Part shown: positions 1 through 64,000 of the stretch, one piece after another
Numbering within the stretch: position 1 is the stretch's first letter
Layout: the number at the start of each line of letters is the position of its first letter
Origin: Polytrichum commune
Taxonomy: Eukaryota > Streptophyta > Polytrichopsida > Polytrichales > Polytrichaceae
DNA: 64,000 nucleotides
Direction: 5' to 3'
Assembly (NCBI GenBank): GCA_950295325.1
Contig: OX485807.1
Coordinates: 50,376,440 to 50,440,439 of the forward strand
Program-made: the position numbers and the translations under genes
Notes under the pieces: generated by a model
Told to the model about the DNA's origin: nothing
The model's input: the letters and a program-made list of their open reading frames with translations, nothing else
The model's database searches: none

Positions 1-144
1 AATTTGGATAACTATTAAACCAAATCCAGCTATGGTACCTGAAATGAAGATTATGACATGGGAAAACTGCAATAATCCAACGAACTTGAAGATTGCCATG
101 TAAACCACAATAACCTCTAAAATTGTAACCTCTAAAGTCCTGAT

Positions 145-1000
145 CCAAAATTCACCTCCACACGCTGCATTTCAAACTATTTTCTTTGATGCCAAGTGGA
201 GGATTACCTGGATTCCTTGTGGCACTTGTGACCATATAGGCATATACCTGCAAAGATCACAAAATTGAAACCGTCAAGTTGTTCATGATGTAATCTGAGA
301 GGAAAATCTACACTGATGTGTGCAATTTTTTTGCCTTTGCAAATAGGTTCCTCTTTACCCATTCAAATTACCTTGGGCCAAAATCAAAACACAAAACTTA
401 TAACTTTGTTTGTTCATTTGTAGAACAACCACACAGTTTAGAAACATCATGTATTTTGTTGTTTGTGTTGCTAATAGTCAATCAAAATAATGTGGAATGT
501 CAACAAGTTAGCACGAGATGACCTAATTGCACATATCAATGTACTTTGGTATGTTAGGGTTAATGATGTGCCGGCCATGAACTATGACCTTTCACATGTA
601 ACTTGAGCTATATCCTAGTACATGTCTGCGGAGACAAGGTCATATGCCATAATACTAATTTGTTGAAACTATAGTAAATAGTCTTGTTAGTGTGGGTGGA
701 ATTCTCTAGCACGGGTCACACTAATTTCCTCATTAGGGTGGAATTAACATGGGTCCAAGACATTGGGCCTTTCCCCAAGTATTCATGAAGACTTCCAACC
801 AACACATTGAATATTTGTTATAAGACAAAAGTAGCACAAAATGAAATAATCATCCACTTTAGTTTTCTAGAAAAACAATAAATGTGACCCATTAGAATTT
901 TAGGGTAGATAGAAGATTAATTTGTCTCACATTAATTCTCAATATGAAACTTAACGTGGGCTCTAGAAAATTATTGTGGCCAATAGTAATAGGACTATTC
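145..1000. other. Extra segment present only in duplicate copy 1
   Basis: About 850 bp of AT-rich sequence interrupt the alignment between the two tandem copies. No convincing coding region is seen. I looked for terminal inverted repeats or a target duplication at its edges and saw none that were clear, so it is left as an indel of unknown origin. Confidence 0.55.
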
Positions 1001-2055
1001 AATGTAGTAGAATACTACACCAATATCTGCAATTAGGTTGCCCTATCAACATTCCACATTTTTTTGAACATTAATTACCACAGTTTCAAAGTACATGAAT
1101 TAATTTCTTGAATGTGGTTGCGATACAAATGAATAAGCAGAGTTATAAGTTTTTGTGATCTAATATTGACCCAAGGTAATTTGCAGGAGCAAAGAGGCAG
1201 AACATATTACAATGTAACCCAAATTAGCCACATGCATTAGCAGAAACATAGCAAAGTATGCGCACTGCTATGATGTAACTTATGGCCAGGAAACTCTATC
1301 GTAGTGGAAAGAACGCAGATCGGCGCTGTCCCCAGCCATGGCGACTGCAAAGGACCCACTTCCACGTTTCATGACTTTTCATAGGGGAATGCGATGTTTA
1401 TTGAGTAAGATAGAAACCAGCACTTAGAAGCAGAAATGTGGCAATGCGTGGTTCTCCTAGAAGTAGCAGGAAAATTAGTGGGGGTGTAGCAGATCCTGAG
1501 CCCTTTCCCGAAAAGCAGTTTGATTCGCTCTAAGTAAGCTAGCTGTGCCTAGAGTTAAACATTTCATTGAAAGATGTGTCAGGTTGAATGTGATGTTGAC
1601 GTATATTAAGATACGGACCTCCAGTAGCAGAAAAGTAGCTAAGTCTTTCCACTACAGAACCACTATGCATTTAAGACTGGTGCAACAAACAATTTACATC
1701 CCGCTGATGTGCAAGGACACTGCATCGTTCCAGCAGAATTTCTAGTGGAAAGCTTAGCAGAACCCGGGATGCAGCCATGCCTCCAAACTCCAAACTTCAA
1801 ACTCCAAAGGTACAAAAAGGGTGCAAATGGAGGAGGACCACCACAGTTTAGTCACTCAGGTGGTTTATTGATCGTGAGTTGCATGCCAAAAACCTTTCCC
1901 TTTGCACATTAGAAGTCGATTGCTGCAGCCTTGTGCACGGTGTTTTCTTGTCCCATTGATTGATTATAGGTGTGTTGATTTGATAGTACGAGGGAATAAA
2001 AGGAGACGGTTGGCAGAGTTGCTAGAGCTAGAAGAAGAGACTAGACTTGTTGCTA

Positions 2056-2769
2056 ATGGCGGATTCTCCTCCCTCCCTTGAAATCGAGGAGTCTGATATT
2101 GAGAGTCAGCAACAGAATAGCCTAAATTCTGAGCATGCCAATGCAAATGGATGCAACAAAGCATATGCATTCATTTGCAAGCACGGCGCACGATTACAAA
2201 ACCGTGTAGCACTTGGGTTCTCGAATATTTCAAAGGCCATCTTCTTACCGGCCGCTCATGTGGAGAACGGCCTGCTGGAGCCTGAGCACCTGATGGGCTA
2301 CAAAGCAAATGGACACATTCTCAAGCTCCTCGGAGGGCTTCTTACCATTTACACTCTGGTGTTCACAACATTGGCCCAGGGAAAAAGGTTGCGTTGTGTG
2401 CACTGGTGGATCCCATTTTCTCTCGTTCTCATTGTTTCAGTTGCTGTGGCCATTGCCGTTTTCTGTCAGCTCAAGAAAATGTCCCGCAGTGCCCGACAGG
2501 TACGTCTGCACCCTAGCCACACACGCTGAATTTCAGAAACACTTCAATTCCACTCCAATTGGATTAGTTTTGATGTTTATAGCTGAAGGATTCCCACGGT
2601 GTGATTTTGTGGGCAATGACGAAGGTGTCAATTTAACACACCTTTGAACTGGTGTCCTTGTCAGATGGTGATCTCTGTGGCTGTGCTTGGAGGACTCTGC
2701 GCGATGTCAACGATAACTCTCATCTCGTGCAGAGTATTACTCTGTCAATCATTGAAGTCTTTGGGATAG
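2056..2769 (+). CDS. Small three-pass membrane protein, copy 1 (two exons)
   Basis: Exon 1 is 2056-2499 and exon 2 is 2665-2769. The donor (CAG|GTACGT) and acceptor (TTGTCAG|ATG) join in phase 0, giving 182 aa. The start is the ATG opening MADSPPSLEIEESD, which is conserved in the second copy. Residues 1-85 are polar and acidic, then come three hydrophobic segments near 88-107, 119-137 and 149-172; the third is encoded mostly by exon 2. A basic stretch (KKMSRSARQ) lies between segments 2 and 3. I recognise no family and assign no function; a membrane location is inferred from the hydrophobic segments. The paralogue at 4898-5594 supports both the start and the splice. Confidence 0.72.
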
Positions 2770-3650
2770 TAATTTAATAACCGACAGCCGAACCATTACA
2801 ATTTTACGATCTAGTTGTCATGCTTCCAACAACATTTTCCATTGACTGATGCTAATTTTGTACTTCTGGGGACTTGAAGCAACAAAGCTTATGTATTGTG
2901 AACGGTAAACAAGACCATATCTCTTGCTGCAGATCACATTTGGACCTGGACCGTGGATGAGCCCGTCACACATACTCTTTCAAAATTTCCCCAAATTGTG
3001 TTGCTGCCACATTCAAATTGTGTTATGCCACATTCAAATTGTGTTCCTGTCACATTCTTGTCGAATTTAAGAGCTCGGAATGCGGGAATTAGCATGAACA
3101 AGATAGAGTTGCATTCATCATAGGGTTCTTCAAGTTTGTTGATTATATATATGTCACACCGTGGCCATATTGCAATTTCCATACATTTTGCAACAAAAGA
3201 TGCTTAAATCATTGAATCCAACGGTAATGGTGAACCTCAGGTTCAAGGTTGGTATATTGCATCTTGTAAGTGGAGTAAGACCACGTGCAAGGTTTCCATC
3301 TGTGTAGCCCATGACAGGCGAACTGAAGTTATTCATTGTGAGCACTGGAAATGCGAATGAAGCTACAAGGTCACATAATATAACTTGCACCAACACAACA
3401 TGAACCATAATCTACCCTTGGGGACCGTCTCACTAAGCCACCAGCATTTCACACAAAGCATACTAGAGAATTCTAGAGCAGTTCACATGGGAATGGCATG
3501 TGGAATTTGCATTCTGCTACAGCCATCCCTTTCTGCTCTCTTTATGCAGCCATGTTTTGTAGCAGAATCGTTCATGCGAGATGTACTCAGAGGTTCAATA
3601 GTGGGTGCAGAGCCAAAAGTGTTTGATCCCCTGGGTCAGTCACCTCAGAA
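2770..3650. other. Non-coding 3' flank and inter-duplicate linker
   Basis: Sequence to about 3484 is matched in copy 2 downstream of its gene and is presumed 3' flank. A small internal direct repeat built on CACATTCAAATTGTGTT lies near 3008-3045; copy 2 has one fewer unit. From 3485 to 3650 the sequence is unique to the junction between the copies. No gene is supported here. Confidence 0.6.
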
Positions 3651-6297
3651 ATTATATAACTATTAATTCAAGTCCAGCTATGGTACCTGATATGAAGATT
3701 ATAACATGTGGAAACTGCAATAATCCAACAAACTTGAAGATTGCCATGGAAACCACCGTTCAACCTGTAAAATGTCACCTCTGACTATTTAATGTAGGGC
3801 AATACTACATCGATATGTGCAATTAGGTTGCTCCACGATAATTTACCAACATTCCACATTAATTTGACCATTTATTACCACATTTATTACCACTGTACAT
3901 AAATCAATTTCTTGAATGTGGTTGTTGTACGGATAAGTAAACAGCGTTATAAGTTTTTGTGGTCTAATATTGACCCAAGGTAATTTGCAGGAGTAGAGAG
4001 GCAATATATAATTTAATGCAACCCAAATTAGTGACATGCATTAGCAGAACGTAGCAAAGTATGCGTACTGCTACAAAGTAACACTTAATTATGGCCAGGA
4101 AACTCTATCGTAGTGGAAAGAACGCAGGTCGGCCATGTCCCCAGTCATGGCGCCTACAATGGGCCCACTTCCACGTTTCAAGACTTTGCATAGGGGAATA
4201 CGATGTTTTATTGAGTAAGATAGATACCAGGATTTGGAAGCAGAAATGTGGCAGTGCGTGATTCTCCTAGAAGTAGCAGAAAAATTAGTGGGGGGTGTAG
4301 CAGATCCTGAGCCCTTTCCCGGAAGGATCAAAGAAAAGGCCGCAGGGATCAAATTACAAAGAGTCAGTTTGATTCGCTCTAAGAAAGTTAGCCGTGCCTA
4401 GAGTTAAACATTTCATTGAGAGATGTGTCAAGTGGAATGTGATGTTGACGTATATTAAAATACCTCCAGTAGCAGAAAAGTAGCAAGGTCGCTCCACTCC
4501 AGAACCCACTATGCGTTTAAGCCTGGTGCAACAAATAACTTACATCACACTGATGTGCAGGACAATGGATGGTTCCAGCAGAATTTCTAGTGGAAAGCTT
4601 AGCAGAACCCAGCATGCACCCATGCCTCCAAACTTCAAACTCCAAAGGTACAAAAAGGGTGCAAATGGAGGAGGAGCCACCACAGTTTAGTCACTCAGGT
4701 GGTTTATTGATCGTGAGTTGCATGCCAAAAACCTTTCCATTTCCACATTAGAAGTCGATTGCTGCAGCCTTGTGCACGGTGTTTCCTTGTCCCATTGATT
4801 GATTGTGGGTGTGTTGATTTGATAATACGCGGGAATTACAAAAGACGATTGGCAGAGCTGCTAGAGCTAGCGTCAGAAGAAAATAGACTTGTTGCTAATG
4901 GCAGATTCTCCTCCCTCCCTTGAAATCGAGGAGTCTGATATTGAGATCCAGCAACAGAATAGCTTAAATTTTGAGCATGCCAACGCAAATGGATGCAACA
5001 AAGCATATGCATTCATTCGCGAGCACAGCGCATTATTACAAATCCTTGTCGCACTTCTGTTCTCGAAGATTTCAAAGGCCATCTTCTCACCGGCCACTCA
5101 TGTGGAGAACGGCCTGCTGGAGCCTGACCGCCTGATGGGCCACAAAGCGTATAGATACATTCTCAAGCTCCTCGGAGGGCTTCTTACCATTTACACTCTG
5201 GTGTTGACAACATTGGCCCAGGGAACAAGGTTGCGTTGTGTGCACTGGTGGATCCCATTTTCTCTCGTTCTCATTCCTTCAGTTGCTGTGGCCATTGCCG
5301 TTTTTTTTCAGCTCAAGAAAATGTCCCGTAGTGCCCGACAGGTACGTCTGCACCCCAGCCACACACGCTGAATTTCAGAAACACTGCAATTGTACTCCAA
5401 TTGTATTAGTTTGATGTTTATAGGTTAAGGGTTCCACGGTGAGATTTTGTGGGCGATGAAGAAGGTGTCAATTTAACACACCTTTGAACTGGTGTCCTTG
5501 TCAGATGGTGATCTCTGTGGCTGTGCTTGGATGTCTTTGTGCGACATCAACGATAACTCTCATCTCGTGCAGAGTATTACTCTGTCAACCATGAAAGTCT
5601 TTGGGATACTAGTTTAATAGAAAGCTGAACCGTTACAATTTTAGGACCTAGTTGTCATACTTCCAACAACATTTTACAATGACTGGTGTTAAATTTGTAC
5701 TTCTGAGGACTTGAAGCAATAAAGCTTATGTTATGTGGACGGTGAATAAGACCATATCTCTTGCTGCACATGACATTTGGACCTGCAACGTGGATGAGCC
5801 CGTCACACATACTCTTTCAAGTTTTCCCCAAATTGTGTTGCTGCCACATTCAAATTGTGTTCCTGTCACATTCTGGTCGAATTTAGGCTCTCGGAATACG
5901 GGAATCGGGGTGAACAAGATAGAATTGCATTCATCATAGGGTTCTTCAAGTTTGTTGATCATATGTCACATTGTGACACATATAACAATTTCCATACATT
6001 TTTCAATAGAAGGTGCTTAAATCATTGAATCCAACGGTAAGATGAACCTCAGGTTCATGGTTGATATATTGCATCTTGTAAGTGGAGTAAGACCAGGCCC
6101 AGGGTCTACATATGTGTATCCTATGATAATCGAACTGAAGTCTTCATTGTGAGCATTGGAAATGCAAATGAAGCTACAAGGTCACCTTATATATAACTTG
6201 CACCAAGACAACATGAACCATAATTTACCATTGGGGACCGTCTCACTAAGCCACCAGCATTTCACACATAGCGTAGAGAATTCTAGAGTGGTTCAAT
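3651..6297. repeat. Tandem duplication, copy 2
   Basis: Second copy of the block described at 1-3484, in the same orientation, containing the paralogous gene 4898-5594. It ends near a shared motif GAGAATTCTAGAG, after which the sequences diverge completely. Confidence 0.9.
4898..5594 (+). CDS. Small three-pass membrane protein, copy 2 (two exons)
   Basis: Paralogue of 2056-2769 with the same exon structure: exon 1 4898-5341 (again 444 nt) and exon 2 5505-5594, joined in phase 0. The product is 177 aa, five residues shorter than copy 1: substitutions turn the region corresponding to SLKSLG into a TGA right after Gln-Pro. The three hydrophobic segments are preserved. Both copies keep an open frame, intact splice sites and mostly conservative changes, which suggests at least one is or was functional. 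No promoter or function could be assigned. Confidence 0.7.
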
Positions 6298-6489
6298 TAA
6301 TATTCAGTAGAAAGTAATCACAAGGTTCAACGCAGCAACATGAATGCGTGGATGTTGAAGACTCTAGTTTAGGATGGTAGTAAGTAGTTTGGAACAAGAG
6401 CTTACTAGTTATACCTAATATCAAATCATGTTATTGGCCAAATCATTATGTGGAACTATGAATATATGAATATACTTTTGGTGAAGTTA

Positions 6490-7830
6490 TCATAAAGTAT
6501 ACACATATAATTGTGCCAAGTTTATTGCCGCTTCGTTCAATTTGAACACTCGAAAAACATTGAATGCCATAGCTCTATATAAACCCCTTGCAATACACTT
6601 ACATGAATTCCTCCACACTTGGATAAATTCCGTCTCACTGCTCCATGTTCTTGTCCTACAATTTTTATAGGAGACTTCAATGTGAATATGTTGAAGGCAT
6701 CTCCTCAATCTAAAACATTGGAAAACTATATGAGACATTATAACTTTGAAAATATTTTTTCCACGGTCCACAACAACCTATAATTCACAATTAGATCATA
6801 TATGGACTCATGCTATTCTTACCAATTGTCAGTCAGGATACCCATAATCATATTGGACAGATCATAAACTACTTTATGAAGCATTTAAATTACATGATCA
6901 TCTCCCACTTGTCCATTTTCTTGACACAATTCCAATGTTTCCCTTATGATGGGTTGCATTCAAACAAGCCACAAGAACTACCAAACCCTGCCCACCCACC
7001 CCCCTCTCTCCTATTGCCACGTTGAACCCAAAATAACAAAAAAATTAAGCATTCCTAACACACCCACAACCCACCTACAATGATCTACAAGAAATCCAAT
7101 CTTTGTTAAATATAAGTGCAAATATCGCCAAAATCGCTAAGGTGGAAGCCCAAAAAATCACAACCCTCACGGGGAGATCACAAGCTATATACTTTTGTAC
7201 ACCACATGCGGTTGGGGTTAATTAAAGATGGGCTGTTTATCTAAATTTCTTGAAAAATTGGCACCCTATTAGTCGACCTCTGCTTAAAAAATCTATCCAA
7301 TGGGAGAGCCCCCATACCGGATGGCATCCCCGACAACATCTTAAAAGCTCTACCAAATACCATTCATGACATGCTGTGCTCATTATTCCTACGATGCTAC
7401 CATCGAAAAGCAATACCAAAAAAATGGAAACATACCATCACAATATTACTCCACAAAAAAGACAACCCTGCAATAATCACCAACTATAGACCTATGGCCT
7501 TAGTGTGTACAATCTAAAAACTATACACAAGCAAATTAGCCTCCCTCCTTACCACCTTCCGTGAACAACTTAGAATGCTCTATCATATCTAATAAGGCTT
7601 CCCGTCCAATGAGAAACATGGCTACACAAATTCAAGCAAACATCACAGCACTAGAAGAAGCCACATTCATACATATTGACATCAACCTCACATACATAGC
7701 CTTAAAAAAATGCGTTTGGCTCTATTGACCACCCACACCTTGAACCCTAAATGAAAGACCTTGGATACACCCCAAACGCCATTGAACCTATTGGAAACAT
7801 ATACACATGATCATCCAGGGACATAAGATG
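6490..7830 (+). mobile_element. Decayed LINE-type non-LTR retrotransposon
   Basis: Plus-strand translation across several frames gives two diagnostic parts. Near 6560-6800 is an APE-type endonuclease tail: an IFIGDFNVN motif at 6663-6687, then LDHIW-like residues near 6790. Near 7270-7510 is the start of a reverse transcriptase domain: PDGIPDNILKAL, later KWKHTITILLHKKDNPA and ITNYRPMALVCTI. In known LINEs the P-D-G-I-P and N-Y-R-P blocks are hallmarks of RVT_1. Stops and frameshifts interrupt every frame. The catalytic (Y/F)xDD block, 5' end and poly(A) tail were not found, so this is an internal relic. Confidence 0.82.
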
Positions 7831-7923
7831 GTTACGATGCATGTTCTTTAGTATGTTATACCATAACAACAACAATGTTCCAGGAACACAATATTTGCAC
7901 AATGAATAATGATGAATTGTCTA

Positions 7924-8450
7924 TCCTACTACATTGTTTATGGTATTTAGTGTCACATGCATAATAGTGTCACTAACCCTATTTTGAGGTGTATCCTAGG
8001 TTACTATAATGATCAACAACTTCATCATTAGTGTCACCGCATGACAATTGGTGTTCACATGCGCTTGCTAATGTCGTGGCATGAGTACGTTTGATAGTGT
8101 TATGAGGTGGAGGCCTATATTACACGATAGCCTACAAGTTGACTAAAAGTGTACAATAATGATACTTGACATTACTAAGCTCAAGAATATCTTCCTTTTG
8201 CATACTAAAATGTAAACACATGACACTTGCTATTAGTATGCTCAATGTAATATCTTTTGCTTACATATTAAAATACAAAACTATCATCTCAAATATCCCA
8301 ATGTGCTATGATATAATGCAAATAAATATCACTTCAAAAATCACTCATGTTGACAATTAGGAAACGTGACACTTTTCAACCTCAAGGCATCTAGGTTAGG
8401 CCCTTCACAAATATATACATGACACTAAATACCATAAATGCTGTATTATA
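7924..8450. mobile_element. MITE-like element with CACTAAATA-type ends
   Basis: A 19-bp sequence TTTATGGTATTTAGTGTCA at 7937-7955 recurs as its perfect reverse complement at 8420-8438; weaker similarity continues outward. The interior of about 460 bp is AT-rich and non-coding. The ends resemble other elements in this window whose termini contain CACTAAATA. No target duplication was identified. The LINE relic lies immediately to the left. Confidence 0.62.
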
Positions 8451-8494
8451 CTGTGCAATACTGAGAAAAAACAGCAGGAGCAAGTTGGTTGTTT

Positions 8495-8592
8495 TGTTTG
8501 GTATTTGGACAGAAGGGTTTGGCAGATGCTCAGTAGAGTATAATATTCAATTCATGTAACCTAACTTAAGGTTTTTTTCCTGCACATAGTAT
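8495..8592. repeat. Dispersed direct repeat, copy 1
   Basis: About 95 bp starting TGTTTGGTATTTGGA and containing GAGTATAATATT and a CTTAAGG box; a diverged copy in the same orientation is at about 9261-9358. The two flank a MITE (8663-9024). Confidence 0.6.
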
Positions 8593-8662
8593 TGGTAGTA
8601 CTTGGCCGCAGAGACTTTGGTAGCAGAAAATCCTAGAAGAAAACCACGACAACAGGAAACGA

Positions 8663-9024
8663 CAGTGTCACTAATTTTAATTGTCTTGATCGATACTAAT
8701 TGTAAACTGCAGTGTAGTGTCACCAACACTAAATGTTAACCCAACATTATTTGCCATTACTTGTAATTTTTGGATGATTATATAGTTACAGTGTTGTGAT
8801 TACAATCACTTATCAAGTGATTTTTTTTCCCAAATTTCAAATCATCAATGACAATATTTCATGACAAGTTGGTGACAGAGGAAGGTAGGGGGTTGGCCAA
8901 TGGATGAACTCGTCCATCATCCATGACAATATTTGTTCACTTGTTCGCAAGAAGTGTTATCCAAAAAGTTACGGTAGTGACATAAAACACCATATGACAC
9001 TAAATATCATATTTAGTGTAGTAG
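8663..9024 (+). mobile_element. MITE family member A
   Basis: About 360 bp of non-coding sequence homologous along its length to 19060-19453 (same orientation) and to the reverse complement of 20777-21156. Shared landmarks are GTGTCACCAACACTAAATG, ATCCATGACAATATTT, CAAGAAGTGTTATCC and the right end ATATTTAGTGTAGTAG-type motif. The left end appears truncated against a segment resembling the minisatellite at 9884. The homology was read by eye. Confidence 0.68.
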
Positions 9025-9260
9025 AAGATGATAGCAGCGGAAGTCTTGTTTATGGAGTCATTTCATGCTAGTATTTGAAAATTGCTTTAAACCAAGATCA
9101 TGTACTCTCAGTTCTTCATGTTCATAATCTCTATGTATAATAGAAATATCTATATTCATAACTTCATTTGATATAATTTATAATAAGCTTGAAGTGACAA
9201 CTATTTAATAAAGAATTGGAATAAATGATTGGGACAAAGCCTCTCATAGCTACGCCAACT

Positions 9261-9358
9261 TGTTTGGTATTTGGATAGAAAGTTATGGTCGATGCTGAGG
9301 GGAGTATAATATTAAAATAATGTAACTTCACTTAAGGATTTCCCATATACATATCATA
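9261..9358. repeat. Dispersed direct repeat, copy 2
   Basis: Diverged copy of 8495-8592, same orientation, with the same TGTTTGGTATTTGGA start and GAGTATAATATT core. Confidence 0.6.
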
Positions 9359-9883
9359 GGTTGACAATATAATCCACAATCCATGTGGGATATGTAAACT
9401 TCGAAGATGAAAGTCTTGGTAGTCCTCTTGAATGTATTTGTCTGTATCTTTTGCATAACAACTTCAAAGTTATTCTTGGACGTAGTACTTTGTTCCATGT
9501 ACCAACTTTCTCTAGTTGGACACAATTCCAAATAAATGCATCTTCTTTGTCGAATTAAGGTTCCAAACTTTATTAAGGACATAGACTAAGTTTGTAGTAT
9601 ATAGTTTAACAATTTTATGTTAATCCATTTTCTTTTGCGACTTAGAATATAATGGGAACCCCTCCTCTATGTAATATCATATAGTGGATTATTAACACTG
9701 CATAAGCTTGTGTAGAGTGCGAATTTATTATTTTCCTGGGCAAGCGTGACCTAAATCATAGTAAATTCCCGCAAATTTTGTCTAGAAATAATCCGACGTT
9801 CATTTGTAGAATGATTTTTAATTAGTGGGACCTGCCATCAATCAACCCACGCTAGTCTCGGTGGTACTTGGCCGCGGCGAACA

Positions 9884-10265
9884 CGGTAGCAGGAAAGTAG
9901 CAGGAAATTAGCAAAAGCCAAGCAGAAACCCCACAAAGAGAACCACGGTAGCAGGAAAGTAGCAGCACATTAGCAGAATCCAAGCAGGAAACACCACAAA
10001 GAGAACCACGGTAGCAGGAAAGTAGCAGCACATTAGCAGAATCCAAGCAGGAAACACCACAAAGAGAACCACGGTAGCAGGAACGTAGAAGAAAATTAGC
10101 AGGATCCAAACAGGAAACCCCACAAAGAGAGCTACGGTAGCAGGAAAGTAGCAGAATATTAGCAAAAGCCAAGCAGGAAACCCCACAAAGAGAACCACGG
10201 AAGCAGGAAAGTAGCAGAAACCGAGCAGGAAAGTCTACAAGAGAACCATGGTAGCAGGAAAGTGT
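9884..10265. repeat. 62-63-bp minisatellite
   Basis: About 6.5 head-to-tail units begin at 9884, 9946, 10009, 10072, 10135, 10198 and (short) about 10247. Each contains CGGTAGCAGGAAAGTAGCAG, an ATTAGCA box, AAGCAGGAAA and CCACAAAGAGAACCA. Because 63 is a multiple of three, frames stay open on the minus strand, but these have no other sign of coding. A diverged single unit sits at about 8597-8665. The array ends about 300 bp upstream of the trihelix start codon, so it may lie in that gene's promoter. Confidence 0.88.
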
Positions 10266-10558
10266 AGTAGAAAACGAGAGGATAATAAGAGAAAACTCCT
10301 GTCAATTTCTATTGAAGACTCTGACATCCTTGCCTGCTTAAGATTGTTGTGCGTAATTTCTTAGGCATGCCTTCAACTGAAGTGGAATTCTAAATTGCAC
10401 ATCGTCACTACACTGATTTCGTGGTGGTGTCTGCGATTGAATCAGGATTGTGTACTCTCTGTTCTTCATGTGCTTCACCTCTACTAGGGTAGAAACTCCC
10501 AGCTCTTGCCCTCTTTCCCCCAACTGCAGCATCTGAATCTTTGTAATGCAAGAGCGTC

Positions 10559-11290
10559 ATGAGTACGGGTGATGAGGCCGATGGCGTGCACGCCACTTCT
10601 AATTCCTTGAGCGAGCAAGCAGAGAACGACAAGAAACGGAAACGAGCAGCGAAATGGAGCCAGGAAGAATCCATCGCACTGCTCAAGAGTCTGAGGGATT
10701 TAGTGCAGGAGAGCGAAGGAGGGAAGCAGTGTGTCAAGGGCCCGGCCAAGTGGGAACGCATTTCTGAGGAGCTCGTTGGCCACGGCTACCAGAAAAGAGA
10801 GGCGACAAGTGTCGGCGAGAGGTGGGATAAAATTTGTCAAGGATACCTTAAGGTTGAAAAGCACTTGAGAGCCAGCGATAATTTCGCACAGGCTCTACGT
10901 GAGACCAGAAAAGAGTTCAAGTTCTTGCCTGCAGAGTACACACAGGAGTGGCACGCGTTGGCCGCTACGTGTGACCCCAGGCAAAAGAAGAAGCAGAGGA
11001 ATGGTGGAGCGGAATTAGCCATGGTGGAAAATACCGATGCTTTGCCATGTGATGTTAGTCCAGCGTCGGTCTCATTTGAAACCATCCCCCAGGCATTCCG
11101 TAAATTTATCAGGAGTGTGGAGTCCCTGCTATCTTGCAGCAGAGATGCAGCCAGTCCAAGCCAAAGATGTGACGAGACGGATGAACTAGGTGACATTGTG
11201 AGGTCTTTGCTTTCTATAGTCGAAGCGGTGAAGACGAATGCCAAATTCGAGAAGTCAGGTTCTCCAATCAGCAAATCTTACCTTTCCTAA
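10559..11290 (+). CDS. Trihelix (Myb/SANT-like) DNA-binding protein
   Basis: Single-exon frame of 243 aa starting MSTGDEADG. A basic run KKRKRAAK near residues 25-32 could be a nuclear signal. A Myb/SANT-like trihelix domain follows at about 32-115: it opens AKWSQEESIALLKSL, continues PAKWERISEELVGHGYQ, and has the typical SVGERWDKICQGYLKVEKHL third-helix region, followed by EFKFLPAEYTQEWHAL. This arrangement is that of Myb_DNA-bind_4 / GT-type plant transcription factors. The C-terminal third is unrecognised. The base composition is higher in GC than the flanks, and the long clean frame supports a real gene. The start is the first in-frame ATG; nothing clearly upstream argues for another. 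Confidence 0.85.
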   Translation: MSTGDEADGVHATSNSLSEQAENDKKRKRAAKWSQEESIALLKSLRDLVQESEGGKQCVKGPAKWERISEELVGHGYQKREATSVGERWDKICQGYLKVEKHLRASDNFAQALRETRKEFKFLPAEYTQEWHALAATCDPRQKKKQRNGGAELAMVENTDALPCDVSPASVSFETIPQAFRKFIRSVESLLSCSRDAASPSQRCDETDELGDIVRSLLSIVEAVKTNAKFEKSGSPISKSYLS

Positions 11291-12269
11291 CCTAGAGATC
11301 ATTGGCAATTTTAAGCTCAAACAGGCCTTTCAAGATGCATTGAAGATTTACAAGTTTGAAAGCTTCGAAATGCAATATGTATTTAATTTTGAGATTTCTA
11401 AGGTGAGTTTAGAATTGCTGATCATCAGAATTTGGTGGACCCATTAAGTGTACCAATTCCGGGGAGCGGTGGGTCATGTTTTGATCCGATTTACGTTTCT
11501 TGACATCCAAGCTTCAGCACTGATCACTTCAAACTATTCGCAACTTGATCATCTACTAATTGTGTGTACTGCACTGCACAGAGCCGTATTATTCTCTGGA
11601 AATTGACAAGCGGGAGTGGAAATTGGTGCATGGTCTTGCTCATAGTTTGTCAGAAGATCACGGGCGCAGGTCAAGGCCAACACCTAGGTCGGTTTCTAAC
11701 TCAATGGACATTAGATGTCGCAGGCAAATCGGAATAGTCTCTAGAAACTGAACTGCCTTCTCCTCTTCCTGCTTCATGTTCTGAAAATTAGCAGCAGATT
11801 CCCCTTCGTAATGCAGATTTATCATTGTTGAAACGGAGGGTGAGTGTAGGTCAAGATCCGCTTTTAGGGTTTCTGTGTTTCTGACTTGGAGTTGCCATGA
11901 CTTGGTCATTTTATTCGCTCCTCTCAGAACCCTCGACCGTGACTGATGTTGAGGCCTAATTTCCACATTTTAGTCTAGCAGACATCTACAGGGTCAAGGA
12001 GCTATCATTTGATAGTATGAAGCTGGCTGTAATCTGAATTGAGAACATTGTCTGACACTGTCTCTAGGAATCTATAGAAGTGTACTTCTGTAATATTCTG
12101 GATGGTGACTTGTGATTGCATTTCGTATTTCCAGGACTTGGTCCTCTCCACATTATCACGTGAGACTTCACAAATTCTATGTCTCGTCATAAAGTAGGCT
12201 CTAAAGAGATGCCATTTTATTCACAGAGATGCCAATTCCAGTCTTCCAGAGCAAGCAGAGCAATACCGG
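11291..12269. other. Non-coding flank of the trihelix gene
   Basis: AT-rich sequence with no supported gene. Two stretches (about 11735-11940 and 12055-12170) share weak blocks such as CTCTAG(G)AA and GACTTGGTC, possibly an old local duplication, but the similarity is too poor to delimit. Confidence 0.4.
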
Positions 12270-15200
12270 TTGATTGAGGATCCCACAAAGTGCCAGATCA
12301 CTACAATTATAGTACCTACGTTGGGCATGATGAGGGAAGTACCTCCGTTGGGCATGATGAGAGAAGTATACTTCATTTCCCTTTTTGATGTTGATGTATT
12401 TTGTTTAGTGAGGAAGAGAAGTGGACATCAATCCTTAACTCTTGAAGGTCCAAGATCTCGTTTGGTTAGTTGAGCACTTAAAACACAAAAATCGTATATC
12501 TCATTCTATAGAAAGATATGTCATTGTTATGTTGAACAAGCAAGTCACAAATTGACATACAATCTTCATCAATAGTTCAAACGTATGAACCTTAACAAAA
12601 TCATCCACTCTATGTCTTGTAGTCCCTAAATTAAGATAGAAATTTTCAAACACAAAGCATTAAGTGTATGTAACATAGAATCATTTTTAATTGTGTTATC
12701 ATATTATATGTAACCAAGAATTTGTTTGCTTTTAGAGGCATGTTGTGGGAATTAAGATTTCAAGCACAAGTAGAAAATTGTACATTAGTCAACTTATATG
12801 TAGTGTTCTTTAGGTGTTAGTTTCTCAAAATCATAGATAGTGATTCATGCATTGTACAAGTGTGAAAACAACTTGTAACATGTAGATGTTATGTTTAAGG
12901 TGTTTTTAGCAACTTTGATATTTGTTTTGGACAAGGAGATTTAGATCCAATTAAGACTTTCATCTTAGTAACTTGAGAAAATAAAATCGTAACGCAAGTG
13001 AATAAACGATCGAGAGTTGTACACTAACTCCCCTCTAGGCTTAGATTACTTTTACCATTTCACTATATATTTTTATTAATTATAGTTTTGCTAAGCACCA
13101 CCTTTAATCAACTCAAGGCCTTAGCTTATGCAAGTACCATAAGCAAGTGGAGTTGATACTCTTGAGTAGCATATAGACTATAATAGTGCTATGATACCTA
13201 TTCGAATATATTTGAGATTGTTGCAACAATTGACCTTAAGAATTTTGACATTTATATGTTTGATTCTTATTGAGAGTTAACATTTTGAAATTAAGAATTG
13301 ATGAATCTTAAAAATGTTTGCCCATAATAGAAAGAGAGCAACATTTGACACATATATGGTTTTTGACCACGCGATTTGACTTTCTAATTTCAACAGGAAC
13401 AAACACTATATTATGTCGACCAAGGAAATCCATTGCTGCTATGGCGTGACAAATCCACGTTTATGCTCAAGGATTGGAAGCATGTGAGTTTTGAAAAGGT
13501 TTAGGGAAATTTTGAGTTATTATTTACGTGCCATGAACATTTCTAGAATACAAAAAGTGTTGAATGTTGTTCATGTGATCATAAAGATACCAAGTTGAAA
13601 ATGAAATCGTGGTTTATTCTTGCAGGGCCTGGACAAATTTATTCACGAATCCTCATGGCAACTACTTTGTCATGGAGATAATATGCCTATTGGGGATTGC
13701 CATCGAGATTGTAAGGATGGTCAGAATGGTACGCGGGTAGTGGAGGCCACATCAACAAGCATTGATATTTATGATGTTTTTCACCGTAAGGTAAGGGTCA
13801 TACATAGCTTTGAGGATGAATAGTTTTCTCTCTTTACACATTATTTTATTACATACAACTTCTCTAATGATGTTTCTCATAGTTGCTTTTTTTAAAAGAT
13901 CATGGCCCCTTTCATTGCAATGTAAACACCTTTGTGGTAGAACATGGTGATCATCTCCATTAATGTATGTCTTTGGATTGGATGTAAAGGAAAATCCCCC
14001 ACACTTCAAGGATTGGTCACCTTTGTGGAATATCAAGCCTAATAATGGAAAGGTGGTTGAGGTATTTGCATTTCATTTCCTTTTGCCCATGATGTGAGTT
14101 TGAAGGGTCGGGGAATACACCATTGTGGGAAATACAACATCCACTACATTGGTGTTGTTAATTAGTGTGGATTTGAGAATATTGACATGTGTGGTATCCC
14201 ACCACCAACACACCATGACAAACAACACAAACGGCACAAGCTTACATAGGCATTTAGAAACTTGATTATATGTATAATCATATACATAATAATATTAAGT
14301 GTCATTTCAATATATCTTTATTTTAGTTGGATATTATATTTGGATATACTAAAGTTGTTATTGCAGCCAACATTGTTAAAAATTTGTCATTAGAAGTGTA
14401 CATCAATGTCATTTAAGTTGAAAGATATATTATGAGATAAGTACATACTTTGACATTGTGGTACTTTTAAAATAATACTATTGAACTTTATCAGGCATAT
14501 CCAAAATAGGTGTTTAAACCGAGAGTTAGATTTTGACATGTAACAATCCATATGAATATGTCAGGGAATATGTAGTCCTCATTCTTTAATTCTTTTTCAC
14601 ATCATTCATAGATCCATGCCACAATTTCAAATTTTTAAACGTCATAAAAATGCATACTAGAATCATTTAATTGTATTCAAATCAACACTCAATCTTGGAA
14701 GTCCTTCCAATGTCTTCAAAATATAATGAATGATACATGCAATATCTTTATGAAAATCCACATATTCAAATTATTGGAAGGATAATATGTCACAATCTAT
14801 ATGTCTAGAAGAACCTATGTGGTATGAACTACGTAACCAAGAGCTATGCAAAGAATGTTTGAACAACATGAAGATGAAGAAGGGATAATAAACAACCTTT
14901 TGCTCTCATATTCTGAACTTCCTTACATCTTAGCTTAGTTACATTTACAAATAAAAAATATGACCCAATATAATTATGAGTTGTATCTAAAGTGCGGTGT
15001 TCCAGTGGAGTGATTTGAGGTTTTAGTGCAATCCTACTTACATGGAATCTTACATGTTACACCAGAGTCTAGTGTGATGGTAGGATTGGTCAAAATCCAA
15101 CCCTACACCAATTCTTGGAGGAGGTTTACTTTCCATGAAGATCTAGATGAATAAGTTTTAAATTTCTAATTCTTGATGGACAAACGTAGTTTAATAAAAT

Positions 15201-16885
15201 TTCACACAAATGAAAACATAATTCATAATGTCAAGAAACAAATAGAGATTGGACCATGAAATTCATGTAGTACTACACAGGGGGTGATCTTAAGATGCTT
15301 TAAAATCAATAAAATGTTCATAAGTTGTTCTGTGGATAATGACATTTGTAGGTTGTATAATAAGCAAATTCATACATTTTAGCTTTGATCAGACTTATGG
15401 GTGTAGAAGTAGTTGTTAATTCACACACTTTTGGTTACTCACAAACACAAAAAAAAGATTATGGTGAAAGATAATAAATACATATTATATAAACCAAATA
15501 CATAATATGAGTGTGAAATCATGGGTGAGAAATTCACTAAAATTGGATTTTACATCAATGCATCAAGTGTTGCAAGGTGTTGATTTAAATGATGTCTAAA
15601 TTTGAAAATGAAATTTATACTATCTTTAATTATAGATTTTGTTGCATTCCTCCCATTGTACCGTACATATGCTTACACGAATATAAATGATCCATAGTCA
15701 AATACATAATACATATATATGATAACCATTGTCAAATTTCATATTATTTCCACATTATTTTTTAATGAGTTTCAATTTTGGCGTATACAAAGGAAAAACT
15801 CGCTTTAATACTCATAGGGGTTGGATTAAACATACCATCTAGAGAACAAAATTAATAGTAGGGTCTTTATCACACAAAACAAATCAAATGATTGATTGTT
15901 TTATTCCATTGTAGTGGTCAATGTGATGATAATCATGGACTATTTCAAATTAAATCTACTTTATGAAGTTTAAAGTGCATAAATAAAGCATGAAACACTC
16001 ATCATTAGAAGACTAAACATACGAAGAGTAGAAGAAATCTTCGTCACCTTCAAGGTGTTTGTTGTTGGCTCAACCACTCCAATATCTCATTAAAAAATGG
16101 TTATTGCTATTCGACTTGCAAGAAAAGAAAATGGATAGAGAGAAAAGTAAAAACACGTTAGGATGTGGTTTTGTCCCTCGCTTGAAGAAAACCGTTTTGT
16201 CTTTGGGGACAACATGTGCGTGCCACATTTAGGTTTCTTGAAGATCACCTACTTAGTTGTTTTGGAGACTTGAATCTTTACGATAAGAAAATCCAAATCA
16301 TATCACTCTATGAAAACTTGGGTTTTGGTAGTTGTGTTATGAATGTGTACAAATAAATATGTTTAATGGTTCCATCACCATCATAAAATTCGCTTATATA
16401 AATTTTATTTAAATTAAAGCAATATCTTCATTAAATGGATTTTTCAATGTTTTTATTCTTTGAATGTTGTTTTTCAATGCAACTAATATATGAATTGACG
16501 GGTTGTCTAAACTCAAATGTTAGTAGATTATATACAAAGTAGTTTTGGAGTTGATGCTAGGATACCATCAATATGTATGAACATTAGTCTAGTTGAAACA
16601 TCAATGTGGAGGATTTCATACTATGGCATTTGGATTTAACATATTGGTCTTCCATCAATGATTTTAGTTATGACATAAAAATTAAACCCAACTATAGAAA
16701 TAATTGTTTGATAGTCACATAAAATTTATTTTATAGTAGTTCTACGCCAAATTTCAATGTTAAAACCAAAAGAGTTCATATTGGAAACAAACTCTCCATT
16801 GACATGGATCTCTTAAAAGATTGATTCACTTTTCATTTGAAGATTTGTGTGGGATGCATTGGGCATGTTTAGCTATGGCCAACTC
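12270..16885 (+). repeat. Segmental duplication, copy A
   Basis: Homologous, in the same orientation, to 25545-31208. Landmarks run colinearly: CTTCATTTCCCTTTTTGATG (12370 vs 25615), a shared two-exon block (13397-13790 vs 26636-27019), CATTGTTAAA/AATGTTACTA near the solo-LTR site (14370 vs 27440), and AATTGA(C/G)GGGTTGTCTAAACTC (16490 vs 30825). Copy A has a short local duplication of GTTGGGCATGATGAG at 12322-12364 and lacks the 1.65-kb solo LTR that interrupts copy B. Confidence 0.85.
13397..13790 (+). pseudogene. Two exons of an unrecognised gene, duplicated copy A
   Basis: Exon a 13397-13483 encodes a 29-aa piece starting EQTLYYVDQG and ending LKDWKH, with a GTGAGT donor. Exon b 13626-13790 encodes 55 aa ending TSIDIYDVFHRK, with a GTAAGG donor. 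Both are open and flanked by consensus splice sites, and both are kept open in copy B (26636-27019) despite divergence, which suggests they were coding when duplicated. They lie 3.7 kb upstream of WD40-type exons in the same orientation and could be 5' exons of that gene, but the link is inference. Confidence 0.5.
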
Positions 16886-17480
16886 GACAAGGTTATTATT
16901 TGCAATAACGCAACAAGTAACATTTTGACCAAAATACAATCTAAAAATATGATATGTTTACAAATTCCATGAATTCTATTTAATATGTACAAGTTATTAA
17001 ACATCATTATAAGCTAAGGTCATTTCATATTCAACCTAGAGTACCAAACTAAGGCCGATGTAGATCTTCATGTTCACACAATACGTGGAATGTTGTTAAG
17101 AATTCTATAAAATGTGATATCAAGTAAGTCCATATATGTGGTGGATCTAAACAACATGTTGATTTCATTTAAGGAAACATGTGAGGACTCTTGAAGTCAA
17201 AATGGAAATTGTGCTTGAATATTCAACCTCCTAGCTCGATAATAAAATAAAATTGGTGAAATTTGTCATTAGTCGACATGAGAAGTAAGGTAGTTATATA
17301 CACATCTCATAGTATGACAATTGACTTTGAGTTCCATACTTGGATATTTGTATAGCTATAATTTGTAGCGAGAAAATGATTGTGAGTTGATGATGAATGA
17401 AATGGAGTATTCTAGTTTAATAGCGGCACAATGTATCAAAGTGCTTCATGTTTAGGTGATTGCATTACTTTTCATTTGCA
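14060..17480. other. AT-rich stretch without recognisable gene
   Basis: About 3.4 kb of AT-rich sequence, most of it inside segmental duplication copy A. I found no reading frame with recognisable motifs. It may be a very long intron if 13397-13790 and 17482-20142 belong to one gene, or simply decayed intergenic DNA. Confidence 0.4.
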
Positions 17481-18861
17481 GGATAAAATTACCAAAGTCC
17501 TACTACATCCACATGAGAACATTGTATTTTGGGGTACAGAGCATGGTGTTGTTGGGTCCTATGATTTCGAGAATGAGGTACGAAATTACTATCCAAATCA
17601 TACATGTGGAATACAAAAATATGCGTTGATAAATGATTACTTATTAAAGAACTAAAGATTATCTTATTTACAAGAGTCACTTTTGTAGTCCAAAGAATGT
17701 CAATATGGCACATGAGTTAGACCTACGTGATGGTCTTAACTTCCTCTTGAATAATTTGTTGTTGATTTTTAGCGGCAAATAACATGACCCAAAATAGGCA
17801 CACAATGGGAATCAATTGCACGATTTGCAAAAAAAAGTTGATGTACGCATAATTTGAATACGATTAACTAAAGTATCTCAAGCAAAGTCCAATGCATGCA
17901 GTCTACCTTGCACAGGGGTGCTTAACAAAGGTGCTAATTTGAATAAATGTGCACATTGAGCACATAAGGGGATATCGTTGAAGGTATAGTTTGTATGTAT
18001 AATTTGGGTGATTAATAAGATGTGTGTAATATGTAAAATGACAATAGGCCCATGATTCGGGCATGAATGCAAAATCACAACAATAGTTATGAACAAGTGC
18101 ATATGTTATGGGTTACTACAAATATTTAAAGCTATGTGTAAGATCTACGTTTGGATATGAAGGTGGAGCAAACACATTACTTTTAAGTTTGTTGAAGAGT
18201 GCACCCCTCCAAACAACTATTGTTCGCATTGGACTATTCTAATGTAGATGGATTAATACATGGAAAATTTATGTTGGATCGCAGAACTTGACTAGAAGAG
18301 TGCATCTCCCTCAATTAGGGAAGAATTCCCGGGGGTATGACATATGCAACCTAATTTTTTCCATCGTTCTAAATGTGTTGGTGTTTCGTTGCCGTGGTCA
18401 AGGCCAGGTAATTTTTCTTATAATATATGAAAGTCATCCATACACTTGAGTTTCCATTTATGTTCATGCCAAAGTCCCCTTAGAAAGCTAGAACTTTGTT
18501 ATCATTTCACCCTTTGATTATGATGATGTGTATTGAATCATGTTGAAATACAATTGAATAAAAGCTCGTGTTCTTTTTTGTATAGTTTATATCCTATGAC
18601 TCCGATCCCAAATTATTGGGTTCAAGCAAATTAACACTTAGTTATGTTCTAACATGCGTGTTCGTGGTGTCATTAGATGCAATTATTTACATGGACACTC
18701 AATGATGAGCACGTGGAGAGAATAAATGGATTGGACGACCACAATACTTGTGACCTCCACAATGACCAAGTTCAACTCCTTGTTACGGCTAAATGCAGCT
18801 TAGCCATTTGGGATTTGCGGCAACGAAAGGAACTCCACAGGGTAAATATTAAATTCTTCTT

Positions 18862-19085
18862 AAGACCTTGATTCATTCATTGCACTTTTTTAGCAATCAC
18901 GCCTTATTGCGATCATTATGCATGGTACACTTAAAATTGTTTTTTGTGTCACCAATTCTATTCAAATTCAAATTCTTTTTGGGATCTTGATTCGTCCATT
19001 GCACTTTGTGAGCAATCATGCCTTATTGTGATTGTGATGCATGGTACACATAATAGTGTATTTTGTGTCACCAATTCTATTCATC
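18862..19085. repeat. Local tandem duplication of about 110-120 bp
   Basis: Two adjacent diverged copies, each running from TTGATTC(A/G)T(T/C)CATTGCACTTT through AGCAATCA(C/T)GCCTTATTG to TTGTGTCACCAATTCTATTC. It lies in the intron after the exon ending at 18841 and partly overlaps the left end of MITE B. Confidence 0.7.
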
Positions 19086-19453
19086 TTGCTCAATATTAAT
19101 TATAAACCACCCATGTAGTGTCACTAGCACTGAATATGAATTTAACATTATTTGTCATTCCTTGTAAAAATAAATTCTGCATTACATATTTACTATGTTG
19201 CAATTACTGTCACTCACTAAGTGATATTTCATCCAAATGTGAATCATCCATGACAATAATATTTCATTTCTGAATTGTGAGGATGCAAAATATACCAAAC
19301 TTTGTTTCAATAAATGGCAATTTTGGACGGACTAAAGTAATTTGGGATGAAAGTACTTACTGTAGTAAACTTACTCACAAGAAGTGTCATGAGAACAACT
19401 ACCAGAGTGACATAAAATACTATATGAAAGTGCATTTAATATATGGTGTAGTA
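19060..19453 (+). mobile_element. MITE family member B
   Basis: Homologous along its length to 8663-9024 (same strand) and to the reverse complement of 20777-21156. It carries GTGTCACCAATTCTATTC, ATCCATGACAATAATATTTC, CACAAGAAGTGTCATGAGA and ends near GGTGTAGTATG. It sits in an intron of the TOPLESS-like pseudogene. Confidence 0.65.
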
Positions 19454-20776
19454 TGTTGATGTGGTAGCTATTATACTTATCTGCCCCTACTCAACCCATA
19501 ATGAAATTCCCACCTCCCGTTCGTTGACGTTTGGAATTTGTTCTACGCAGTGGGACCCCGAGGACACAACTTATGCCAAAGGATGGATACGGGACGCTAA
19601 GTACTCATGTGACGGCGAGCTTGTGTATGCCGTCTTTGCCGCCGACGACAAATTACGTATTTGGATTGGCGTATTTGATGCTTGTTTACAACTACGTTGT
19701 CGAATTACACCATCCGCATATAACTACCTAGATAACCTAGGTCCCATGTACAAATACTAATACCCGATTTTCCCTTCTCTGCTAGGCTGCAGTAGAACAT
19801 GAATTGTTTGTGGCTGTGGAGCATAATATGTGTAGGTGTGGATGTTACTGTTTGCAGATATCATCATCTATACATGCAGCAGTTGAAGCTCTTCATAAAT
19901 TCAATGCCGTGCTTGCCAATAGACGGAGTTGGTGATGTTTTGACGGAAATTTTGATTCAACATTTGTTGTCGATGGCAGGTATTTTGGGCAGATTGTAGC
20001 GCATCCTCAAAAGCGCAACCAATTTGCAATTAATTCGTGCTATCATAATGGCGTATATGTAATTGAGCCATCACATAAGTTGGGAGGAGAGTGGGTTTGC
20101 AAGGCCAATGAAGGAGTTGGCAGACAAATTTGGACTAATTAGACTTGATTGCATGCAATCACACTTTTATTAGTTTGAATGTATGTAAATACTTTTGGAA
20201 ATAGAAGGCATTAACTAGAATATTTTCAGCTAAACATTCTCAAACAAAACACTAATTTTAGTTCCATTTTAGGATGACAAAGACCCTTTCAATGGTAAGT
20301 CATATAAACGTTAACCTCAATGTTGATGAGGGTTTAGTAATATTTTTGACTTCCAAGTTAATTACATGCTTTATTGATGGTTTCACTTTGAAAATGAAAT
20401 CCCAATCAATTGCTTATTTACTCAATGAAAGCGAACATATATATATTGGATTTTGGACTTTGAAGACGAAGTGCACTCAATATGGGTTACATGCACAAGC
20501 AACCCTCAAGAATGCAAGGGCAATTTTATTTTTCAAAGTCGGGCTGAGCAGGTGGCAATTCTCGATTAGGATTTGAATATTTTTAGATTTGTTTTGTGGG
20601 GGTTGCCCGAAACTGCCAAATCTTAGGCCCCGGCCCCTATCCACCTACCCCTAAAAGTTAACGCCGGCCATCTATAACTAGCGGTTGGACCTTCCTAATT
20701 TGCAACTAGTAACATGATAAAACAATTCACAAATTGAACGTGTAACCTATAAAACCATATTTGAACCTTTCTTATA

Positions 20777-21156
20777 ACTACGCTAAATAGGATACTTACT
20801 GTCATATGATATTTTATATCACTATGGTAACTTTTTGGATGACACTTCTTATGAACAAACTTACAGATGTTGTCATGGGTGATGGATGAGTTCATCTATT
20901 GGCCAAAACCCTACCTTCTCTTGTTAGCAACTTGGGATGAGATATTGCCACAGAAGATTAAAATTTGGATGAAATTTTGCTTGGTAAATGACAATAATTG
21001 CAACACTATAAACCTATAATCCCAAGAAGAATTTACTAGGATTGACAAATGATGTTGGGTTAACATGAAGTGTTGGTGACACTACACTGCGGCCTACAAT
21101 TAGTAATGAGCAAGACAATTAGAATTGGTGACACTGAATATCATATTTAGGGTACT
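20777..21156 (-). mobile_element. MITE family member C
   Basis: Inverted relative to members A and B. The left end ACTACGCTAAATAGGATA and the right end TATCATATTTAGGGTA are imperfect inverted repeats, so this is the most complete member of the trio. The interior is non-coding. The termini resemble those of the smaller perfect-TIR element at 21664-21991, pointing to one superfamily. Confidence 0.7.
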
Positions 21157-21241
21157 AAGGGGCTACCCAACCTTGCAAGTAGATGCTGAACCTCATTTAT
21201 TAGTTACCTACTAGCCACCAAACCTTACCAAGAAGGCACTA

Positions 21242-22750
21242 AGGGCCCGTTTACACTATGGACCATTTAGTCGGACCATGGAAGACGGCCCTTTTCAATG
21301 GTTTGAGTTCATGGTCCAACTTCCATGGTCCAACTTCTTAAAATTTTAGTTTTAAAAGCCTTGCGCCCCTCAGTAGGTGTAAACCAAATGTGAATCAAGA
21401 AGAATGACCATGCACCAAAAAGTGAATGTGCTGATTTTTTTTTAATACATGCTCAAAAAGGGTAATCTGAAAAAAATTCAAGTTTGATCATTCTCTTGTC
21501 TTCTCTTGGGCTTCACTTGTCTTCACTTCTTGTTAAATGTGTTGAAGATGTGGCTTGCAACTCTTCTCACAACAACTTTTACAAAAAAGAAAAGAAAAGA
21601 AAAAAGTGATTTAATTTGTACATGTTCCATGTAATTTACATGTGATATGTACCTTGTGCTGTCACTACACTAAATAGGATATTTAGTGTTTGATTATATT
21701 ATTTAATCTTGTTACCACCGTACCTTGCTCAACGCTAATATTCACTTCTTTCATGACTATTCTTAGAAGATTTGCTAAAAGATATGTTGGAATTCTCCTC
21801 TTATCGTTGTTTATTTTTTTTCATATCCTTACTAACACTAAATTAAAACATGTAACTTCCACATATTACCATAGTTGATATTTAGTGTTTGAGTTTACAT
21901 ATAAAGTTACTTACTTTCATAGGGTTATTAATATTTAGTCCATGTGTATTTTTTTAATGTATCAAACACTAAATATCCTATTTAGTGTAGTAGAAAACAT
22001 GAAAAAAAAACCGCAATTGTTTTCCCATTGCAGTTCTTTTGACCACCCTTATCTACAGTTGCTAAACGACTAATTTTCTTTTCCATTTTGCAACTGTAAT
22101 TTTAAAACTTTTTGGAGTGTTTAATATACCCTTGGAAAGGTATTTTCAAGACCTTTCCAACGGTATATTACAAGCCCCCAAATCACAAACATTTAAGTTG
22201 GTAAACCAAAAAAATAAATATGCACTCAAATTTTTGAGTTCTAGATGTCCCACATTGTTTGATGAAACATGTTGGAGCAAGTTTAAGGGGTAGGGCATGA
22301 AAGATGTGGTATATCTCATCAGTTATGGAAGAAATGGTATGTCTCATGGGCTATGATATGACCTAGGCACATAGAGGGTGGACTTGCTTCTCAAGATTCA
22401 TTACATCATATAGATGTTAAAAAGTGTGACTTGTGAGCCTTGCCTAGTGGAATATTTGTATATTTAAGTTCCCAAAAAAATTTCATGAAAAAAAAATTTC
22501 AACAACATTTCTCTTCCATGGGCCCTTGAATTTTTCTAATAGACCACCTCTCTCACCGCAAACCTGTTGGACCATGTCATTGCATTTATTAGGCCTTGAA
22601 AATTATATTTTGGGGTCCTCGACCTCCATGGTCCCTCTGCCATGTTTTCCTTGGTGTAAACCGAAGTGGTCCTGGGACGAGTTCAGCAGCCAATCAACGC
22701 TCTTACATCGTCCTTGTCCGACTTCATGGTCCATAGTGTAAACCAGCCCT
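21242..22750. mobile_element. MITE-like element with AGGGC ends, interrupted by a nested MITE
   Basis: Left end at 21242 (AGGGCCCGTTTACACTATGG) and right end reading inward AGGGCTGGTTTACACTATGG form a roughly 25-bp inverted repeat. ACT flanks both sides if one extra A is counted in the terminus, a possible 3-bp target duplication. The first 290 bp and last 250 bp align with the shorter element 34648-35218. The middle contains the nested element 21664-21991 and extra AT-rich sequence. Non-coding. Confidence 0.75.
21664..21991. mobile_element. 328-bp MITE with perfect 30-bp terminal inverted repeats, nested
   Basis: 21664-21693 and 21962-21991 are exact reverse complements (30/30 by eye). Each repeat is itself nearly palindromic: CACTAAATA, a 3-base spacer, TATTTAGTG. 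The element begins ACTACACTAA, close to the CACTA superfamily end, with one base before it reading TCACTACA on the left only. It lies inside the element 21242-22750, so it inserted later. I saw no clear target duplication. Confidence 0.82.
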
Positions 22751-23268
22751 AAACTCACTAATAATCCATTACCAATCGCCAAGCCTCACCACCAAGTACC
22801 GTGCCATGTTACTAAGTTACCAAAACACAAATGACGGTGAATTTTCAGCACAATCAAAAATTTTGTCAACCAAAGCATCCAAAGCCAACGTTGTCAAGAG
22901 TTTTAACTCAAAAAGTAGTTTGTGTCATGTGTGATTGTCAAGAAAATAGCTTATTTCTACAAGTGATTCCTCGACCGTTTGGATTCTTCTCATATGGCAT
23001 GTGGGCTCCCACATAATTTCTCAACCTTCCCTTGACCACACTAGTAGGAAATGGGAGGTTTTATGTCACCGAAATGATTGTGGAATGACATGATTTTGTT
23101 GTTTCGACTGTTGTCAAGGGCCTCTATAAATACATGCGAGTGTTATTCAGTTGTTATTTTAAACCCTAAACCCTTTAATAGGATACAGTACTTGATCTCG
23201 CCTTCCACTTGAAAATGACAACATCCTTGAATTTACAGAATTTTGTATTGAAACAAGATTTCTTGCAG
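22751..23268. other. Upstream flank of the Ulp1-like exons
   Basis: No exon that would complete the N-terminal half of a Ulp1 catalytic domain was found here. The last 100 bases end in a good acceptor (TTTCTTGCAG). The upstream part of the gene may be lost or lie beyond the MITE insertion at 21242-22750. Confidence 0.4.
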
Positions 23269-24143
23269 GTCACACTGGAGTCTCATCATCATTTGTCACC
23301 CGGGACACATGTGCGATGCTAATGGTAAGGATCAGTCCAATCACTTTGCAATAAATTCGAGGCTGAACAGTTATTTTCACCAAGGCATCAATACATGTGT
23401 TATACCTTTTCCTTGTGTGTCAATGTCATTGCTTTCTGAGGGTAAGAATTGCCGAGCCAAGTTGTTTTGGGTGCAGGTCCATCTGGTGTCCCCGTCGGGG
23501 ATCCTTGCATTTTGCATTTAAACCCGTATGAAGGAACTTACCATACTGGTTTGGAAGACTGCATCAAAAAGTTTGCACCAACCTACATGCTCATGTCCAT
23601 TGATTCCTATTTTGTTTGCTTGATTTCCTTCCTGGAAACCACAACTATTTCTCAGCTTGGTTGTTTAATCTGAATTTTGCAGCTATCTTTCGGAGGAATG
23701 GAAAGAGCAAAATCCAGATGCAGATCCTGGAGGATGTTTTGATGAAACACAATTTATTAGTGCGGAGGTCCCTCAACAAGATAACAGCTATGACTGTGGC
23801 TTCTTTCTATTGCACTATGTTTTCCTAAAAGTAGCACCTACGACGTTCAGCTTGAAGAGCAATCGTAACTTGGAACCAAACTTTGTAAGTATGGAGACCA
23901 TCTATTATATTTCCATTCATATGTGCTTTTGTTCCACTTGTCAGCTCCTAGTGATGTAAATATAATATGACCTGACCTCCTGTTTGGTGGTTTCTTCAAC
24001 ATCTCAAAAGGGGTTGGTTCAAGCCATCTGAAGCCTCAACAAAACGCGCCTCCATTCAACAACTCATTATTTCTCTTGCAAAAAGGAGAAGTGCAGTTTC
24101 TTCGACGGATGCTGAAGAAGCAAGCAACTTTGAGCTAGGTTGA
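23269..24143 (+). pseudogene. Ulp1/SENP-like SUMO protease (C48), partial and probably inactive
   Basis: Exons 23269-23324, 23477-23570 and 23683-23884 join in consistent phase (1, 2, 0) into the catalytic core of a C48 cysteine protease, which matures SUMO or removes it from targets. Exon 1 has the His block HWSLIIICHPG; exon 2 ILHLNPYEGTYHTG; exon 3 YLSEEWKEQ and the Gln/Cys block VPQQDNSYDCGFFLLHYV. In the family the residue after HL in exon 2 is the catalytic Asp; here it is Asn (coded at about 23516-23530). A fourth exon (about 24011-24143) encodes GWFKPSEASTKRASIQQLI, as in plant homologues, but from the visible acceptor it is one base out of frame. The N-terminal part is missing. Read as a decaying gene; a bona fide variant is less likely. 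Confidence 0.75.
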
Positions 24144-25544
24144 TGGAGAGTTCGCAGGAGTGAGTGAATCCATGGAATCTGACAAATGCGATCATAAGAT
24201 GTTGAGAGGCTTCAATCTACAGAAGAGAAATGAGTTTCTTTTGTCATTGAATGTGCAATCTCTAACGTACTAACCCGAAACAAGGATGGCGCAAACATAT
24301 TTTTGGATATAATCAGTTATGGAATTTGGGTTTCTTTTAGGGGCTGCAATTCCGAGTTCTCAAACTTGAATTTTGTGGCTTTCAGAGTTCTCGGGAATGT
24401 GAACACGAGACCCCCAAAAGTGGTAGCGCCTCTTCCCAGGAGGGTCACAATTCCTTGGCCCACAAACGAGGTGAGAAATTCCCAACTTGGAAATTTCAGT
24501 GGTCACCTCATTCAAGCATTTCAAACTCCCTACATGATAAAGTGTGGTCATTAGTAGATTTTTTGTGGAGCTTTTTGTTGAGGTCTCAGGAGAAAATAAA
24601 AGCTTTTGTTGAAAATAGCAATTTTGATGAATAGGCTACATGTTATTATGATATATTCCCAATTGAAACTTCTATTACCTTGATGTAATATACCATGAAG
24701 GAATATTATGCAGGTTTGCCCTTGGGGTGGCAACTCCCATATTATATGGCCAGGCTTATGAACATTTATACAACATAAATTGAGCAATAACTTATGAATG
24801 TTTAGAATTCAAGAGAGTATTTGATTGACTAAAAAAAGAATTGAATTTCTATTTGAAGATGATATAGAATATTATATACAACTTAATAGGAGTAAAATAC
24901 AAAACTATTTACACATGTAGCAGAGAGGCAAGCCAAAAGATATTAGAAAATGCTTTTTTAATTATGATACGATATGTTATGAGATTATTTGATTTGCCAA
25001 GATGATTATCCATATTAATATTTTGAAGCAACCAAAAATTATATTTCATAAGGCATGGTTATATTGAACCTTTAAAGAAGTTCAATTGATAATGATTGGA
25101 GAATAAAACCCAAAATGCATAAGTTTCTTAAGCTTCCTTGAGTTGCCACCTTGGGGGTTTTACCATCCGATTTTTGAAGCCAAATATAGAGATGTGGAAA
25201 TTAACGTGAATCATAATATTGCAGAGAATGAAGGAATTCTCAAGAAGAAGAGATCTTGCGAAATATGCAAGTAGTGATAACATGGCCTGAGATGCTCGTT
25301 GGTTCAAGTAAGTGTATGGAAGCATGATGGAACCCAAAGCTTCCAAACCTAAGTGACTTTTCCATGCAAAAATATTGATTCGTTATTATAATTGGAATCT
25401 AAAATAAAGTTTTCTTCATTGCAGGAAGAGAAACTCCCCCCTCGGAAACACATCACGGATAAGATGGACTTATGCGACAATATTTGCAAACTATGCCATG
25501 CACCCATAGCCCTCTACTACCGTTACTTCAAATCCCGTGCTTGC
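24144..25544. other. Region without a supported gene
   Basis: AT-rich sequence between the Ulp1-like exons and segmental duplication copy B. Short open stretches near 24303-24554 have no recognisable motif. Nothing else seen. Confidence 0.4.
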
Positions 25545-26635
25545 TAATTGACAATCCCACAATGTGTTGTACCACTACAATTGCAGTATATCCTATGCGC
25601 ATGATGAGAGTAGACTTCATTTCCCTTTTTGATGTTGTATTTTGTTAGTGAGGAAGAGAAGTGGAAATCAATCCCTAAGTCTTGAAGGTTCAAGATCTGG
25701 TTTGGTTTGAGCACATAAAACACTTAAATTGGAGTGATTGGGTAAATCTCATTCTATATAAAGATATGTCATTATTATGTTGAACAAGCACCTCACAAAT
25801 TGACACACAATATTCAACAATAGTTCAAATGTACTAACCTTAACAAAATCATCCATTCTATGTCTTGCAGTCCCTAAATTAAGACAAATTTTCCCAAACA
25901 CAAAGGATTAAGTCAATGTAGCACAAAATCATATTTTATTGTGTTCTCATGTATGCAACCAAGATTTTTTTTGGTTCTCAAGGCATGTTGTGGGAATTAA
26001 AATTTCAAGCACAAGTAGAAAGTTGTACATTAGCTAGCTTATATTTGGAATTTTTTAGGTGTTAATTTCTCAAAATCATGGATAGTGATTCATGCATTGC
26101 ACAAGTGTGAATACAACTTGTAACGTATAGATGTTATGTTTAATGTGTCTTTAGCAACTTTGGTATTTGTTCCGGACAAGGAGAATAGATCCAATTAGGA
26201 CTTTCCTCTTAGCTACTTGAGAAAATAAATAGTAACGTAAGTGAATAAATGAATGAGAGTGGTACACTAACTCCCCTCTAGGCTTAGATTACTCTTACCA
26301 TCTCATTATATATCTTTCTTATTTATAGTTTGTCTAAGTACCACATTTAATTAGCTCAAGGCCTTAGCTTATCCAAGTTCTATAAGCAAATGTAGTCGAT
26401 ACTCTTTAGTAGCCTATAGACTATTATAGTGTTGTGATACATATTCAAATATATTTGGAATTGTTGCAACAATTGACCTTCACCGTTTTGACATTTGTAT
26501 GTTTGATTCTCATTGACTATTAACATTTGGGAATTAAGAAGAGATGAATTTTGAAATTGTTTAACCATAATAGAAAGAGAGCTACAATTGACACATGTAT
26601 GGTTTTTGACCAAGCGATTTGACTTTCTATACAAG

Positions 26636-27019
26636 ATTCAAGACTAGATTATGTCGACCAAGGAGATTCAATGTTGCTATGGGGTGAAAAATCCACCTAC
26701 ATGCTGAAGGATTGGAAGCATGTGAGTTTTGAAAGGGTTTAGGTAAATTTTGAGTTAGTATTTATGTGCCATTGACATTTCTAGAATACGGAAAGTGTTG
26801 AGTGTTGTTCATGTGATAAAGATAATAAGTTGAAATTGAAATTGTGGTCTAATTTTTTAGGGTACTCTGATTCCTGCATCATCATGGCAACCACTTTGTG
26901 ATGGAGTCGATAAACCTTGTGGTTGTTGGCATCAAGATTGTAAGGATGGTAAAGATGCCACACGCGTGGTGAAGGCTACATCAACAACTATTGTTATTTA
27001 TGATGTTTTTGACCTTAAG
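26636..27019 (+). pseudogene. Two exons of an unrecognised gene, duplicated copy B
   Basis: Counterpart of 13397-13790. Exon a' (about 26636-26721) encodes YVDQGDSMLLWGEKSTYML then KDWKH before a GTGAGT donor. Exon b' 26861-27019 encodes 53 aa ending TTIVIYDVFDLK before GTAAGA. It is two codons shorter than exon b but in frame. Both stay open. No downstream exons follow in this copy, so it is probably a fragment. Confidence 0.5.
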
Positions 27020-27506
27020 GTAAGAGTCATACATAGCTTCGAGGAATAATAGTTTTCTCTCTTTACACATTATTTTAGTACATACAATTTAGAATTTGGT
27101 CACCTCTGCAAAATATCCAGCATGGTAATCAAATGGTGGTGGAGGTATTTGTATTTCATTTCCTTTTGCCCATGATGTGACTTTGAAGGGTCGGGGAATT
27201 TAATGTGCTAGTAAATACAACATCCACTACATTGGTGTTGCTATTTAGTGTGGGTTTGAGAATATTGACATGCGTTGTATGTCACCACCAACAAATCATG
27301 ACAAACCACACAAGCCTACATAGACATTTGACAACTTCATTATATCTATAAGCGTATACATAATAATATTGAGTGTCACATAAATATATTTCCTATTGTA
27401 GTTGGAAATTATATTTTGATATATTGTTATTGCAGTTAATAATGTTACTAATTGTCATGGGGAATGTACATAAATGTCATTTAAGTTGAAATTTATATTT
27501 TGATAT

Positions 27507-27730
27507 AAGTGTGTGGAGCCAATTTTCTTTTATTTTTTGTTGAATATAGAAGTGTAATGAGAAAATAGTCTAAATACAGATAGATATATGTTTCTTATGT
27601 GTGAATGAAGGACTATAGGTATGGAGATTGGGAAAGGGCAGATTTGTGAGGACTATGGCCTGATAGGAGAAGTTACAACCATGGGTAGCACACATAAGGG
27701 GACTATAAGGAGAACACTCTCTCTCTCTCT

Positions 27731-27776
<46 letters not shown>

Positions 27777-29171
27777 TGTGTGTGTTTGTGTGTGTGTTTT
27801 CTTTGATGGTATGAATTTCAAAGGACTATAGTAGATTGAGTGAATTTACTTTGGAATTGCCGGGAGGGCAACTGTTGAAATCGTTTTGTTATTCTACAGA
27901 ACATTTGTTTTTTTGTGGAATATATGCTCTTCAATTGAATCCTGAATCTAGGAGAGTGGAGTCTATCTTCTTCATTATACACTGTCTTTGTGCTCCTTTA
28001 TTGTAGCGTGATTATTTCGGAATGAACATCGTAAGGAGTGGTTAACAGGACTGAATTAGGCTGAATATAGACTGATATAGTGAACCGCTCCAGTGTGTTG
28101 GAATTAACATATTAATAAGGGAGGAAACCCCATTTGAACTCTGTGAAAGAAATGAGGATATTATCCAGAATCTGCTCAAGTAATAACCATTATCTTACCG
28201 TATATGTAGTCATCTCTCGGGTGTTAACTCATGATTTGAATAGAGAAAAGTTGGAGAGCGTCGGTGCCATTACACCCTCCTTGCCGATCGGGTGCAATTG
28301 GTAGCAATTACTCCTATTATGTAACTCTGTAACGTCCCTGGGTCGGTCAAGTTTCCTCTGAGTCTTTCTTCACTCCATAATCTGATGGGATTAGATTTAC
28401 TTTGTAAGGGTTGAGGATATCGTCTTTGAGTAAATCATGAGTTCCTACCTTAGGCAATGTGAACGTCCCAGTGAGATCAATCCATGGGAACCTTGAGGGA
28501 TTATTGTCTTCCTTGCTTCGCACCAGTAGAGGTGAATGCGTACGACTTTTTGACTGAATTAAGGAAAGTGCTGAAAGGACACGGGGTTGTGGATCTTTAA
28601 CTTATATGAGGAGACTGCATTGATGTTCCAACAGCAATGGGAGATGAACAGTTGCATCCAATGCTTCGCAGGTTTATGATTGTCTTTACTGTTTCTGAGA
28701 TATAATATGATTAAAGAAGGGCCAGCCAAATGAAATCCAGTGAATTATATTGATAATGCAAGAGTAAATTAGATTCATTTACATTAAGTGGAGACCATTG
28801 AAAAAATCAAAGTGCCCTTGGCTTTGATAAAGAGACTGATGAGGATCTTTTAAGCAAGTCAATGGACTATGGTTGTGCCTATGCTTGTGCACCACACTTG
28901 GTCCAAATTAAAATGAACTCACTGCCAGACTATTGACTGGGAACCTAGAGTGAGGCGAGAGACTAACACGTTTGTATGTACTGATTTGGAGAGCTTTTAC
29001 TTTTTATTCATAATCCAATTGTTAATCCCAGCCCGAAATGAAATGTCATAACTTGGTAATTCCCCTAATAAACCTTATCTGTGACAACTAGACGTGGTAC
29101 AAGTCACCTTTTAAGTCTACCCTGATTGTTTCCTTGGGTTTGTTTGTAACGAAAAAACTAACTACAAAGTG
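27507..29171. mobile_element. Solo LTR with 5-bp target duplication
   Basis: The LTR is 27512-29166 (1,655 bp), begins TGTGGAGCC and ends CTAACTACA, so it has the TG...CA ends of LTR retrotransposons. It is flanked by AAGTG at 27507-27511 and 29167-29171. Segmental duplication copy A shows the uninterrupted site (GATAAGTACATACTTTG near 14435-14451), so the insertion post-dates the duplication. No internal gag/pol region is present; it is the product of LTR-LTR recombination. A CT/GT microsatellite lies within it. Confidence 0.88.
27716..27800. repeat. (CT)n(GT)n microsatellite
   Basis: A short CT run followed by about 65 bp of GT with a few TTGT interruptions, inside the solo LTR. Open frames across it are compositional artefacts. 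Confidence 0.97.
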
Positions 29172-31222
29172 TATACTTTGATAGTGCGGTAGTTTCTAAA
29201 TGATGCTATTAATTCCTATGAGGCATACCAAAATAGGTTGTTAAGCCCAAAATTCAACCTTGACATGTGGCAATCCATAAGAGTATGTTAGCGAATATGT
29301 TGTCCTCGTTCTTTAATTTCTTTTTGACACCATTCATAGATCAATGCCACAATTTTGAATTTTTAAATGTCATAAGAATGCAAACTAGAACTATATAATT
29401 GTACTTACAATATCTTCAATCAATCTTGAAATCCTTACAATATCTTGAAAATATAATAAATGTTACTTGCACTATCTTGATGAAAATCCACATGTTGGAA
29501 TTATTGGAACAATAGTATTTGACTTTCTACATGTCTAGAGGAACCTATGTGGTATGAACCGCTCCCCTCCTCTCAACTTCTTTACATCTTAGGTTAGTTC
29601 CATTCGCAAATAATAAATATGACACGATGTGTGTATGTGTTGTATCTAAAGTGGGGTGTTGTTGTAAATCAATTCAAAATTTTAGTGCAATCCCTCTTAC
29701 ATGGAACTTTACACGTTACACCATAGTGTAGTGTGATGGTGGGATTGGTCAAAATCAAATCCCGTACCAATTTTCATAGGAAGTTTACTTTCCTTGAAGA
29801 CCTAGATGAATAGGTTTGGAACTTCTAATTCTTTATGTATAAACGTGGTTTAACAAAATTTCGATGAAAACATAATTCATGGTCTATACAAACAAATAAA
29901 CAAATAAAGAATAGACCATAAACTTTGTGTACTACTACATAGGAGGTGATCCTAAGATTCTTTAAAATCAATAAATTGTTCTTGAATAGGTTCCATGGAG
30001 AATGACATTTGTAGGTTATACAATAAAAAAAATTCATGCATTTCAACTTTGATTAAACTTAAGGGTCTAGAAGTAGTTTTAGATTCACCCACTTTTGGTT
30101 ATCAAAGAATACAAAAAGATGAAGGTGGACAATAATGTGTATATATTATATTAGCCCAAATATATAACAAAAATGTAAAATCATTGGTTCACAAACATCT
30201 GAAATTGATTTTTACATCGATGCATTAAGTGTTGCAAGGTGTTGGTTCAAGTCAAGTCTAAATTTGATATTGAAATTTGAACTATCTTTTATTATTGATT
30301 TTGCTAATCTCATTGTTTCCATTGGACCATACATATGTGTACATGGATACAAATGACCCTTGTTCAAATACATAGTACATCTATATGATAACCCGTATCA
30401 AATGTCATATTAGTTTTGAATTAATTTCAATTTGGGCTTACACAAAGTAAAAAACTCACTTGAATATTTACAGGGGGTTGGATGAAACATAACATGTAAA
30501 ACACAAAATGACTAGTACAACCTTTATCATAAACAACAAATCAAATGAGAGAATTGTTTTATTATATTGTAATGGTCAATGTGATGTAAATTGTGAACTA
30601 TTTCAAATTTACATCTACCTTGTGATGTTCAAAGTGCATATTTAATGCATTGAACTTACAAGGAGTGGAAGAAATCTTCTTTAGTTTCAGGTGTTGGTGT
30701 TATGAATATGTATAAAATTGTGCTTATATATATTTTACATAAATTAAGGTAGTATCTTCATTAATTGGATTGTTAAGTGTTTTCATTCCTTGGATGTTGT
30801 TATTAAATGTAACTTATATATATGAATTGAGGGGTTGTCTAAACTCAACTGTTAGTACATTATCAAAAAATATTTTTGGAATTGGTGTTAAGATGACATC
30901 AATATGCTTGAACATTACTCTAGTTGAAACATCAACGTGGAGGATTTCATAATATGGCATTTGGATTCAATACATTGGTCTTCCATCAATGATTTTAGTT
31001 GTGATATAGAATTTACATCCAAATATAGAAGTAATTGTTTGATAGTCACATAACTTATAGGTTAAAGTAGCTCTACGCCAAATTTTAATGTTCAAACCAA
31101 TAGAGTCCATATTGAAAACAAACTCTTGATTGACATGGACATTTTAAAATATTGATTCATTTTGTATTGAAGATTTATGTGGAATGCATTGAACAAGTTT
31201 AGCTAGGAACACCGGTTTCGTT

Positions 31223-31250
31223 AAAAGTGCACATAAGCATGTGCACTTTT
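31223..31250. repeat. Perfect hairpin, 12-bp arms and AAGC loop
   Basis: AAAAGTGCACAT and ATGTGCACTTTT are exact reverse complements separated by AAGC. It lies just beyond the right edge of segmental duplication copy B. Could be a transcript hairpin, a transposon end or a breakpoint palindrome. Confidence 0.85.
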
Positions 31251-31744
31251 TTGGGGGATTATTTTTTAATATTTTATTCTCAACTTTTGGAATGATTGCG
31301 CAATAAATTCGTACTTTGATACAAATACTTTCAAATATTATTAGTTTCAAATAATTCCAAGACAAGGCTTATACACTATATGACCATCATATTTATATTG
31401 TGTTTCACTTTTTTAGTAAAAAAATTTAAATTATGAAATAAATCAAAAGAATAAAACACATCCATTTGTGCATAGCTTAAAATACATTATTTATAAACTT
31501 AATGAAAAGTACGACACATACACCTCACCCTTGGACCAAACACATGAAAATAAATTGAAACTAAATGACACAACACTTGCTTCACCATAGAAGTAATAAT
31601 ATTGAAGTAGATGGTTCCAAAACAAATAACGACATACTTGTGTCATCTTATATTGAAATATCAATATATAATATAACAAATATTTTTCTTTCCAAACTAT
31701 ATATATATCTATATAATAAAATATAAATCTGAACTAAAATAATT

Positions 31745-32140
31745 TTAACCATCCAAAGAGTCTAAACCTAAACCTAAAGAAAACACATTTTTTCGTACAT
31801 CTGGATGTACCAATGCATATTCTTCAAACTCTGTTGCTCCAAGTATACTAGCATTTACTTCAAGTTCTTCATCATGATTGTGTCCAAAACTTCGTTCAAC
31901 ATATTTGTATTTAACAAGATCTTGTATATAGGCATGAATAACAATTTTTTGAACAATTTTTTCTTTGGACCATGCTTTAGAACACCATACTTTGTTCTCC
32001 ATCCACAAATAAGTAGAAATATTTAGGAGCACATGCTTGTCATCGCGTGTGAGAAACAATCCATAATCCTTAAAAGCATTCGAAGGATTCAAATGTTTAT
32101 TCGGGGGGCCCCTGGAAGGCCCACCCCCCTTGTTCCGCAT
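31745..32140 (-). CDS. Hypothetical 131-aa protein
   Basis: Minus-strand ATG frame of 131 aa in AT-rich surroundings. The N-terminus is MRNKGGGPSRGPPNK; the rest is mixed-polarity with a basic Lys-rich stretch (SKEKIVQKIVIHAY) and an acidic tail. I recognise no family. No paralogue is present in the window to test whether the frame is conserved. It could be a fragment of a transposon gene. Confidence 0.3.
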   Translation of the reverse strand: MRNKGGGPSRGPPNKHLNPSNAFKDYGLFLTRDDKHVLLNISTYLWMENKVWCSKAWSKEKIVQKIVIHAYIQDLVKYKYVERSFGHNHDEELEVNASILGATEFEEYALVHPDVRKNVFSLGLGLDSLDG

Positions 32141-32199
32141 GATATCACCTCCAACCTCACTTCATTCAAGCACACATAAACCATTTAAAAGACATAAAA

Positions 32200-33200
32200 A
32201 TATCCTCTAAACACATTACGTTTTAAGCAATCACAACAAAAATTGATTTTCTCACTAAAGATGAAGCATGTGTGTCGCGCACCTCTCCATGAGGAGTGCC
32301 CGAAACACCATGGGCACAAGGGGGACCCCGGAGTGACACCCGGGACTTGTGGCGCCGTTGGTGAGAGGGCCCAAGTGATCCTAGTGTGGGTGAGGGCCCC
32401 AGGCGTTGGGAACGCCTCCCACCCACGGAGACTAGGAGGCATGAGGGTAAGGCCATGAGCTATGCGTAGCTCATGGCGTGGTGATTCTAGAATGCTCAAG
32501 ATAACCTCAATCAGAGGTGTGAGCTAGGAGTTATGGCCATTTGAGTGGGGCGCTGTCCCGGGACAGCGCCCTGGTACAGCAGTGCCTGGGAGTGATTCCC
32601 GGGACTGTCAAGGTTCAAACAAGAATAACTTCCTCAAGACTTGCCCGATTGGGGCAAGTGAGGAGTCCATCGGCATTAACGTGAAGCGTAGATGAAGATG
32701 GAGTGGTTGCTTTGTTAGTATCAGACATCATACAAGGAAGTTATGATGGTCTGAAGCTGCTGGGGGCTTCTAGGCCCAGCGGCTAAAGGAAAATGTCCAC
32801 TTGGCCCCAACTCTTGGTAGAGAGACAAGAGGTTGGATGACGGTGAGGTAGGGGCCCCGCATGAAGTCCTAGAGGCTTATATGGGTGAGGTGGTGTGGCC
32901 TCACCCACCCGAGGCCGAACGGCACGGCCTCCATGGGCATTGGCCCAATGTGAGGCCATAGTTGCCTAGTATGGTTCGGGTTGTTGTAGTGTTGCTCCGG
33001 CAACGCGATGATCAACGTGGGATTGGATTTCCATGGATGGAAGTCCACATCTAGGAATGGGTTACCGATTAAGATATGAGTCCCGAAACCAAAGTAGGAG
33101 GGTTGGTTCCCTCCTACGAACTATATGGTCCGGGGTAGGAGGAGCTAACCATTAGCATGGCGGAATGCGAATGGTTAGCGCTCGTAACCTTTGCTAGAAA
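32200..33200. other. GC-richer non-coding block with palindromes
   Basis: About 1 kb with distinctly higher GC than its AT-rich flanks. It holds a perfect 24-bp palindrome (32548-32571) and smaller inverted motifs such as GTAGGAGGGTTGGTTCCCTCCTAC at about 33093-33116 read in two arms. Short open frames overlap on both strands and look like composition effects. It could be an LTR or other transposon piece; no TG...CA ends or duplication were found. Confidence 0.4.
32548..32571. repeat. 24-bp perfect palindrome
   Basis: GGGCGCTGTCCC is followed directly by its exact reverse complement, GGGACAGCGCCC, with no loop. A partial echo (CCCGGGACTGTC) lies at about 32599-32610. Confidence 0.9.
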
Positions 33201-33224
33201 GTAAAATTGGCAAGATTTTTAAGG

Positions 33225-33845
33225 GGATTAGCAAGGGTTGCGACAATGTGCCTCACCTCTAAGCACAACCTTAAGGAGAAATTCAGATTTCTAAAGGATG
33301 TGAGGCATGTGCCCCACCCCGAAAAAATAAATTCAAAACATATAATTTTGTTTCATAAGGGTGAGGCATGTGCCTCACATCTAAACATAACATTAGGGAG
33401 AAATTCTTATTTCTCAAGAAGGGTGAACCATGTGCCTCACCCTAAAAAACAAATTCAAAATATAGAATTTTGTTTCATAAGGATGAGGCATGTGCCTCAC
33501 CTCTAAGCACAAGCTTTAGGAGAAATTCAGATTTTTCAAAGAGGGTGAGGCATGTGTCTCACCCGAAAAAAACAAATTCAAAACATAGAATTTTGTTTCA
33601 TAAGGGTGAGGCATGTGCCTCACCTCTAAGCACAAGCTTAAGGAGAAATTCAGATTTTTCAAAGAGGGTGAGGCATGTGTCTCACCCGAAAAAAACAAAT
33701 TCAAACATATAATTTTGTTTCATAAGGGTGAGGCATGTGCGTCACCTCTAAGCACATGCTTAAGAAGAAATTCAGATTTCTCAAAGAGGGTGAGGCATGT
33801 GCCTCATCCCCAAAAAAACAAATTCAAAACATTTGCCTCATCTTG
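33225..33845. repeat. 122-bp tandem repeat, about five copies
   Basis: Units are anchored by TGTGCCTCAC-type motifs at 33247, 33370, 33491, 33614 and 33736 (spacing 121-123 bp). Each unit holds two short palindromes of the form GTGAGGCA-TG-TGCCTCAC about 60 bp apart, plus AGAAATTCAGATTT and AAACAAATTCAAAACATA blocks. Frames across the array are open by repetition only. Confidence 0.88.
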
Positions 33846-33849
33846 AAAG

Positions 33850-34640
33850 GAAAAGAAGTGATACAATATTTTGTAATCAATAATGAAGAAAACAAAATTC
33901 AATAATACGGATAAGTAATACCGATTTTGAAGGGTTATATAAAGGTAAACATCATATATTCCAGAGTTTGAAAAATGAGGATGAGGCATTTATTACGAAA
34001 ATTTCATAGTACGAATTACATGTACTAAGTATACTGTAATCTTTTGTAATAATTAATAAATTGTGTTGTTTTGAAAAACGAATCAGAGTTAGATCTGAAT
34101 CCCAAAAAATTGAAGAGTTAAACAATTATATGAATGGAGTGTTGAATTGAAGTACATTCTAAATAAAGTTGAAAATAAGCGTAAAATATATAAAATACGA
34201 TGGTATTTGAATATTGAATAAGAGTTGGTGTTGAAGCGCTTGTGACATGCCAATGTTTGGGACTAACCTTGATGAGCCGAAGTGGGTGGCCAAATATGGC
34301 CAGAGCTAGATGCCATCTCTTTGAACTAGGCCCCACCACCATTACCCAAGGCGAAAACATAGTGAACTATACTATAGCATGTGGTTTTTTCTTTTAAGAT
34401 TACTTAATCCTATAATTATTGTTAAAGACCCCATATTAGTGTAGATGGACCCATTTATGGGGATCATGATTTTACTAGACTCCATTTACAACGGTGGCGA
34501 TGGTGGGGACCCAACTCAAAGAGGGGTAAAATTGAACCAAACCTCAAGTCATGGGCTTTTAGAATTCATGAGAGGCATATTGCCCGAAGGTCTCTGACAT
34601 GTATTCATGAAAATTGCTCACCGATGATGGGCATGCATGT
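33850..34640. other. AT-rich interval, nothing recognised
   Basis: No gene, repeat or transposon end could be supported here. Confidence 0.4.
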
Positions 34641-34647
34641 CTAAGTT

Positions 34648-35218
34648 AGGGGTTGCTTACATCATGGACCATGAAGTTGCGGCATGTCAGAGGGCATTAT
34701 TCCATGGTCACACATCATGGTCTGATTTATAAAAAAATGTAGTTTTAAAGCCTTTGGACCCCCTGACTAGGTGTAAACCGAACATGGACCAAGAGAAGTG
34801 AATATGCACCAAATATGGATGTGTTGATTTTTTTAAATATATGTCCAAAGAGGACAATTTTGGAATTTTTCTTCATGTTTAACCTTCTCTCATTGTTCTT
34901 CTATTCTTTCCGCATAACTATAGAAAGGTTTGGCCAAAAAAACAATAAAAATATTTTAAAACGGTGTTTCTTTTAAATGGTCCCATAACATTTGCAGCAA
35001 GAGAACCTCTTTTGTCTCTCCCACCGCAAAACCTATTGGACCATGACAAGGGTAATGTAGGCCTTAAAATAGGCCTTTTCGGGACCTCAAGTTCCATGGT
35101 CAGTCTTACATTATTAAATTGATGTAAACCAAAGTTGTCACAGGACGAGCTCAATGGCCAATCACATAGTTTAGAGAAGCAATGGACAACTTCATGGTCC
35201 ATAATGTAAACATGCCCT
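34648..35218. mobile_element. 571-bp MITE-like element with AGGG ends
   Basis: Left end from 34648 and reverse complement of the right end share about 27 of 32 bases, including an exact ATGGACCATGAAGTTG. Both halves align with the element at 21242-22750, which has the same GTAAACC-rich interior blocks. Non-coding. Confidence 0.75.
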
Positions 35219-36424
35219 TAGGCCCAGAGGCATTTGGATGGTCTAACCCCTAATGTTATTTGAGACCAAATTGTGGTCTCGATCTTGAGGATATTACAAT
35301 TGGTGGCACACGCTTGGAGGCCCTTTTTGAAAGGAAAATACACTTTTAAGAATTGTGCAAGGTTTGGAAAGCGGGTTTGGGATTACCATAAGTCTAGTTT
35401 TGGTTCTTTAATGAGCTCATAGCCAACCTCCCAACTGGTGAACGGGTTTTCCAACGGTTTCGTATATGCATGAAAAGTATTGACTTTTAGTCTTTAAATT
35501 GTGTTTATCTCCAAAGAAGAGTTCTTGGGAATATTTTTCTCTATTCAATATGATACAAAGTTTAAATTATCAAAATAGTAAATTTCATTGAACTAAACTT
35601 AAACAATTCATAAGAAATGACAATTGCATCATTAAATTTCAAAAATTGTATGTGTATTGTCAGGATGATTACATATACACAATAATTAAGTTAGAAACAA
35701 AACATCAGATTTGATGAGCCCAATGACAAGTTGTCAATTTCATTAACAAATGTTGTTCACACTATATACACACGATCATCTTCTGTTATGTGTTTTAAAC
35801 TATGCCATAAGTGTCATAAGATGAGCACATATATAGAATATCCATGCAAACCAATGTCATGTTCAATTTATAAAGTAATTCATTTCTTTTTTATGCTTTA
35901 ATAATGCTTACATGAAGCTTATGACCTTATAGAGAGGGTCCAATTGTACATTGTGGTCTTTGACTTTGTGTCAACAATTGTGCTTCATCGGTGTTTCATA
36001 AAGCAAGCTTGCAAATCTCACTTTAATACCCAATCTTGAAACACACACAAAACCTTGGGGATAATAAGGGTTAAGGTGTATTCTGGGTATGGGATCAGGA
36101 GGTGTGCACATGTGTTGCTTTCGGGTGGGGCGTTGGTTAAGTATAGATAATAGCACCCTCTACCTTACGTTATTACTCCTGTCGTTTACTCAAACTGCAT
36201 GTACTCATTCAGTGATTTGCCACCTTGTGAGTTTAATCTTTTTTATTCTTCAATGGAAAATGCTTCCTTGAGTTGATTAAAGCAAACAAACAAAAACAAA
36301 AACAACTATACAAGGTGCTTCACTCATTGTTTAACTGGATGATGCTTTTGCGATGGCCACATGTAAAAGGTATGGAAGGAGAGGGTAACTTACATGGAGA
36401 ACAATAGGTTGCTAGTCAATAGTG
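35219..36424. other. AT-rich interval, nothing recognised
   Basis: About 1.2 kb between two MITE-like elements. No gene supported. Confidence 0.4.
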
Positions 36425-36764
36425 AGGGCCGGTTCACGTGGGATCACAAGTCCCAAGTCACTTGAGGTCAATCCGTGTAATCTCAACTCTTAAGAGCATG
36501 GAAGTTGGGACTTACCACTTCACATGTGGTCCGAAGTCGCAAGTCCTAACTATGACATGAATGCCTACATGACAACAATTTTTGGAGCTGAAGCGCGGGA
36601 CTTGTGTTGCGAGTTGGGTCGAGCAAAAAGTTAGACCCAACTCTCAACCCAAGTCCCCCGATCCGACTTCAATGATAATTAAGCATATTTAAGTGGTTAC
36701 TCAAGGCTCACAAGTTGGGACTATGCCTCCATGTTGGGACTTGGGACCCGTGTGAACATGCCCT
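36425..36764. mobile_element. 340-bp MITE-like element with AGGGC ends
   Basis: The left end AGGGCCGGTTCACGTGGGAT and the inward-read right end AGGGCATGTTCACACGGGT are inverted repeats, each followed by CCCAAGTC. The interior carries more ACTTGGGACT/AAGTCCCAAG motifs on both strands. Same terminal style (AGGGCNNGTTYACA) as 21242-22750 and 34648-35218, different interior. Confidence 0.7.
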
Positions 36765-37210
36765 AACTTACATCGAGAACAATAGGTTGTTAGGGAGCAC
36801 ACTAAGCCTTCTCTCAGGATTGGATGATGGCGATAGACAAGATACTGCACTGGGAGCAGTTTGTGTAAGATTTGAGTAGTGTCATGTATACATAGTTGTA
36901 GATTTGCTCACTTTATTTTGTCCTGCTGATCTCGAAAGTGAGTTTGAAAGAAAGTGAAGCGGGTGCAACACATTTCATCAATTCTCCCGAAGCATCGAAC
37001 GCATACAGACATCAGGCATCGAGGGTTTGGGGTCCAAGGAAGGACTATAGATCCAGCTACTGTTGCAGGATGTTTCACTGTAGGCCCAGGGTTTGTATGT
37101 CCTTATTGAACCGTATTGTTGGAACTCTCAACCCAAATCCTATGAATGTTTTTGTAAAAAAAAATCAAGATCCAACTTACGTGGAGAATAATTGGTTGAC
37201 AAAGAGTACT
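36765..37210. other. Interval without a supported gene
   Basis: A short frame near 36938-37246 has no recognisable motif and is not called. Confidence 0.35.
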
Positions 37211-37212
37211 AA

Positions 37213-37712
37213 GGGCCGCTTCACATATGAGACTGAGAGTATGTGACTATTAAAATTTAAGCACTCTCATTGGTGGAGAAGGCAGAGCAAGTCCAAGTTT
37301 GCTTCACAATATGCTTGAGGGACCAAAAGAGTATTTGAATGCAAGATGGATGTACAATCTACATGGATTCCTACATGGCAACGAATGGATCATGTTTCAT
37401 GGTCACTTGGACTATTTTCAAAAACCATCTCTTGGAGGTATGCCTAACACAAAATAAGGAGATCATGACACTCCAAACGCTCCCAACCATTTGTTTATTC
37501 TAATTCATCATGTGTGAGGACCCGCATGAATAGAAAGTATTTGAAATAGCATTTGGTTAAAGGTCCAGTCACATATGACTTCACCCTACACTTGAGGATC
37601 CGTGACCACACTACATGATTTTGGAGGTGTCTTGGGATGGCCTTTGGACACTTTCATTTTGGACTCTCACAATTTCCAGGTCACGGCGCTTGGCTCGTGT
37701 GTGAAGCGGCCC
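37213..37712. mobile_element. Possible AGGGC-type MITE next to the outer MULE
   Basis: GGGCCGCTTCACATATGA at the left and GTGTGTGAAGCGGCCC at 37697-37712 are inverted repeats over about 13 bases. The left end is preceded by GTACTA, as the 21242 element is preceded by GCACTA. The interior is unrelated to the other elements. Less certain because the repeat is short. Confidence 0.5.
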
Positions 37713-37736
37713 GAACACGAGGCCAGATTCTTATTC

Positions 37737-38060
37737 CCCTAACATTACCAAACCCAATGGAGGTAATTGCGGCCCACTTACCGATGCCTGCCAGAGGCCT
37801 TGCATGCCACCAGACCCTCCGCAGCCGGGACCCGCCCTTGCCCGCAACCCGCCCTCCGCCGGCTTGGGCCTCAGTGGAACCGGGATGCTGCCAGGCTGGC
37901 TGGGCAGGCGCCACTCACCCACCGAGGCCACGGTGGAGCGCCACGCTGTCAGCTCCCGGCGCTCACTCACCTTCGAGGCCACATCATGGGATGTGGCCCC
38001 TGTTACAGTCACATGGCATGTGCTTCCATCATGGCCAGATGGAAACCATGGCCGGCATCT
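37737..38060. repeat. Left terminal region of the outer MULE
   Basis: GC-rich (unlike the flank), starting CCCTAACATTACCAAACCC. The first 22 bases or so match the inner MULE terminus with one difference, later sequence only by composition. The boundary on the right is a guess from the GC drop. Overlapping open frames on both strands here are not considered genes. Confidence 0.6.
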
Positions 38061-38589
38061 TCCCACCTCGGTGAAGGGATCTCCCTCTTCCATTTGAACG
38101 TTTAGGGTTTACGGTTTCTGTTGCCTCCATGCAGTGATGGCTGGTCTTTCTTTGTAACCTGCACGCTGCTTTCTCTGCCGCAGTGGAGTGCAACACTTCG
38201 ATTGCAACAATGATGCAGGTGCGGGATTGCGGGCAGGGTTAGGATCATCAGCTTCCTTTCCAACATGCTGGTTTAGGGTCAAGGTAAGTGACTGACCTCT
38301 TCATGTTTGTTTGCAAATGTCCAATACAACAGCTTTTCTGATCGATTGCAAGCTAATTGTTTCTTGCACACCTTGGATCATTCCCACGAACTATTAAGAA
38401 GGCAACAATGATGGATTCTTTAGGGTATTTCTTGCAACTGTCTATTGAAGTCATAGTTTTTGAATGATTGTAACATAGCGATTTGCCTTAGAACTTCCAT
38501 TGTTGCCGCACTACAGTCTCTTCTGATGGGCCTGAAACATTGATTCGCTAAGGGGTGGCTTCGTCTTTCTTTGTAATTCATTGCAACAT

Positions 38590-39300
38590 TCCATTCATGG
38601 TTCCCTCCTCTTTTACTGTAACATAATGATTAGTTGCACTATAGTTTTGTCTCATTCTGTGTGGGTTTAGGGTAATCCTGTCTCCCTCTTTGTGGGTTTA
38701 GGCTAATTCTTTGCAACAATCATTCAATCTTCCCTCCTCTTTTATTGTAACCTAATCACCTCCTTGCACTACACTCTTGTCTACTTCCTGCTTGGTTTAG
38801 AGCAATGATATGGTACAGTGTCATTATATTTTTCATCATTCTTTGCAATAGTCTTCTCAACCTTCCCTCATTTATTGTGACATAATCCTTACTTGCACCA
38901 CACTTCACTTCTTGTTTTCATGTTTCATCATTCTTTGCATTACTCTTCTCAACCTTGCCTCCTATTTTATTGTAACATAATCCTGGCTTACACCACAGTC
39001 CACTTCATGCCTGGTTTACAACATTCGATGACTAAAGCCTGATTGCATGTTTCATCATTTTTTGCAATAGTCTTTGATACCTTCCCTCCCCTTTTATTGT
39101 AGCATAATCCTTACTTGCCCTACAGTCCACTTCCTGCTTGGTATAGGGTTAAATTGCTTAGAAGTTTGAATGAGGGTTCCACGAGTGTCTGGGTTTCATG
39201 AGGGTTTCATGGGAAGTCTGAATTTGGGTTTCACGAGGGTTTCGGTTTCATGAGGGTTTCATGAGAACTCTGAATTTGGGTTTCACTAGGGTTCATGGCT
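38590..39300. repeat. Degenerate tandem repeats in the outer MULE leader
   Basis: From 38590 to 39140, roughly 110-120-bp degenerate units repeat TTCCCTCCTCTTTTATTGTA, ACATAATCC, TTGCACTACAGT and a CTTCCTGCTTGGTTTA box. From 39165 to 39300 shorter units repeat GGGTTTCATGAGGGTTTCA and CTGAATTTGGGTTTCAC. They sit between the left end and the accessory gene, presumably in its 5' non-coding region. Confidence 0.6.
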
Positions 39301-39711
39301 GAATTTGGGCAATAATGGTTGTAATTCCTGACTTGTAATTCCTGTCTTGTAATTTCTGTACTCTATCTCAGCAGGGCGAGGGCTTCAATTCCAGCACTTC
39401 ACCAACGCCCCTGCATTTTGGCGAACGTGCTTCGCCGTCTAACGACCACACCGCACAAGGTGGTTACAACAGGTGTGTGCCATCTGACAATCGTGCACGC
39501 TTGTAACATGGAAGCAAGTTCCGCTGGATTCGCGGCCTTTTTTTTCTCCCGGTTTCCTCCTCACTCGTGGGAGGCCACATACTTCTCTTATGTTTTGGGG
39601 TTTCTGGTTTTTCAGGTCCATGTGTTCTACTCACTTCAGTTCAATTCATCTAGTTTCAGACATTAGGGTTTAGGGTGTGTAGGTGGATGCGCTTGCAGAC
39701 AATGTCTGAGT

Positions 39712-40486
39712 ATGGCGGTTGGTGCGTGCCCTCCTCTGGAGGGCTTCAGCGACCCGCATCAGGGCACCTTGCGCCATATTCCATGTGCCGCAAACCCTAA
39801 TCCCTCCTCATTCCTCTTTGGGCCTCTGAGTGCCTTGTTCCTGGCCATAGACTCACAGTGCCGTTTGCAGGATATGGACGACAAGGTGGTCTACTACGTG
39901 AACAGGGATTCGCAGGGGTGGGTGGAGCAACACGTTAGGCGCCATGTCTACATCGAGTTGAAGTTGGAGTGTACTCGCAACCGCATTCGGAATGAACACA
40001 AAGGCCAAAGACGATTGGGTGTGCCTGTATTGAAGAGGATCCTTTCCAAGTAAACTGCGGCTGACAGATCACCGGTGTGGAGGCTGCCCCTGTGGACCAG
40101 TGAACTCTAGAGGGTTAAAGTGGCAACTCCCTGTGTATCCAAATTTGAAGACAACAAAACAGGGGAAGGATCTTAAATTGGCTTTGCAGCGCGGTGATGT
40201 GTGGGACAACCTGCAAGACGAAGAGATTTGGTTTAGTCTAAACCCTGAGCTCCTCGATGTCACGAAACCCCCCCCTGGAGCACGCGTGCAGGAGCGTTGG
40301 TTTATGGAGGCGACTCTGGAGACCTTGGCGGCCCAACCCGCACCAAGCACAGATTTCAGCCCTCAACAAATGCGGCTGCAAACACGGAGCAAAGCGGCAG
40401 TCCCTCCGCGGCAAAAAGCTGCCCCGCCCCTGCCTCCTGCTTATGTGGACATTCCCGATGACGACAGCGATGAGGTTCAAGCGCCC
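39712..40486 (+). pseudogene. MULE accessory gene of the outer element, 5' half (split by insertion)
   Basis: Starts MAVGACPPLEG, as the intact homologue at 42441 starts MAVG, and has the same ALFxAID block before MDDKVVYYVNRDSQGWV. Damage: a frameshift near 39995-40010, and a TGA replacing the second zinc-finger Cys codon (WVCLY, stop, RGSFPSKLRLTDHR). The frame then continues LPVYPNLKTTKQGKDL, WDNLQDEEIWFSLNPELLDV and PPPGARVQERWFMEA, parallel to the intact protein. It is cut at 40486 by the inner MULE; the reading frame resumes exactly at 50470. Confidence 0.85.
40478..40486. repeat. Target site duplication, left copy (9 bp)
   Basis: CAAGCGCCC immediately left of the inner MULE; identical 9 bp at 50461-50469. 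Nine bases is the typical Mutator target duplication. Joining the flanks with one copy restores the Glu-Val-Gln-Ala-Pro reading frame of the host gene. Confidence 0.93.
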
Positions 40487-40775
40487 CCCTAACATTACCC
40501 AACCCAATGGTCATAACTCCATTGCGGAGATCGAGGCGTTGCAGAGCTGTGACAGAGTTTTTTTCTTCCGGACCTCGACCCGCCCCGGGCAGAGCAATTG
40601 TGGGCACCGTCGGGCAGCCCCTGCCGCCACCGTGGACTTCGCTCCAGCTGGCACCGGTTGCCCCCACCGCCACGCTGGCACCGGTTGCCCCCAACGCCTC
40701 GCTGGCACCGGTTGCCACGCTGGACTAAACGCCAACCTGTTCGCCGGCAGCTCCACGTGGACGCGCCCATCCCTC
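40487..40775 (+). repeat. Left terminal inverted repeat of the inner MULE
   Basis: Begins CCCTAACATTACCCAACCCA. It matches 50172-50460 in reverse complement along 289 bp with two differences seen (GCGG/GAGG near 40525; GTGACA/GCGACA near 40550). It contains three direct GCTGGCACCGGTTGCC motifs starting near 40647, 40674 and 40701 (27-bp spacing), candidates for transposase binding. Confidence 0.93.
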
Positions 40776-42440
40776 GAGGGATGGAAGATGCCTTTGCTCC
40801 TCGGGTGAGCCATGGCCATGGCCAGCCACCTTCATTCTCTGTAACCTGGTGCTGCAATGGAAACTCGAAATTTTTGCTGCAAAATCGATTGTGTTTAGGG
40901 AATTGTTGCCTCACCATGGCTAGTGGGAGTGAAGGGGTTGCGTTTAGGCGTTAGATCGTACCAAAACTGCTGCTTGGAGAAGAGCATGTTCCAATCAAGG
41001 TGAGTTTAGTCGCTTGCAATGGAAAACCTCCGCATCCTTCTAATTGGTACTTCTGTGTGTACATTCTCATCGTCAATGTGCTTATGGCTTGATGTAATGT
41101 TTTCTGTGCAGGCGGGAGCGACGACTACCATTTCGCCGCATCAGATTCGGGGCTGGTTTAAGGGAGCAAAAGTCCACCGCAGGTGGTTACAGCAAGCGAT
41201 CCACATCAGGGCATCACGTGCCATATTGTAACATGTACCTCCTATCTTTTTGCTGCTCCTTTCTCTTGTTTAGCTTCTCTATATGGCAGTGGTTTGTGTG
41301 TGTTTAGGGTTGTTAGGCAGTGTTTAACTTTGAGTTTCTACGCATAGGGGTGAGGGTTCGGTGAGCCATGGGTTGTCTCTGCGCCGGGTTTTAGTATGCA
41401 TCGAATCTGGTCGTTTTGCGGCACTTTCATTTTCGTTTTTTGCGCATAGGGGTGAGGGTTCGGTGAGCCATGGGTTGTCTCTGCGCCGGGTTTTATTAGG
41501 AAGCGCATCTGGTCGTTTTGGGTTTAGTTTTGTTTTGTGCGCGATCGCTTGAGGGTTGGGTGAGCCATGGGTTCTCTCTGCGCCGGGTTTTAGTAGGCAG
41601 CTCATCTGGTCGTTTTGCGGTTTGGGGTTTGGTGCGGCATACGCATACGGTTTGCGGTTTGGTGCGGCATGGGTTGTCGCTGTCCCCACGATGTTTAGGG
41701 TGGTCTTTTGCATGCCGCTGGATCAAGCAAATGTACTAAAATGTTTCTCTCCGATCTCAGAATTCAAGTGCAAAAATTCCAGTCATTTTATGTCGGCTTG
41801 TCAGTGCTTGCGACTCTGCAACGTCCAGAGGTTGCACATCATGAGGTCCAGTGCATAGTTTGATGCTCTCCGTTGTTGTGCTCTGCTCTGTGTGGCCGAA
41901 TGCTAGTTGCAAAATTCCTGAGCTTCCAACTTAGAGGCCTACTGTGCTGGTAGTTTAGGGTTTGGGTGGTGGTTTCTGCGAATGCTGCGTTTGGAGGAGT
42001 GCTGGTAGTTGGGGAGGTTTAGTTGGGATTCTGAAGGTGGTGGGCAAGGACAGGAGTTTCTTGAAGCAGGTTGGAGGGTTCTGCCAAGGGGATCAGCTCT
42101 TCAACTTGCATTATGGTAGTTGGGAGCCTGAGATTGGTCAGGGTTCTGAAGGCTGCAGAGAAGGTCAGGAGTTTGTGCCCGGCAGAATATTCAGGCGATG
42201 GTGCATGCAACCGAGTTGGCGTGAAGGCAGAAGAGTTCCCTCCCAGGATAGTATACATGTTTATGGTTCTTTAGGGGCAGCATACACCTCTCTGTATGTT
42301 TAGGGTCCTCACATGAAGGCAAGGGAATGTGGATATGCAAGGACTACTGCTGGTTTTAGTAATGTTTGTAGGCATGTTTAGTTAGAGCATACAAGTGGTA
42401 GATCAAATTTCCGTTGACGCATATTGTAAAGTTGTTGGCC
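40776..42440. promoter_or_regulatory. Leader region of the MULE accessory gene, with tandem repeats
   Basis: 1.7 kb between the terminal repeat and the accessory gene. It holds about three copies of a 100-bp repeat (41343-41640) built on GAGCCATGGGTTGTCTCTGC and GCATCTGGTCGTTTTG. Several good splice-like sites (for example TTTCTGTGCAG|GCGGG at about 41111) suggest 5' non-coding exons. A block near 41195-41230 (CATCAGGGCATC...GCCATATT) is echoed in the outer element at about 39757-39782. Promoter function is inferred from position. Confidence 0.45.
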
Positions 42441-45400
42441 ATGGCAGTTGGGTCAATTGCTCCCGATAAACACTCCTATCAGCAAGGGCGCAGCTTCATG
42501 ATTCTTCCCCGCGTCTCAAACTGCCACACCCCTTCCTGGAATTCTACGGCCCAGTATGCACTGTTTCGGGCAATTGACCTGCATTGTGCTGTGCAGACTA
42601 TGGCAGCCGAGGGAGAGGCGCCGGTTCCCGAAGAAGACGAGGTCACATATTTCGTGAACAGAGATTCTGCAGGTTGGGTGCAGCAGACTGTGAGGAGGCG
42701 CGTGTACATCGAGCTGAAGCTGGAATGTACGCGCAATCGTTGTCGGGATGGGCAGAAGTCGAGAGACAGTTGGTTGTGTGTGTACTGCAAGTCTTCTTTC
42801 CCAAGCAAGTTGCGCTTGACGGATCATAGGGTGGGGGGTTGCCATTGCGGACCCGTTGACGCAACTGGCGCAAAGTTGGAGCTCCCGGTCTACCCCAACC
42901 TCAAAACAGCGAAGCAAGGTAAAGACTTGAAAGCAGCAATCGAACGAGGTGAGCGTTCGGTTTGGGACAATTTGCTGGACAATTCAATGTGGCTCGAGCT
43001 AAACCCGGAGCTAATGGAGGTAACCTACCCTCCCGCTGGAGCGAGAGTGCAGGTGCGGCGATTCATGGAGCGCTCAATCGACCGATTGAGAGCTTCACAT
43101 CGGTGGCCGGAGGGTGGGTCGCAATCGGCCCCTAGACCAGATCGGTCTCCCATACGACGTACCCCACCACCCCCCCCTGAAGAGGTTGTGGACCTAGGGG
43201 ATGACGGCACCGATGAGGCTGAACCTCCACTTTCTCGCCCCAGGAAACGAAGTCATGCACGGATGGATGAGGGCCATCGGCCTTTCACCTCCACCCGCCA
43301 GTGGAAGTCTGTGCCAAGGAGACACCACCCGACTCCGCCTCCACAACCTGCCCAAGCTGCACCTGCACCGCCTCCCCACCCCATTAGTGTGAAGCCCATC
43401 GCTTCTCGCAGCCCAACCCCAGAGAGGAGGGTCATCGTGGCTCCTCCTTCGCCCGTTCCACAGCCTGCCCCTACGCCACCTGTGACCCCTGTCCCCCCCA
43501 TGCAGGCCTCTAGAGGTGAGCTTGATATTGCTACGGCGTTGAGGAAGGAGCGACAAATCGCGTATGTTACAGCCGCAGCTGCAGCCCGTGGATCTGTGAG
43601 GATGGACGGGCCCAAGCCCGCTTTGAGGCCACTAATTCAACCTCCTGGCCTCTTTCATTTAATGCCATGTGGCTTGCTGAAATTTGATCTTGACAACGGC
43701 GACTACCATGCGTTTCAGGAGGAGGTTGCGGGTTGGAGGTCTGATCCGGCGTGTATGGACAGGCTCTTTGCTGCCTTTGGTAGATTTTCTTACCCCAAGC
43801 ATCAGGTAAACTTCTCCTAACCTGGCTCATTTCCTTCAATAAGTATGCGTCGTCAACCGGTTTTGGATGTTGTAGATGGAAATTTGTAACCTGAAATTTG
43901 TGCATCTAAGGATTTGCTGGACTTCTCTGGATTTAGTCGTCTATGTGGATGGCAGACAATAACGGACCAGCAGGCTGAAGTGAATTTAAGTCAGTAACAT
44001 GTATTGGATTAGGCATAATATGTTTGTAACCTGGGTTCTTTGTGTTCACGCAGGCAAAACCACAGGTTACGGCTGCAATCACCAAGATTGTCGTGGCAGC
44101 CATGAGCAAGGTGGATGAGGAGGCCACGCTGCACTCCGAGATCGAAGCCCTTTGCCACTATGTCCAGCATATAGTTCAATCACGGGAGATCATGAAGCAA
44201 CGCAAACAGTGGGAGGAAGACCGCCAGGCTAAGATTAACGACATGATTTCAACTGCCATGAAAGCTTGGGACATGGAGCACTACCCTCGTTTGCTGGAAG
44301 CCACATGGGGATGGCACCCTTTCTATGCCGCATTGATTTCTAACCCTCTGAGCGATAACTTCGTTCCCTCCTACCCTTTGTACCATTCAGTAGCTGAAGG
44401 TTTAGGAGTGCATGCGTCCCTCTTGCAGCAATCTCATGTTGAAAGAGCTTATCCTGTGCCATGGTCCGTGCTCCTCTTTCGTTGTTTCTTGAAAGAGCAT
44501 AGCGAGGTGCCCCCTCCGATCTCGCACCCACATAGGGGTGCCTCTGTGGACAACGTTGTGGGGTGGTTGAAGCTCGCCGAAGAAACCGAAGGAGAAGGTG
44601 CACGTGCGTGGAAAAAAGCCAAAGGTTACTTGAGAGGTGAGGGTTTTCTTGTGTTTGCGGGTGCCAGGGGAGGGGATTCGAAACAAGAGTGGGTTGCAGC
44701 CGTGGAAGCTGCTTGGATGGAGTTGAAACAACCCACTTCAGAATGGTGGGCAGATTTACGTTTGTGGTGCAACTCGATACAATTCAGAGCACTTATGGAC
44801 ATGGCGTTTCACTCCAAGTCCGAGTGGCTGAACGCTTGGGTGATTCGTGATCGGCCAAAGAGTCCTTCGGCCCCACTGGCATGTTACGATATGTGGTTAC
44901 AGCATCGGGAGGACTTGGACATTGGCTATGTTCTTGCGGAACCAGGTATTTGCACACATTTCTGCATTGTAACATATGGGTGCTCCGCCTTGAACATGCA
45001 TTAACCACTTGCATGCGTGCACTCCTTGGCAGATGTCATGGTCCCCTCGATGGAGCGTAATGAGTACCTGGAGGAGCTTCGCAGCATTGCCGACAACATT
45101 GTGAGAGAGCGTTTGGAGCAATCAGAGATGCTACCAACATCACATTCTATACCGGCAACCGATGTTACATCTTGCGACGTGCCCCAGCCATGTCCTCCAA
45201 GCCCTTGTAGCATAAGCACTGTTGGCAAGGCGGTAACACCAGATGACGTCCAACGCCCAGTGGAACCACCTGCGGCTGAAGACGCAAGGCACTCTCCCCG
45301 CTCACACGGAGTGGACGATGTTGTCCCGACATTTGACATCCCCATGACGCAGGGAAAGAGCCTGGAGGACTTGCCGAGCCAACTCGACTTTGAGTGGCAA

Positions 45401-45607
45401 GACTCGGTGTACCCCAACTCCACACCTGCCCATGTTACGGCACGCAGTCTTGGCGGAGAGTTGGACGTTGTTGGCACTTCCCGGCCCACCACGGAACACA
45501 ACAACGTGGGTGTAGACACATTTCTGCAGGTTTCCCAGATTGCCCGCGAGGCCGTTGTGGATGCCACACAGCAGCCACCCTCCCCCGTTCCACATTCGCA
45601 GATTTAG
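42441..45607 (+). CDS. MULE accessory protein with C2HC-type zinc finger (three exons, 943 aa)
   Basis: Exons 42441-43805, 44054-44945 and 45033-45607 join in phases 0 and 1 with GT-AG sites. The start is the ATG of MAVGSIAP, because the outer homologue starts MAVG at the same distance and shares ALFxAID before the later ATG (42600, the alternative). Residues about 113-136 hold C-x2-C-x12-H-x4-C-x-C (LCVYCKSSFPSKLRLTDHR), a likely zinc finger. A Pro-rich linker covers about 225-385. Exon 2 encodes a helical, Trp-rich domain (ATWGWHPFYAAL, WSVLLFRCFLKE, WWADLRLWCNS) that I do not recognise. The C-terminus is acidic with a conserved DIPMTQGKSLEDL box. Convergent with the transposase, as mudrB is with mudrA in MuDR, but I see no likeness to known mudrB sequence features. 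A role in transposition or anti-silencing is inference. Confidence 0.85.
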
Positions 45608-45980
45608 GCTTAGACTAGTGTAACAATCGCTGGAAGAGACTTAGGGCATGCATGTATGTATTCCAGGTAGCGGTGGATGTTCACCTACGATGTGTAAAAG
45701 TTGTAACATGGAATAACATTGCCCGCTTAGATTCAGCCAGTCCCAATCATAGAAGTGATGTTTGTAACAAAAGCATGTGATGTGACACCTGAACTAACCC
45801 TTTAATGCGACACCTGAACTAATGTGCACTTAACATGTATGGATTTCCAACTTGCATATTCATCGACTCATGTGACTCAACAAGCCATGCACAACAAGTC
45901 ATGCACGAATGTAAATGTGTTTATTCCGCATGCATTTGAGTGAAACTGAACATATTGCCAAGGTAACATGCAACAGGACA
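45608..45980. other. Convergent 3' region between accessory and small genes
   Basis: About 370 bp of non-coding sequence that must carry the 3' ends of genes on both strands. TGTAAC motifs recur (45622, 45702, 45763), one 14 bases after the accessory stop codon. No AATAAA-like signal stands out. Confidence 0.4.
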
Positions 45981-46352
45981 CTATGGGGCCCAAACAGGTC
46001 TGTAAACCTTAATCGGGCGTTGATAAGGCTTTAGCGGGCCTTGTGGGGGGGTTGGGACGATTGGAGATGGTGTAACCAGCTGCCGCACAACCTCTGCATG
46101 TCGGCGTCGGAGTCGAGATGTCTGCGCCGGGGAGAGCAACTTTGGAACGGCACCCGCTGTGGATGTCAAGGCTGATTCTGGTCGCTTGGAGTTGTCCACA
46201 CGCTGCTCGTCGGTGAAACGCCCAGGCGTCGTTGGGGGCGTGAAGAATTCGTCCTCGCTTGAACTGTCTTCAACGGGGCCGATAGCATCTGGACATCTAC
46301 AAAGCCACTTCCACACAGACGCGCCAACCCGCGCGACGTCAAAACGGGCCAT
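45981..46352 (-). CDS. Small MULE accessory protein (123 aa)
   Basis: Single-exon minus-strand frame: MARFDVARVGASVWKWLCRC at the N-terminus, then an acidic SSSEDEFFTPPTTPGRF box, a basic RLRRRHAEVVRQLV segment, and a C-terminus ending PIKVYRPVWAP. The outer element has a homologue at 53459-53838 in which the VWKWxCRCPDA, DEEFYTPPTTPPR, ARLRRRHAQAVRQLI and QRPVKVYRPSWAP blocks are preserved. Conservation of protein blocks between two diverged elements is good evidence of real coding. The family is unknown. The gene lies between accessory gene and transposase, on the transposase strand, 276 bp beyond the transposase stop. Confidence 0.8.
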   Translation of the reverse strand: MARFDVARVGASVWKWLCRCPDAIGPVEDSSSEDEFFTPPTTPGRFTDEQRVDNSKRPESALTSTAGAVPKLLSPAQTSRLRRRHAEVVRQLVTPSPIVPTPPQGPLKPYQRPIKVYRPVWAP

Positions 46353-46406
46353 GGATCGGGGAAATGGGGTTTGAGGCGCGCTAAGCGTGGAGGGAGATGC
46401 AGAAGA

Positions 46407-46447
46407 GTGCTAATGCTGATGCTAATGCTAATGCTAATGCTAATGCA
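46407..46447. repeat. (TGCTAA)n microsatellite
   Basis: About six hexamer units of TGCTAA with one TGCTGA, lying just upstream of the small minus-strand gene. Confidence 0.95.
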
Positions 46448-46628
46448 ACTTGTTGCCTAACCATATGGACCTAATGCGCAAGAATGGAACCCGTTTCCTT
46501 GGCAGCAGGTGGTGACCTTATATACCCTAAATGGGGCAACGTCAGCCCACATGTGGGAAGTGTCGTAACATGCAGGGCATGGTGTAACATGCACAGGTTA
46601 CAAAACGTGCTTGACCGTGACTAGTTAT

Positions 46629-49409
46629 TTACCGACGCCGCTGGAGAAAGTCCTTCATACGCTTGAGGGACATGTTGCTGCCATCATCGTTGGGCAAGAA
46701 ATGCAAGTCTACTTGGGAGGGCTCCACCAACCCATGCTTGATCTGAGCAAGCAATGTTTGTTGCTTCCCCTTTACAACGTGGAGGTCTGCCAGGAGGTGC
46801 TTGAGCAGGAAGGTATGACCCTTGGCCACCTCCACAAAATCTGCTGCGAGATGGCGAACATGATGTTCGATGTCCTCGTCAGATGGTGTGGCACGTTGGC
46901 TGCCATTAGCACGATTCGGTGTGGAGGTGGGCATTGCTGATCCGGTGTCGTAACAATCATCCAGAGAATGCACAATAGGGTCCAACATGTTACCACGGCC
47001 GCCCTCGGTTGTGCCTGCAAGGGATCCACAGTAACGTGTAATGGTTCCTTCTGCTAGGCTAGGATGGAGCATCATCAGTACTTTAATCTGATGTTTGCAA
47101 ATGTTTCCCTTCAGTGCCCACACGCAGTCACAGCAACCCCATTCACAGTCAGGGTTGTACACCTTGTAGCATTTAGCTACGTTCGTCTTGGAGGTTACAA
47201 TGGCGGGGCCGTCATCCGCAATGGGGAGAGTGACACAACTGTCCGGAATTTCTCTCGCTTTGAGAACGGCATTGATAACGAATTGCTCCTGTTTCAAGTT
47301 GGGGACGAACCCATGTTGTTTCCTCATCGCTTGGTACCAATAGTGGGAGAGGATTTCCTCCGTCAACTCGTATATGACCCAGTCTAAACGACGTCCATGG
47401 GCTCTTCCTTTTGAGGCGCGCAAGGTGGCTTTAAGGTTTGAGTGGTAGCTTTCGATTGCCGCGTTTGTGTCCTGCCCAGCATAAGGCAGGTTACGATGCC
47501 CCACAACCCACATATGGGTCTTGTCTGCCCATTGTTTGTTGAAATACACCCAAAAATTGCTCACAATGGGGAAGCTATCCATAAGAGCGTTTAGTTGGCG
47601 AAGAGCCCAAGGCCCCATTTGATCTCCCTGGGGGCACTTTGTGTCGTACATAATACGACCCAATCCCTTGAGCACACCAGCCCGGATAGCATGGTCTTTA
47701 ATTTTTGCCACCGCCTGTTTCAACCATGCACGACGGACATGCCAAAGGCAAAGAAAGACTTTCACTCCGGGCCACACCGACTGCAACCCTCCGATCTCGG
47801 CCTGCGCACAATCTGTGATGAAAGCATTCGGCATCCAATCTTCTTGCACTGACGCCAATTTCGTGGCGAGCGCCCTCATCCATGGTTCAAGATCGGGTTG
47901 CTTGGAACTAGAAGTAACAATGTATGCCACGGGAACTCCGTTCAGCCAATCATCAAACACCATCAAGGTGTAGAGCGGGAACTGCAACAAAAAGGATAAA
48001 TAATAACATTTAGAGACTGGGGAATATTAGACGTTACATATAACAGTGATGTAACATGGAGTATGGCAAAGCAAGTACATCTGACGGTCTGTAACACGAT
48101 ATTCCATGGAACATGATAGCAGCAACAAACCTTGTTCTCATTTGTTGCAAAAGTGGCATCAATTGAGACAGCTTTTTTATGTCCGTGCTTCAGCATCATA
48201 TCTTGTTGCCACGCTGTTTGGATGCCTATCGTGAAAGGAATGTTGTCGCGTGTAATAGCACTGCGAACATGTACGCCAGATTCTTTGTAGTAGAACACGA
48301 GGTGGGGATGTTCTTGCACCCACATGCGAACAGATGTCGCATCATTGTTGTCGCGTTTGTAGGTCTCAATTGCCAAGCGGCCAGCCACGTTACGGATGTC
48401 TTGGTCACAAATGAATAGGTCCCTTGTGAGCTCCTCCCCCCTTTCACACACTTCCAGGAATCGTTTCCTATGTTTTGCCATTATTTGCGGGATGGACAAA
48501 CCCAAACGTAGATGAGTCATGATGAATTCCCGAACATGCGGTGACAGATGGCTAGAGAATCTGCTTTTATGGCCAGTCTTTGTCACACCATGGCAGAAGA
48601 TCCCCTCGGAGTTGACATGGTGCATCTGGTGGTACGTTACTTCTGCGACCGAAGGCTCAAGGTACAGTCTCTTCACAACAAAACCGCATTGGCAACCCCT
48701 TCGTTGCCCAAATCCCCGCATCCTGGCAGAAGTGCGAGGACCTGAGTGACCCTTTCCATTTGGAACAAATTTGCCTTTGGAGTCGAGCTTTCGTTTCTTC
48801 TGGTACATTTCGTTTGTAACAACTGGTATGTGCGAGGCATTGTCATTTGGCCCATACTGGCAGTGATACCTGAGGCAGACAACAAGTGTGGCAAGCAAGA
48901 GTCAGGTAACAGACGCAACATTCAAGTTATAATGTTGTAACATTGCAACATGCAAAATGAAAATGGAAGTGCATGTTACAAACACACCTGATGACAGTAG
49001 AGTAGCTGTTCCAACGGGGGAACGCTAGTTTCCCTTCTTGGTTCGATGGAGTGCCTTGGCAAACAAATTTGCAGGGAGCATCAGGGCGGCCCTCCTCACC
49101 TTTCAGGAAATCCTCGACTCTTGACCAAGGTATGTAAGCAACCGAAACTGGCACATGAGTCATGGGGTCAGTCCTCCTCCCTTTCAGCCGGGTCTGCCTT
49201 GCCCACCATAGGTCAATGTGCATGAAGGTTCCCGCTTGGGGTCTCTGGACTAGACTGAGGAGCCGTTCAAACTCCCCTTTGTGTGCCTCCCGGTATATAC
49301 ACTCATAAGAGGGATCCGCGGGCAACGGACTGGGAAGTGTGTGGTCAGTGGCATGGTCTCCATCTCGGGTAACATCTACTTCAGTTGGCAATTCAGGAGA
49401 GGATCCCAT
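46629..49409 (-). CDS. MULE transposase (DDE, SWIM zinc finger; three exons, 837 aa)
   Basis: Exons 49409-48988, 48869-48131 and 47981-46629 (minus) join in frame across 118- and 149-bp GT-AG introns. The chosen start is the ATG of MGSSPELP. Residues 1-250 hold a Cys/His-bearing N-terminal region like FAR1/MULE DNA-binding domains. The catalytic core shows Asp378 (SIDATF), Asp444 (AFITDCAQAE), the C465-x2-H468 motif (LCLWHVRRAW) and Glu564 (NAAIESYHSNLK), the usual MULE DDE pattern. SWIM finger C671-x-C673-x8-C682-x-H684 (CDCVWALKGNICKH) follows. The Lys/Arg-rich C-terminus ends MKDFLQRRR. The enzyme should cut and join the element ends in the nucleus. The frame is complete with no stops. Confidence 0.93.
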
Positions 49410-50171
49410 TGACGTTGTCTTTTGGAGCACTCTCAGCACCTACACCTGGTCGTGCATGTAACAACGTTCTAAACCCTGGAAGCAATGAGGAGAACCCTAA
49501 ACCAAACACAAGGTGGGGAGTGACCAGATAATGGATAGGTTACAGTCAAAGAGTTGCGATGTTGTACTGTAGATCTAATAACATATATGAAAAACACAAT
49601 GAGTAAGGGCGATTGTGAGCAGCATGGGCGATGAGGGCGCGTTTGTCAAAGATTTGACAAACATGCGTTCATTACATCATTGTTGGGTTTACATCATTGT
49701 TGGGTTGACATCAGAACATGCAAGAGAGGAGAAATTTGAGTTAGGTTCACATCAGGTAATGCAAGAGCGGAGCAGATCTACATCATTACATCATTGTTGG
49801 GTTGGGTTCACATCAGTACATGGAAGAAAGGAGCAGATCTGCATTGTTGATTGCAGATCTGATTCAAGAGAGGTCGCATCACTACATTCAAGACAAACAA
49901 GTGCTACAGAAATGCAGATTCAGGAGTTCATGGGCATGTTACGAATAATCAAAAGCATAAAACCAAAGGAACCCTGCAAAGAAACGATGAATGAGGTGAT
50001 GTTGTCCTAAACCCATCGCCGCATCATTGCTCAGCAAAAAATGCAGTCTCTAGAGAATGAGCAGATTACCCACAAGCATCAGGGGGGAGGCGTTGAGTCT
50101 GTTTTTGAAAATACGCGCTCCCCGAGGGCGGTTTCCTAAACCAGTAGGGATGGGGGTGTAGGCCATGGCGG
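49410..50171. promoter_or_regulatory. Transposase upstream region
   Basis: 760 bp between the transposase start and the right terminal repeat. It contains degenerate direct repeats (about 49675-49870) made of ACATCATTGTTGGGTT, CACATCAG and GGAGCAGATCTGCATTG-like blocks. Presumed promoter from position; no TATA box chosen. Confidence 0.4.
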
Positions 50172-50460
50172 GAGGGATGGGCGCGTCCACGTGGAGCTGC
50201 CGGCGAACAGGTTGGCGTTTAGTCCAGCGTGGCAACCGGTGCCAGCGAGGCGTTGGGGGCAACCGGTGCCAGCGTGGCGGTGGGGGCAACCGGTGCCAGC
50301 TGGAGCGAAGTCCACGGTGGCGGCAGGGGCTGCCCGACGGTGCCCACAATTGCTCTGCCCGGGGCGGGTCGAGGTCCGGAAGAAAAAAACTCTGTCGCAG
50401 CTCTGCAACGCCTCGATCTCCTCAATGGAGTTATGACCATTGGGTTGGGTAATGTTAGGG
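50172..50460 (-). repeat. Right terminal inverted repeat of the inner MULE
   Basis: Reverse complement of 40487-40775 with two mismatches seen. It ends GGGTAATGTTAGGG, directly followed by the target duplication. Long frames read through it on both strands and are mirror images of those in the left repeat; they are not genes. Confidence 0.93.
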
Positions 50461-50469
50461 CAAGCGCCC
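50461..50469. repeat. Target site duplication, right copy (9 bp)
   Basis: CAAGCGCCC, identical to 40478-40486. Confidence 0.93.
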
Positions 50470-52894
50470 CCTCCCCCTCCCCGGCCGAACAAGCGGAGGC
50501 ATTTGGAAATGGACGGTAGCCACCGCCCCTCCTATTCGAGCCGACAGTTCAGAGCCAAGCATCGAAAACATACTGTTGGTGGAGATGGACGCCCACCAAA
50601 CCCTCCACGACCTCCACAACCTTCGGCTGCTGGCTTTCGGGTGCCTCCACCCCACCCCATTCGAGTTACACCGCTACAGAGTCGCCACCCCTCGCCAGAG
50701 AGGGTTGCCATTTTGCCGCCTCCCATGGATGTGCCGCACGAAGAGCCTGCGCCGCCCCCACCTACTTCACCCTCTTCGCATCCGCATGTCCAGCCCGATG
50801 CGCCACCGCCACCTGTTACAACTGAGACCCCAAGAGAGGAGCAGGATTTGGCGTTGGGTCTTCGAAAGGAGCGTCAAGCATTCTACCTCAAAGCCGCAAG
50901 TGCAGCACGCGGGACCGTGACAATGGACGTCCCAAAACCACCTTTGAGGCCCTCAATCCAACCCTCTCCCTTGTTTTATTTGATTTCTTGTGGGTTGCTG
51001 CAGTTTGATTTGAAGCGCGGCAAATATGAAGACTTCGAGGCTCAGATTCAGGAATGGAAATCCGCACGGAATTTCATGGACAGGTTGTTTGCCGCATACG
51101 GCAGATTTCATTCTGCATCACATCAGGTAACGACTATATGTTCTTTCCATGCTTCCGTGCTCTCCTTGAAGTTCTTTGAAATTCTTTGAAATTTCATATA
51201 TTATGCATATACTGTCTGTTTGGTCACGTAACATGGTTAAATAGGTGTTGCTGAAGTCGTAACATGTGTTCAGTGATGTTACTGTCGTCGTAACAACACC
51301 TGTATTTGTGGATGCAGGCCAAAGCAGGAGTTATACCGCCAATCACGCAAGCAGTGGTGGGGGTCGTCAACAAGATAGATGATGCCGCCACCGTTGTGGA
51401 CGTTGAGATTCAGGCTCTAACCACTTACGTTCAACACATCTTCGTCATGCGGGATGTGGTGAAGGAACGAAAGCAATGGGAGGACAACCGCCAAAAGAAG
51501 GTTAGCGAAGCCATTGCCAAAGCCATGAAACAGTGGGATGACAAGCATTACCCGTGCTTGTTACAAGCAACTTGGGGATGGCACCCTTTCTATTCATCTT
51601 TCCTTGCCAATCCTCTATGCGTCAACTTCATTCCCACATACCCTTTGTCTCATTCAGCTGTGGAGGGTTGGGATGCGCACGAGGTCGTATTGCAACAAAC
51701 CCAGGTGAAGCGGGTGTATCCGGTGCCTTGGTCCGTCCTGTTGCTTCGATGTTTTCTTAAGTATTACAGCCTCTTGCCGCCTATACTGTTACACCCTCAG
51801 AATGGCCTCACTGGAGCCAACATCACAAAATGGCTGAAGGTCGCGCAAGAATCTGATGGAGAAGGCCCGCGTACGTGGCAACAGGCCAAGTCGTACTTGA
51901 AAGAAGAAGGCTTCGTGTTGTATGCGGGGGCCCGGCCAGTGGACTCGCATGCGCAGTGGGTTACTGATGTAGAAGGTGCTTGGAGGGATTTAAGAAATCC
52001 TAGTCGTCAATGGTGGGCAGAGTTGCGGCATTGGTGCAACGCAACTCAGTTTAGAGTTGTTCAAGATATGGCGAACCATGACAAGCAGATGTGGATCCAA
52101 GCCTGGGTGATTCGGGATCCTCCCAGTGAGCCTGCACCCTCACTTGCACGTTACGAACGGTGGTTGCAAATTCGAGAGGACATGGACATTGGATATGTCC
52201 TTGCCAACCCAGGTAACATTCTGCCCTTTCAGTCGTAACATGATGCCTTGCCCGTAACAAGTCCATGGAGGATGGGCCGATTATAACAGTGCCCATGTGT
52301 GTATTGTTTCACAGATGTTATGGTCCCTGCGCCGGAACCAGCGGAGTTTTTGTACGACCTGAGGGCCGTTGCAGAAAATGTCAGCAGAGAACGTTGTGAA
52401 CAGTGGGAAGTACATCCTCCAAAAGCCGCCCAACGCGAAATGGATGCGGATGTTCGTGAGGTCGAGGTTACGAATGCCAACAACTCCGACAACGTTTGCA
52501 CCCACGGCACACCACAAGCTGCGGAGGTTGCGCACCCCCTAGTGGATTCTGATTCTGGACAGAACGCGCGGAACTCCCCCTCCTCAGATCCAGGCGTGAA
52601 TGTTGGATCTGCATGGCACATACCTATGACTCAAGAGAGATCGTTGCAGGACTTGCAAGTCAATTGGATTTGGACTGGCCAGAGTCGGTGACACCTTCTC
52701 CGACGCCCTCGCTTGCCGCAACTCGCAATTTGGGGGAGGAACTTGAAGCGGTCGGGTCATCTCAGGTTGTCGACACAGCCGTAGTAATGCCCGTGGACGC
52801 ATTTGCAGAAGTATCACTGATTGCACAAGAGGTTGTCACGGATGCTAGTGGTAGTCGTCCAGAGCTCATGGAGGAGCCGTTACATGCATTGTAG
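50470..52894 (+). pseudogene. MULE accessory gene of the outer element, 3' half
   Basis: Continues the gene interrupted at 40486. The rest of exon 1 runs to 51126 (ends FHSASHQ|GTAACG), exon 2 is 51318-52212 and exon 3 begins at 52315, with the same phases (0, 1) as the intact homologue. Conserved blocks include RGTVTMDVPKPPLRPSIQP, ATWGWHPFYSSF, YPVPWSVLLLRCFLK, WWAELRHWCNATQFR and DIGYVLANP. A one-base frameshift at about 52650-52657 breaks the DIPMTQ...L box from its continuation ASQLDLDW. With the damage in the 5' half this gene is dead. Confidence 0.87.
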
Positions 52895-53458
52895 TCTAGA
52901 TTACATGTTACATACATGTTACAAGTTGAATAATTGTTAATGCATTCATGGACTTGCAGGGAAACCCTATTTGGGTTTGCAATACTGATAGGAAGACCGC
53001 AAAGAACTGAATCCATTTAGCTTGAGAATGATTGTCGTCACTCAAAACTGTTGTAGTGCACACAGGGATGAACTGCGAACTCTGTAACAAGTGAAACACC
53101 TGTAACATGTGTCCAATGTGTTTTCATAATTGCAGAATGAGTGCATGTGTGTTTAGCATTGGTTTTGGTGTTGGTTTATGGCTATGCACTGCTAGATACG
53201 CGCTAGTTACATGCTAGTTATGGTTAGCTAACCATGCGCAAGTTAGATACATGTCACTAGTTTACACAATCGCGCCCAACAAATTTTGTGTTAACGACAT
53301 TGGAGGAGTGTTGGTACAAATGTTATGTGCAATGCAAAGAATAGAAGACCCTCGTTACATATGCAACACTAGAAAGAAAACCCACAAAAATCAAAATTGT
53401 ATCATTCATTTCAAAACGTTGCTCGCAATGTAACATGACATAGTCCCTGAAATGCAAA
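52895..53458. other. 3' non-coding region in the outer MULE
   Basis: No gene. Counterpart of 45608-45980, again rich in GTTACA/TGTAAC motifs (52903, 52917, 53082, 53102, 53428). Confidence 0.5.
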
Positions 53459-53838
53459 CTATGGAGCCCAACTCGGCCTATATACCTTCACTGGTCGTTG
53501 GTATGCCAACAACGGGCCGTGTGGAGAAGGCGTGACGGCAGGAGGTGGGGTTATGAGCTGCCGGACCGCCTGAGCATGTCGTCGCCTCAGTCGGGCGCTC
53601 TGCACTGGTGATAGTGGCCCAAACACCTGAAGTTTGTGGAACATGGAGTCAGCAGTGCAGGCGGGAACATTGGCCGTGGGGTGCTCATCGGCAACGCGCG
53701 GAGGAGTTGTTGGCGGCGTGTAGAACTCCTCATCGCTCGAAATGTCGTGCTCTGGTCCAATGGCATCAGGGCATCAGGGCATCTGCAAAACCATTTCCAA
53801 ACAGCTGCACTTATGCGGGCTAAGTGAAGGGGCGCCAT
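53459..53838 (-). pseudogene. Small MULE accessory gene of the outer element, frameshifted
   Basis: Homologue of 45981-46352. It starts MAPLHLARISAAVWKWFCRC and is thrown out of frame by an 8-bp tandem duplication (GCATCAGG repeated, about 53764-53782). Past this the correct frame continues IGPEHDISSDEEFYTPPTTP and later YQRPVKVYRPSWAP. Otherwise well preserved. Confidence 0.8.
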
Positions 53839-54012
53839 TGGGAGAGTGAAACAACATAGACACACTCCATGATGGTCACGCCCTTTATATAGGTAATGTG
53901 GGAAGTACTTGACGCACGTGGGAAAGGCTCACACATGCGCAGAGTGCTGTAACATGGGCCCCTCGCTCGTAACAAGTGCATGTTACAAAACAAGTCTGCG
54001 AACATTATCTGT

Positions 54013-54214
54013 CTACCTGTGACGCTCCAGGAAGTCCTTCCTTCGCTTCAGAGACATGTTACAGCCATCCTCGTTGGGGCTGAAATGCAGTTCCACTTGC
54101 GATGGCTCCACCAAGCCATGTTTCATTTGAGCCAATAGGGTTTGTTGTTTTCCCCGGACGATGTGGAAGTCGGCTAGAAGGTGTTTTAGCAAGAAAGTAT
54201 TGCCTCTGGCGGAC
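54013..54214 (-). pseudogene. Outer MULE transposase, C-terminal remnant
   Basis: The last 66 codons or so: NTFLLKHLLADFHIVRGKQ, LAQMKHGLVEPSQVELHF and MSLKRRKDFLERHR, closely matching the C-terminus of the intact transposase (46629 onward). The frame is still open. Everything upstream (catalytic core, N-terminus, right terminus of the element) is missing, with the break near 54214. Confidence 0.85.
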
Positions 54215-54228
54215 AACACAGCTATGTG

Positions 54229-54233
54229 AGCGT

Positions 54234-54271
<38 letters not shown>

Positions 54272-54285
54272 TGTGGAGAGCGGAA
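54229..54285. repeat. 7-bp tandem repeat (GGAGAGC)n at the truncation point
   Basis: About five tight units plus degenerate ones, exactly where homology to the MULE transposase stops. Confidence 0.9.
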
Positions 54286-54289
54286 AGGA

Positions 54290-54768
54290 ATTAAATTTAG
54301 TAAACTTCTCATACCAAATTTAGAAGCATTTTTTAAAAATATCGAATATTCTTAGTATATTCTAGATTCTCCTAAAAATAGAATAAAATTGTGACCTATT
54401 TCCGTGGAATATTTAGGTCAAAAAATAAATCAAAAGGCCCTGAATTTGAAAGGGTCTCATTACATTTGGAAATCATAAAGCGATAAAATTAAGATAAAAC
54501 AGAAAAGTATATGATAAAACCAATGATGAACCAAGAAAGAACGAATGAGAATAATTATATGGAGGTTGGTATAATTGAAGAATGAGTCAATTAAAATACA
54601 AAGGACGATCAACTTGCTTCGTTTTTATTCCATCAATTTTGTCTTTGTCCTATGTGTGAGTCAACTCTAGAACTTGGACTCCAACAATTATTGTTTGTGA
54701 TATTATCTTCAGCTGTATATAAATGAGGACATAAGTTATACTCGCATCCAATACGGATGTAGAGACAT
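54290..54768. other. AT-rich interval
   Basis: No gene or repeat recognised. Confidence 0.4.
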
Positions 54769-55310
54769 ATGCACACAATGGGAGAGGAGAGAGACATGTT
54801 TGCTGGCCTAGGATGGGAGAAAGAGATTAGAAGTCTAGGAGATCCCCATGTTCCCTTTAATACATCGTCGAAACATGACATAGGTGCTGGAAATCAACAT
54901 AGTGATGACTACGAGCTCACTCCATTTTCGCAGTCCACACAAGCATGGAGGTGGAGGATGCAGGAGGAGCAGAAACGATATGCAAAAAAATATAAAAGGC
55001 GAGGTGATGTGCAGGAGAAGGAGGAAACAAGGTGCATGAATAGTGAGGCAAATGATGCGGCTAATTTGAATGAAGATAAGGCAATCGACACGGAGCAGGA
55101 AGTCAAGATGGTAGGCGAATCTTCGAGGTCTTTGTCGTTTCGCGATAGGATGAGAAGATTATCACCGCATCGTCGTCCATTGAAGGATTGAATGAGGGAT
55201 AAAACGGTTTCGTACGTTGATTTGCTTCGACCGGGTCCACCTCCATCAAGAAGGGACGATGAAAAGAAGTCCGAAGCATATAGGAGGATGGAAACACGGA
55301 AGTATAGTTG
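54769..55310 (+). pseudogene. Charged open reading frame, possibly interrupted
   Basis: The frame begins MHTMGEERDMFAGLGW and runs 140 codons to a TGA at 55189-55191; in the same frame it continues MRDKTVSYVDLLRPGPPPSR and on to a TGA at about 55310. Composition is strongly charged (KKYKRRGDVQEKEE, then DKAIDTEQEVK). It lies next to, and on the opposite strand from, the second transposase pseudogene, so it may be a companion gene of that element. Family unknown; either a 140-aa protein or a longer one with one nonsense change. Confidence 0.4.
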
Positions 55311-55482
55311 ATAGACATAGTAGGCATGCTTGATACAATTCCGTATTGTAATAAAAGATCTTGAAGGGAATAAAAAAAATGCATGCGATTTTATTTATTA
55401 TAGCAAACAATTATGAGTTCACATGATGTTCACAATTGGCACGTCTAGTAGGACACAATGTATTGGTAGGCTGAGATGAATT

Positions 55483-58251
55483 CTAGGAAGTAGAATGTGT
55501 CAAAAGATCCCCTTCGAGGATGAGTTTGACTTCATTGAAGCTAAAGGTCGGGGTGTGAATGAACAAATTCACTTCAGGATCCAAATTAGAAACCTTGATG
55601 AAGATGTAATAGAGATGCTTACAATTCAGATAAGGATTTCGTTTGCGGCCGAACTTGGAAATCATATCCAAGAAGAATGCGCAATTGCACTCTGGAAGAG
55701 AACTGACTGTCATTTGGTAGATGGGGGATTGCGGTTCTGCCTTGGACTGCAGAGTGATGATGCAACCAAATCCCGGTTGAGGGATCATTGTTAACTTCAG
55801 AACAGTACCATGCATAGCTTTAGCAGAGGCAACCATCTGCCTCTGCTTTGCCGAAGGTGCGCTGGTGGATCGTCGAACAACCTTGGACAATCTTGTCGGA
55901 GGGATGAAGTCTGGGTTGTCTGGAATACGGATTCCAGACATATCCAGTGGGGGAGCGGAATTGGTGAAGAGTCGAGTTGGTGTGATGCGTTCCTTTGGTG
56001 GGAGTTGAAAACCTGCGTTTTCAAGCGCGAAGATCTCTGAACGGGTGAGGTTGGTCCCAATCTTGACAGGCCAAATTGGGAGAATAGGAGGTTTCTGATC
56101 ATCAGCAGAGAACGGTATGACCCATTTCCGACGAGAGCCCTTTACACAACGCTCGATGTCATCTGGGCAAAAGACGAATTCCATTCGCTTCTCCGCTTGG
56201 AGTGTGTAATGATGCCACATACCGGTGTAGGTCGGTGCAGGGACGCTCTTATTATTGGTGATGATTCTTGCGGTGCACTTCTTCTTCGTGCCAGCATGAT
56301 TAGCCCAACAAGACTTTCCTGAAGTATGGGGTATGCGGGCAATATGCCAAAGAGAGACATCTACTTTAGTTTCTTGTACGGCAGTGACACGCTGAAAACC
56401 AATTCCTGCTGGAGAAGGCACTTGAACCTCTTGAACACACGGGGAAGACTCCTCAATGATAGTAGATAGTGATACAGGTTGAGATCGAGTGATGCGCTTC
56501 GCGGGGGGAGGGCGAGAGAAGTTGACGCTATCGGGGCGGTGGGTCTCGCCATCATCGCCAATTGGAGTGTCGGGTCTTCGCTTCTGCGATCCAAACACCT
56601 CGGCGCCTTCAAGGTGTGGATCGCGAGTGCAAAATTCTTCCCCACCAGGCATGTCAAGCAACACCTTCTGCAACACTGTGGGGTCGCCAGTACGCTGAGC
56701 TCGACGTTGAGCTCCCCTAAACTTGAGTTCTTCTTTGCTTGGACCATCACCGCCAACTCCACCTTAAAAGAATTGGAAGTATGCAACAACTTGTAAGAAG
56801 GCGCGAATGTAGTCGTCCACGGTAGCAACGTAGAGGTCTCCACCCTTGTTGCCGGAGGCTTGAAGCCACTTGTTGTGGACGGACTCCGCAAGATTGCACG
56901 ACGGCATCTCGGCCAACTGGTCTGGGGTCAATACCTTTTCCTGATTGAAAAAATGGAGTATTAGAGCGAGCACAGAAAGATGAAAATAATGAAAGGAAAA
57001 AACAAGAAGGAAAGATAAGGGAGATGTACCAGTTCCATGAAACCACCCCATTGAAGGTAGCGGAAGTGCCAAAAAGCAAGCCATAGCTGGAGGTGCTTGA
57101 GACCGTCTTCACTTGTACAATTCGACGAAGACCACCAAGCCTTGATAGCTAGGTACCTAGTCTCGGCCTCTTCCATAGACGACGCATTCCGATATTGAAG
57201 GCAAAGGTGTCTATGTTGGTCTTGTAACTCATGTTTAATATACGATTTTGTATGTTTCTCGAGCGATTGTTTCCAATGAAAATAACAGGTGCGCTCACGG
57301 CCCTCCAGTGGAACTTTAGGATCTCCTGAACCATACACAATTCGCACAGCGTTCCAATTGGCTTGGGCACTGTCTGCCATGAAGCCAATGAAGTTTGGAT
57401 GTGGGACACCGTGCCGGGCCATGACTTGGTTGAGGTTCTGCCAGAAAAGAACTTGAGCATCCTTGTCCTCGGATTGGAAGTCGCAGCAAGCGATGGTCAT
57501 GATGCGCTGGTAGGTACCGTCGTATACGTGGCAGGCCATGGTGGTCCACTTGGCGACGCGTTTGACATGGTCAGACATCATCCAAGCATGCTCGAGATCC
57601 CCACCAGGTTGCATACGCCTAACCAAGTCGACCCCACTACCAGGGCCGACCTCAGACATCTTGAAGACGAAAACTTTGTCCTTCTCGTCACCCTGGCCCG
57701 GGAATTGATTACGTTGGACATAGGCCCAGTTGCTGACACCTCGAAGTTTGGCGATTCCATCCATAACCCCTAACCTACGTAAGTATTTGAAATTGGTAAC
57801 CTTGTTACGGAGGTGGGGGGAATTCAACTCCTTGCAACGATCAAAAACTGGTTCAAGTTCTTCCAACGAGAGAAGGTGATGAGGATCACTATCATTGCGG
57901 AGGAGGAACTCACCCACAAGGTCCTTGCTGGCTTCGAGGACTATTTTGCTATGAGTGGCTTGGGGCGTCCGCTCGACGTGCTCCTCGATGAGGGCGTCGA
58001 TGCGCTGTTGGCTATCTCTACAATTGCCAACCTTGACGGGATGATGATGGTTGCCCAGATGAATACAAGCACGCTGAGTGGTGCCTTTGCCGTGGACGTA
58101 GAAGATTTTGGCATGACATGGTGCAATGCATTTGGGAGGCTCCTTACATATCCGGCATATGAGAGTGGATCCCAAAGGCAAGGGTCCACCAACGGGGAAG
58201 GGCTCCTTGGTGAATCCGTCGAAATCAGTATCATTGACCGAGGAAGGGGTT
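55483..58251 (-). pseudogene. Second MULE-type transposase, one in-frame stop
   Basis: Exon A (about 58251-57030, minus) and exon B (56940-55483) are joined by an 89-bp GT-AG intron in phase 0. Exon A has a Cys/His N-terminal region (LICRICKEPPKCIAPCH, ACIHLGNHHHP), then HVYDGTYQRIMTIACCDF, FIGFMADSAQANWNAV and RTCYFHWKQSLEKHTK. Exon B opens EKVLTPDQ and has CNLAESVHNKWLQ, giving the D, D, E set of MULE transposases. A SWIM-like finger (CNCAFF... NCKHLYYIF) lies near the C-terminus. A TAA at 56764-56766 interrupts exon B; the frame on both sides is open. No ATG fits the start of exon A, so an upstream exon is probably missing. Not closely similar to the transposase at 46629-49409; a different MULE lineage. 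Confidence 0.82.
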
Positions 58252-58333
58252 TAGGGGTTTAGGGTTTAGGGTCCCCTTGCATAGAGAGTAGAGAGCAAGA
58301 GTAAGGGAATTACTGGGGGACCGGGACGTACAC

Positions 58334-58732
58334 ATGAAGGAACCAAGTGACAATACAGTTCCCACAATCGATGTAGCCACAAAGCGGAAGAGGAGAAAGG
58401 GAGGCAGGAGTTTCAGCACTTCGAAACAAAGGAAAATGAGAGAACTTAAGAAAAAAGATCTAACGAGCATAGAGGGAAGAGGGACTCCTTCAGATTTAAG
58501 CAAGCAGTGTCATGTGGATGAGATAGGATCTACGAATCCGCATATGAATTTGAAACCAATCGAGGAAGAAGGGGACGACAGTGGTTCACGCGCACCATCA
58601 ATGGCAGAGAGCGAGCATCGCACCAATTCTAATCAGAGCAACTCAAGGGAAGAGACAAGAGAAGACTCAATCAGCACAGTAAGCTTGTATTGGATGTCAC
58701 ATATGACAATTGAAGTAAAACTGAGATATTGA
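58334..58732 (+). CDS. Hypothetical basic/acidic protein or exon
   Basis: A 132-codon frame from ATG. The N-terminal part is strongly basic (TKRKRRKGGRSFSTSKQRK), resembling a nuclear localisation signal, followed by a Ser/Glu-rich part (EEEGDDSGSRAPSMAE). An ACA|GTAAGC donor near 58678 suggests the last residues may be intronic. It starts about 80 bp beyond the 5' end of the minus-strand transposase, so a divergent companion gene of that element is possible. Family not recognised. Confidence 0.35.
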   Translation: MKEPSDNTVPTIDVATKRKRRKGGRSFSTSKQRKMRELKKKDLTSIEGRGTPSDLSKQCHVDEIGSTNPHMNLKPIEEEGDDSGSRAPSMAESEHRTNSNQSNSREETREDSISTVSLYWMSHMTIEVKLRY

Positions 58733-58744
58733 TTTGTGTCACGT

Positions 58745-61700
58745 CGTATAGGGTGGGCAGATTTTGTTATTATTTGGGCCATATTAGAAAAATCTGAAAT
58801 TAGGGCGGGCTCGAGTTTCTGATTGGGCGGGGGGAATGAAGATTCAAAATGACAGTCAGATGGGAAGACCTGAAGGGGCGGCCTCTCGGTACACTTTAGG
58901 GTGTTGGGACCAGTTTCTGGTTCAATAGTATTTGGCACCATATTCGAAGTTTCTGAAATCAGGTGTAGACTTGCAATCTGGTGGGAATAGGAATCATAAT
59001 TAAAATTTCTGAAATCAGGTGTAGACTAGGAATCAGGTGGGAAGAGTTCGGTACCATATTCGAACTTTCGGAGAACAGGTGTAGACTCGGAATCTGGTGT
59101 GGAGTGTTGGGCACCATATTCGAAGTTTCTGAAAACAGGTGTAGACTCGGATTCTGGTGGGAAGCAAAACCCAAAACCATATTTGAAGTTTCAAAAATCA
59201 GGTGTAGATTCGGAATCAGGTGGTATTTCAGATTTCAGGTGTAGATTTGGGTTTGATATTAATGTGAAATGGGGCACCCTCTCGGAACCGTGAGGGTGGG
59301 CTAGATGGCCATTATGTGAGATTTCAGATTTCAGGTTTAGATTTGGGTTTGATATATATCTGAAATGGGCGCCCTCTCGGAACCGAGAGGTTGGGCTAGG
59401 TGGCCATTTTTGACAAATCTGAAATCAGCTGTGGGCTCGAGTTTCTGAATTGAAAGTGTTTTGAACATATTTGATTCCAGATTTCAGGTTTAGCTTTGGG
59501 TTTGATATATATCTGAAATGGGGCACCCTCTCGGAACCGAGAGGGTAGGCTAGGTGGCCAAATAGTGTAGTTTCTGAAATCAGGTGTAGGCGATTGTGTG
59601 GATTTTGGTTTGACATTAGTGTGAAATGGGCACCCTCTCGGAACCGAGAGGGTGGGCAGGGTGGCCAATTATGATAAATCTGACATCAGGTGTGGGCTCG
59701 AGTTTCTGAATTCAAAGTATTTTGAACATATTTGATTATCTGAAATGAGGTTGAGGGTCGGTAGTTGGTTATATATGTGGGACCATATTTGATGATATAA
59801 ACATTTAGTGTGGTTATGAATTTCAATATGCTTGAGTGTGGCACCCTCTCGGTTCCGAGAGGGTGGGCACGGTGGTCAGATTTTGAAGTTTCTGAAATCA
59901 AGTTGAGAGTGATGTTTCAGGTTTCACAGTGTTTGGGGCCATATTTCTCATTTTCTGAAATCATGTCGAAGTGTACTATTCAGCTTAGAAGAGTTCGGGG
60001 CCATAATTTAAGTTTCTGAAATCAAGTGTAGGCGATGAAGTGTGCATTCGATTTTGATTTTAGTGTGTAATTGGGCACCCTCTCTGCAATCAAGCGTAGG
60101 TTCGAATGTGAGTTTGGTATCAAAATGGGGCACCCTCTCGGAACCGAGAGGGTGGGGTGGGTGGCCAATTTGTGAGGATTGTGGTTTGATAAATATCTGA
60201 AATGGGGCACCCTCTCGGAACCGAGAGGATGGACTAGGTGATCAAATAATGTAGTTTCTGAAATCAGTTGTAGGCGATTATGTGGATTTTGGTTTGACAT
60301 TAATGTGAAATGGGGCACCCTCTCGGAACCGAGAGGGTGGGCTGGGTGGCCAATTATGATAAATCTGAAATCAGGTGCAGTCGAATTAGTGTGGATTCTT
60401 GTTTGACATTAATGTGAAATCGGCACCCTCTCGGAACCGAGAGGGTGGGCTAGGTGGCCATTATTTGAGATTTGAGATTTCAGGTGTCGAGTTTGGTTTG
60501 ATATATATCTGAAATGGGCACACTCTCGGAACCGAGAGGGTTGGCTAGGTGGCCAAATAGTGTAGTTTCTGAAATCAGGTGTAGGCGAGTGTTTGGCTTT
60601 TGGTTTGACATTAGTGTGAAATGGGGCACCCTCTCGGTTCCGAGAGGGTGGGCTAGGTGGCCAAATAGTGTAGTTTTTGAAATCAGGTGTAGATTTTGGT
60701 TTGATATATATCTGAAATGGGGCACCCTCTCGGAACCGAGAGGGTAGGCTAGGTGGCCAAATAGTGTAGTTTCTGAAATCAAGTGTAGATTTTGGTTTGA
60801 TATATATCTGAAATGGGCACCCTCTCGGAACCGAGAGGGTAGGCTAGGTGGCCAAATAGTGTAGTTTCTGAAATCAAGTGTAGATTTTGGTTTGATATAT
60901 ATCTGAAATGGGCACCCTCTCGGAACCGAGAGGGTAGGCTAGGTGGCCAAATAGTGTAGTTTCTGAAATCAGGTGTAGGCGAGTGTTTGGATTTTGGTTT
61001 GACATTAGTGTGAAATGGGGCACCCTCTCGGAACCGAGAGGGTGGGCTAGGTGGCCAAATAGTGTAGTTTCTGAAATCAGGTGTAGGCGAGTGTTTGGAT
61101 TTTGGTTTGACATTAGTGTGAAATGGGGCACCCTCTCGGAACCGAGAGGGTGGGCTAGGTGGCCAAATAGTGTAGTTTCTGAAATCAGGTGTAGATTTTG
61201 GTTTGATATATATCTGAAATGGGGCACCCTCTCAGAACCGAGATGGTGGGCTAGGTGGCCATTATTTGAGATTTGAGATTTCAGGTGTCGAGTTTGGTTT
61301 GACATTAGTGTGAAATGGGCACCCTCTCGGAACCGAGAGGGTAGGCTAGGTGGCCAAATAGTGTAGTTTCTGAAATCAGGTGTAGGCGAGTGTTTGGATT
61401 TTGGTTTGACATTAGTGTGAAATGGGACACCCTCTCGGAACCGAGAGGGTGGGCTAGGTGGCCAAATAGTGTATATTCTGAAATCACGTGTAGATTTTGG
61501 TTTGATATATATCTGAAATGGGGCACCCTCTCGGAATCGAGAGGGTGGGCTAGGTGGCCATTATTTGAGATTTCAGATCTCAGGTGTCGAGTTTGGTTTG
61601 ATATATATATGAAATGGGCACCCTCTCGGAACCGAGAGGGTAGGCTAGGTGGCCAAATAGTGTAGTTTCTGAAATCAGGTGTAGGCGAGTGTTTGGCTTT

Positions 61701-64000
61701 TGGTTTGACATTAGTGTGAAATGGGGCACCCTCTCGGAACCGAGAGGGTGGGCTAGGTGGCCAAATAGTGTAGTTTCTGAAATCAGGTGTAGGCGAGTGT
61801 TAGGCTTTTGGTTTGACATTAGTGTGAAATGGGCACCCTCTCGGAACCGAGAGGGTAGGCTAGGTGGCCAAATAGTGTAGTTTCTGAAATCAGGTGTAGG
61901 CGAGTGTTTGGATTTTGGTTTGACATTAGTGTGAAATGGGGCACCCTCTCGGAACCGAGACGGTGGGCAAGGTGGCCAAATAGTGTAGTTTCTGAAATCA
62001 GGTGTAGGCGAGTGTTTGGATTTTGGTTTGACATTAGTGTGAAATGGGGCACCCTCTCGGAACCCAGAGGGTGGGCTAGCTGGCCAAATAGTGTAGTTTC
62101 TGAAATCAGGTGTAGGTGAGTGTTTGGATTTTGGTTTGACATTAGTGTGAAATGGGGCACCCTCTCGGAACCGAGACGGTGGGCAAGGTGGCCAAATAGT
62201 GTAGTTTCTGAAATCAGGTGTAGGCGAGTGTTTGGATTTTGGTTTGACATTAGTGTGAAATGGGGCACCCTCTCGGAACCCAGAGGGTGGGCTAGCTGGC
62301 CAAATAGTGTAGTTTCTGAAATCAGGTGTAGATTTTGGTTTGATATATATCTGAAATGGGGCACCCTCTCGGATTCGAGAGGGTAGGCTAGGTGGCCAAA
62401 TAGTGTAGTTTCTGAAATCAGGTGTAGGCGAGTGTTTGGATTTTGGTTTGACATTAGTGTGAAGTCGGCACCGTCTCGGAACCGAAAGGGTGGGCTAGGT
62501 GGCCATTATTTGAGATTTCAGATCTCAGGTGTCGAGTTTGGTTTGATATATATCTGAAATGGGCACCCTCTCGGAACCGAGAGGGTAGGCTAGGTGGCCA
62601 AATAGTGTAGTTTCTGAAATCAAGTGTAGGCAAGTGTTTGGATTTTGGTTTGACATTAGTGTGAAATGGGGCACCCTCTCGGAACCCAGAGGGTGGGCTA
62701 GCTGGCCAAATAGTGTAGTTTCTGAAATCAGGTGTAGATTTTGGTTTGATATAGATCTGAAATGGGGCACCCTCTCGGATTCGAGAGGGTAGGCTAGGTG
62801 GCCAAATAGTGTAGTTTCTGAAATCAGGTGTAGGCGAGTGTTTGGATTTTGGTTTGACATTAGTGTGAAGTCGGCACCGTCTCGGAACCGAGAGGGTGGG
62901 CTAGGTGGCCATTATTTGAGATTTCAGATCTCAGGTGTCGAGTTTGGTTTGATATATATCTGAAATGGGCACCCTCTCGGAACCGAGAGGGTGGGCTAGG
63001 TGGCCAAATAGTGTAGTTTCTGAAATCAGGTGTAGATTTTGGTTTGATATATATCTGAATTGGGGCACCCTCTCGGAACCGAGATGGTGGGCTAGGTGGC
63101 CATTATTTGAGATTTGAGATTTCAGGTGTCGAGTTTGGTTTGATATATATCTGAAATGGGCACCCTCTCGGAACCGAGAGGGTAGGCTAGGTGGCCATTA
63201 TTTGAGATTTGAGATTTCAGGTCTAGATTTTGGTTTGATATATATCTAAAATGGGGCACCCTCTCGGAACCGAGAGGGTAGGCTAGGTGGCCAAATAGTG
63301 TAGTTTCTGCAATCAGGTGTAGATTTTGGTTTGATATATATCTGAAATGGGGCACCCTCTCGGAACCGAGAGGGTTGGCTAGGTGGCCATTATTTGAGAT
63401 TTGAGATTTCAGGTGTCGAGTTTGGTTTGACATTAGTGTGAAATGGGCACCCTCTCGGAACCGAGAGGGTTGGCTAGGTGGCCATTATTTGAGATTTGAG
63501 ATTTCAGGTGTCGAGTTTGGTTTGACATTAGTGTGAAATGGGCACCCTCTCGGAACCGAGAGGGTGGGCTAGGTGGCCATTATTTGAGATTTCATATTTC
63601 AGGTGTCTAGTTTGGTTTGATATATATCTGAATTGGGCACCCTCTCGGAACCGAGAGGGTGGGCAGGTTGGCCAATTATGATAAATCTGAAATCAGGTGT
63701 GGGCTCGAGTTTCTGAATTGAAAGTGTTTTGAACATATTTGATTGTCTGAAATGAGGTTTAGGGTCGGTATTTGGTTATATATGTGGGGCTATATTTGAG
63801 GATTTAAACATTTATTGTAGTTATGAATTTCAATATGTTTGAGTGTGGGACCCTCTCGGTTCCGAGAGGGCGGGCACGGTGGCCAATTGTGATAAATCTG
63901 AAATCAGGTGTAGGCGATTTAGTGTGGATTCTTGTTTGACATTAGTGTGAAATGGGCACCCTCTCGGGACCGAGAGGGTGGGTTAGGTGGCCAAATAGTG
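58745..64000. repeat. Satellite array, 95/108-bp units with a palindromic core
   Basis: Roughly 50 units running off the right edge. Each contains CACCCTCTCGG, AA (sometimes TT), CCGAGAGGGTG: an inverted repeat with 11-bp arms. Measured core spacings include 108, 96, 95, 109 and 95 bp (cores at 61021, 61129, 61225, 61320, 61429, 61524). Spacers come in at least three types: a long one with GGCGAGTGTTTGG and GACATTAGTGTG, a short one with GATATATATCTG, and one with ATTATTTGAGATTTGAGA. Units before about 60 kb are more diverged. The 108-bp unit is divisible by three, so long frames on both strands are artefacts. Confidence 0.95.

Follow-up and report, generated by a model that had tools for sequence, protein, structure and literature searches.

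A complete Mutator-like element with three genes

The window, a stretch of 64,000 nucleotides from Polytrichum commune, contains a complete Mutator-like element (MULE) of 9,974 bp at 40487-50460, with three genes that are open once spliced. The preliminary description gave 40478-50469, which takes in both target duplications; the element proper is shorter. Aligning the termini, as had been proposed there, gave the two mismatches in 289 bp that it had reported, not many: the inverted repeats, read inward from 40487 and 50460, are identical at 287 of 289 bases. Without gaps, the repeat extends to 298 bp with 6 mismatches (40487-40784 / 50163-50460). The 9-bp target duplication, CAAGCGCCC, is perfect on both flanks, as described before. 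The features are as follows.

40478..40486, no strand, left target-site duplication CAAGCGCCC
40487..40784, + strand, left terminal inverted repeat, with 2 mismatches in its first 289 bp and 6 in 298 bp
42600..43805, + strand, accessory exon 1, with a C2HC zinc finger (LCVYC-x12-H-x4-C) near the N terminus and a proline-rich linker
44054..44945, + strand, accessory exon 2, with the acc2 domain, found across families
45033..45607, + strand, accessory exon 3, to the stop, open frame
45981..46352, - strand, small third gene, 123 aa, open frame
46629..47981, - strand, transposase exon 3, with the second D, the E, a SWIM-type finger and the stop
48131..48869, - strand, transposase exon 2, carrying the first D
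48988..49409, - strand, transposase exon 1, open frame
50163..50460, - strand, right terminal inverted repeat
50461..50469, no strand, right target-site duplication CAAGCGCCC

Direct repeats at 41323-41617 were put aside as ordinary repeats.

The accessory gene encodes 890 aa and the transposase gene 837 aa. All reading frames are open and all four introns are GT...AG, which agrees with the earlier account of three uninterrupted genes. The transposase matches the Pfam MULE domain PF10551 (E 2.1e-13, 51 bits versus a cut-off of 27.6) and the ZSWIM1-3 RNaseH-like domain PF21056 (E 2.6e-8, above cut-off). Its D/D/E residues were read from the translation in SIDATF, FITDCAQAE and AAIESYH. Exon 3 also holds CDCVWALKGNICKH, a CxCx8CxH pattern of SWIM type. 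Of the 13 other copies of the element's own family (family 1), 11 retain the D/D/E triad and 12 the C,C,C,H residues (exceptions L026 and C7b). The full D/D/E set claimed for the transposase is upheld by domain match, translation and conservation. The claimed SWIM finger stands in its conserved pattern but not in the Pfam scan, which reported no match to the SWIM model for the transposase; by its pattern, we take the finger to be of SWIM type. The C,C,H,C residues of the accessory zinc finger are kept in all 13 other copies.

Selection on the genes

Against diverged relatives, dN/dS is below 1 for all three genes. In comparisons with L021-L028, transposase exons 2-3 give 0.05-0.11 and the small gene 0.10-0.26; accessory exons 1-2 give 0.14-0.28 wherever dS was computable. 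Transposase exon 1 is the exception, at 0.59-1.03 versus the three nearest relatives. Purifying selection on the accessory gene was found in 11 family-1 relatives. Since these 11 were selected for matches to both the transposase and accessory genes, the constant coupling of the two is partly by choice. Judged by these substitution ratios, the three genes are real and kept by purifying selection. As for the 123-aa protein, our guess is that it may help the transposase or the accessory protein.

Recent movement into a related element

A search of the genome for the same ends, also proposed in the preliminary description, located five more occurrences, 95-100% identical, in copies on two other chromosomes. 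Because the ends recur at these five places, a chance origin of the termini is excluded. Two near-identical copies on other chromosomes differ from the window element at 32 of 9,957 and 31 of 9,630 aligned bases (about 0.3%), and each has its own flanking repeats: 9 bp, CACTTTTAG, for the C1 copy and 8 shared bp for the C3 copy. Joining both flanks of the window element with one copy of the duplication restores a single continuous accessory-type frame. Recent movement, argued earlier from near-identical ends and a clean empty site, is better supported by the two near-identical copies than by terminal identity alone. The traits of the MULE superfamily are present, namely PF10551 with D/D/E, long terminal inverted repeats (TIRs), a duplication of about 9 bp, a SWIM-type pattern and mobility. 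With intact ends, a target duplication and three open genes, the sequence supports a complete, structurally autonomous MULE that moved recently, as first described; it may possibly still be active. In the assembly, the seven largest contigs hold about 406 of 408 Mb, which fits seven chromosomes. A light-harvesting protein encoded in the genome has its top score with a 620-residue chain of 9vfj (546 bits over the entire chain, given for no single stretch and so not comparable); of the single-domain chains, 8htu and 7xqp, from Physcomitrium patens, come first at 480 and 478 bits, ahead of the next at 447, as would be likely for a moss.

The insertion site is the accessory gene of a related family-1 element, which is interrupted. 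Recognizable parts of this outer element are listed here.

39877..40486, + strand, left part of the accessory gene, interrupted by the insertion; a frame break was already present
50491..52861, + strand, remainder of the accessory gene, in matching pieces 50491-51126, 51318-52211 and 52317-52861
53462..53838, - strand, small gene, by sequence match
54016..54219, - strand, C-terminal end of the transposase, by sequence match

Beyond the window, at C5:50450139-50451317, lies a transposase match of 83% identity, which may be the rest of the outer element's transposase. The insertion into a related accessory gene was absent from the preliminary description, as were the scattered motif and the wider accessory-protein family.

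A motif scattered through family 1

The motif TGTAACATG, with the core GTAACAT, is scattered over the noncoding DNA of the window element. The core occurs 17 times, versus a shuffle mean of 0.89 and a maximum of 6 in 500 shuffles. The best 7-mer z of the element is 12.2, versus at most 8.2 in 100 shuffles. The 17 GTAACAT sites are these.

41228..41234, +, accessory 5' noncoding
43564..43570, -, accessory CDS
43994..44000, +, accessory intron 1
44881..44887, -, accessory CDS
44969..44975, +, accessory intron 2
45162..45168, -, accessory CDS
45432..45438, -, accessory CDS
45703..45709, +, intergenic
45963..45969, +, intergenic
46565..46571, +, intergenic
46584..46590, +, intergenic
46987..46993, -, transposase CDS
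48051..48057, +, transposase intron 2
48937..48943, +, transposase intron 1
48973..48979, -, transposase intron 1
49369..49375, +, transposase CDS
49936..49942, -, transposase 5' noncoding

The enrichment extends to the family. Gene-body noncoding DNA of 10 family-1 copies holds 119 GTAACAT in 16,231 bp (4.4-9.3/kb each). Coding sequence of these copies has 0.2-1.1/kb, above background, and genome samples have 8 in 56 kb (0.14/kb). In 12 of 12 scanned family-1 elements the top non-redundant 8-mer is GTAACATG or TGTAACAT (-log10P 8.2-17.7). A degraded copy, L046, was counted apart from these; it has 7 GTAACAT, and its top word is not the motif.

Such an excess could be a functionless by-product of descent or composition, left by ancestral tandem repeats, low complexity or common ancestry. 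Some sites do lie at homologous positions in several family-1 copies, and in family 3, described below, part of the motif sites lie in true tandem repeats. However, the shuffles never reach the observed count, and counts hold after sites with similar flanks are removed; in the window element all 12 of the 12 GTAACATG sites have unrelated flanks and so are not tandem-repeat targets. Density also stays high between the many copies whose silent sites are saturated or nearly so (dS from about 0.8 to beyond measure for the accessory and core transposase exons). In alignments of 10 pairs, 39-78% of motif sites are retained versus 0-14% of other 7-mers, a comparison in which alignment may favour identical words. 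We therefore consider a by-product very improbable.

Several family-1 elements have an excess of the telobox-like word TTTAGGGT as well; a repeated word is therefore not necessarily a target of the accessory protein.

Related families carry different motifs

Three further MULE families in the window's genome, the one plant genome searched, have diverged accessory homologues and different scattered motifs. The motif is TGTAACATG in family 1, AGTGTCAC / CAGTGTCAC in family 2, TGTTCTGCA in family 3 and, more weakly, GTCCTG in family 4. The top word is GTGACACT in 3 of 3 family-2 loci (tied once) and TGTTCTGC or TGCAGAAC in 3 of 3 family-3 loci. These sets include near-copies (L044/L047, 98.2%, in family 2; L043/L048, 97.8%, in family 3), and independent support is one further locus for each family (L051, L052). 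The motifs of families 1-3 are clear and nearly exclusive to their own family, with AGTGTCAC not rare in genome samples (7 in 56 kb). For family 4 the motif signal is weak, with -log10P of 7.8 and 6.8; as background for this word test, seven overlapping composites gave 4.7-6.7 and one window chunk 7.8.

The accessory homologues were recognized by acc2 profile matches to L047 (E 2.6e-8), L052 (2.2e-6) and L053 (8.2e-5), each in a small search set. The accessory zinc finger was recognized in a single locus from each of families 2, 3 and 4. Between families the accessory proteins share little similarity (hhalign 94.5% and 87.7%; family 2 versus family 3 only 1.6%). In the transposase tree, families 1-3 each form one side of a branch. 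L045 was considered as an accessory-free control and rejected; it groups with L053, and a diverged accessory gene was recognized in it. Its tandem repeats were put aside as ordinary repeats.

Accessory-family members had no Pfam match above cut-off, and a solved-structure profile search with accessory exons 1 and 2 gave nothing usable (best E 0.22 and 0.86). AlphaFold models of the accessory protein, built from two-row alignments of window sequences, had mean pLDDT of 42.1 and 34.8 and were discarded. A genome search for DUF1985, which we take to be the VANC-related Pfam family, gave no match, and its controls were silent too. In these Pfam searches no relationship between the accessory protein and VANC was detected.

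A proposed family-specific release from silencing

The recently moved window element belongs to a large MULE family, and we propose that its accessory protein binds the motif of its own family and lifts host silencing there. Binding would keep or make family DNA free of DNA methylation and heterochromatin, allowing the transposase and accessory genes to be expressed. The transposase would then cut and paste at the terminal repeats, producing 9-bp target duplications. Protein and motif would evolve together, so that a family would open its own copies and no others. Short non-autonomous copies, sharing only the ends, would ride on the transposase and have no need of the motif. That the motif reader would be the accessory protein, and not the transposase, the small protein or a host factor, is suggested by the co-variation of protein and motif, and across the three or four families the transposase changes alongside. 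As a whole, we regard this explanation as probable.

The joint divergence of transposase and accessory protein would also be expected if the motifs were internal binding sites for the transposase of each family, alone or in complex with the accessory protein, with a part in transposition, in auto-regulation or in demethylation driven by the transposase. At the extreme termini, CCCTAACATTACCC comes close to the motif core (CTAACAT versus GTAACAT), and maize MURA is reported to cause TIR hypomethylation, according to part of PMC10398659. Yet GTAACAT is found in neither terminal repeat of the window element and sits instead in mid-element introns and intergenic DNA. Furthermore, GTAACAT occurs in 0 of 10 short non-autonomous copies with similar ends, yet 8 of the 10 are bordered by repeats that agree at 8 or 9 positions out of 9. 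Since motif-free copies show such repeats, the motif is not needed to be moved. Transposase sites are, in our judgement, an unlikely explanation.

Alternatively, the motifs could bind host transcription or splicing factors needed for expression of each family. The accessory protein would then do something else, such as assist transposition, like the mudrB product. The density of the motif in introns and near gene ends fits host factors, as does the enrichment of the telobox-like word. The motif nevertheless occurs in either orientation, also between convergent genes, in no one fixed place, and background DNA is poor in it. Families of like gene layout also have different motifs, and a host factor common to them would call for no such difference. 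We hold host factors to be a distinctly unlikely reading, and favour release from silencing by the accessory protein.

Comparison with known systems

Selfish DNA must escape silencing and yet leave the rest of the genome closed, and how it does so is under active study. To our knowledge, the best-studied sequence-specific escape is VANC in Arabidopsis, and sequence-specific transposon anti-silencing is known only from eudicot VANDALs. In the parts of PMC5735166 and PMC10398659 that treat it, VANC of the VANDAL (Hiun) MULEs is a non-transposase, element-encoded anti-silencing protein. It is associated with 8-9 bp motifs that are enriched in the noncoding sequence of its family, YAGTATTAY for VANC21 and AGTTGTCC/AGTTGTAC for VANC6, and the elements carry three ORFs, VANA, VANB and VANC (PMC5735166, PMC10398659). 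The moss element is alike in its second element-encoded protein, its family-enriched short noncoding motif, the different motifs of related families and its three ORFs. Unlike VANC, the accessory protein carries a C2HC zinc finger and matches no Pfam family above cut-off; hypomethylation through it is a prediction. The TIRs are long and near-perfect where those of VANDALs are degenerate or absent, and the motif in the window element is mostly dispersed, unlike the tandem repeats that VANC targets. The host, finally, is a moss.

We put at about an even chance that sequence-specific anti-silencing operates in this non-flowering plant, through a different zinc-finger family shared by four or more MULE lineages that have separate addresses of 7-9 bp. 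If so, anti-silencing either arose twice or belongs to a system as old as land plants. This bears on whether transposon anti-silencing is a eudicot speciality or a general Mutator habit. Several families in one genome, with a common protein architecture and different, easily read motifs, would offer a natural series on how targets change.

MuDR of maize has long TIRs and 9-bp duplications; we know of no scattered internal motifs in it, unlike the window element. It resembles the window element as an autonomous MULE structure with a second gene, mudrB, adjoining the transposase, as it is described in part of PMC6446971. Fungal DNA transposons encoding a TET/JBP dioxygenase, which may act against DNA methylation according to part of PMC12730594, are similar in having a transposon-encoded protein with a possible anti-methylation role. 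They differ, as described there, in host kingdom and in the dioxygenase, which Pfam scans did not find among the ORFs of the window element. Pfam scans likewise found no Peptidase_C48 domain in the window element's proteins. In family 3, a Peptidase_C48 (Ulp1-like) domain just above cut-off lies downstream of the accessory gene on the same strand. KIU-carrying Vandals have a VANC with a captured Ulp1 domain, as reported in part of PMC13317346, and the likeness of family 3 to them is one of adjacency on one strand.

Structure and insertion site

The preliminary description had placed a complete Mutator-like element here, and the element was confirmed at 40487-50460, flanked by the 9-bp duplication CAAGCGCCC. 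Its aligned terminal inverted repeats match at 287 of 289 bases. All three proposed genes are open and spliced, with GT...AG introns. They encode a transposase with a Pfam MULE domain (E 2.1e-13), an 890-aa accessory protein with a C2HC finger and a conserved middle domain, and a protein of 123 aa. A short GCTAAT/ATTAGC-type tandem repeat lies between the transposase and the small gene (46410-46450) and is longer here than in the relatives C2 or C7b. The clean empty-site frame also held: the flanks, joined by one copy of the duplication, form a continuous frame matching the family's accessory protein. The insertion lies inside a related element, the outer element, within its accessory gene. 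This gene was already frame-broken; its later exons match at 50491-54219, together with the small gene and the end of the transposase of the outer element.

Copies and age

The window corresponds to C5:50376440-50440439 of the 408-Mb assembly. A search of the same genome, as the preliminary description had proposed, returned near-identical copies on C1 and C3.

C1 copy, 28883655-28893621, duplication CACTTTTAG
C3 copy, 19731381-19748813, 8 bp ACTTGAAC common to both flanks

The C3 copy (L003, L004) is interrupted by a ~7 kb insertion. It has a composite end, with an extra inverted ~317 bp of right terminus outside the left terminus, and its outer ends share 8 bp. The accessory frame of the C1 copy is broken near residue 365. 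The window element differs from C1 at 32 of 9,957 aligned bases and from C3 at 31 of 9,630; C1 and C3 differ at 41 of 9,625. Under an assumed rate of 7e-9 changes per site and year, which is not a moss rate, the three copies would have diverged over a few hundred thousand years. Short copies with similar ends, about 340-370 bp long, are also present. Among ten fetched, eight are flanked by repeats that agree at 8 or 9 of 9 positions; the end search found no such repeat in one, and the locus fetched for the tenth ended too soon for a judgement.

Selection on the three genes

The genes were compared with 11 family-1 relatives chosen for matching both genes (C2, C7a, C7b, L021-L028), leaving out C1 and C3. 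The genes are under selection. dN/dS is 0.05-0.31 for transposase exons 2-3, 0.14-0.32 for accessory exons 1-2 where dS is computable, 0.14-0.33 for accessory exon 3 (one case 0.52) and 0.10-0.39 for the small gene. Transposase exon 1 is the exception: the three nearest relatives give 0.59-1.03 and the others 0.20-0.46. Several relatives contain stops and are therefore copies in partial decay. Of 13 other family-1 copies, 11 retain the catalytic triad, with one residue missing in each of L026 and C7b, and all 13 retain the accessory finger residues C,C,H,C. Together, the dN/dS values and retained residues show that all three genes were functional in the family's recent history. The accessory protein matched no Pfam family above cut-off, and a solved-structure search gave no usable match.

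Family-1 elements have swapped accessory and transposase halves among themselves, all of them sharing one motif. L023 (C4:1608000-1617900) and L026 (C3:6597900-6607800) are 98% identical over 4.15 kb of small gene and transposase. Their accessory exons are only 64-66% identical, those of L023 being nearer the window element (72-75%). The border lies between the small and accessory genes. L024 and L025 are also 98% identical, so neither this pair nor the transposase halves of L023 and L026 are independent.

A dispersed motif in family 1

GTAACAT is the most over-represented 7-mer of the window element, with 17 sites against 1.6 expected; 500 dinucleotide shuffles gave a mean of 0.89 and a maximum of 6. 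The surrounding logo reads T-GTAAC-A-T-G. Eleven sites are noncoding and six coding, and none of the 17 falls in the terminal repeats. Elsewhere in the window, 12 sites lie in the right-hand outer-element piece (50470-54300), nine in 1-38000 and none in 54300-64000. Several family-1 elements, such as C2 and L023, are enriched as well in a telobox-like word, GTTTAGGGT.

A scan for dispersed words, counting only sites with unrelated flanks, covered 12 family-1 elements (the window element and the 11 relatives, with C1 and C3 excluded as near-copies). The top word was GTAACATG or TGTAACAT in all 12 (-log10P 8.2-17.7). Seven overlapping background composites gave 4.7-6.7. Four of five window chunks gave 3.9-7.8, and the chunk containing part of the outer element 12.9. 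In the degraded family-1 copy L046 the top word, at 5.8, differs from the motif.

The leading word is unchanged between the window element and L021-L028, yet dS in their accessory exons and core transposase exons starts at about 0.8 and rises to values too high to measure. Across ten aligned pairs, 39-78% of motif sites are kept versus 0-14% of other 7-mers. Because alignment may be biased towards identical words and the pairs overlap, we place more weight on density. Gene-body noncoding DNA of ten copies, not all independent (window element, C2, C7b, L021, L022, L023, L025-L028), holds 119 sites in 16,231 bp, or 4.4-9.3/kb each. Their coding sequence holds 0.2-1.1/kb, and 14 genome samples taken blind at round coordinates hold eight in 56 kb (0.14/kb).

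Other families carry other words

The motif is family-specific. In family 2 the leading word is GTGACACT = AGTGTCAC, scoring 13.0, 15.5 and 9.0 in L044, L047 and L051; in L051 the overlapping word TGACACTG scores equally. In family 3 it is TGTTCTGC/TGCAGAAC, scoring 11.6, 11.2 and 18.2 in L043, L048 and L052. L051 belongs to family 2 at about 74% identity of its transposase DNA, and L052 to family 3 at about 74-85% over its longer alignable stretches. There is hardly any overlap between the motifs of the three families.

Word counts by family
Family 1 (ten elements): GTAACAT 12-25; AGTGTCAC 0-1; GTTCTGC 0-3
Family 2: GTAACAT 0-2; AGTGTCAC 8-13; GTTCTGC 0-1
Family 3: GTAACAT 1-2; AGTGTCAC 1; GTTCTGC 18-33
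Genome samples, 56 kb: GTAACAT 8; AGTGTCAC 7; GTTCTGC 2

Family 4 (L045, L053) has a weaker word, GTCCTG, in two forms. In a transposase tree that omits L053 and carries a long-branch warning, families 1, 2 and 3 each occupy one side of a branch (support 97/100, 100/100 and 100/100).

Two other stretches of the window hold repeated words. At 7949-8716 the family-2 motif AGTGTCAC occurs five times on one strand and once on the opposite strand within 770 bp, with no match there to a transposase of the family-1 query's kind. At 1238-10212 there are 14 occurrences of TTCTGCTA, with flanks that are in part unrelated; this word may mark another motif family.

Family-1 middle-domain profiles match L047 (2.6e-8), L044 (6e-7), L052 (2.2e-6), L048 (2.4e-5) and L053 (8.2e-5), and are borderline for L043 (0.0015) and L045 (0.019); these E-values all refer to small search sets. 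In the stretch fetched for L051 the profiles matched nothing. As in family 1, L047, L048 and L053 have a C2HC finger (C-x2-C-x12/13-H-x4/5-C) upstream; the stretches fetched for L043, L044, L045, L051 and L052 showed none. Family 3 also has a Peptidase_C48 domain (L043, 22.5 bits, cut-off 20.7). Since profiles and finger match but direct comparison of family 2 with family 3 gave no match, the accessory proteins are likely, rather than certainly, homologous.

Likeness to VANC

VANC, the anti-silencing protein of Arabidopsis VANDAL elements, offers a parallel. PMC5735166 gives target motifs YAGTATTAY for VANC21 and AGTTGTCC/AGTTGTAC for VANC6; VANC and its targets are also treated in PMC10398659. 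The combination seen here, a dispersed noncoding word that is specific to its family and kept amid changing sequence, plus a second protein that diverges fast, resembles VANC and its targets. Because of this resemblance we propose that the accessory protein may bind the motif, reading TGTAACATG, and counter silencing. The window element itself cannot be classed as a VANDAL: its terminal inverted repeats are long, its sites lie mostly outside tandem repeats, and protein kinship to VANC was not detected. The host is probably a moss: among single-domain chains, its LHCII matches 8htu and 7xqp of Physcomitrium patens best, at 480 and 478 bits, with 447 for the next chain. Searches of an open-access library listed no bryophyte report of such a system, which is weak evidence of absence from print, as the key 2013 and 2022 VANC papers lay outside the search.

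Elsewhere in the genome, a stretch of 95 kb (C5:1751760-1846160) holds at least 14 light-harvesting matches whose domain scores are identical, apparently a tandem expansion.

Follow-up and report, generated by a model that had tools for sequence, protein, structure and literature searches.

A native second gene and a repeated nine-base word in a MULE family of Polytrichum commune

Does a long gene lying beside the transposase gene in a MULE of Polytrichum commune belong to the element, and what might its product do there? The question is raised by a stretch of 64,000 nucleotides (contig OX485807.1 of assembly GCA_950295325.1, positions 50,376,440 to 50,440,439), hereafter the window, in which a complete MULE with two genes lies inside an older, broken one (Table 1).

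The nested elements and the accessory protein

The TIR arms of the inner element are 298 nt long and 98% complementary, its 9-bp TSD is perfect and within the MULE range of 8–11 bp, and the transposase domain PF10551 scores 35 bits, above the Pfam cut-off of 27.6. With a transposase domain, a TSD of this length and long TIRs, it is a MULE. A further copy in the genome, L010, is 99.4% identical to it and complete, with its own 9-bp TSD (CACTTTTAG). The point at which the inner element was inserted is exon 1 of the older relative’s copy of the same second gene, here called the accessory gene.

In the inner element this gene (42441–45607, + strand) comprises three exons encoding 943 aa, separated by two GT-AG introns (43806–44053 and 44946–45032). 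A local splice-site scan gave two open gene models, of 943 and 939 aa, and the start MAVG was found again in several other copies. As the transposase gene lies on the − strand, the two genes are convergent, in agreement with the preliminary description of the locus. The same description had noted a common exon structure and conserved blocks in the inner and outer elements, which was borne out: the intron positions of the older homologue match those of the inner gene, the matched pieces are 44–51% identical, and the identity in exon 2 is 55%. The dN/dS proposed there as a check on the two genes came to 0.21 in exon 2 (dS 1.60, dN 0.33). The older copy is broken, since the frame changes in exons 1 and 3, and its exon 1 is additionally split by the inner MULE. 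The right end of the older MULE was not found in a search allowing up to 6 mismatches.

Table 1. Coordinates of the two nested MULEs and their parts within the window
Feature	Position	Strand	Remarks
Older MULE, broken, host of the inner one	37737..54230		left end 37737
Older accessory exon 1, first part	39712..40486	+	frame broken
TSD, left	40478..40486		CAAGCGCCC; from sequence
Inner MULE, complete, two genes	40487..50460		from TIRs, 9-bp TSD and sister copy L010
Left TIR	40487..40784	+
Stretch containing all 26 inner-element GTAACA sites	41228..49942
Accessory exon 1	42441..43805	+	C2HC finger block (residues 65–215), basic proline-rich linker, conserved C part
Accessory exon 2	44054..44945	+	helical Trp-rich domain
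Accessory exon 3	45033..45607	+	acidic tail, conserved IPMTQ...LPSQLDF.W block
Region between accessory and transposase genes	45608..46628		6 GTAACA sites, 5.9 per kb
MULE transposase gene (exons inside span)	46629..49439	-	PF10551, E 2e-8
Right TIR	50163..50460	-
TSD, right	50461..50469		CAAGCGCCC; from sequence
Older accessory exon 1, second part	50470..51126	+
Older accessory exon 2	51318..52212	+
Older accessory exon 3	52315..52894	+	frame broken

Judged from its sequence, the layout of the accessory protein appears transcription-factor-like, with one finger: the finger block and linker are basic and the tail is acidic (pI of the exon 3 product, 4.4). The ligands C113, C116, H129 and C134 occupy invariant columns in an alignment of 68 sequences (A4), and 15 of the 24 Trp residues fall in exon 2, which upholds both the zinc finger and the Trp-rich domain of the preliminary description. 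Residues 76–175 are among the most conserved (mean pairwise identity of 0.77–0.88 in 25-residue windows). The predicted structure of the N-terminal block has short strands followed by a helix at the finger (pLDDT 79, pTM 0.77), and the exon 2 domain, for which structure prediction had been suggested, yielded a helical model (pLDDT 87, pTM 0.73).

No Pfam family reached the cut-off with the whole accessory protein (best E 0.041), and the best value for eight exon 1 sequences was 0.19; 11 exon 2 sequences had no match in NCBIfam. In the PDB, the single protein sequence gave nothing at E ≤ 1, and profiles gave best values of 0.066 and 0.2. The protein database contains 121 relatives of exon 2, with no Pfam domain among the 120 matches listed, and at least 100 of exon 1 (8000 candidates scored), likewise with no Pfam domain among the matches listed. 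No named-domain relative of the helical Trp-rich domain was detected in the libraries searched, and with respect to these libraries the protein constitutes a new family lacking named domains. A description of it was not found in the open-licence papers searched.

Distribution, descent and selection of the accessory gene

Scanning of the genome (408 Mb, 64 contigs) gave at least 142 PF10551 matches (150 of 271 candidates scored). The family was sampled as 20 members with transposase frames of 432–501 aa and a profile pattern like that of the inner element’s transposase; chosen by frame length, the sample is biased to long frames. The C part of their transposases is 80–100% identical to the inner one, and the element end GGTAATGTTAGGG is present in 19, the remaining member (L009) being cut short. 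Of the 20 members, 19 carry the accessory gene, with position and orientation unchanged; because these members were found through the transposase, free-standing accessory copies would escape the sample. The gene was absent from L023 in the stretch read, and its close similarity to L025 is limited to what follows exon 3. Only exons 2 and 3 are present in L022, and the first 170 residues of the protein are without a match in L016. Many copies are degraded: single matches revealed stops in L013, L014, L015, L016, L017, L020, L021, L022, L024 and L027, and the matches are split in L010, L011, L019 and others. Two members, L012 and L021 (C4:38.97–38.98 Mb), lie tail to tail with 11 bp between them (GGCAAGAGAGG).

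Exon 2 is under purifying selection, with dN/dS of 0.18–0.31 against the inner copy (excluding the near-identical L009 and L010, and L022 with saturated dS); these and the following ratios were obtained by the Nei-Gojobori method and are rough, many dS values being above 1. Where measurable, dN/dS was 0.13–0.41 in exon 1 and 0.15–0.54 in exon 3, and the transposase gave 0.07–0.24 in its C part and 0.25–0.89 in its N piece. Exon 2 has a dN of 0.15–0.38 versus 0.05–0.13 in the transposase C part (both without L009 and L010), and the transposase N piece is likewise fast-evolving. The groupings in the trees of exon 2 and of the transposase largely coincide, but there is one clear exception: L014 (C4:1607050–1617040) is placed with L026 by its transposase and in the inner copy’s group by its exon 2, both forks having support of 100/99. 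This conflict points to gene exchange inside the family.

Since 19 of the 20 members carry the gene, the trees largely agree and the exon 2 dN/dS is well below 1, the earlier proposal that the protein is a native partner of this MULE family, rather than a captured host fragment, is supported; the gene is native, conserved and selected. That the two elements captured a host fragment separately is close to refuted. Gene capture is described as frequent in MULEs (PMC6446971), and no named family of Pfam or NCBIfam matched the protein; however, separate capture is at odds with the constant position in 19 of 20 members, the matching introns, the selection and the largely concordant trees. No host gene family occurring mostly outside MULEs was seen among the copies, which were sampled via the transposase.

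The word YGTAACATG in the DNA of the family

One word, YGTAACATG, recurs throughout the DNA of the family, a new feature that was absent from the preliminary description. GTAACA was counted 26 times in the inner MULE and 24 times in the outer one, compared with 14 times in the remaining 47.5 kb of the window, and the word is about tenfold denser in the family elements than in the window’s flanks. Dinucleotide shuffles gave 3.6 sites for the inner element and 1.8 for the right part of the outer one (19 observed). The left part has 5 versus 1.0, a count which the largest shuffle also reached. The flanks were not enriched by the same measure (left, 13 versus 25.7; right, 1 versus 3.4). Neither TIR of the inner element contains GTAACA.

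ATGTTAC was the most over-represented noncoding 7-mer (191 versus 16.1 in 19 sequences, without L009 and L010). In 18 copies, TGTAACA occurred 165 times in noncoding DNA versus 19.3, and its single-base variants within the GTAAC core were near or below expectation. It should be noted that such pooled counts are not independent, because the copies share ancestry. The word is spelt by 249 noncoding sites in the 18 copies, in both orientations, with T (66%) or C (24%) preceding the core and T (76%) and G (61%) following it. Taken one by one, 13 of the 21 sequences, among which are two near-duplicate pairs, had ATGTTAC as their top noncoding 7-mer, and it was in the top seven in all the others except L023, where enrichment was not found.

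The exons are enriched as well. The word exceeded the mean of synonymous shuffling in all six exon pieces and every single shuffle in five of them; in exon 1 the 12 sites (versus 6.7) remained below the shuffle maximum of 14. In the inner exons this approach placed GTAACA first among 2080 six-mers (14 versus 5.0); it was also first in the pooled copies, and third in the pool without the inner copy. Exon sites fall at 5–12 different positions per piece and differ among copies; two positions account for 35 of the 43 sites in the transposase N piece. The 18 copies have 7.0 sites per kb in the introns of the accessory gene and 6.0 in the DNA separating the two genes, whereas transposase introns have 4.1 and the 5′ flank of the transposase 1.2; the scarcity at the left end was judged from the inner element only. 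The word is not only present, it is maintained: only 13–15% of the intergenic DNA aligns between the inner and outer elements, and the unaligned parts hold all 6 inner and all 8 outer sites. With close copies this DNA aligns in full, as expected.

Four other MULE loci, read over 8 kb each, contained 3, 1, 2 and 3 sites, none exceeding the expected 2.4–4.4, and an accessory gene was not seen in any of them. A sister MULE group, L049–L051 (G000), has repeated words of its own, CAATACCCATCG and GGAATTGTATCACTGTT, which in L049 stand in tandem arrays flanking the transposase on both sides; the accessory gene was not seen within 8 kb in this group. In our family, 24 of about 250 noncoding sites lie inside tandem arrays, which take up 9.4 of 59.9 kb. 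The array most clearly like those of VANDALs is in L025 (5003–5287), located after accessory exon 3 and composed of 9.8 repeats of a 29-bp unit with ATGTTACA.

Possible readers of the word and known systems

With slightly less than even confidence, we regard the accessory protein as a YGTAACATG-reading regulator that would keep its own family active in a VANC-like manner. The gene product would be a native, element-specific DNA-binding regulator, whose conserved N-terminal block with its one C2HC zinc finger may recognise the word that the elements retain densely in introns, in intergenic DNA and likewise in exons. Chromatin or transcription could then be acted on by the helical Trp-rich domain and the acidic tail, and binding at many sites across the family might keep expression going in spite of silencing by the host, in the manner of VANC in VANDALs. 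We infer both the binding of the word by this protein and its anti-silencing or self-activating effect. This reading is preferred because a selected finger protein and a family-wide word resemble VANC and its targets; its weakest point is the link of the word to the accessory protein rather than to the transposase. More tentatively, such VANC-type self-recognition may have evolved independently here, with a zinc-finger protein, its helical domain lacking detected kin, reading YGTAACATG and exempting the family from silencing. If true, this would be a second MULE anti-silencing system next to VANC, with another layout and another word, and would point to repeated origins of word-addressed escape from silencing in transposons.

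VANC of the Arabidopsis VANDAL MULEs is, in the accounts cited, likewise a second protein encoded by a MULE (PMC5735166, PMC10398659), and the VANC21 word YAGTATTAY is reported from introns, intergenic and terminal noncoding regions (PMC5735166). Both this word and YGTAACATG have nine bases and have accumulated in the introns and intergenic DNA of their own families. The differences are that coding DNA lacks the words in the VANC case, whereas exons are also enriched here; that the tandem organisation of VANC words is replaced here by sites mostly outside arrays; and that our word is much the same across all sampled subfamilies. The likeness to VANC lies in a second protein encoded by the MULE and in the accumulated word, and membership is not claimed. 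Second genes opposite to the transposase gene are also described for maize MuDR (mudrB, encoding MURB; PMC6446971, PMC9168764), which we compare by gene arrangement and from description only, and for the Abermu MULEs of grasses (ORFR; PMC9168764), again compared by description and not by sequence. ORFR is reported to be under purifying selection and yet to evolve faster than the transposase gene, as exon 2 does relative to the transposase C part. However, its reported Ka/Ks of 0.39–0.56 is higher than the ratios found here, and distant ORFRs are described as lacking mutual similarity (PMC9168764), whereas one gene is common to all copies carrying it in our family.

The transposase stays a candidate reader of the word because the sister MULEs L049–L051 bear different repeated words without an accessory gene having been seen in their 8 kb. 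The accessory protein would then aid insertion, as is said of MURB for MuDR, a reading we consider unlikely. It would agree with the reported reduction of methylation at TIRs by MURA itself (PMC10398659) and with a C-x-C...H-x2-H stretch of the transposase, noticed by eye, which might itself form a finger; but the inner TIRs lack the word, and the transposase 5′ flank has 1.2 sites per kb versus 7.0 in accessory introns. A role of the accessory protein in transposition, in which its binding to the word would bring the element together in a TNPA-like assembly and not act against silencing, is in our view distinctly unlikely. The same observations as for the regulator (19 of 20 members, ATGTTAC at 191 versus 16.1, the invariant finger) would support it, but the sites are internal, away from the ends of the element. 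Maize Spm is a CACTA element with TnpA sites near its ends. Its TnpA, encoded by the element, is described as activating its own element in correlation with demethylation (PMC10398659). By contrast, sites do not cluster at the ends here: the inner TIRs have none, and the transposase 5′ flank has 1.2 per kb versus 6–7 per kb inside. With no sites in the TIRs and few near the transposase end, a regulatory role fits better than end-binding.

Finally, the word might be independent of both element proteins, as a host-factor site or a persisting ancestral sequence, with the accessory protein doing something else. This would suit the relatedness of the copies and the occurrence of some exon sites at positions common to many of them, but we rate it as very unlikely, given that sites remain dense where inner and outer DNA does not align, that exon positions differ among copies and that the flanks and the four other MULE loci are not enriched.

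Elsewhere in the window, two long ORFs of 397 and 406 aa (55483–58181, − strand), in which no Pfam family exceeded the cut-off, look like part of another repeated element; much the same ORFs adjoin a MULE in L050 (5455–6669 and 6933–8000). An ORF of 243 aa at 10559–11290 (+ strand) has a Myb/SANT-like domain (PF13837, E 1e-8).
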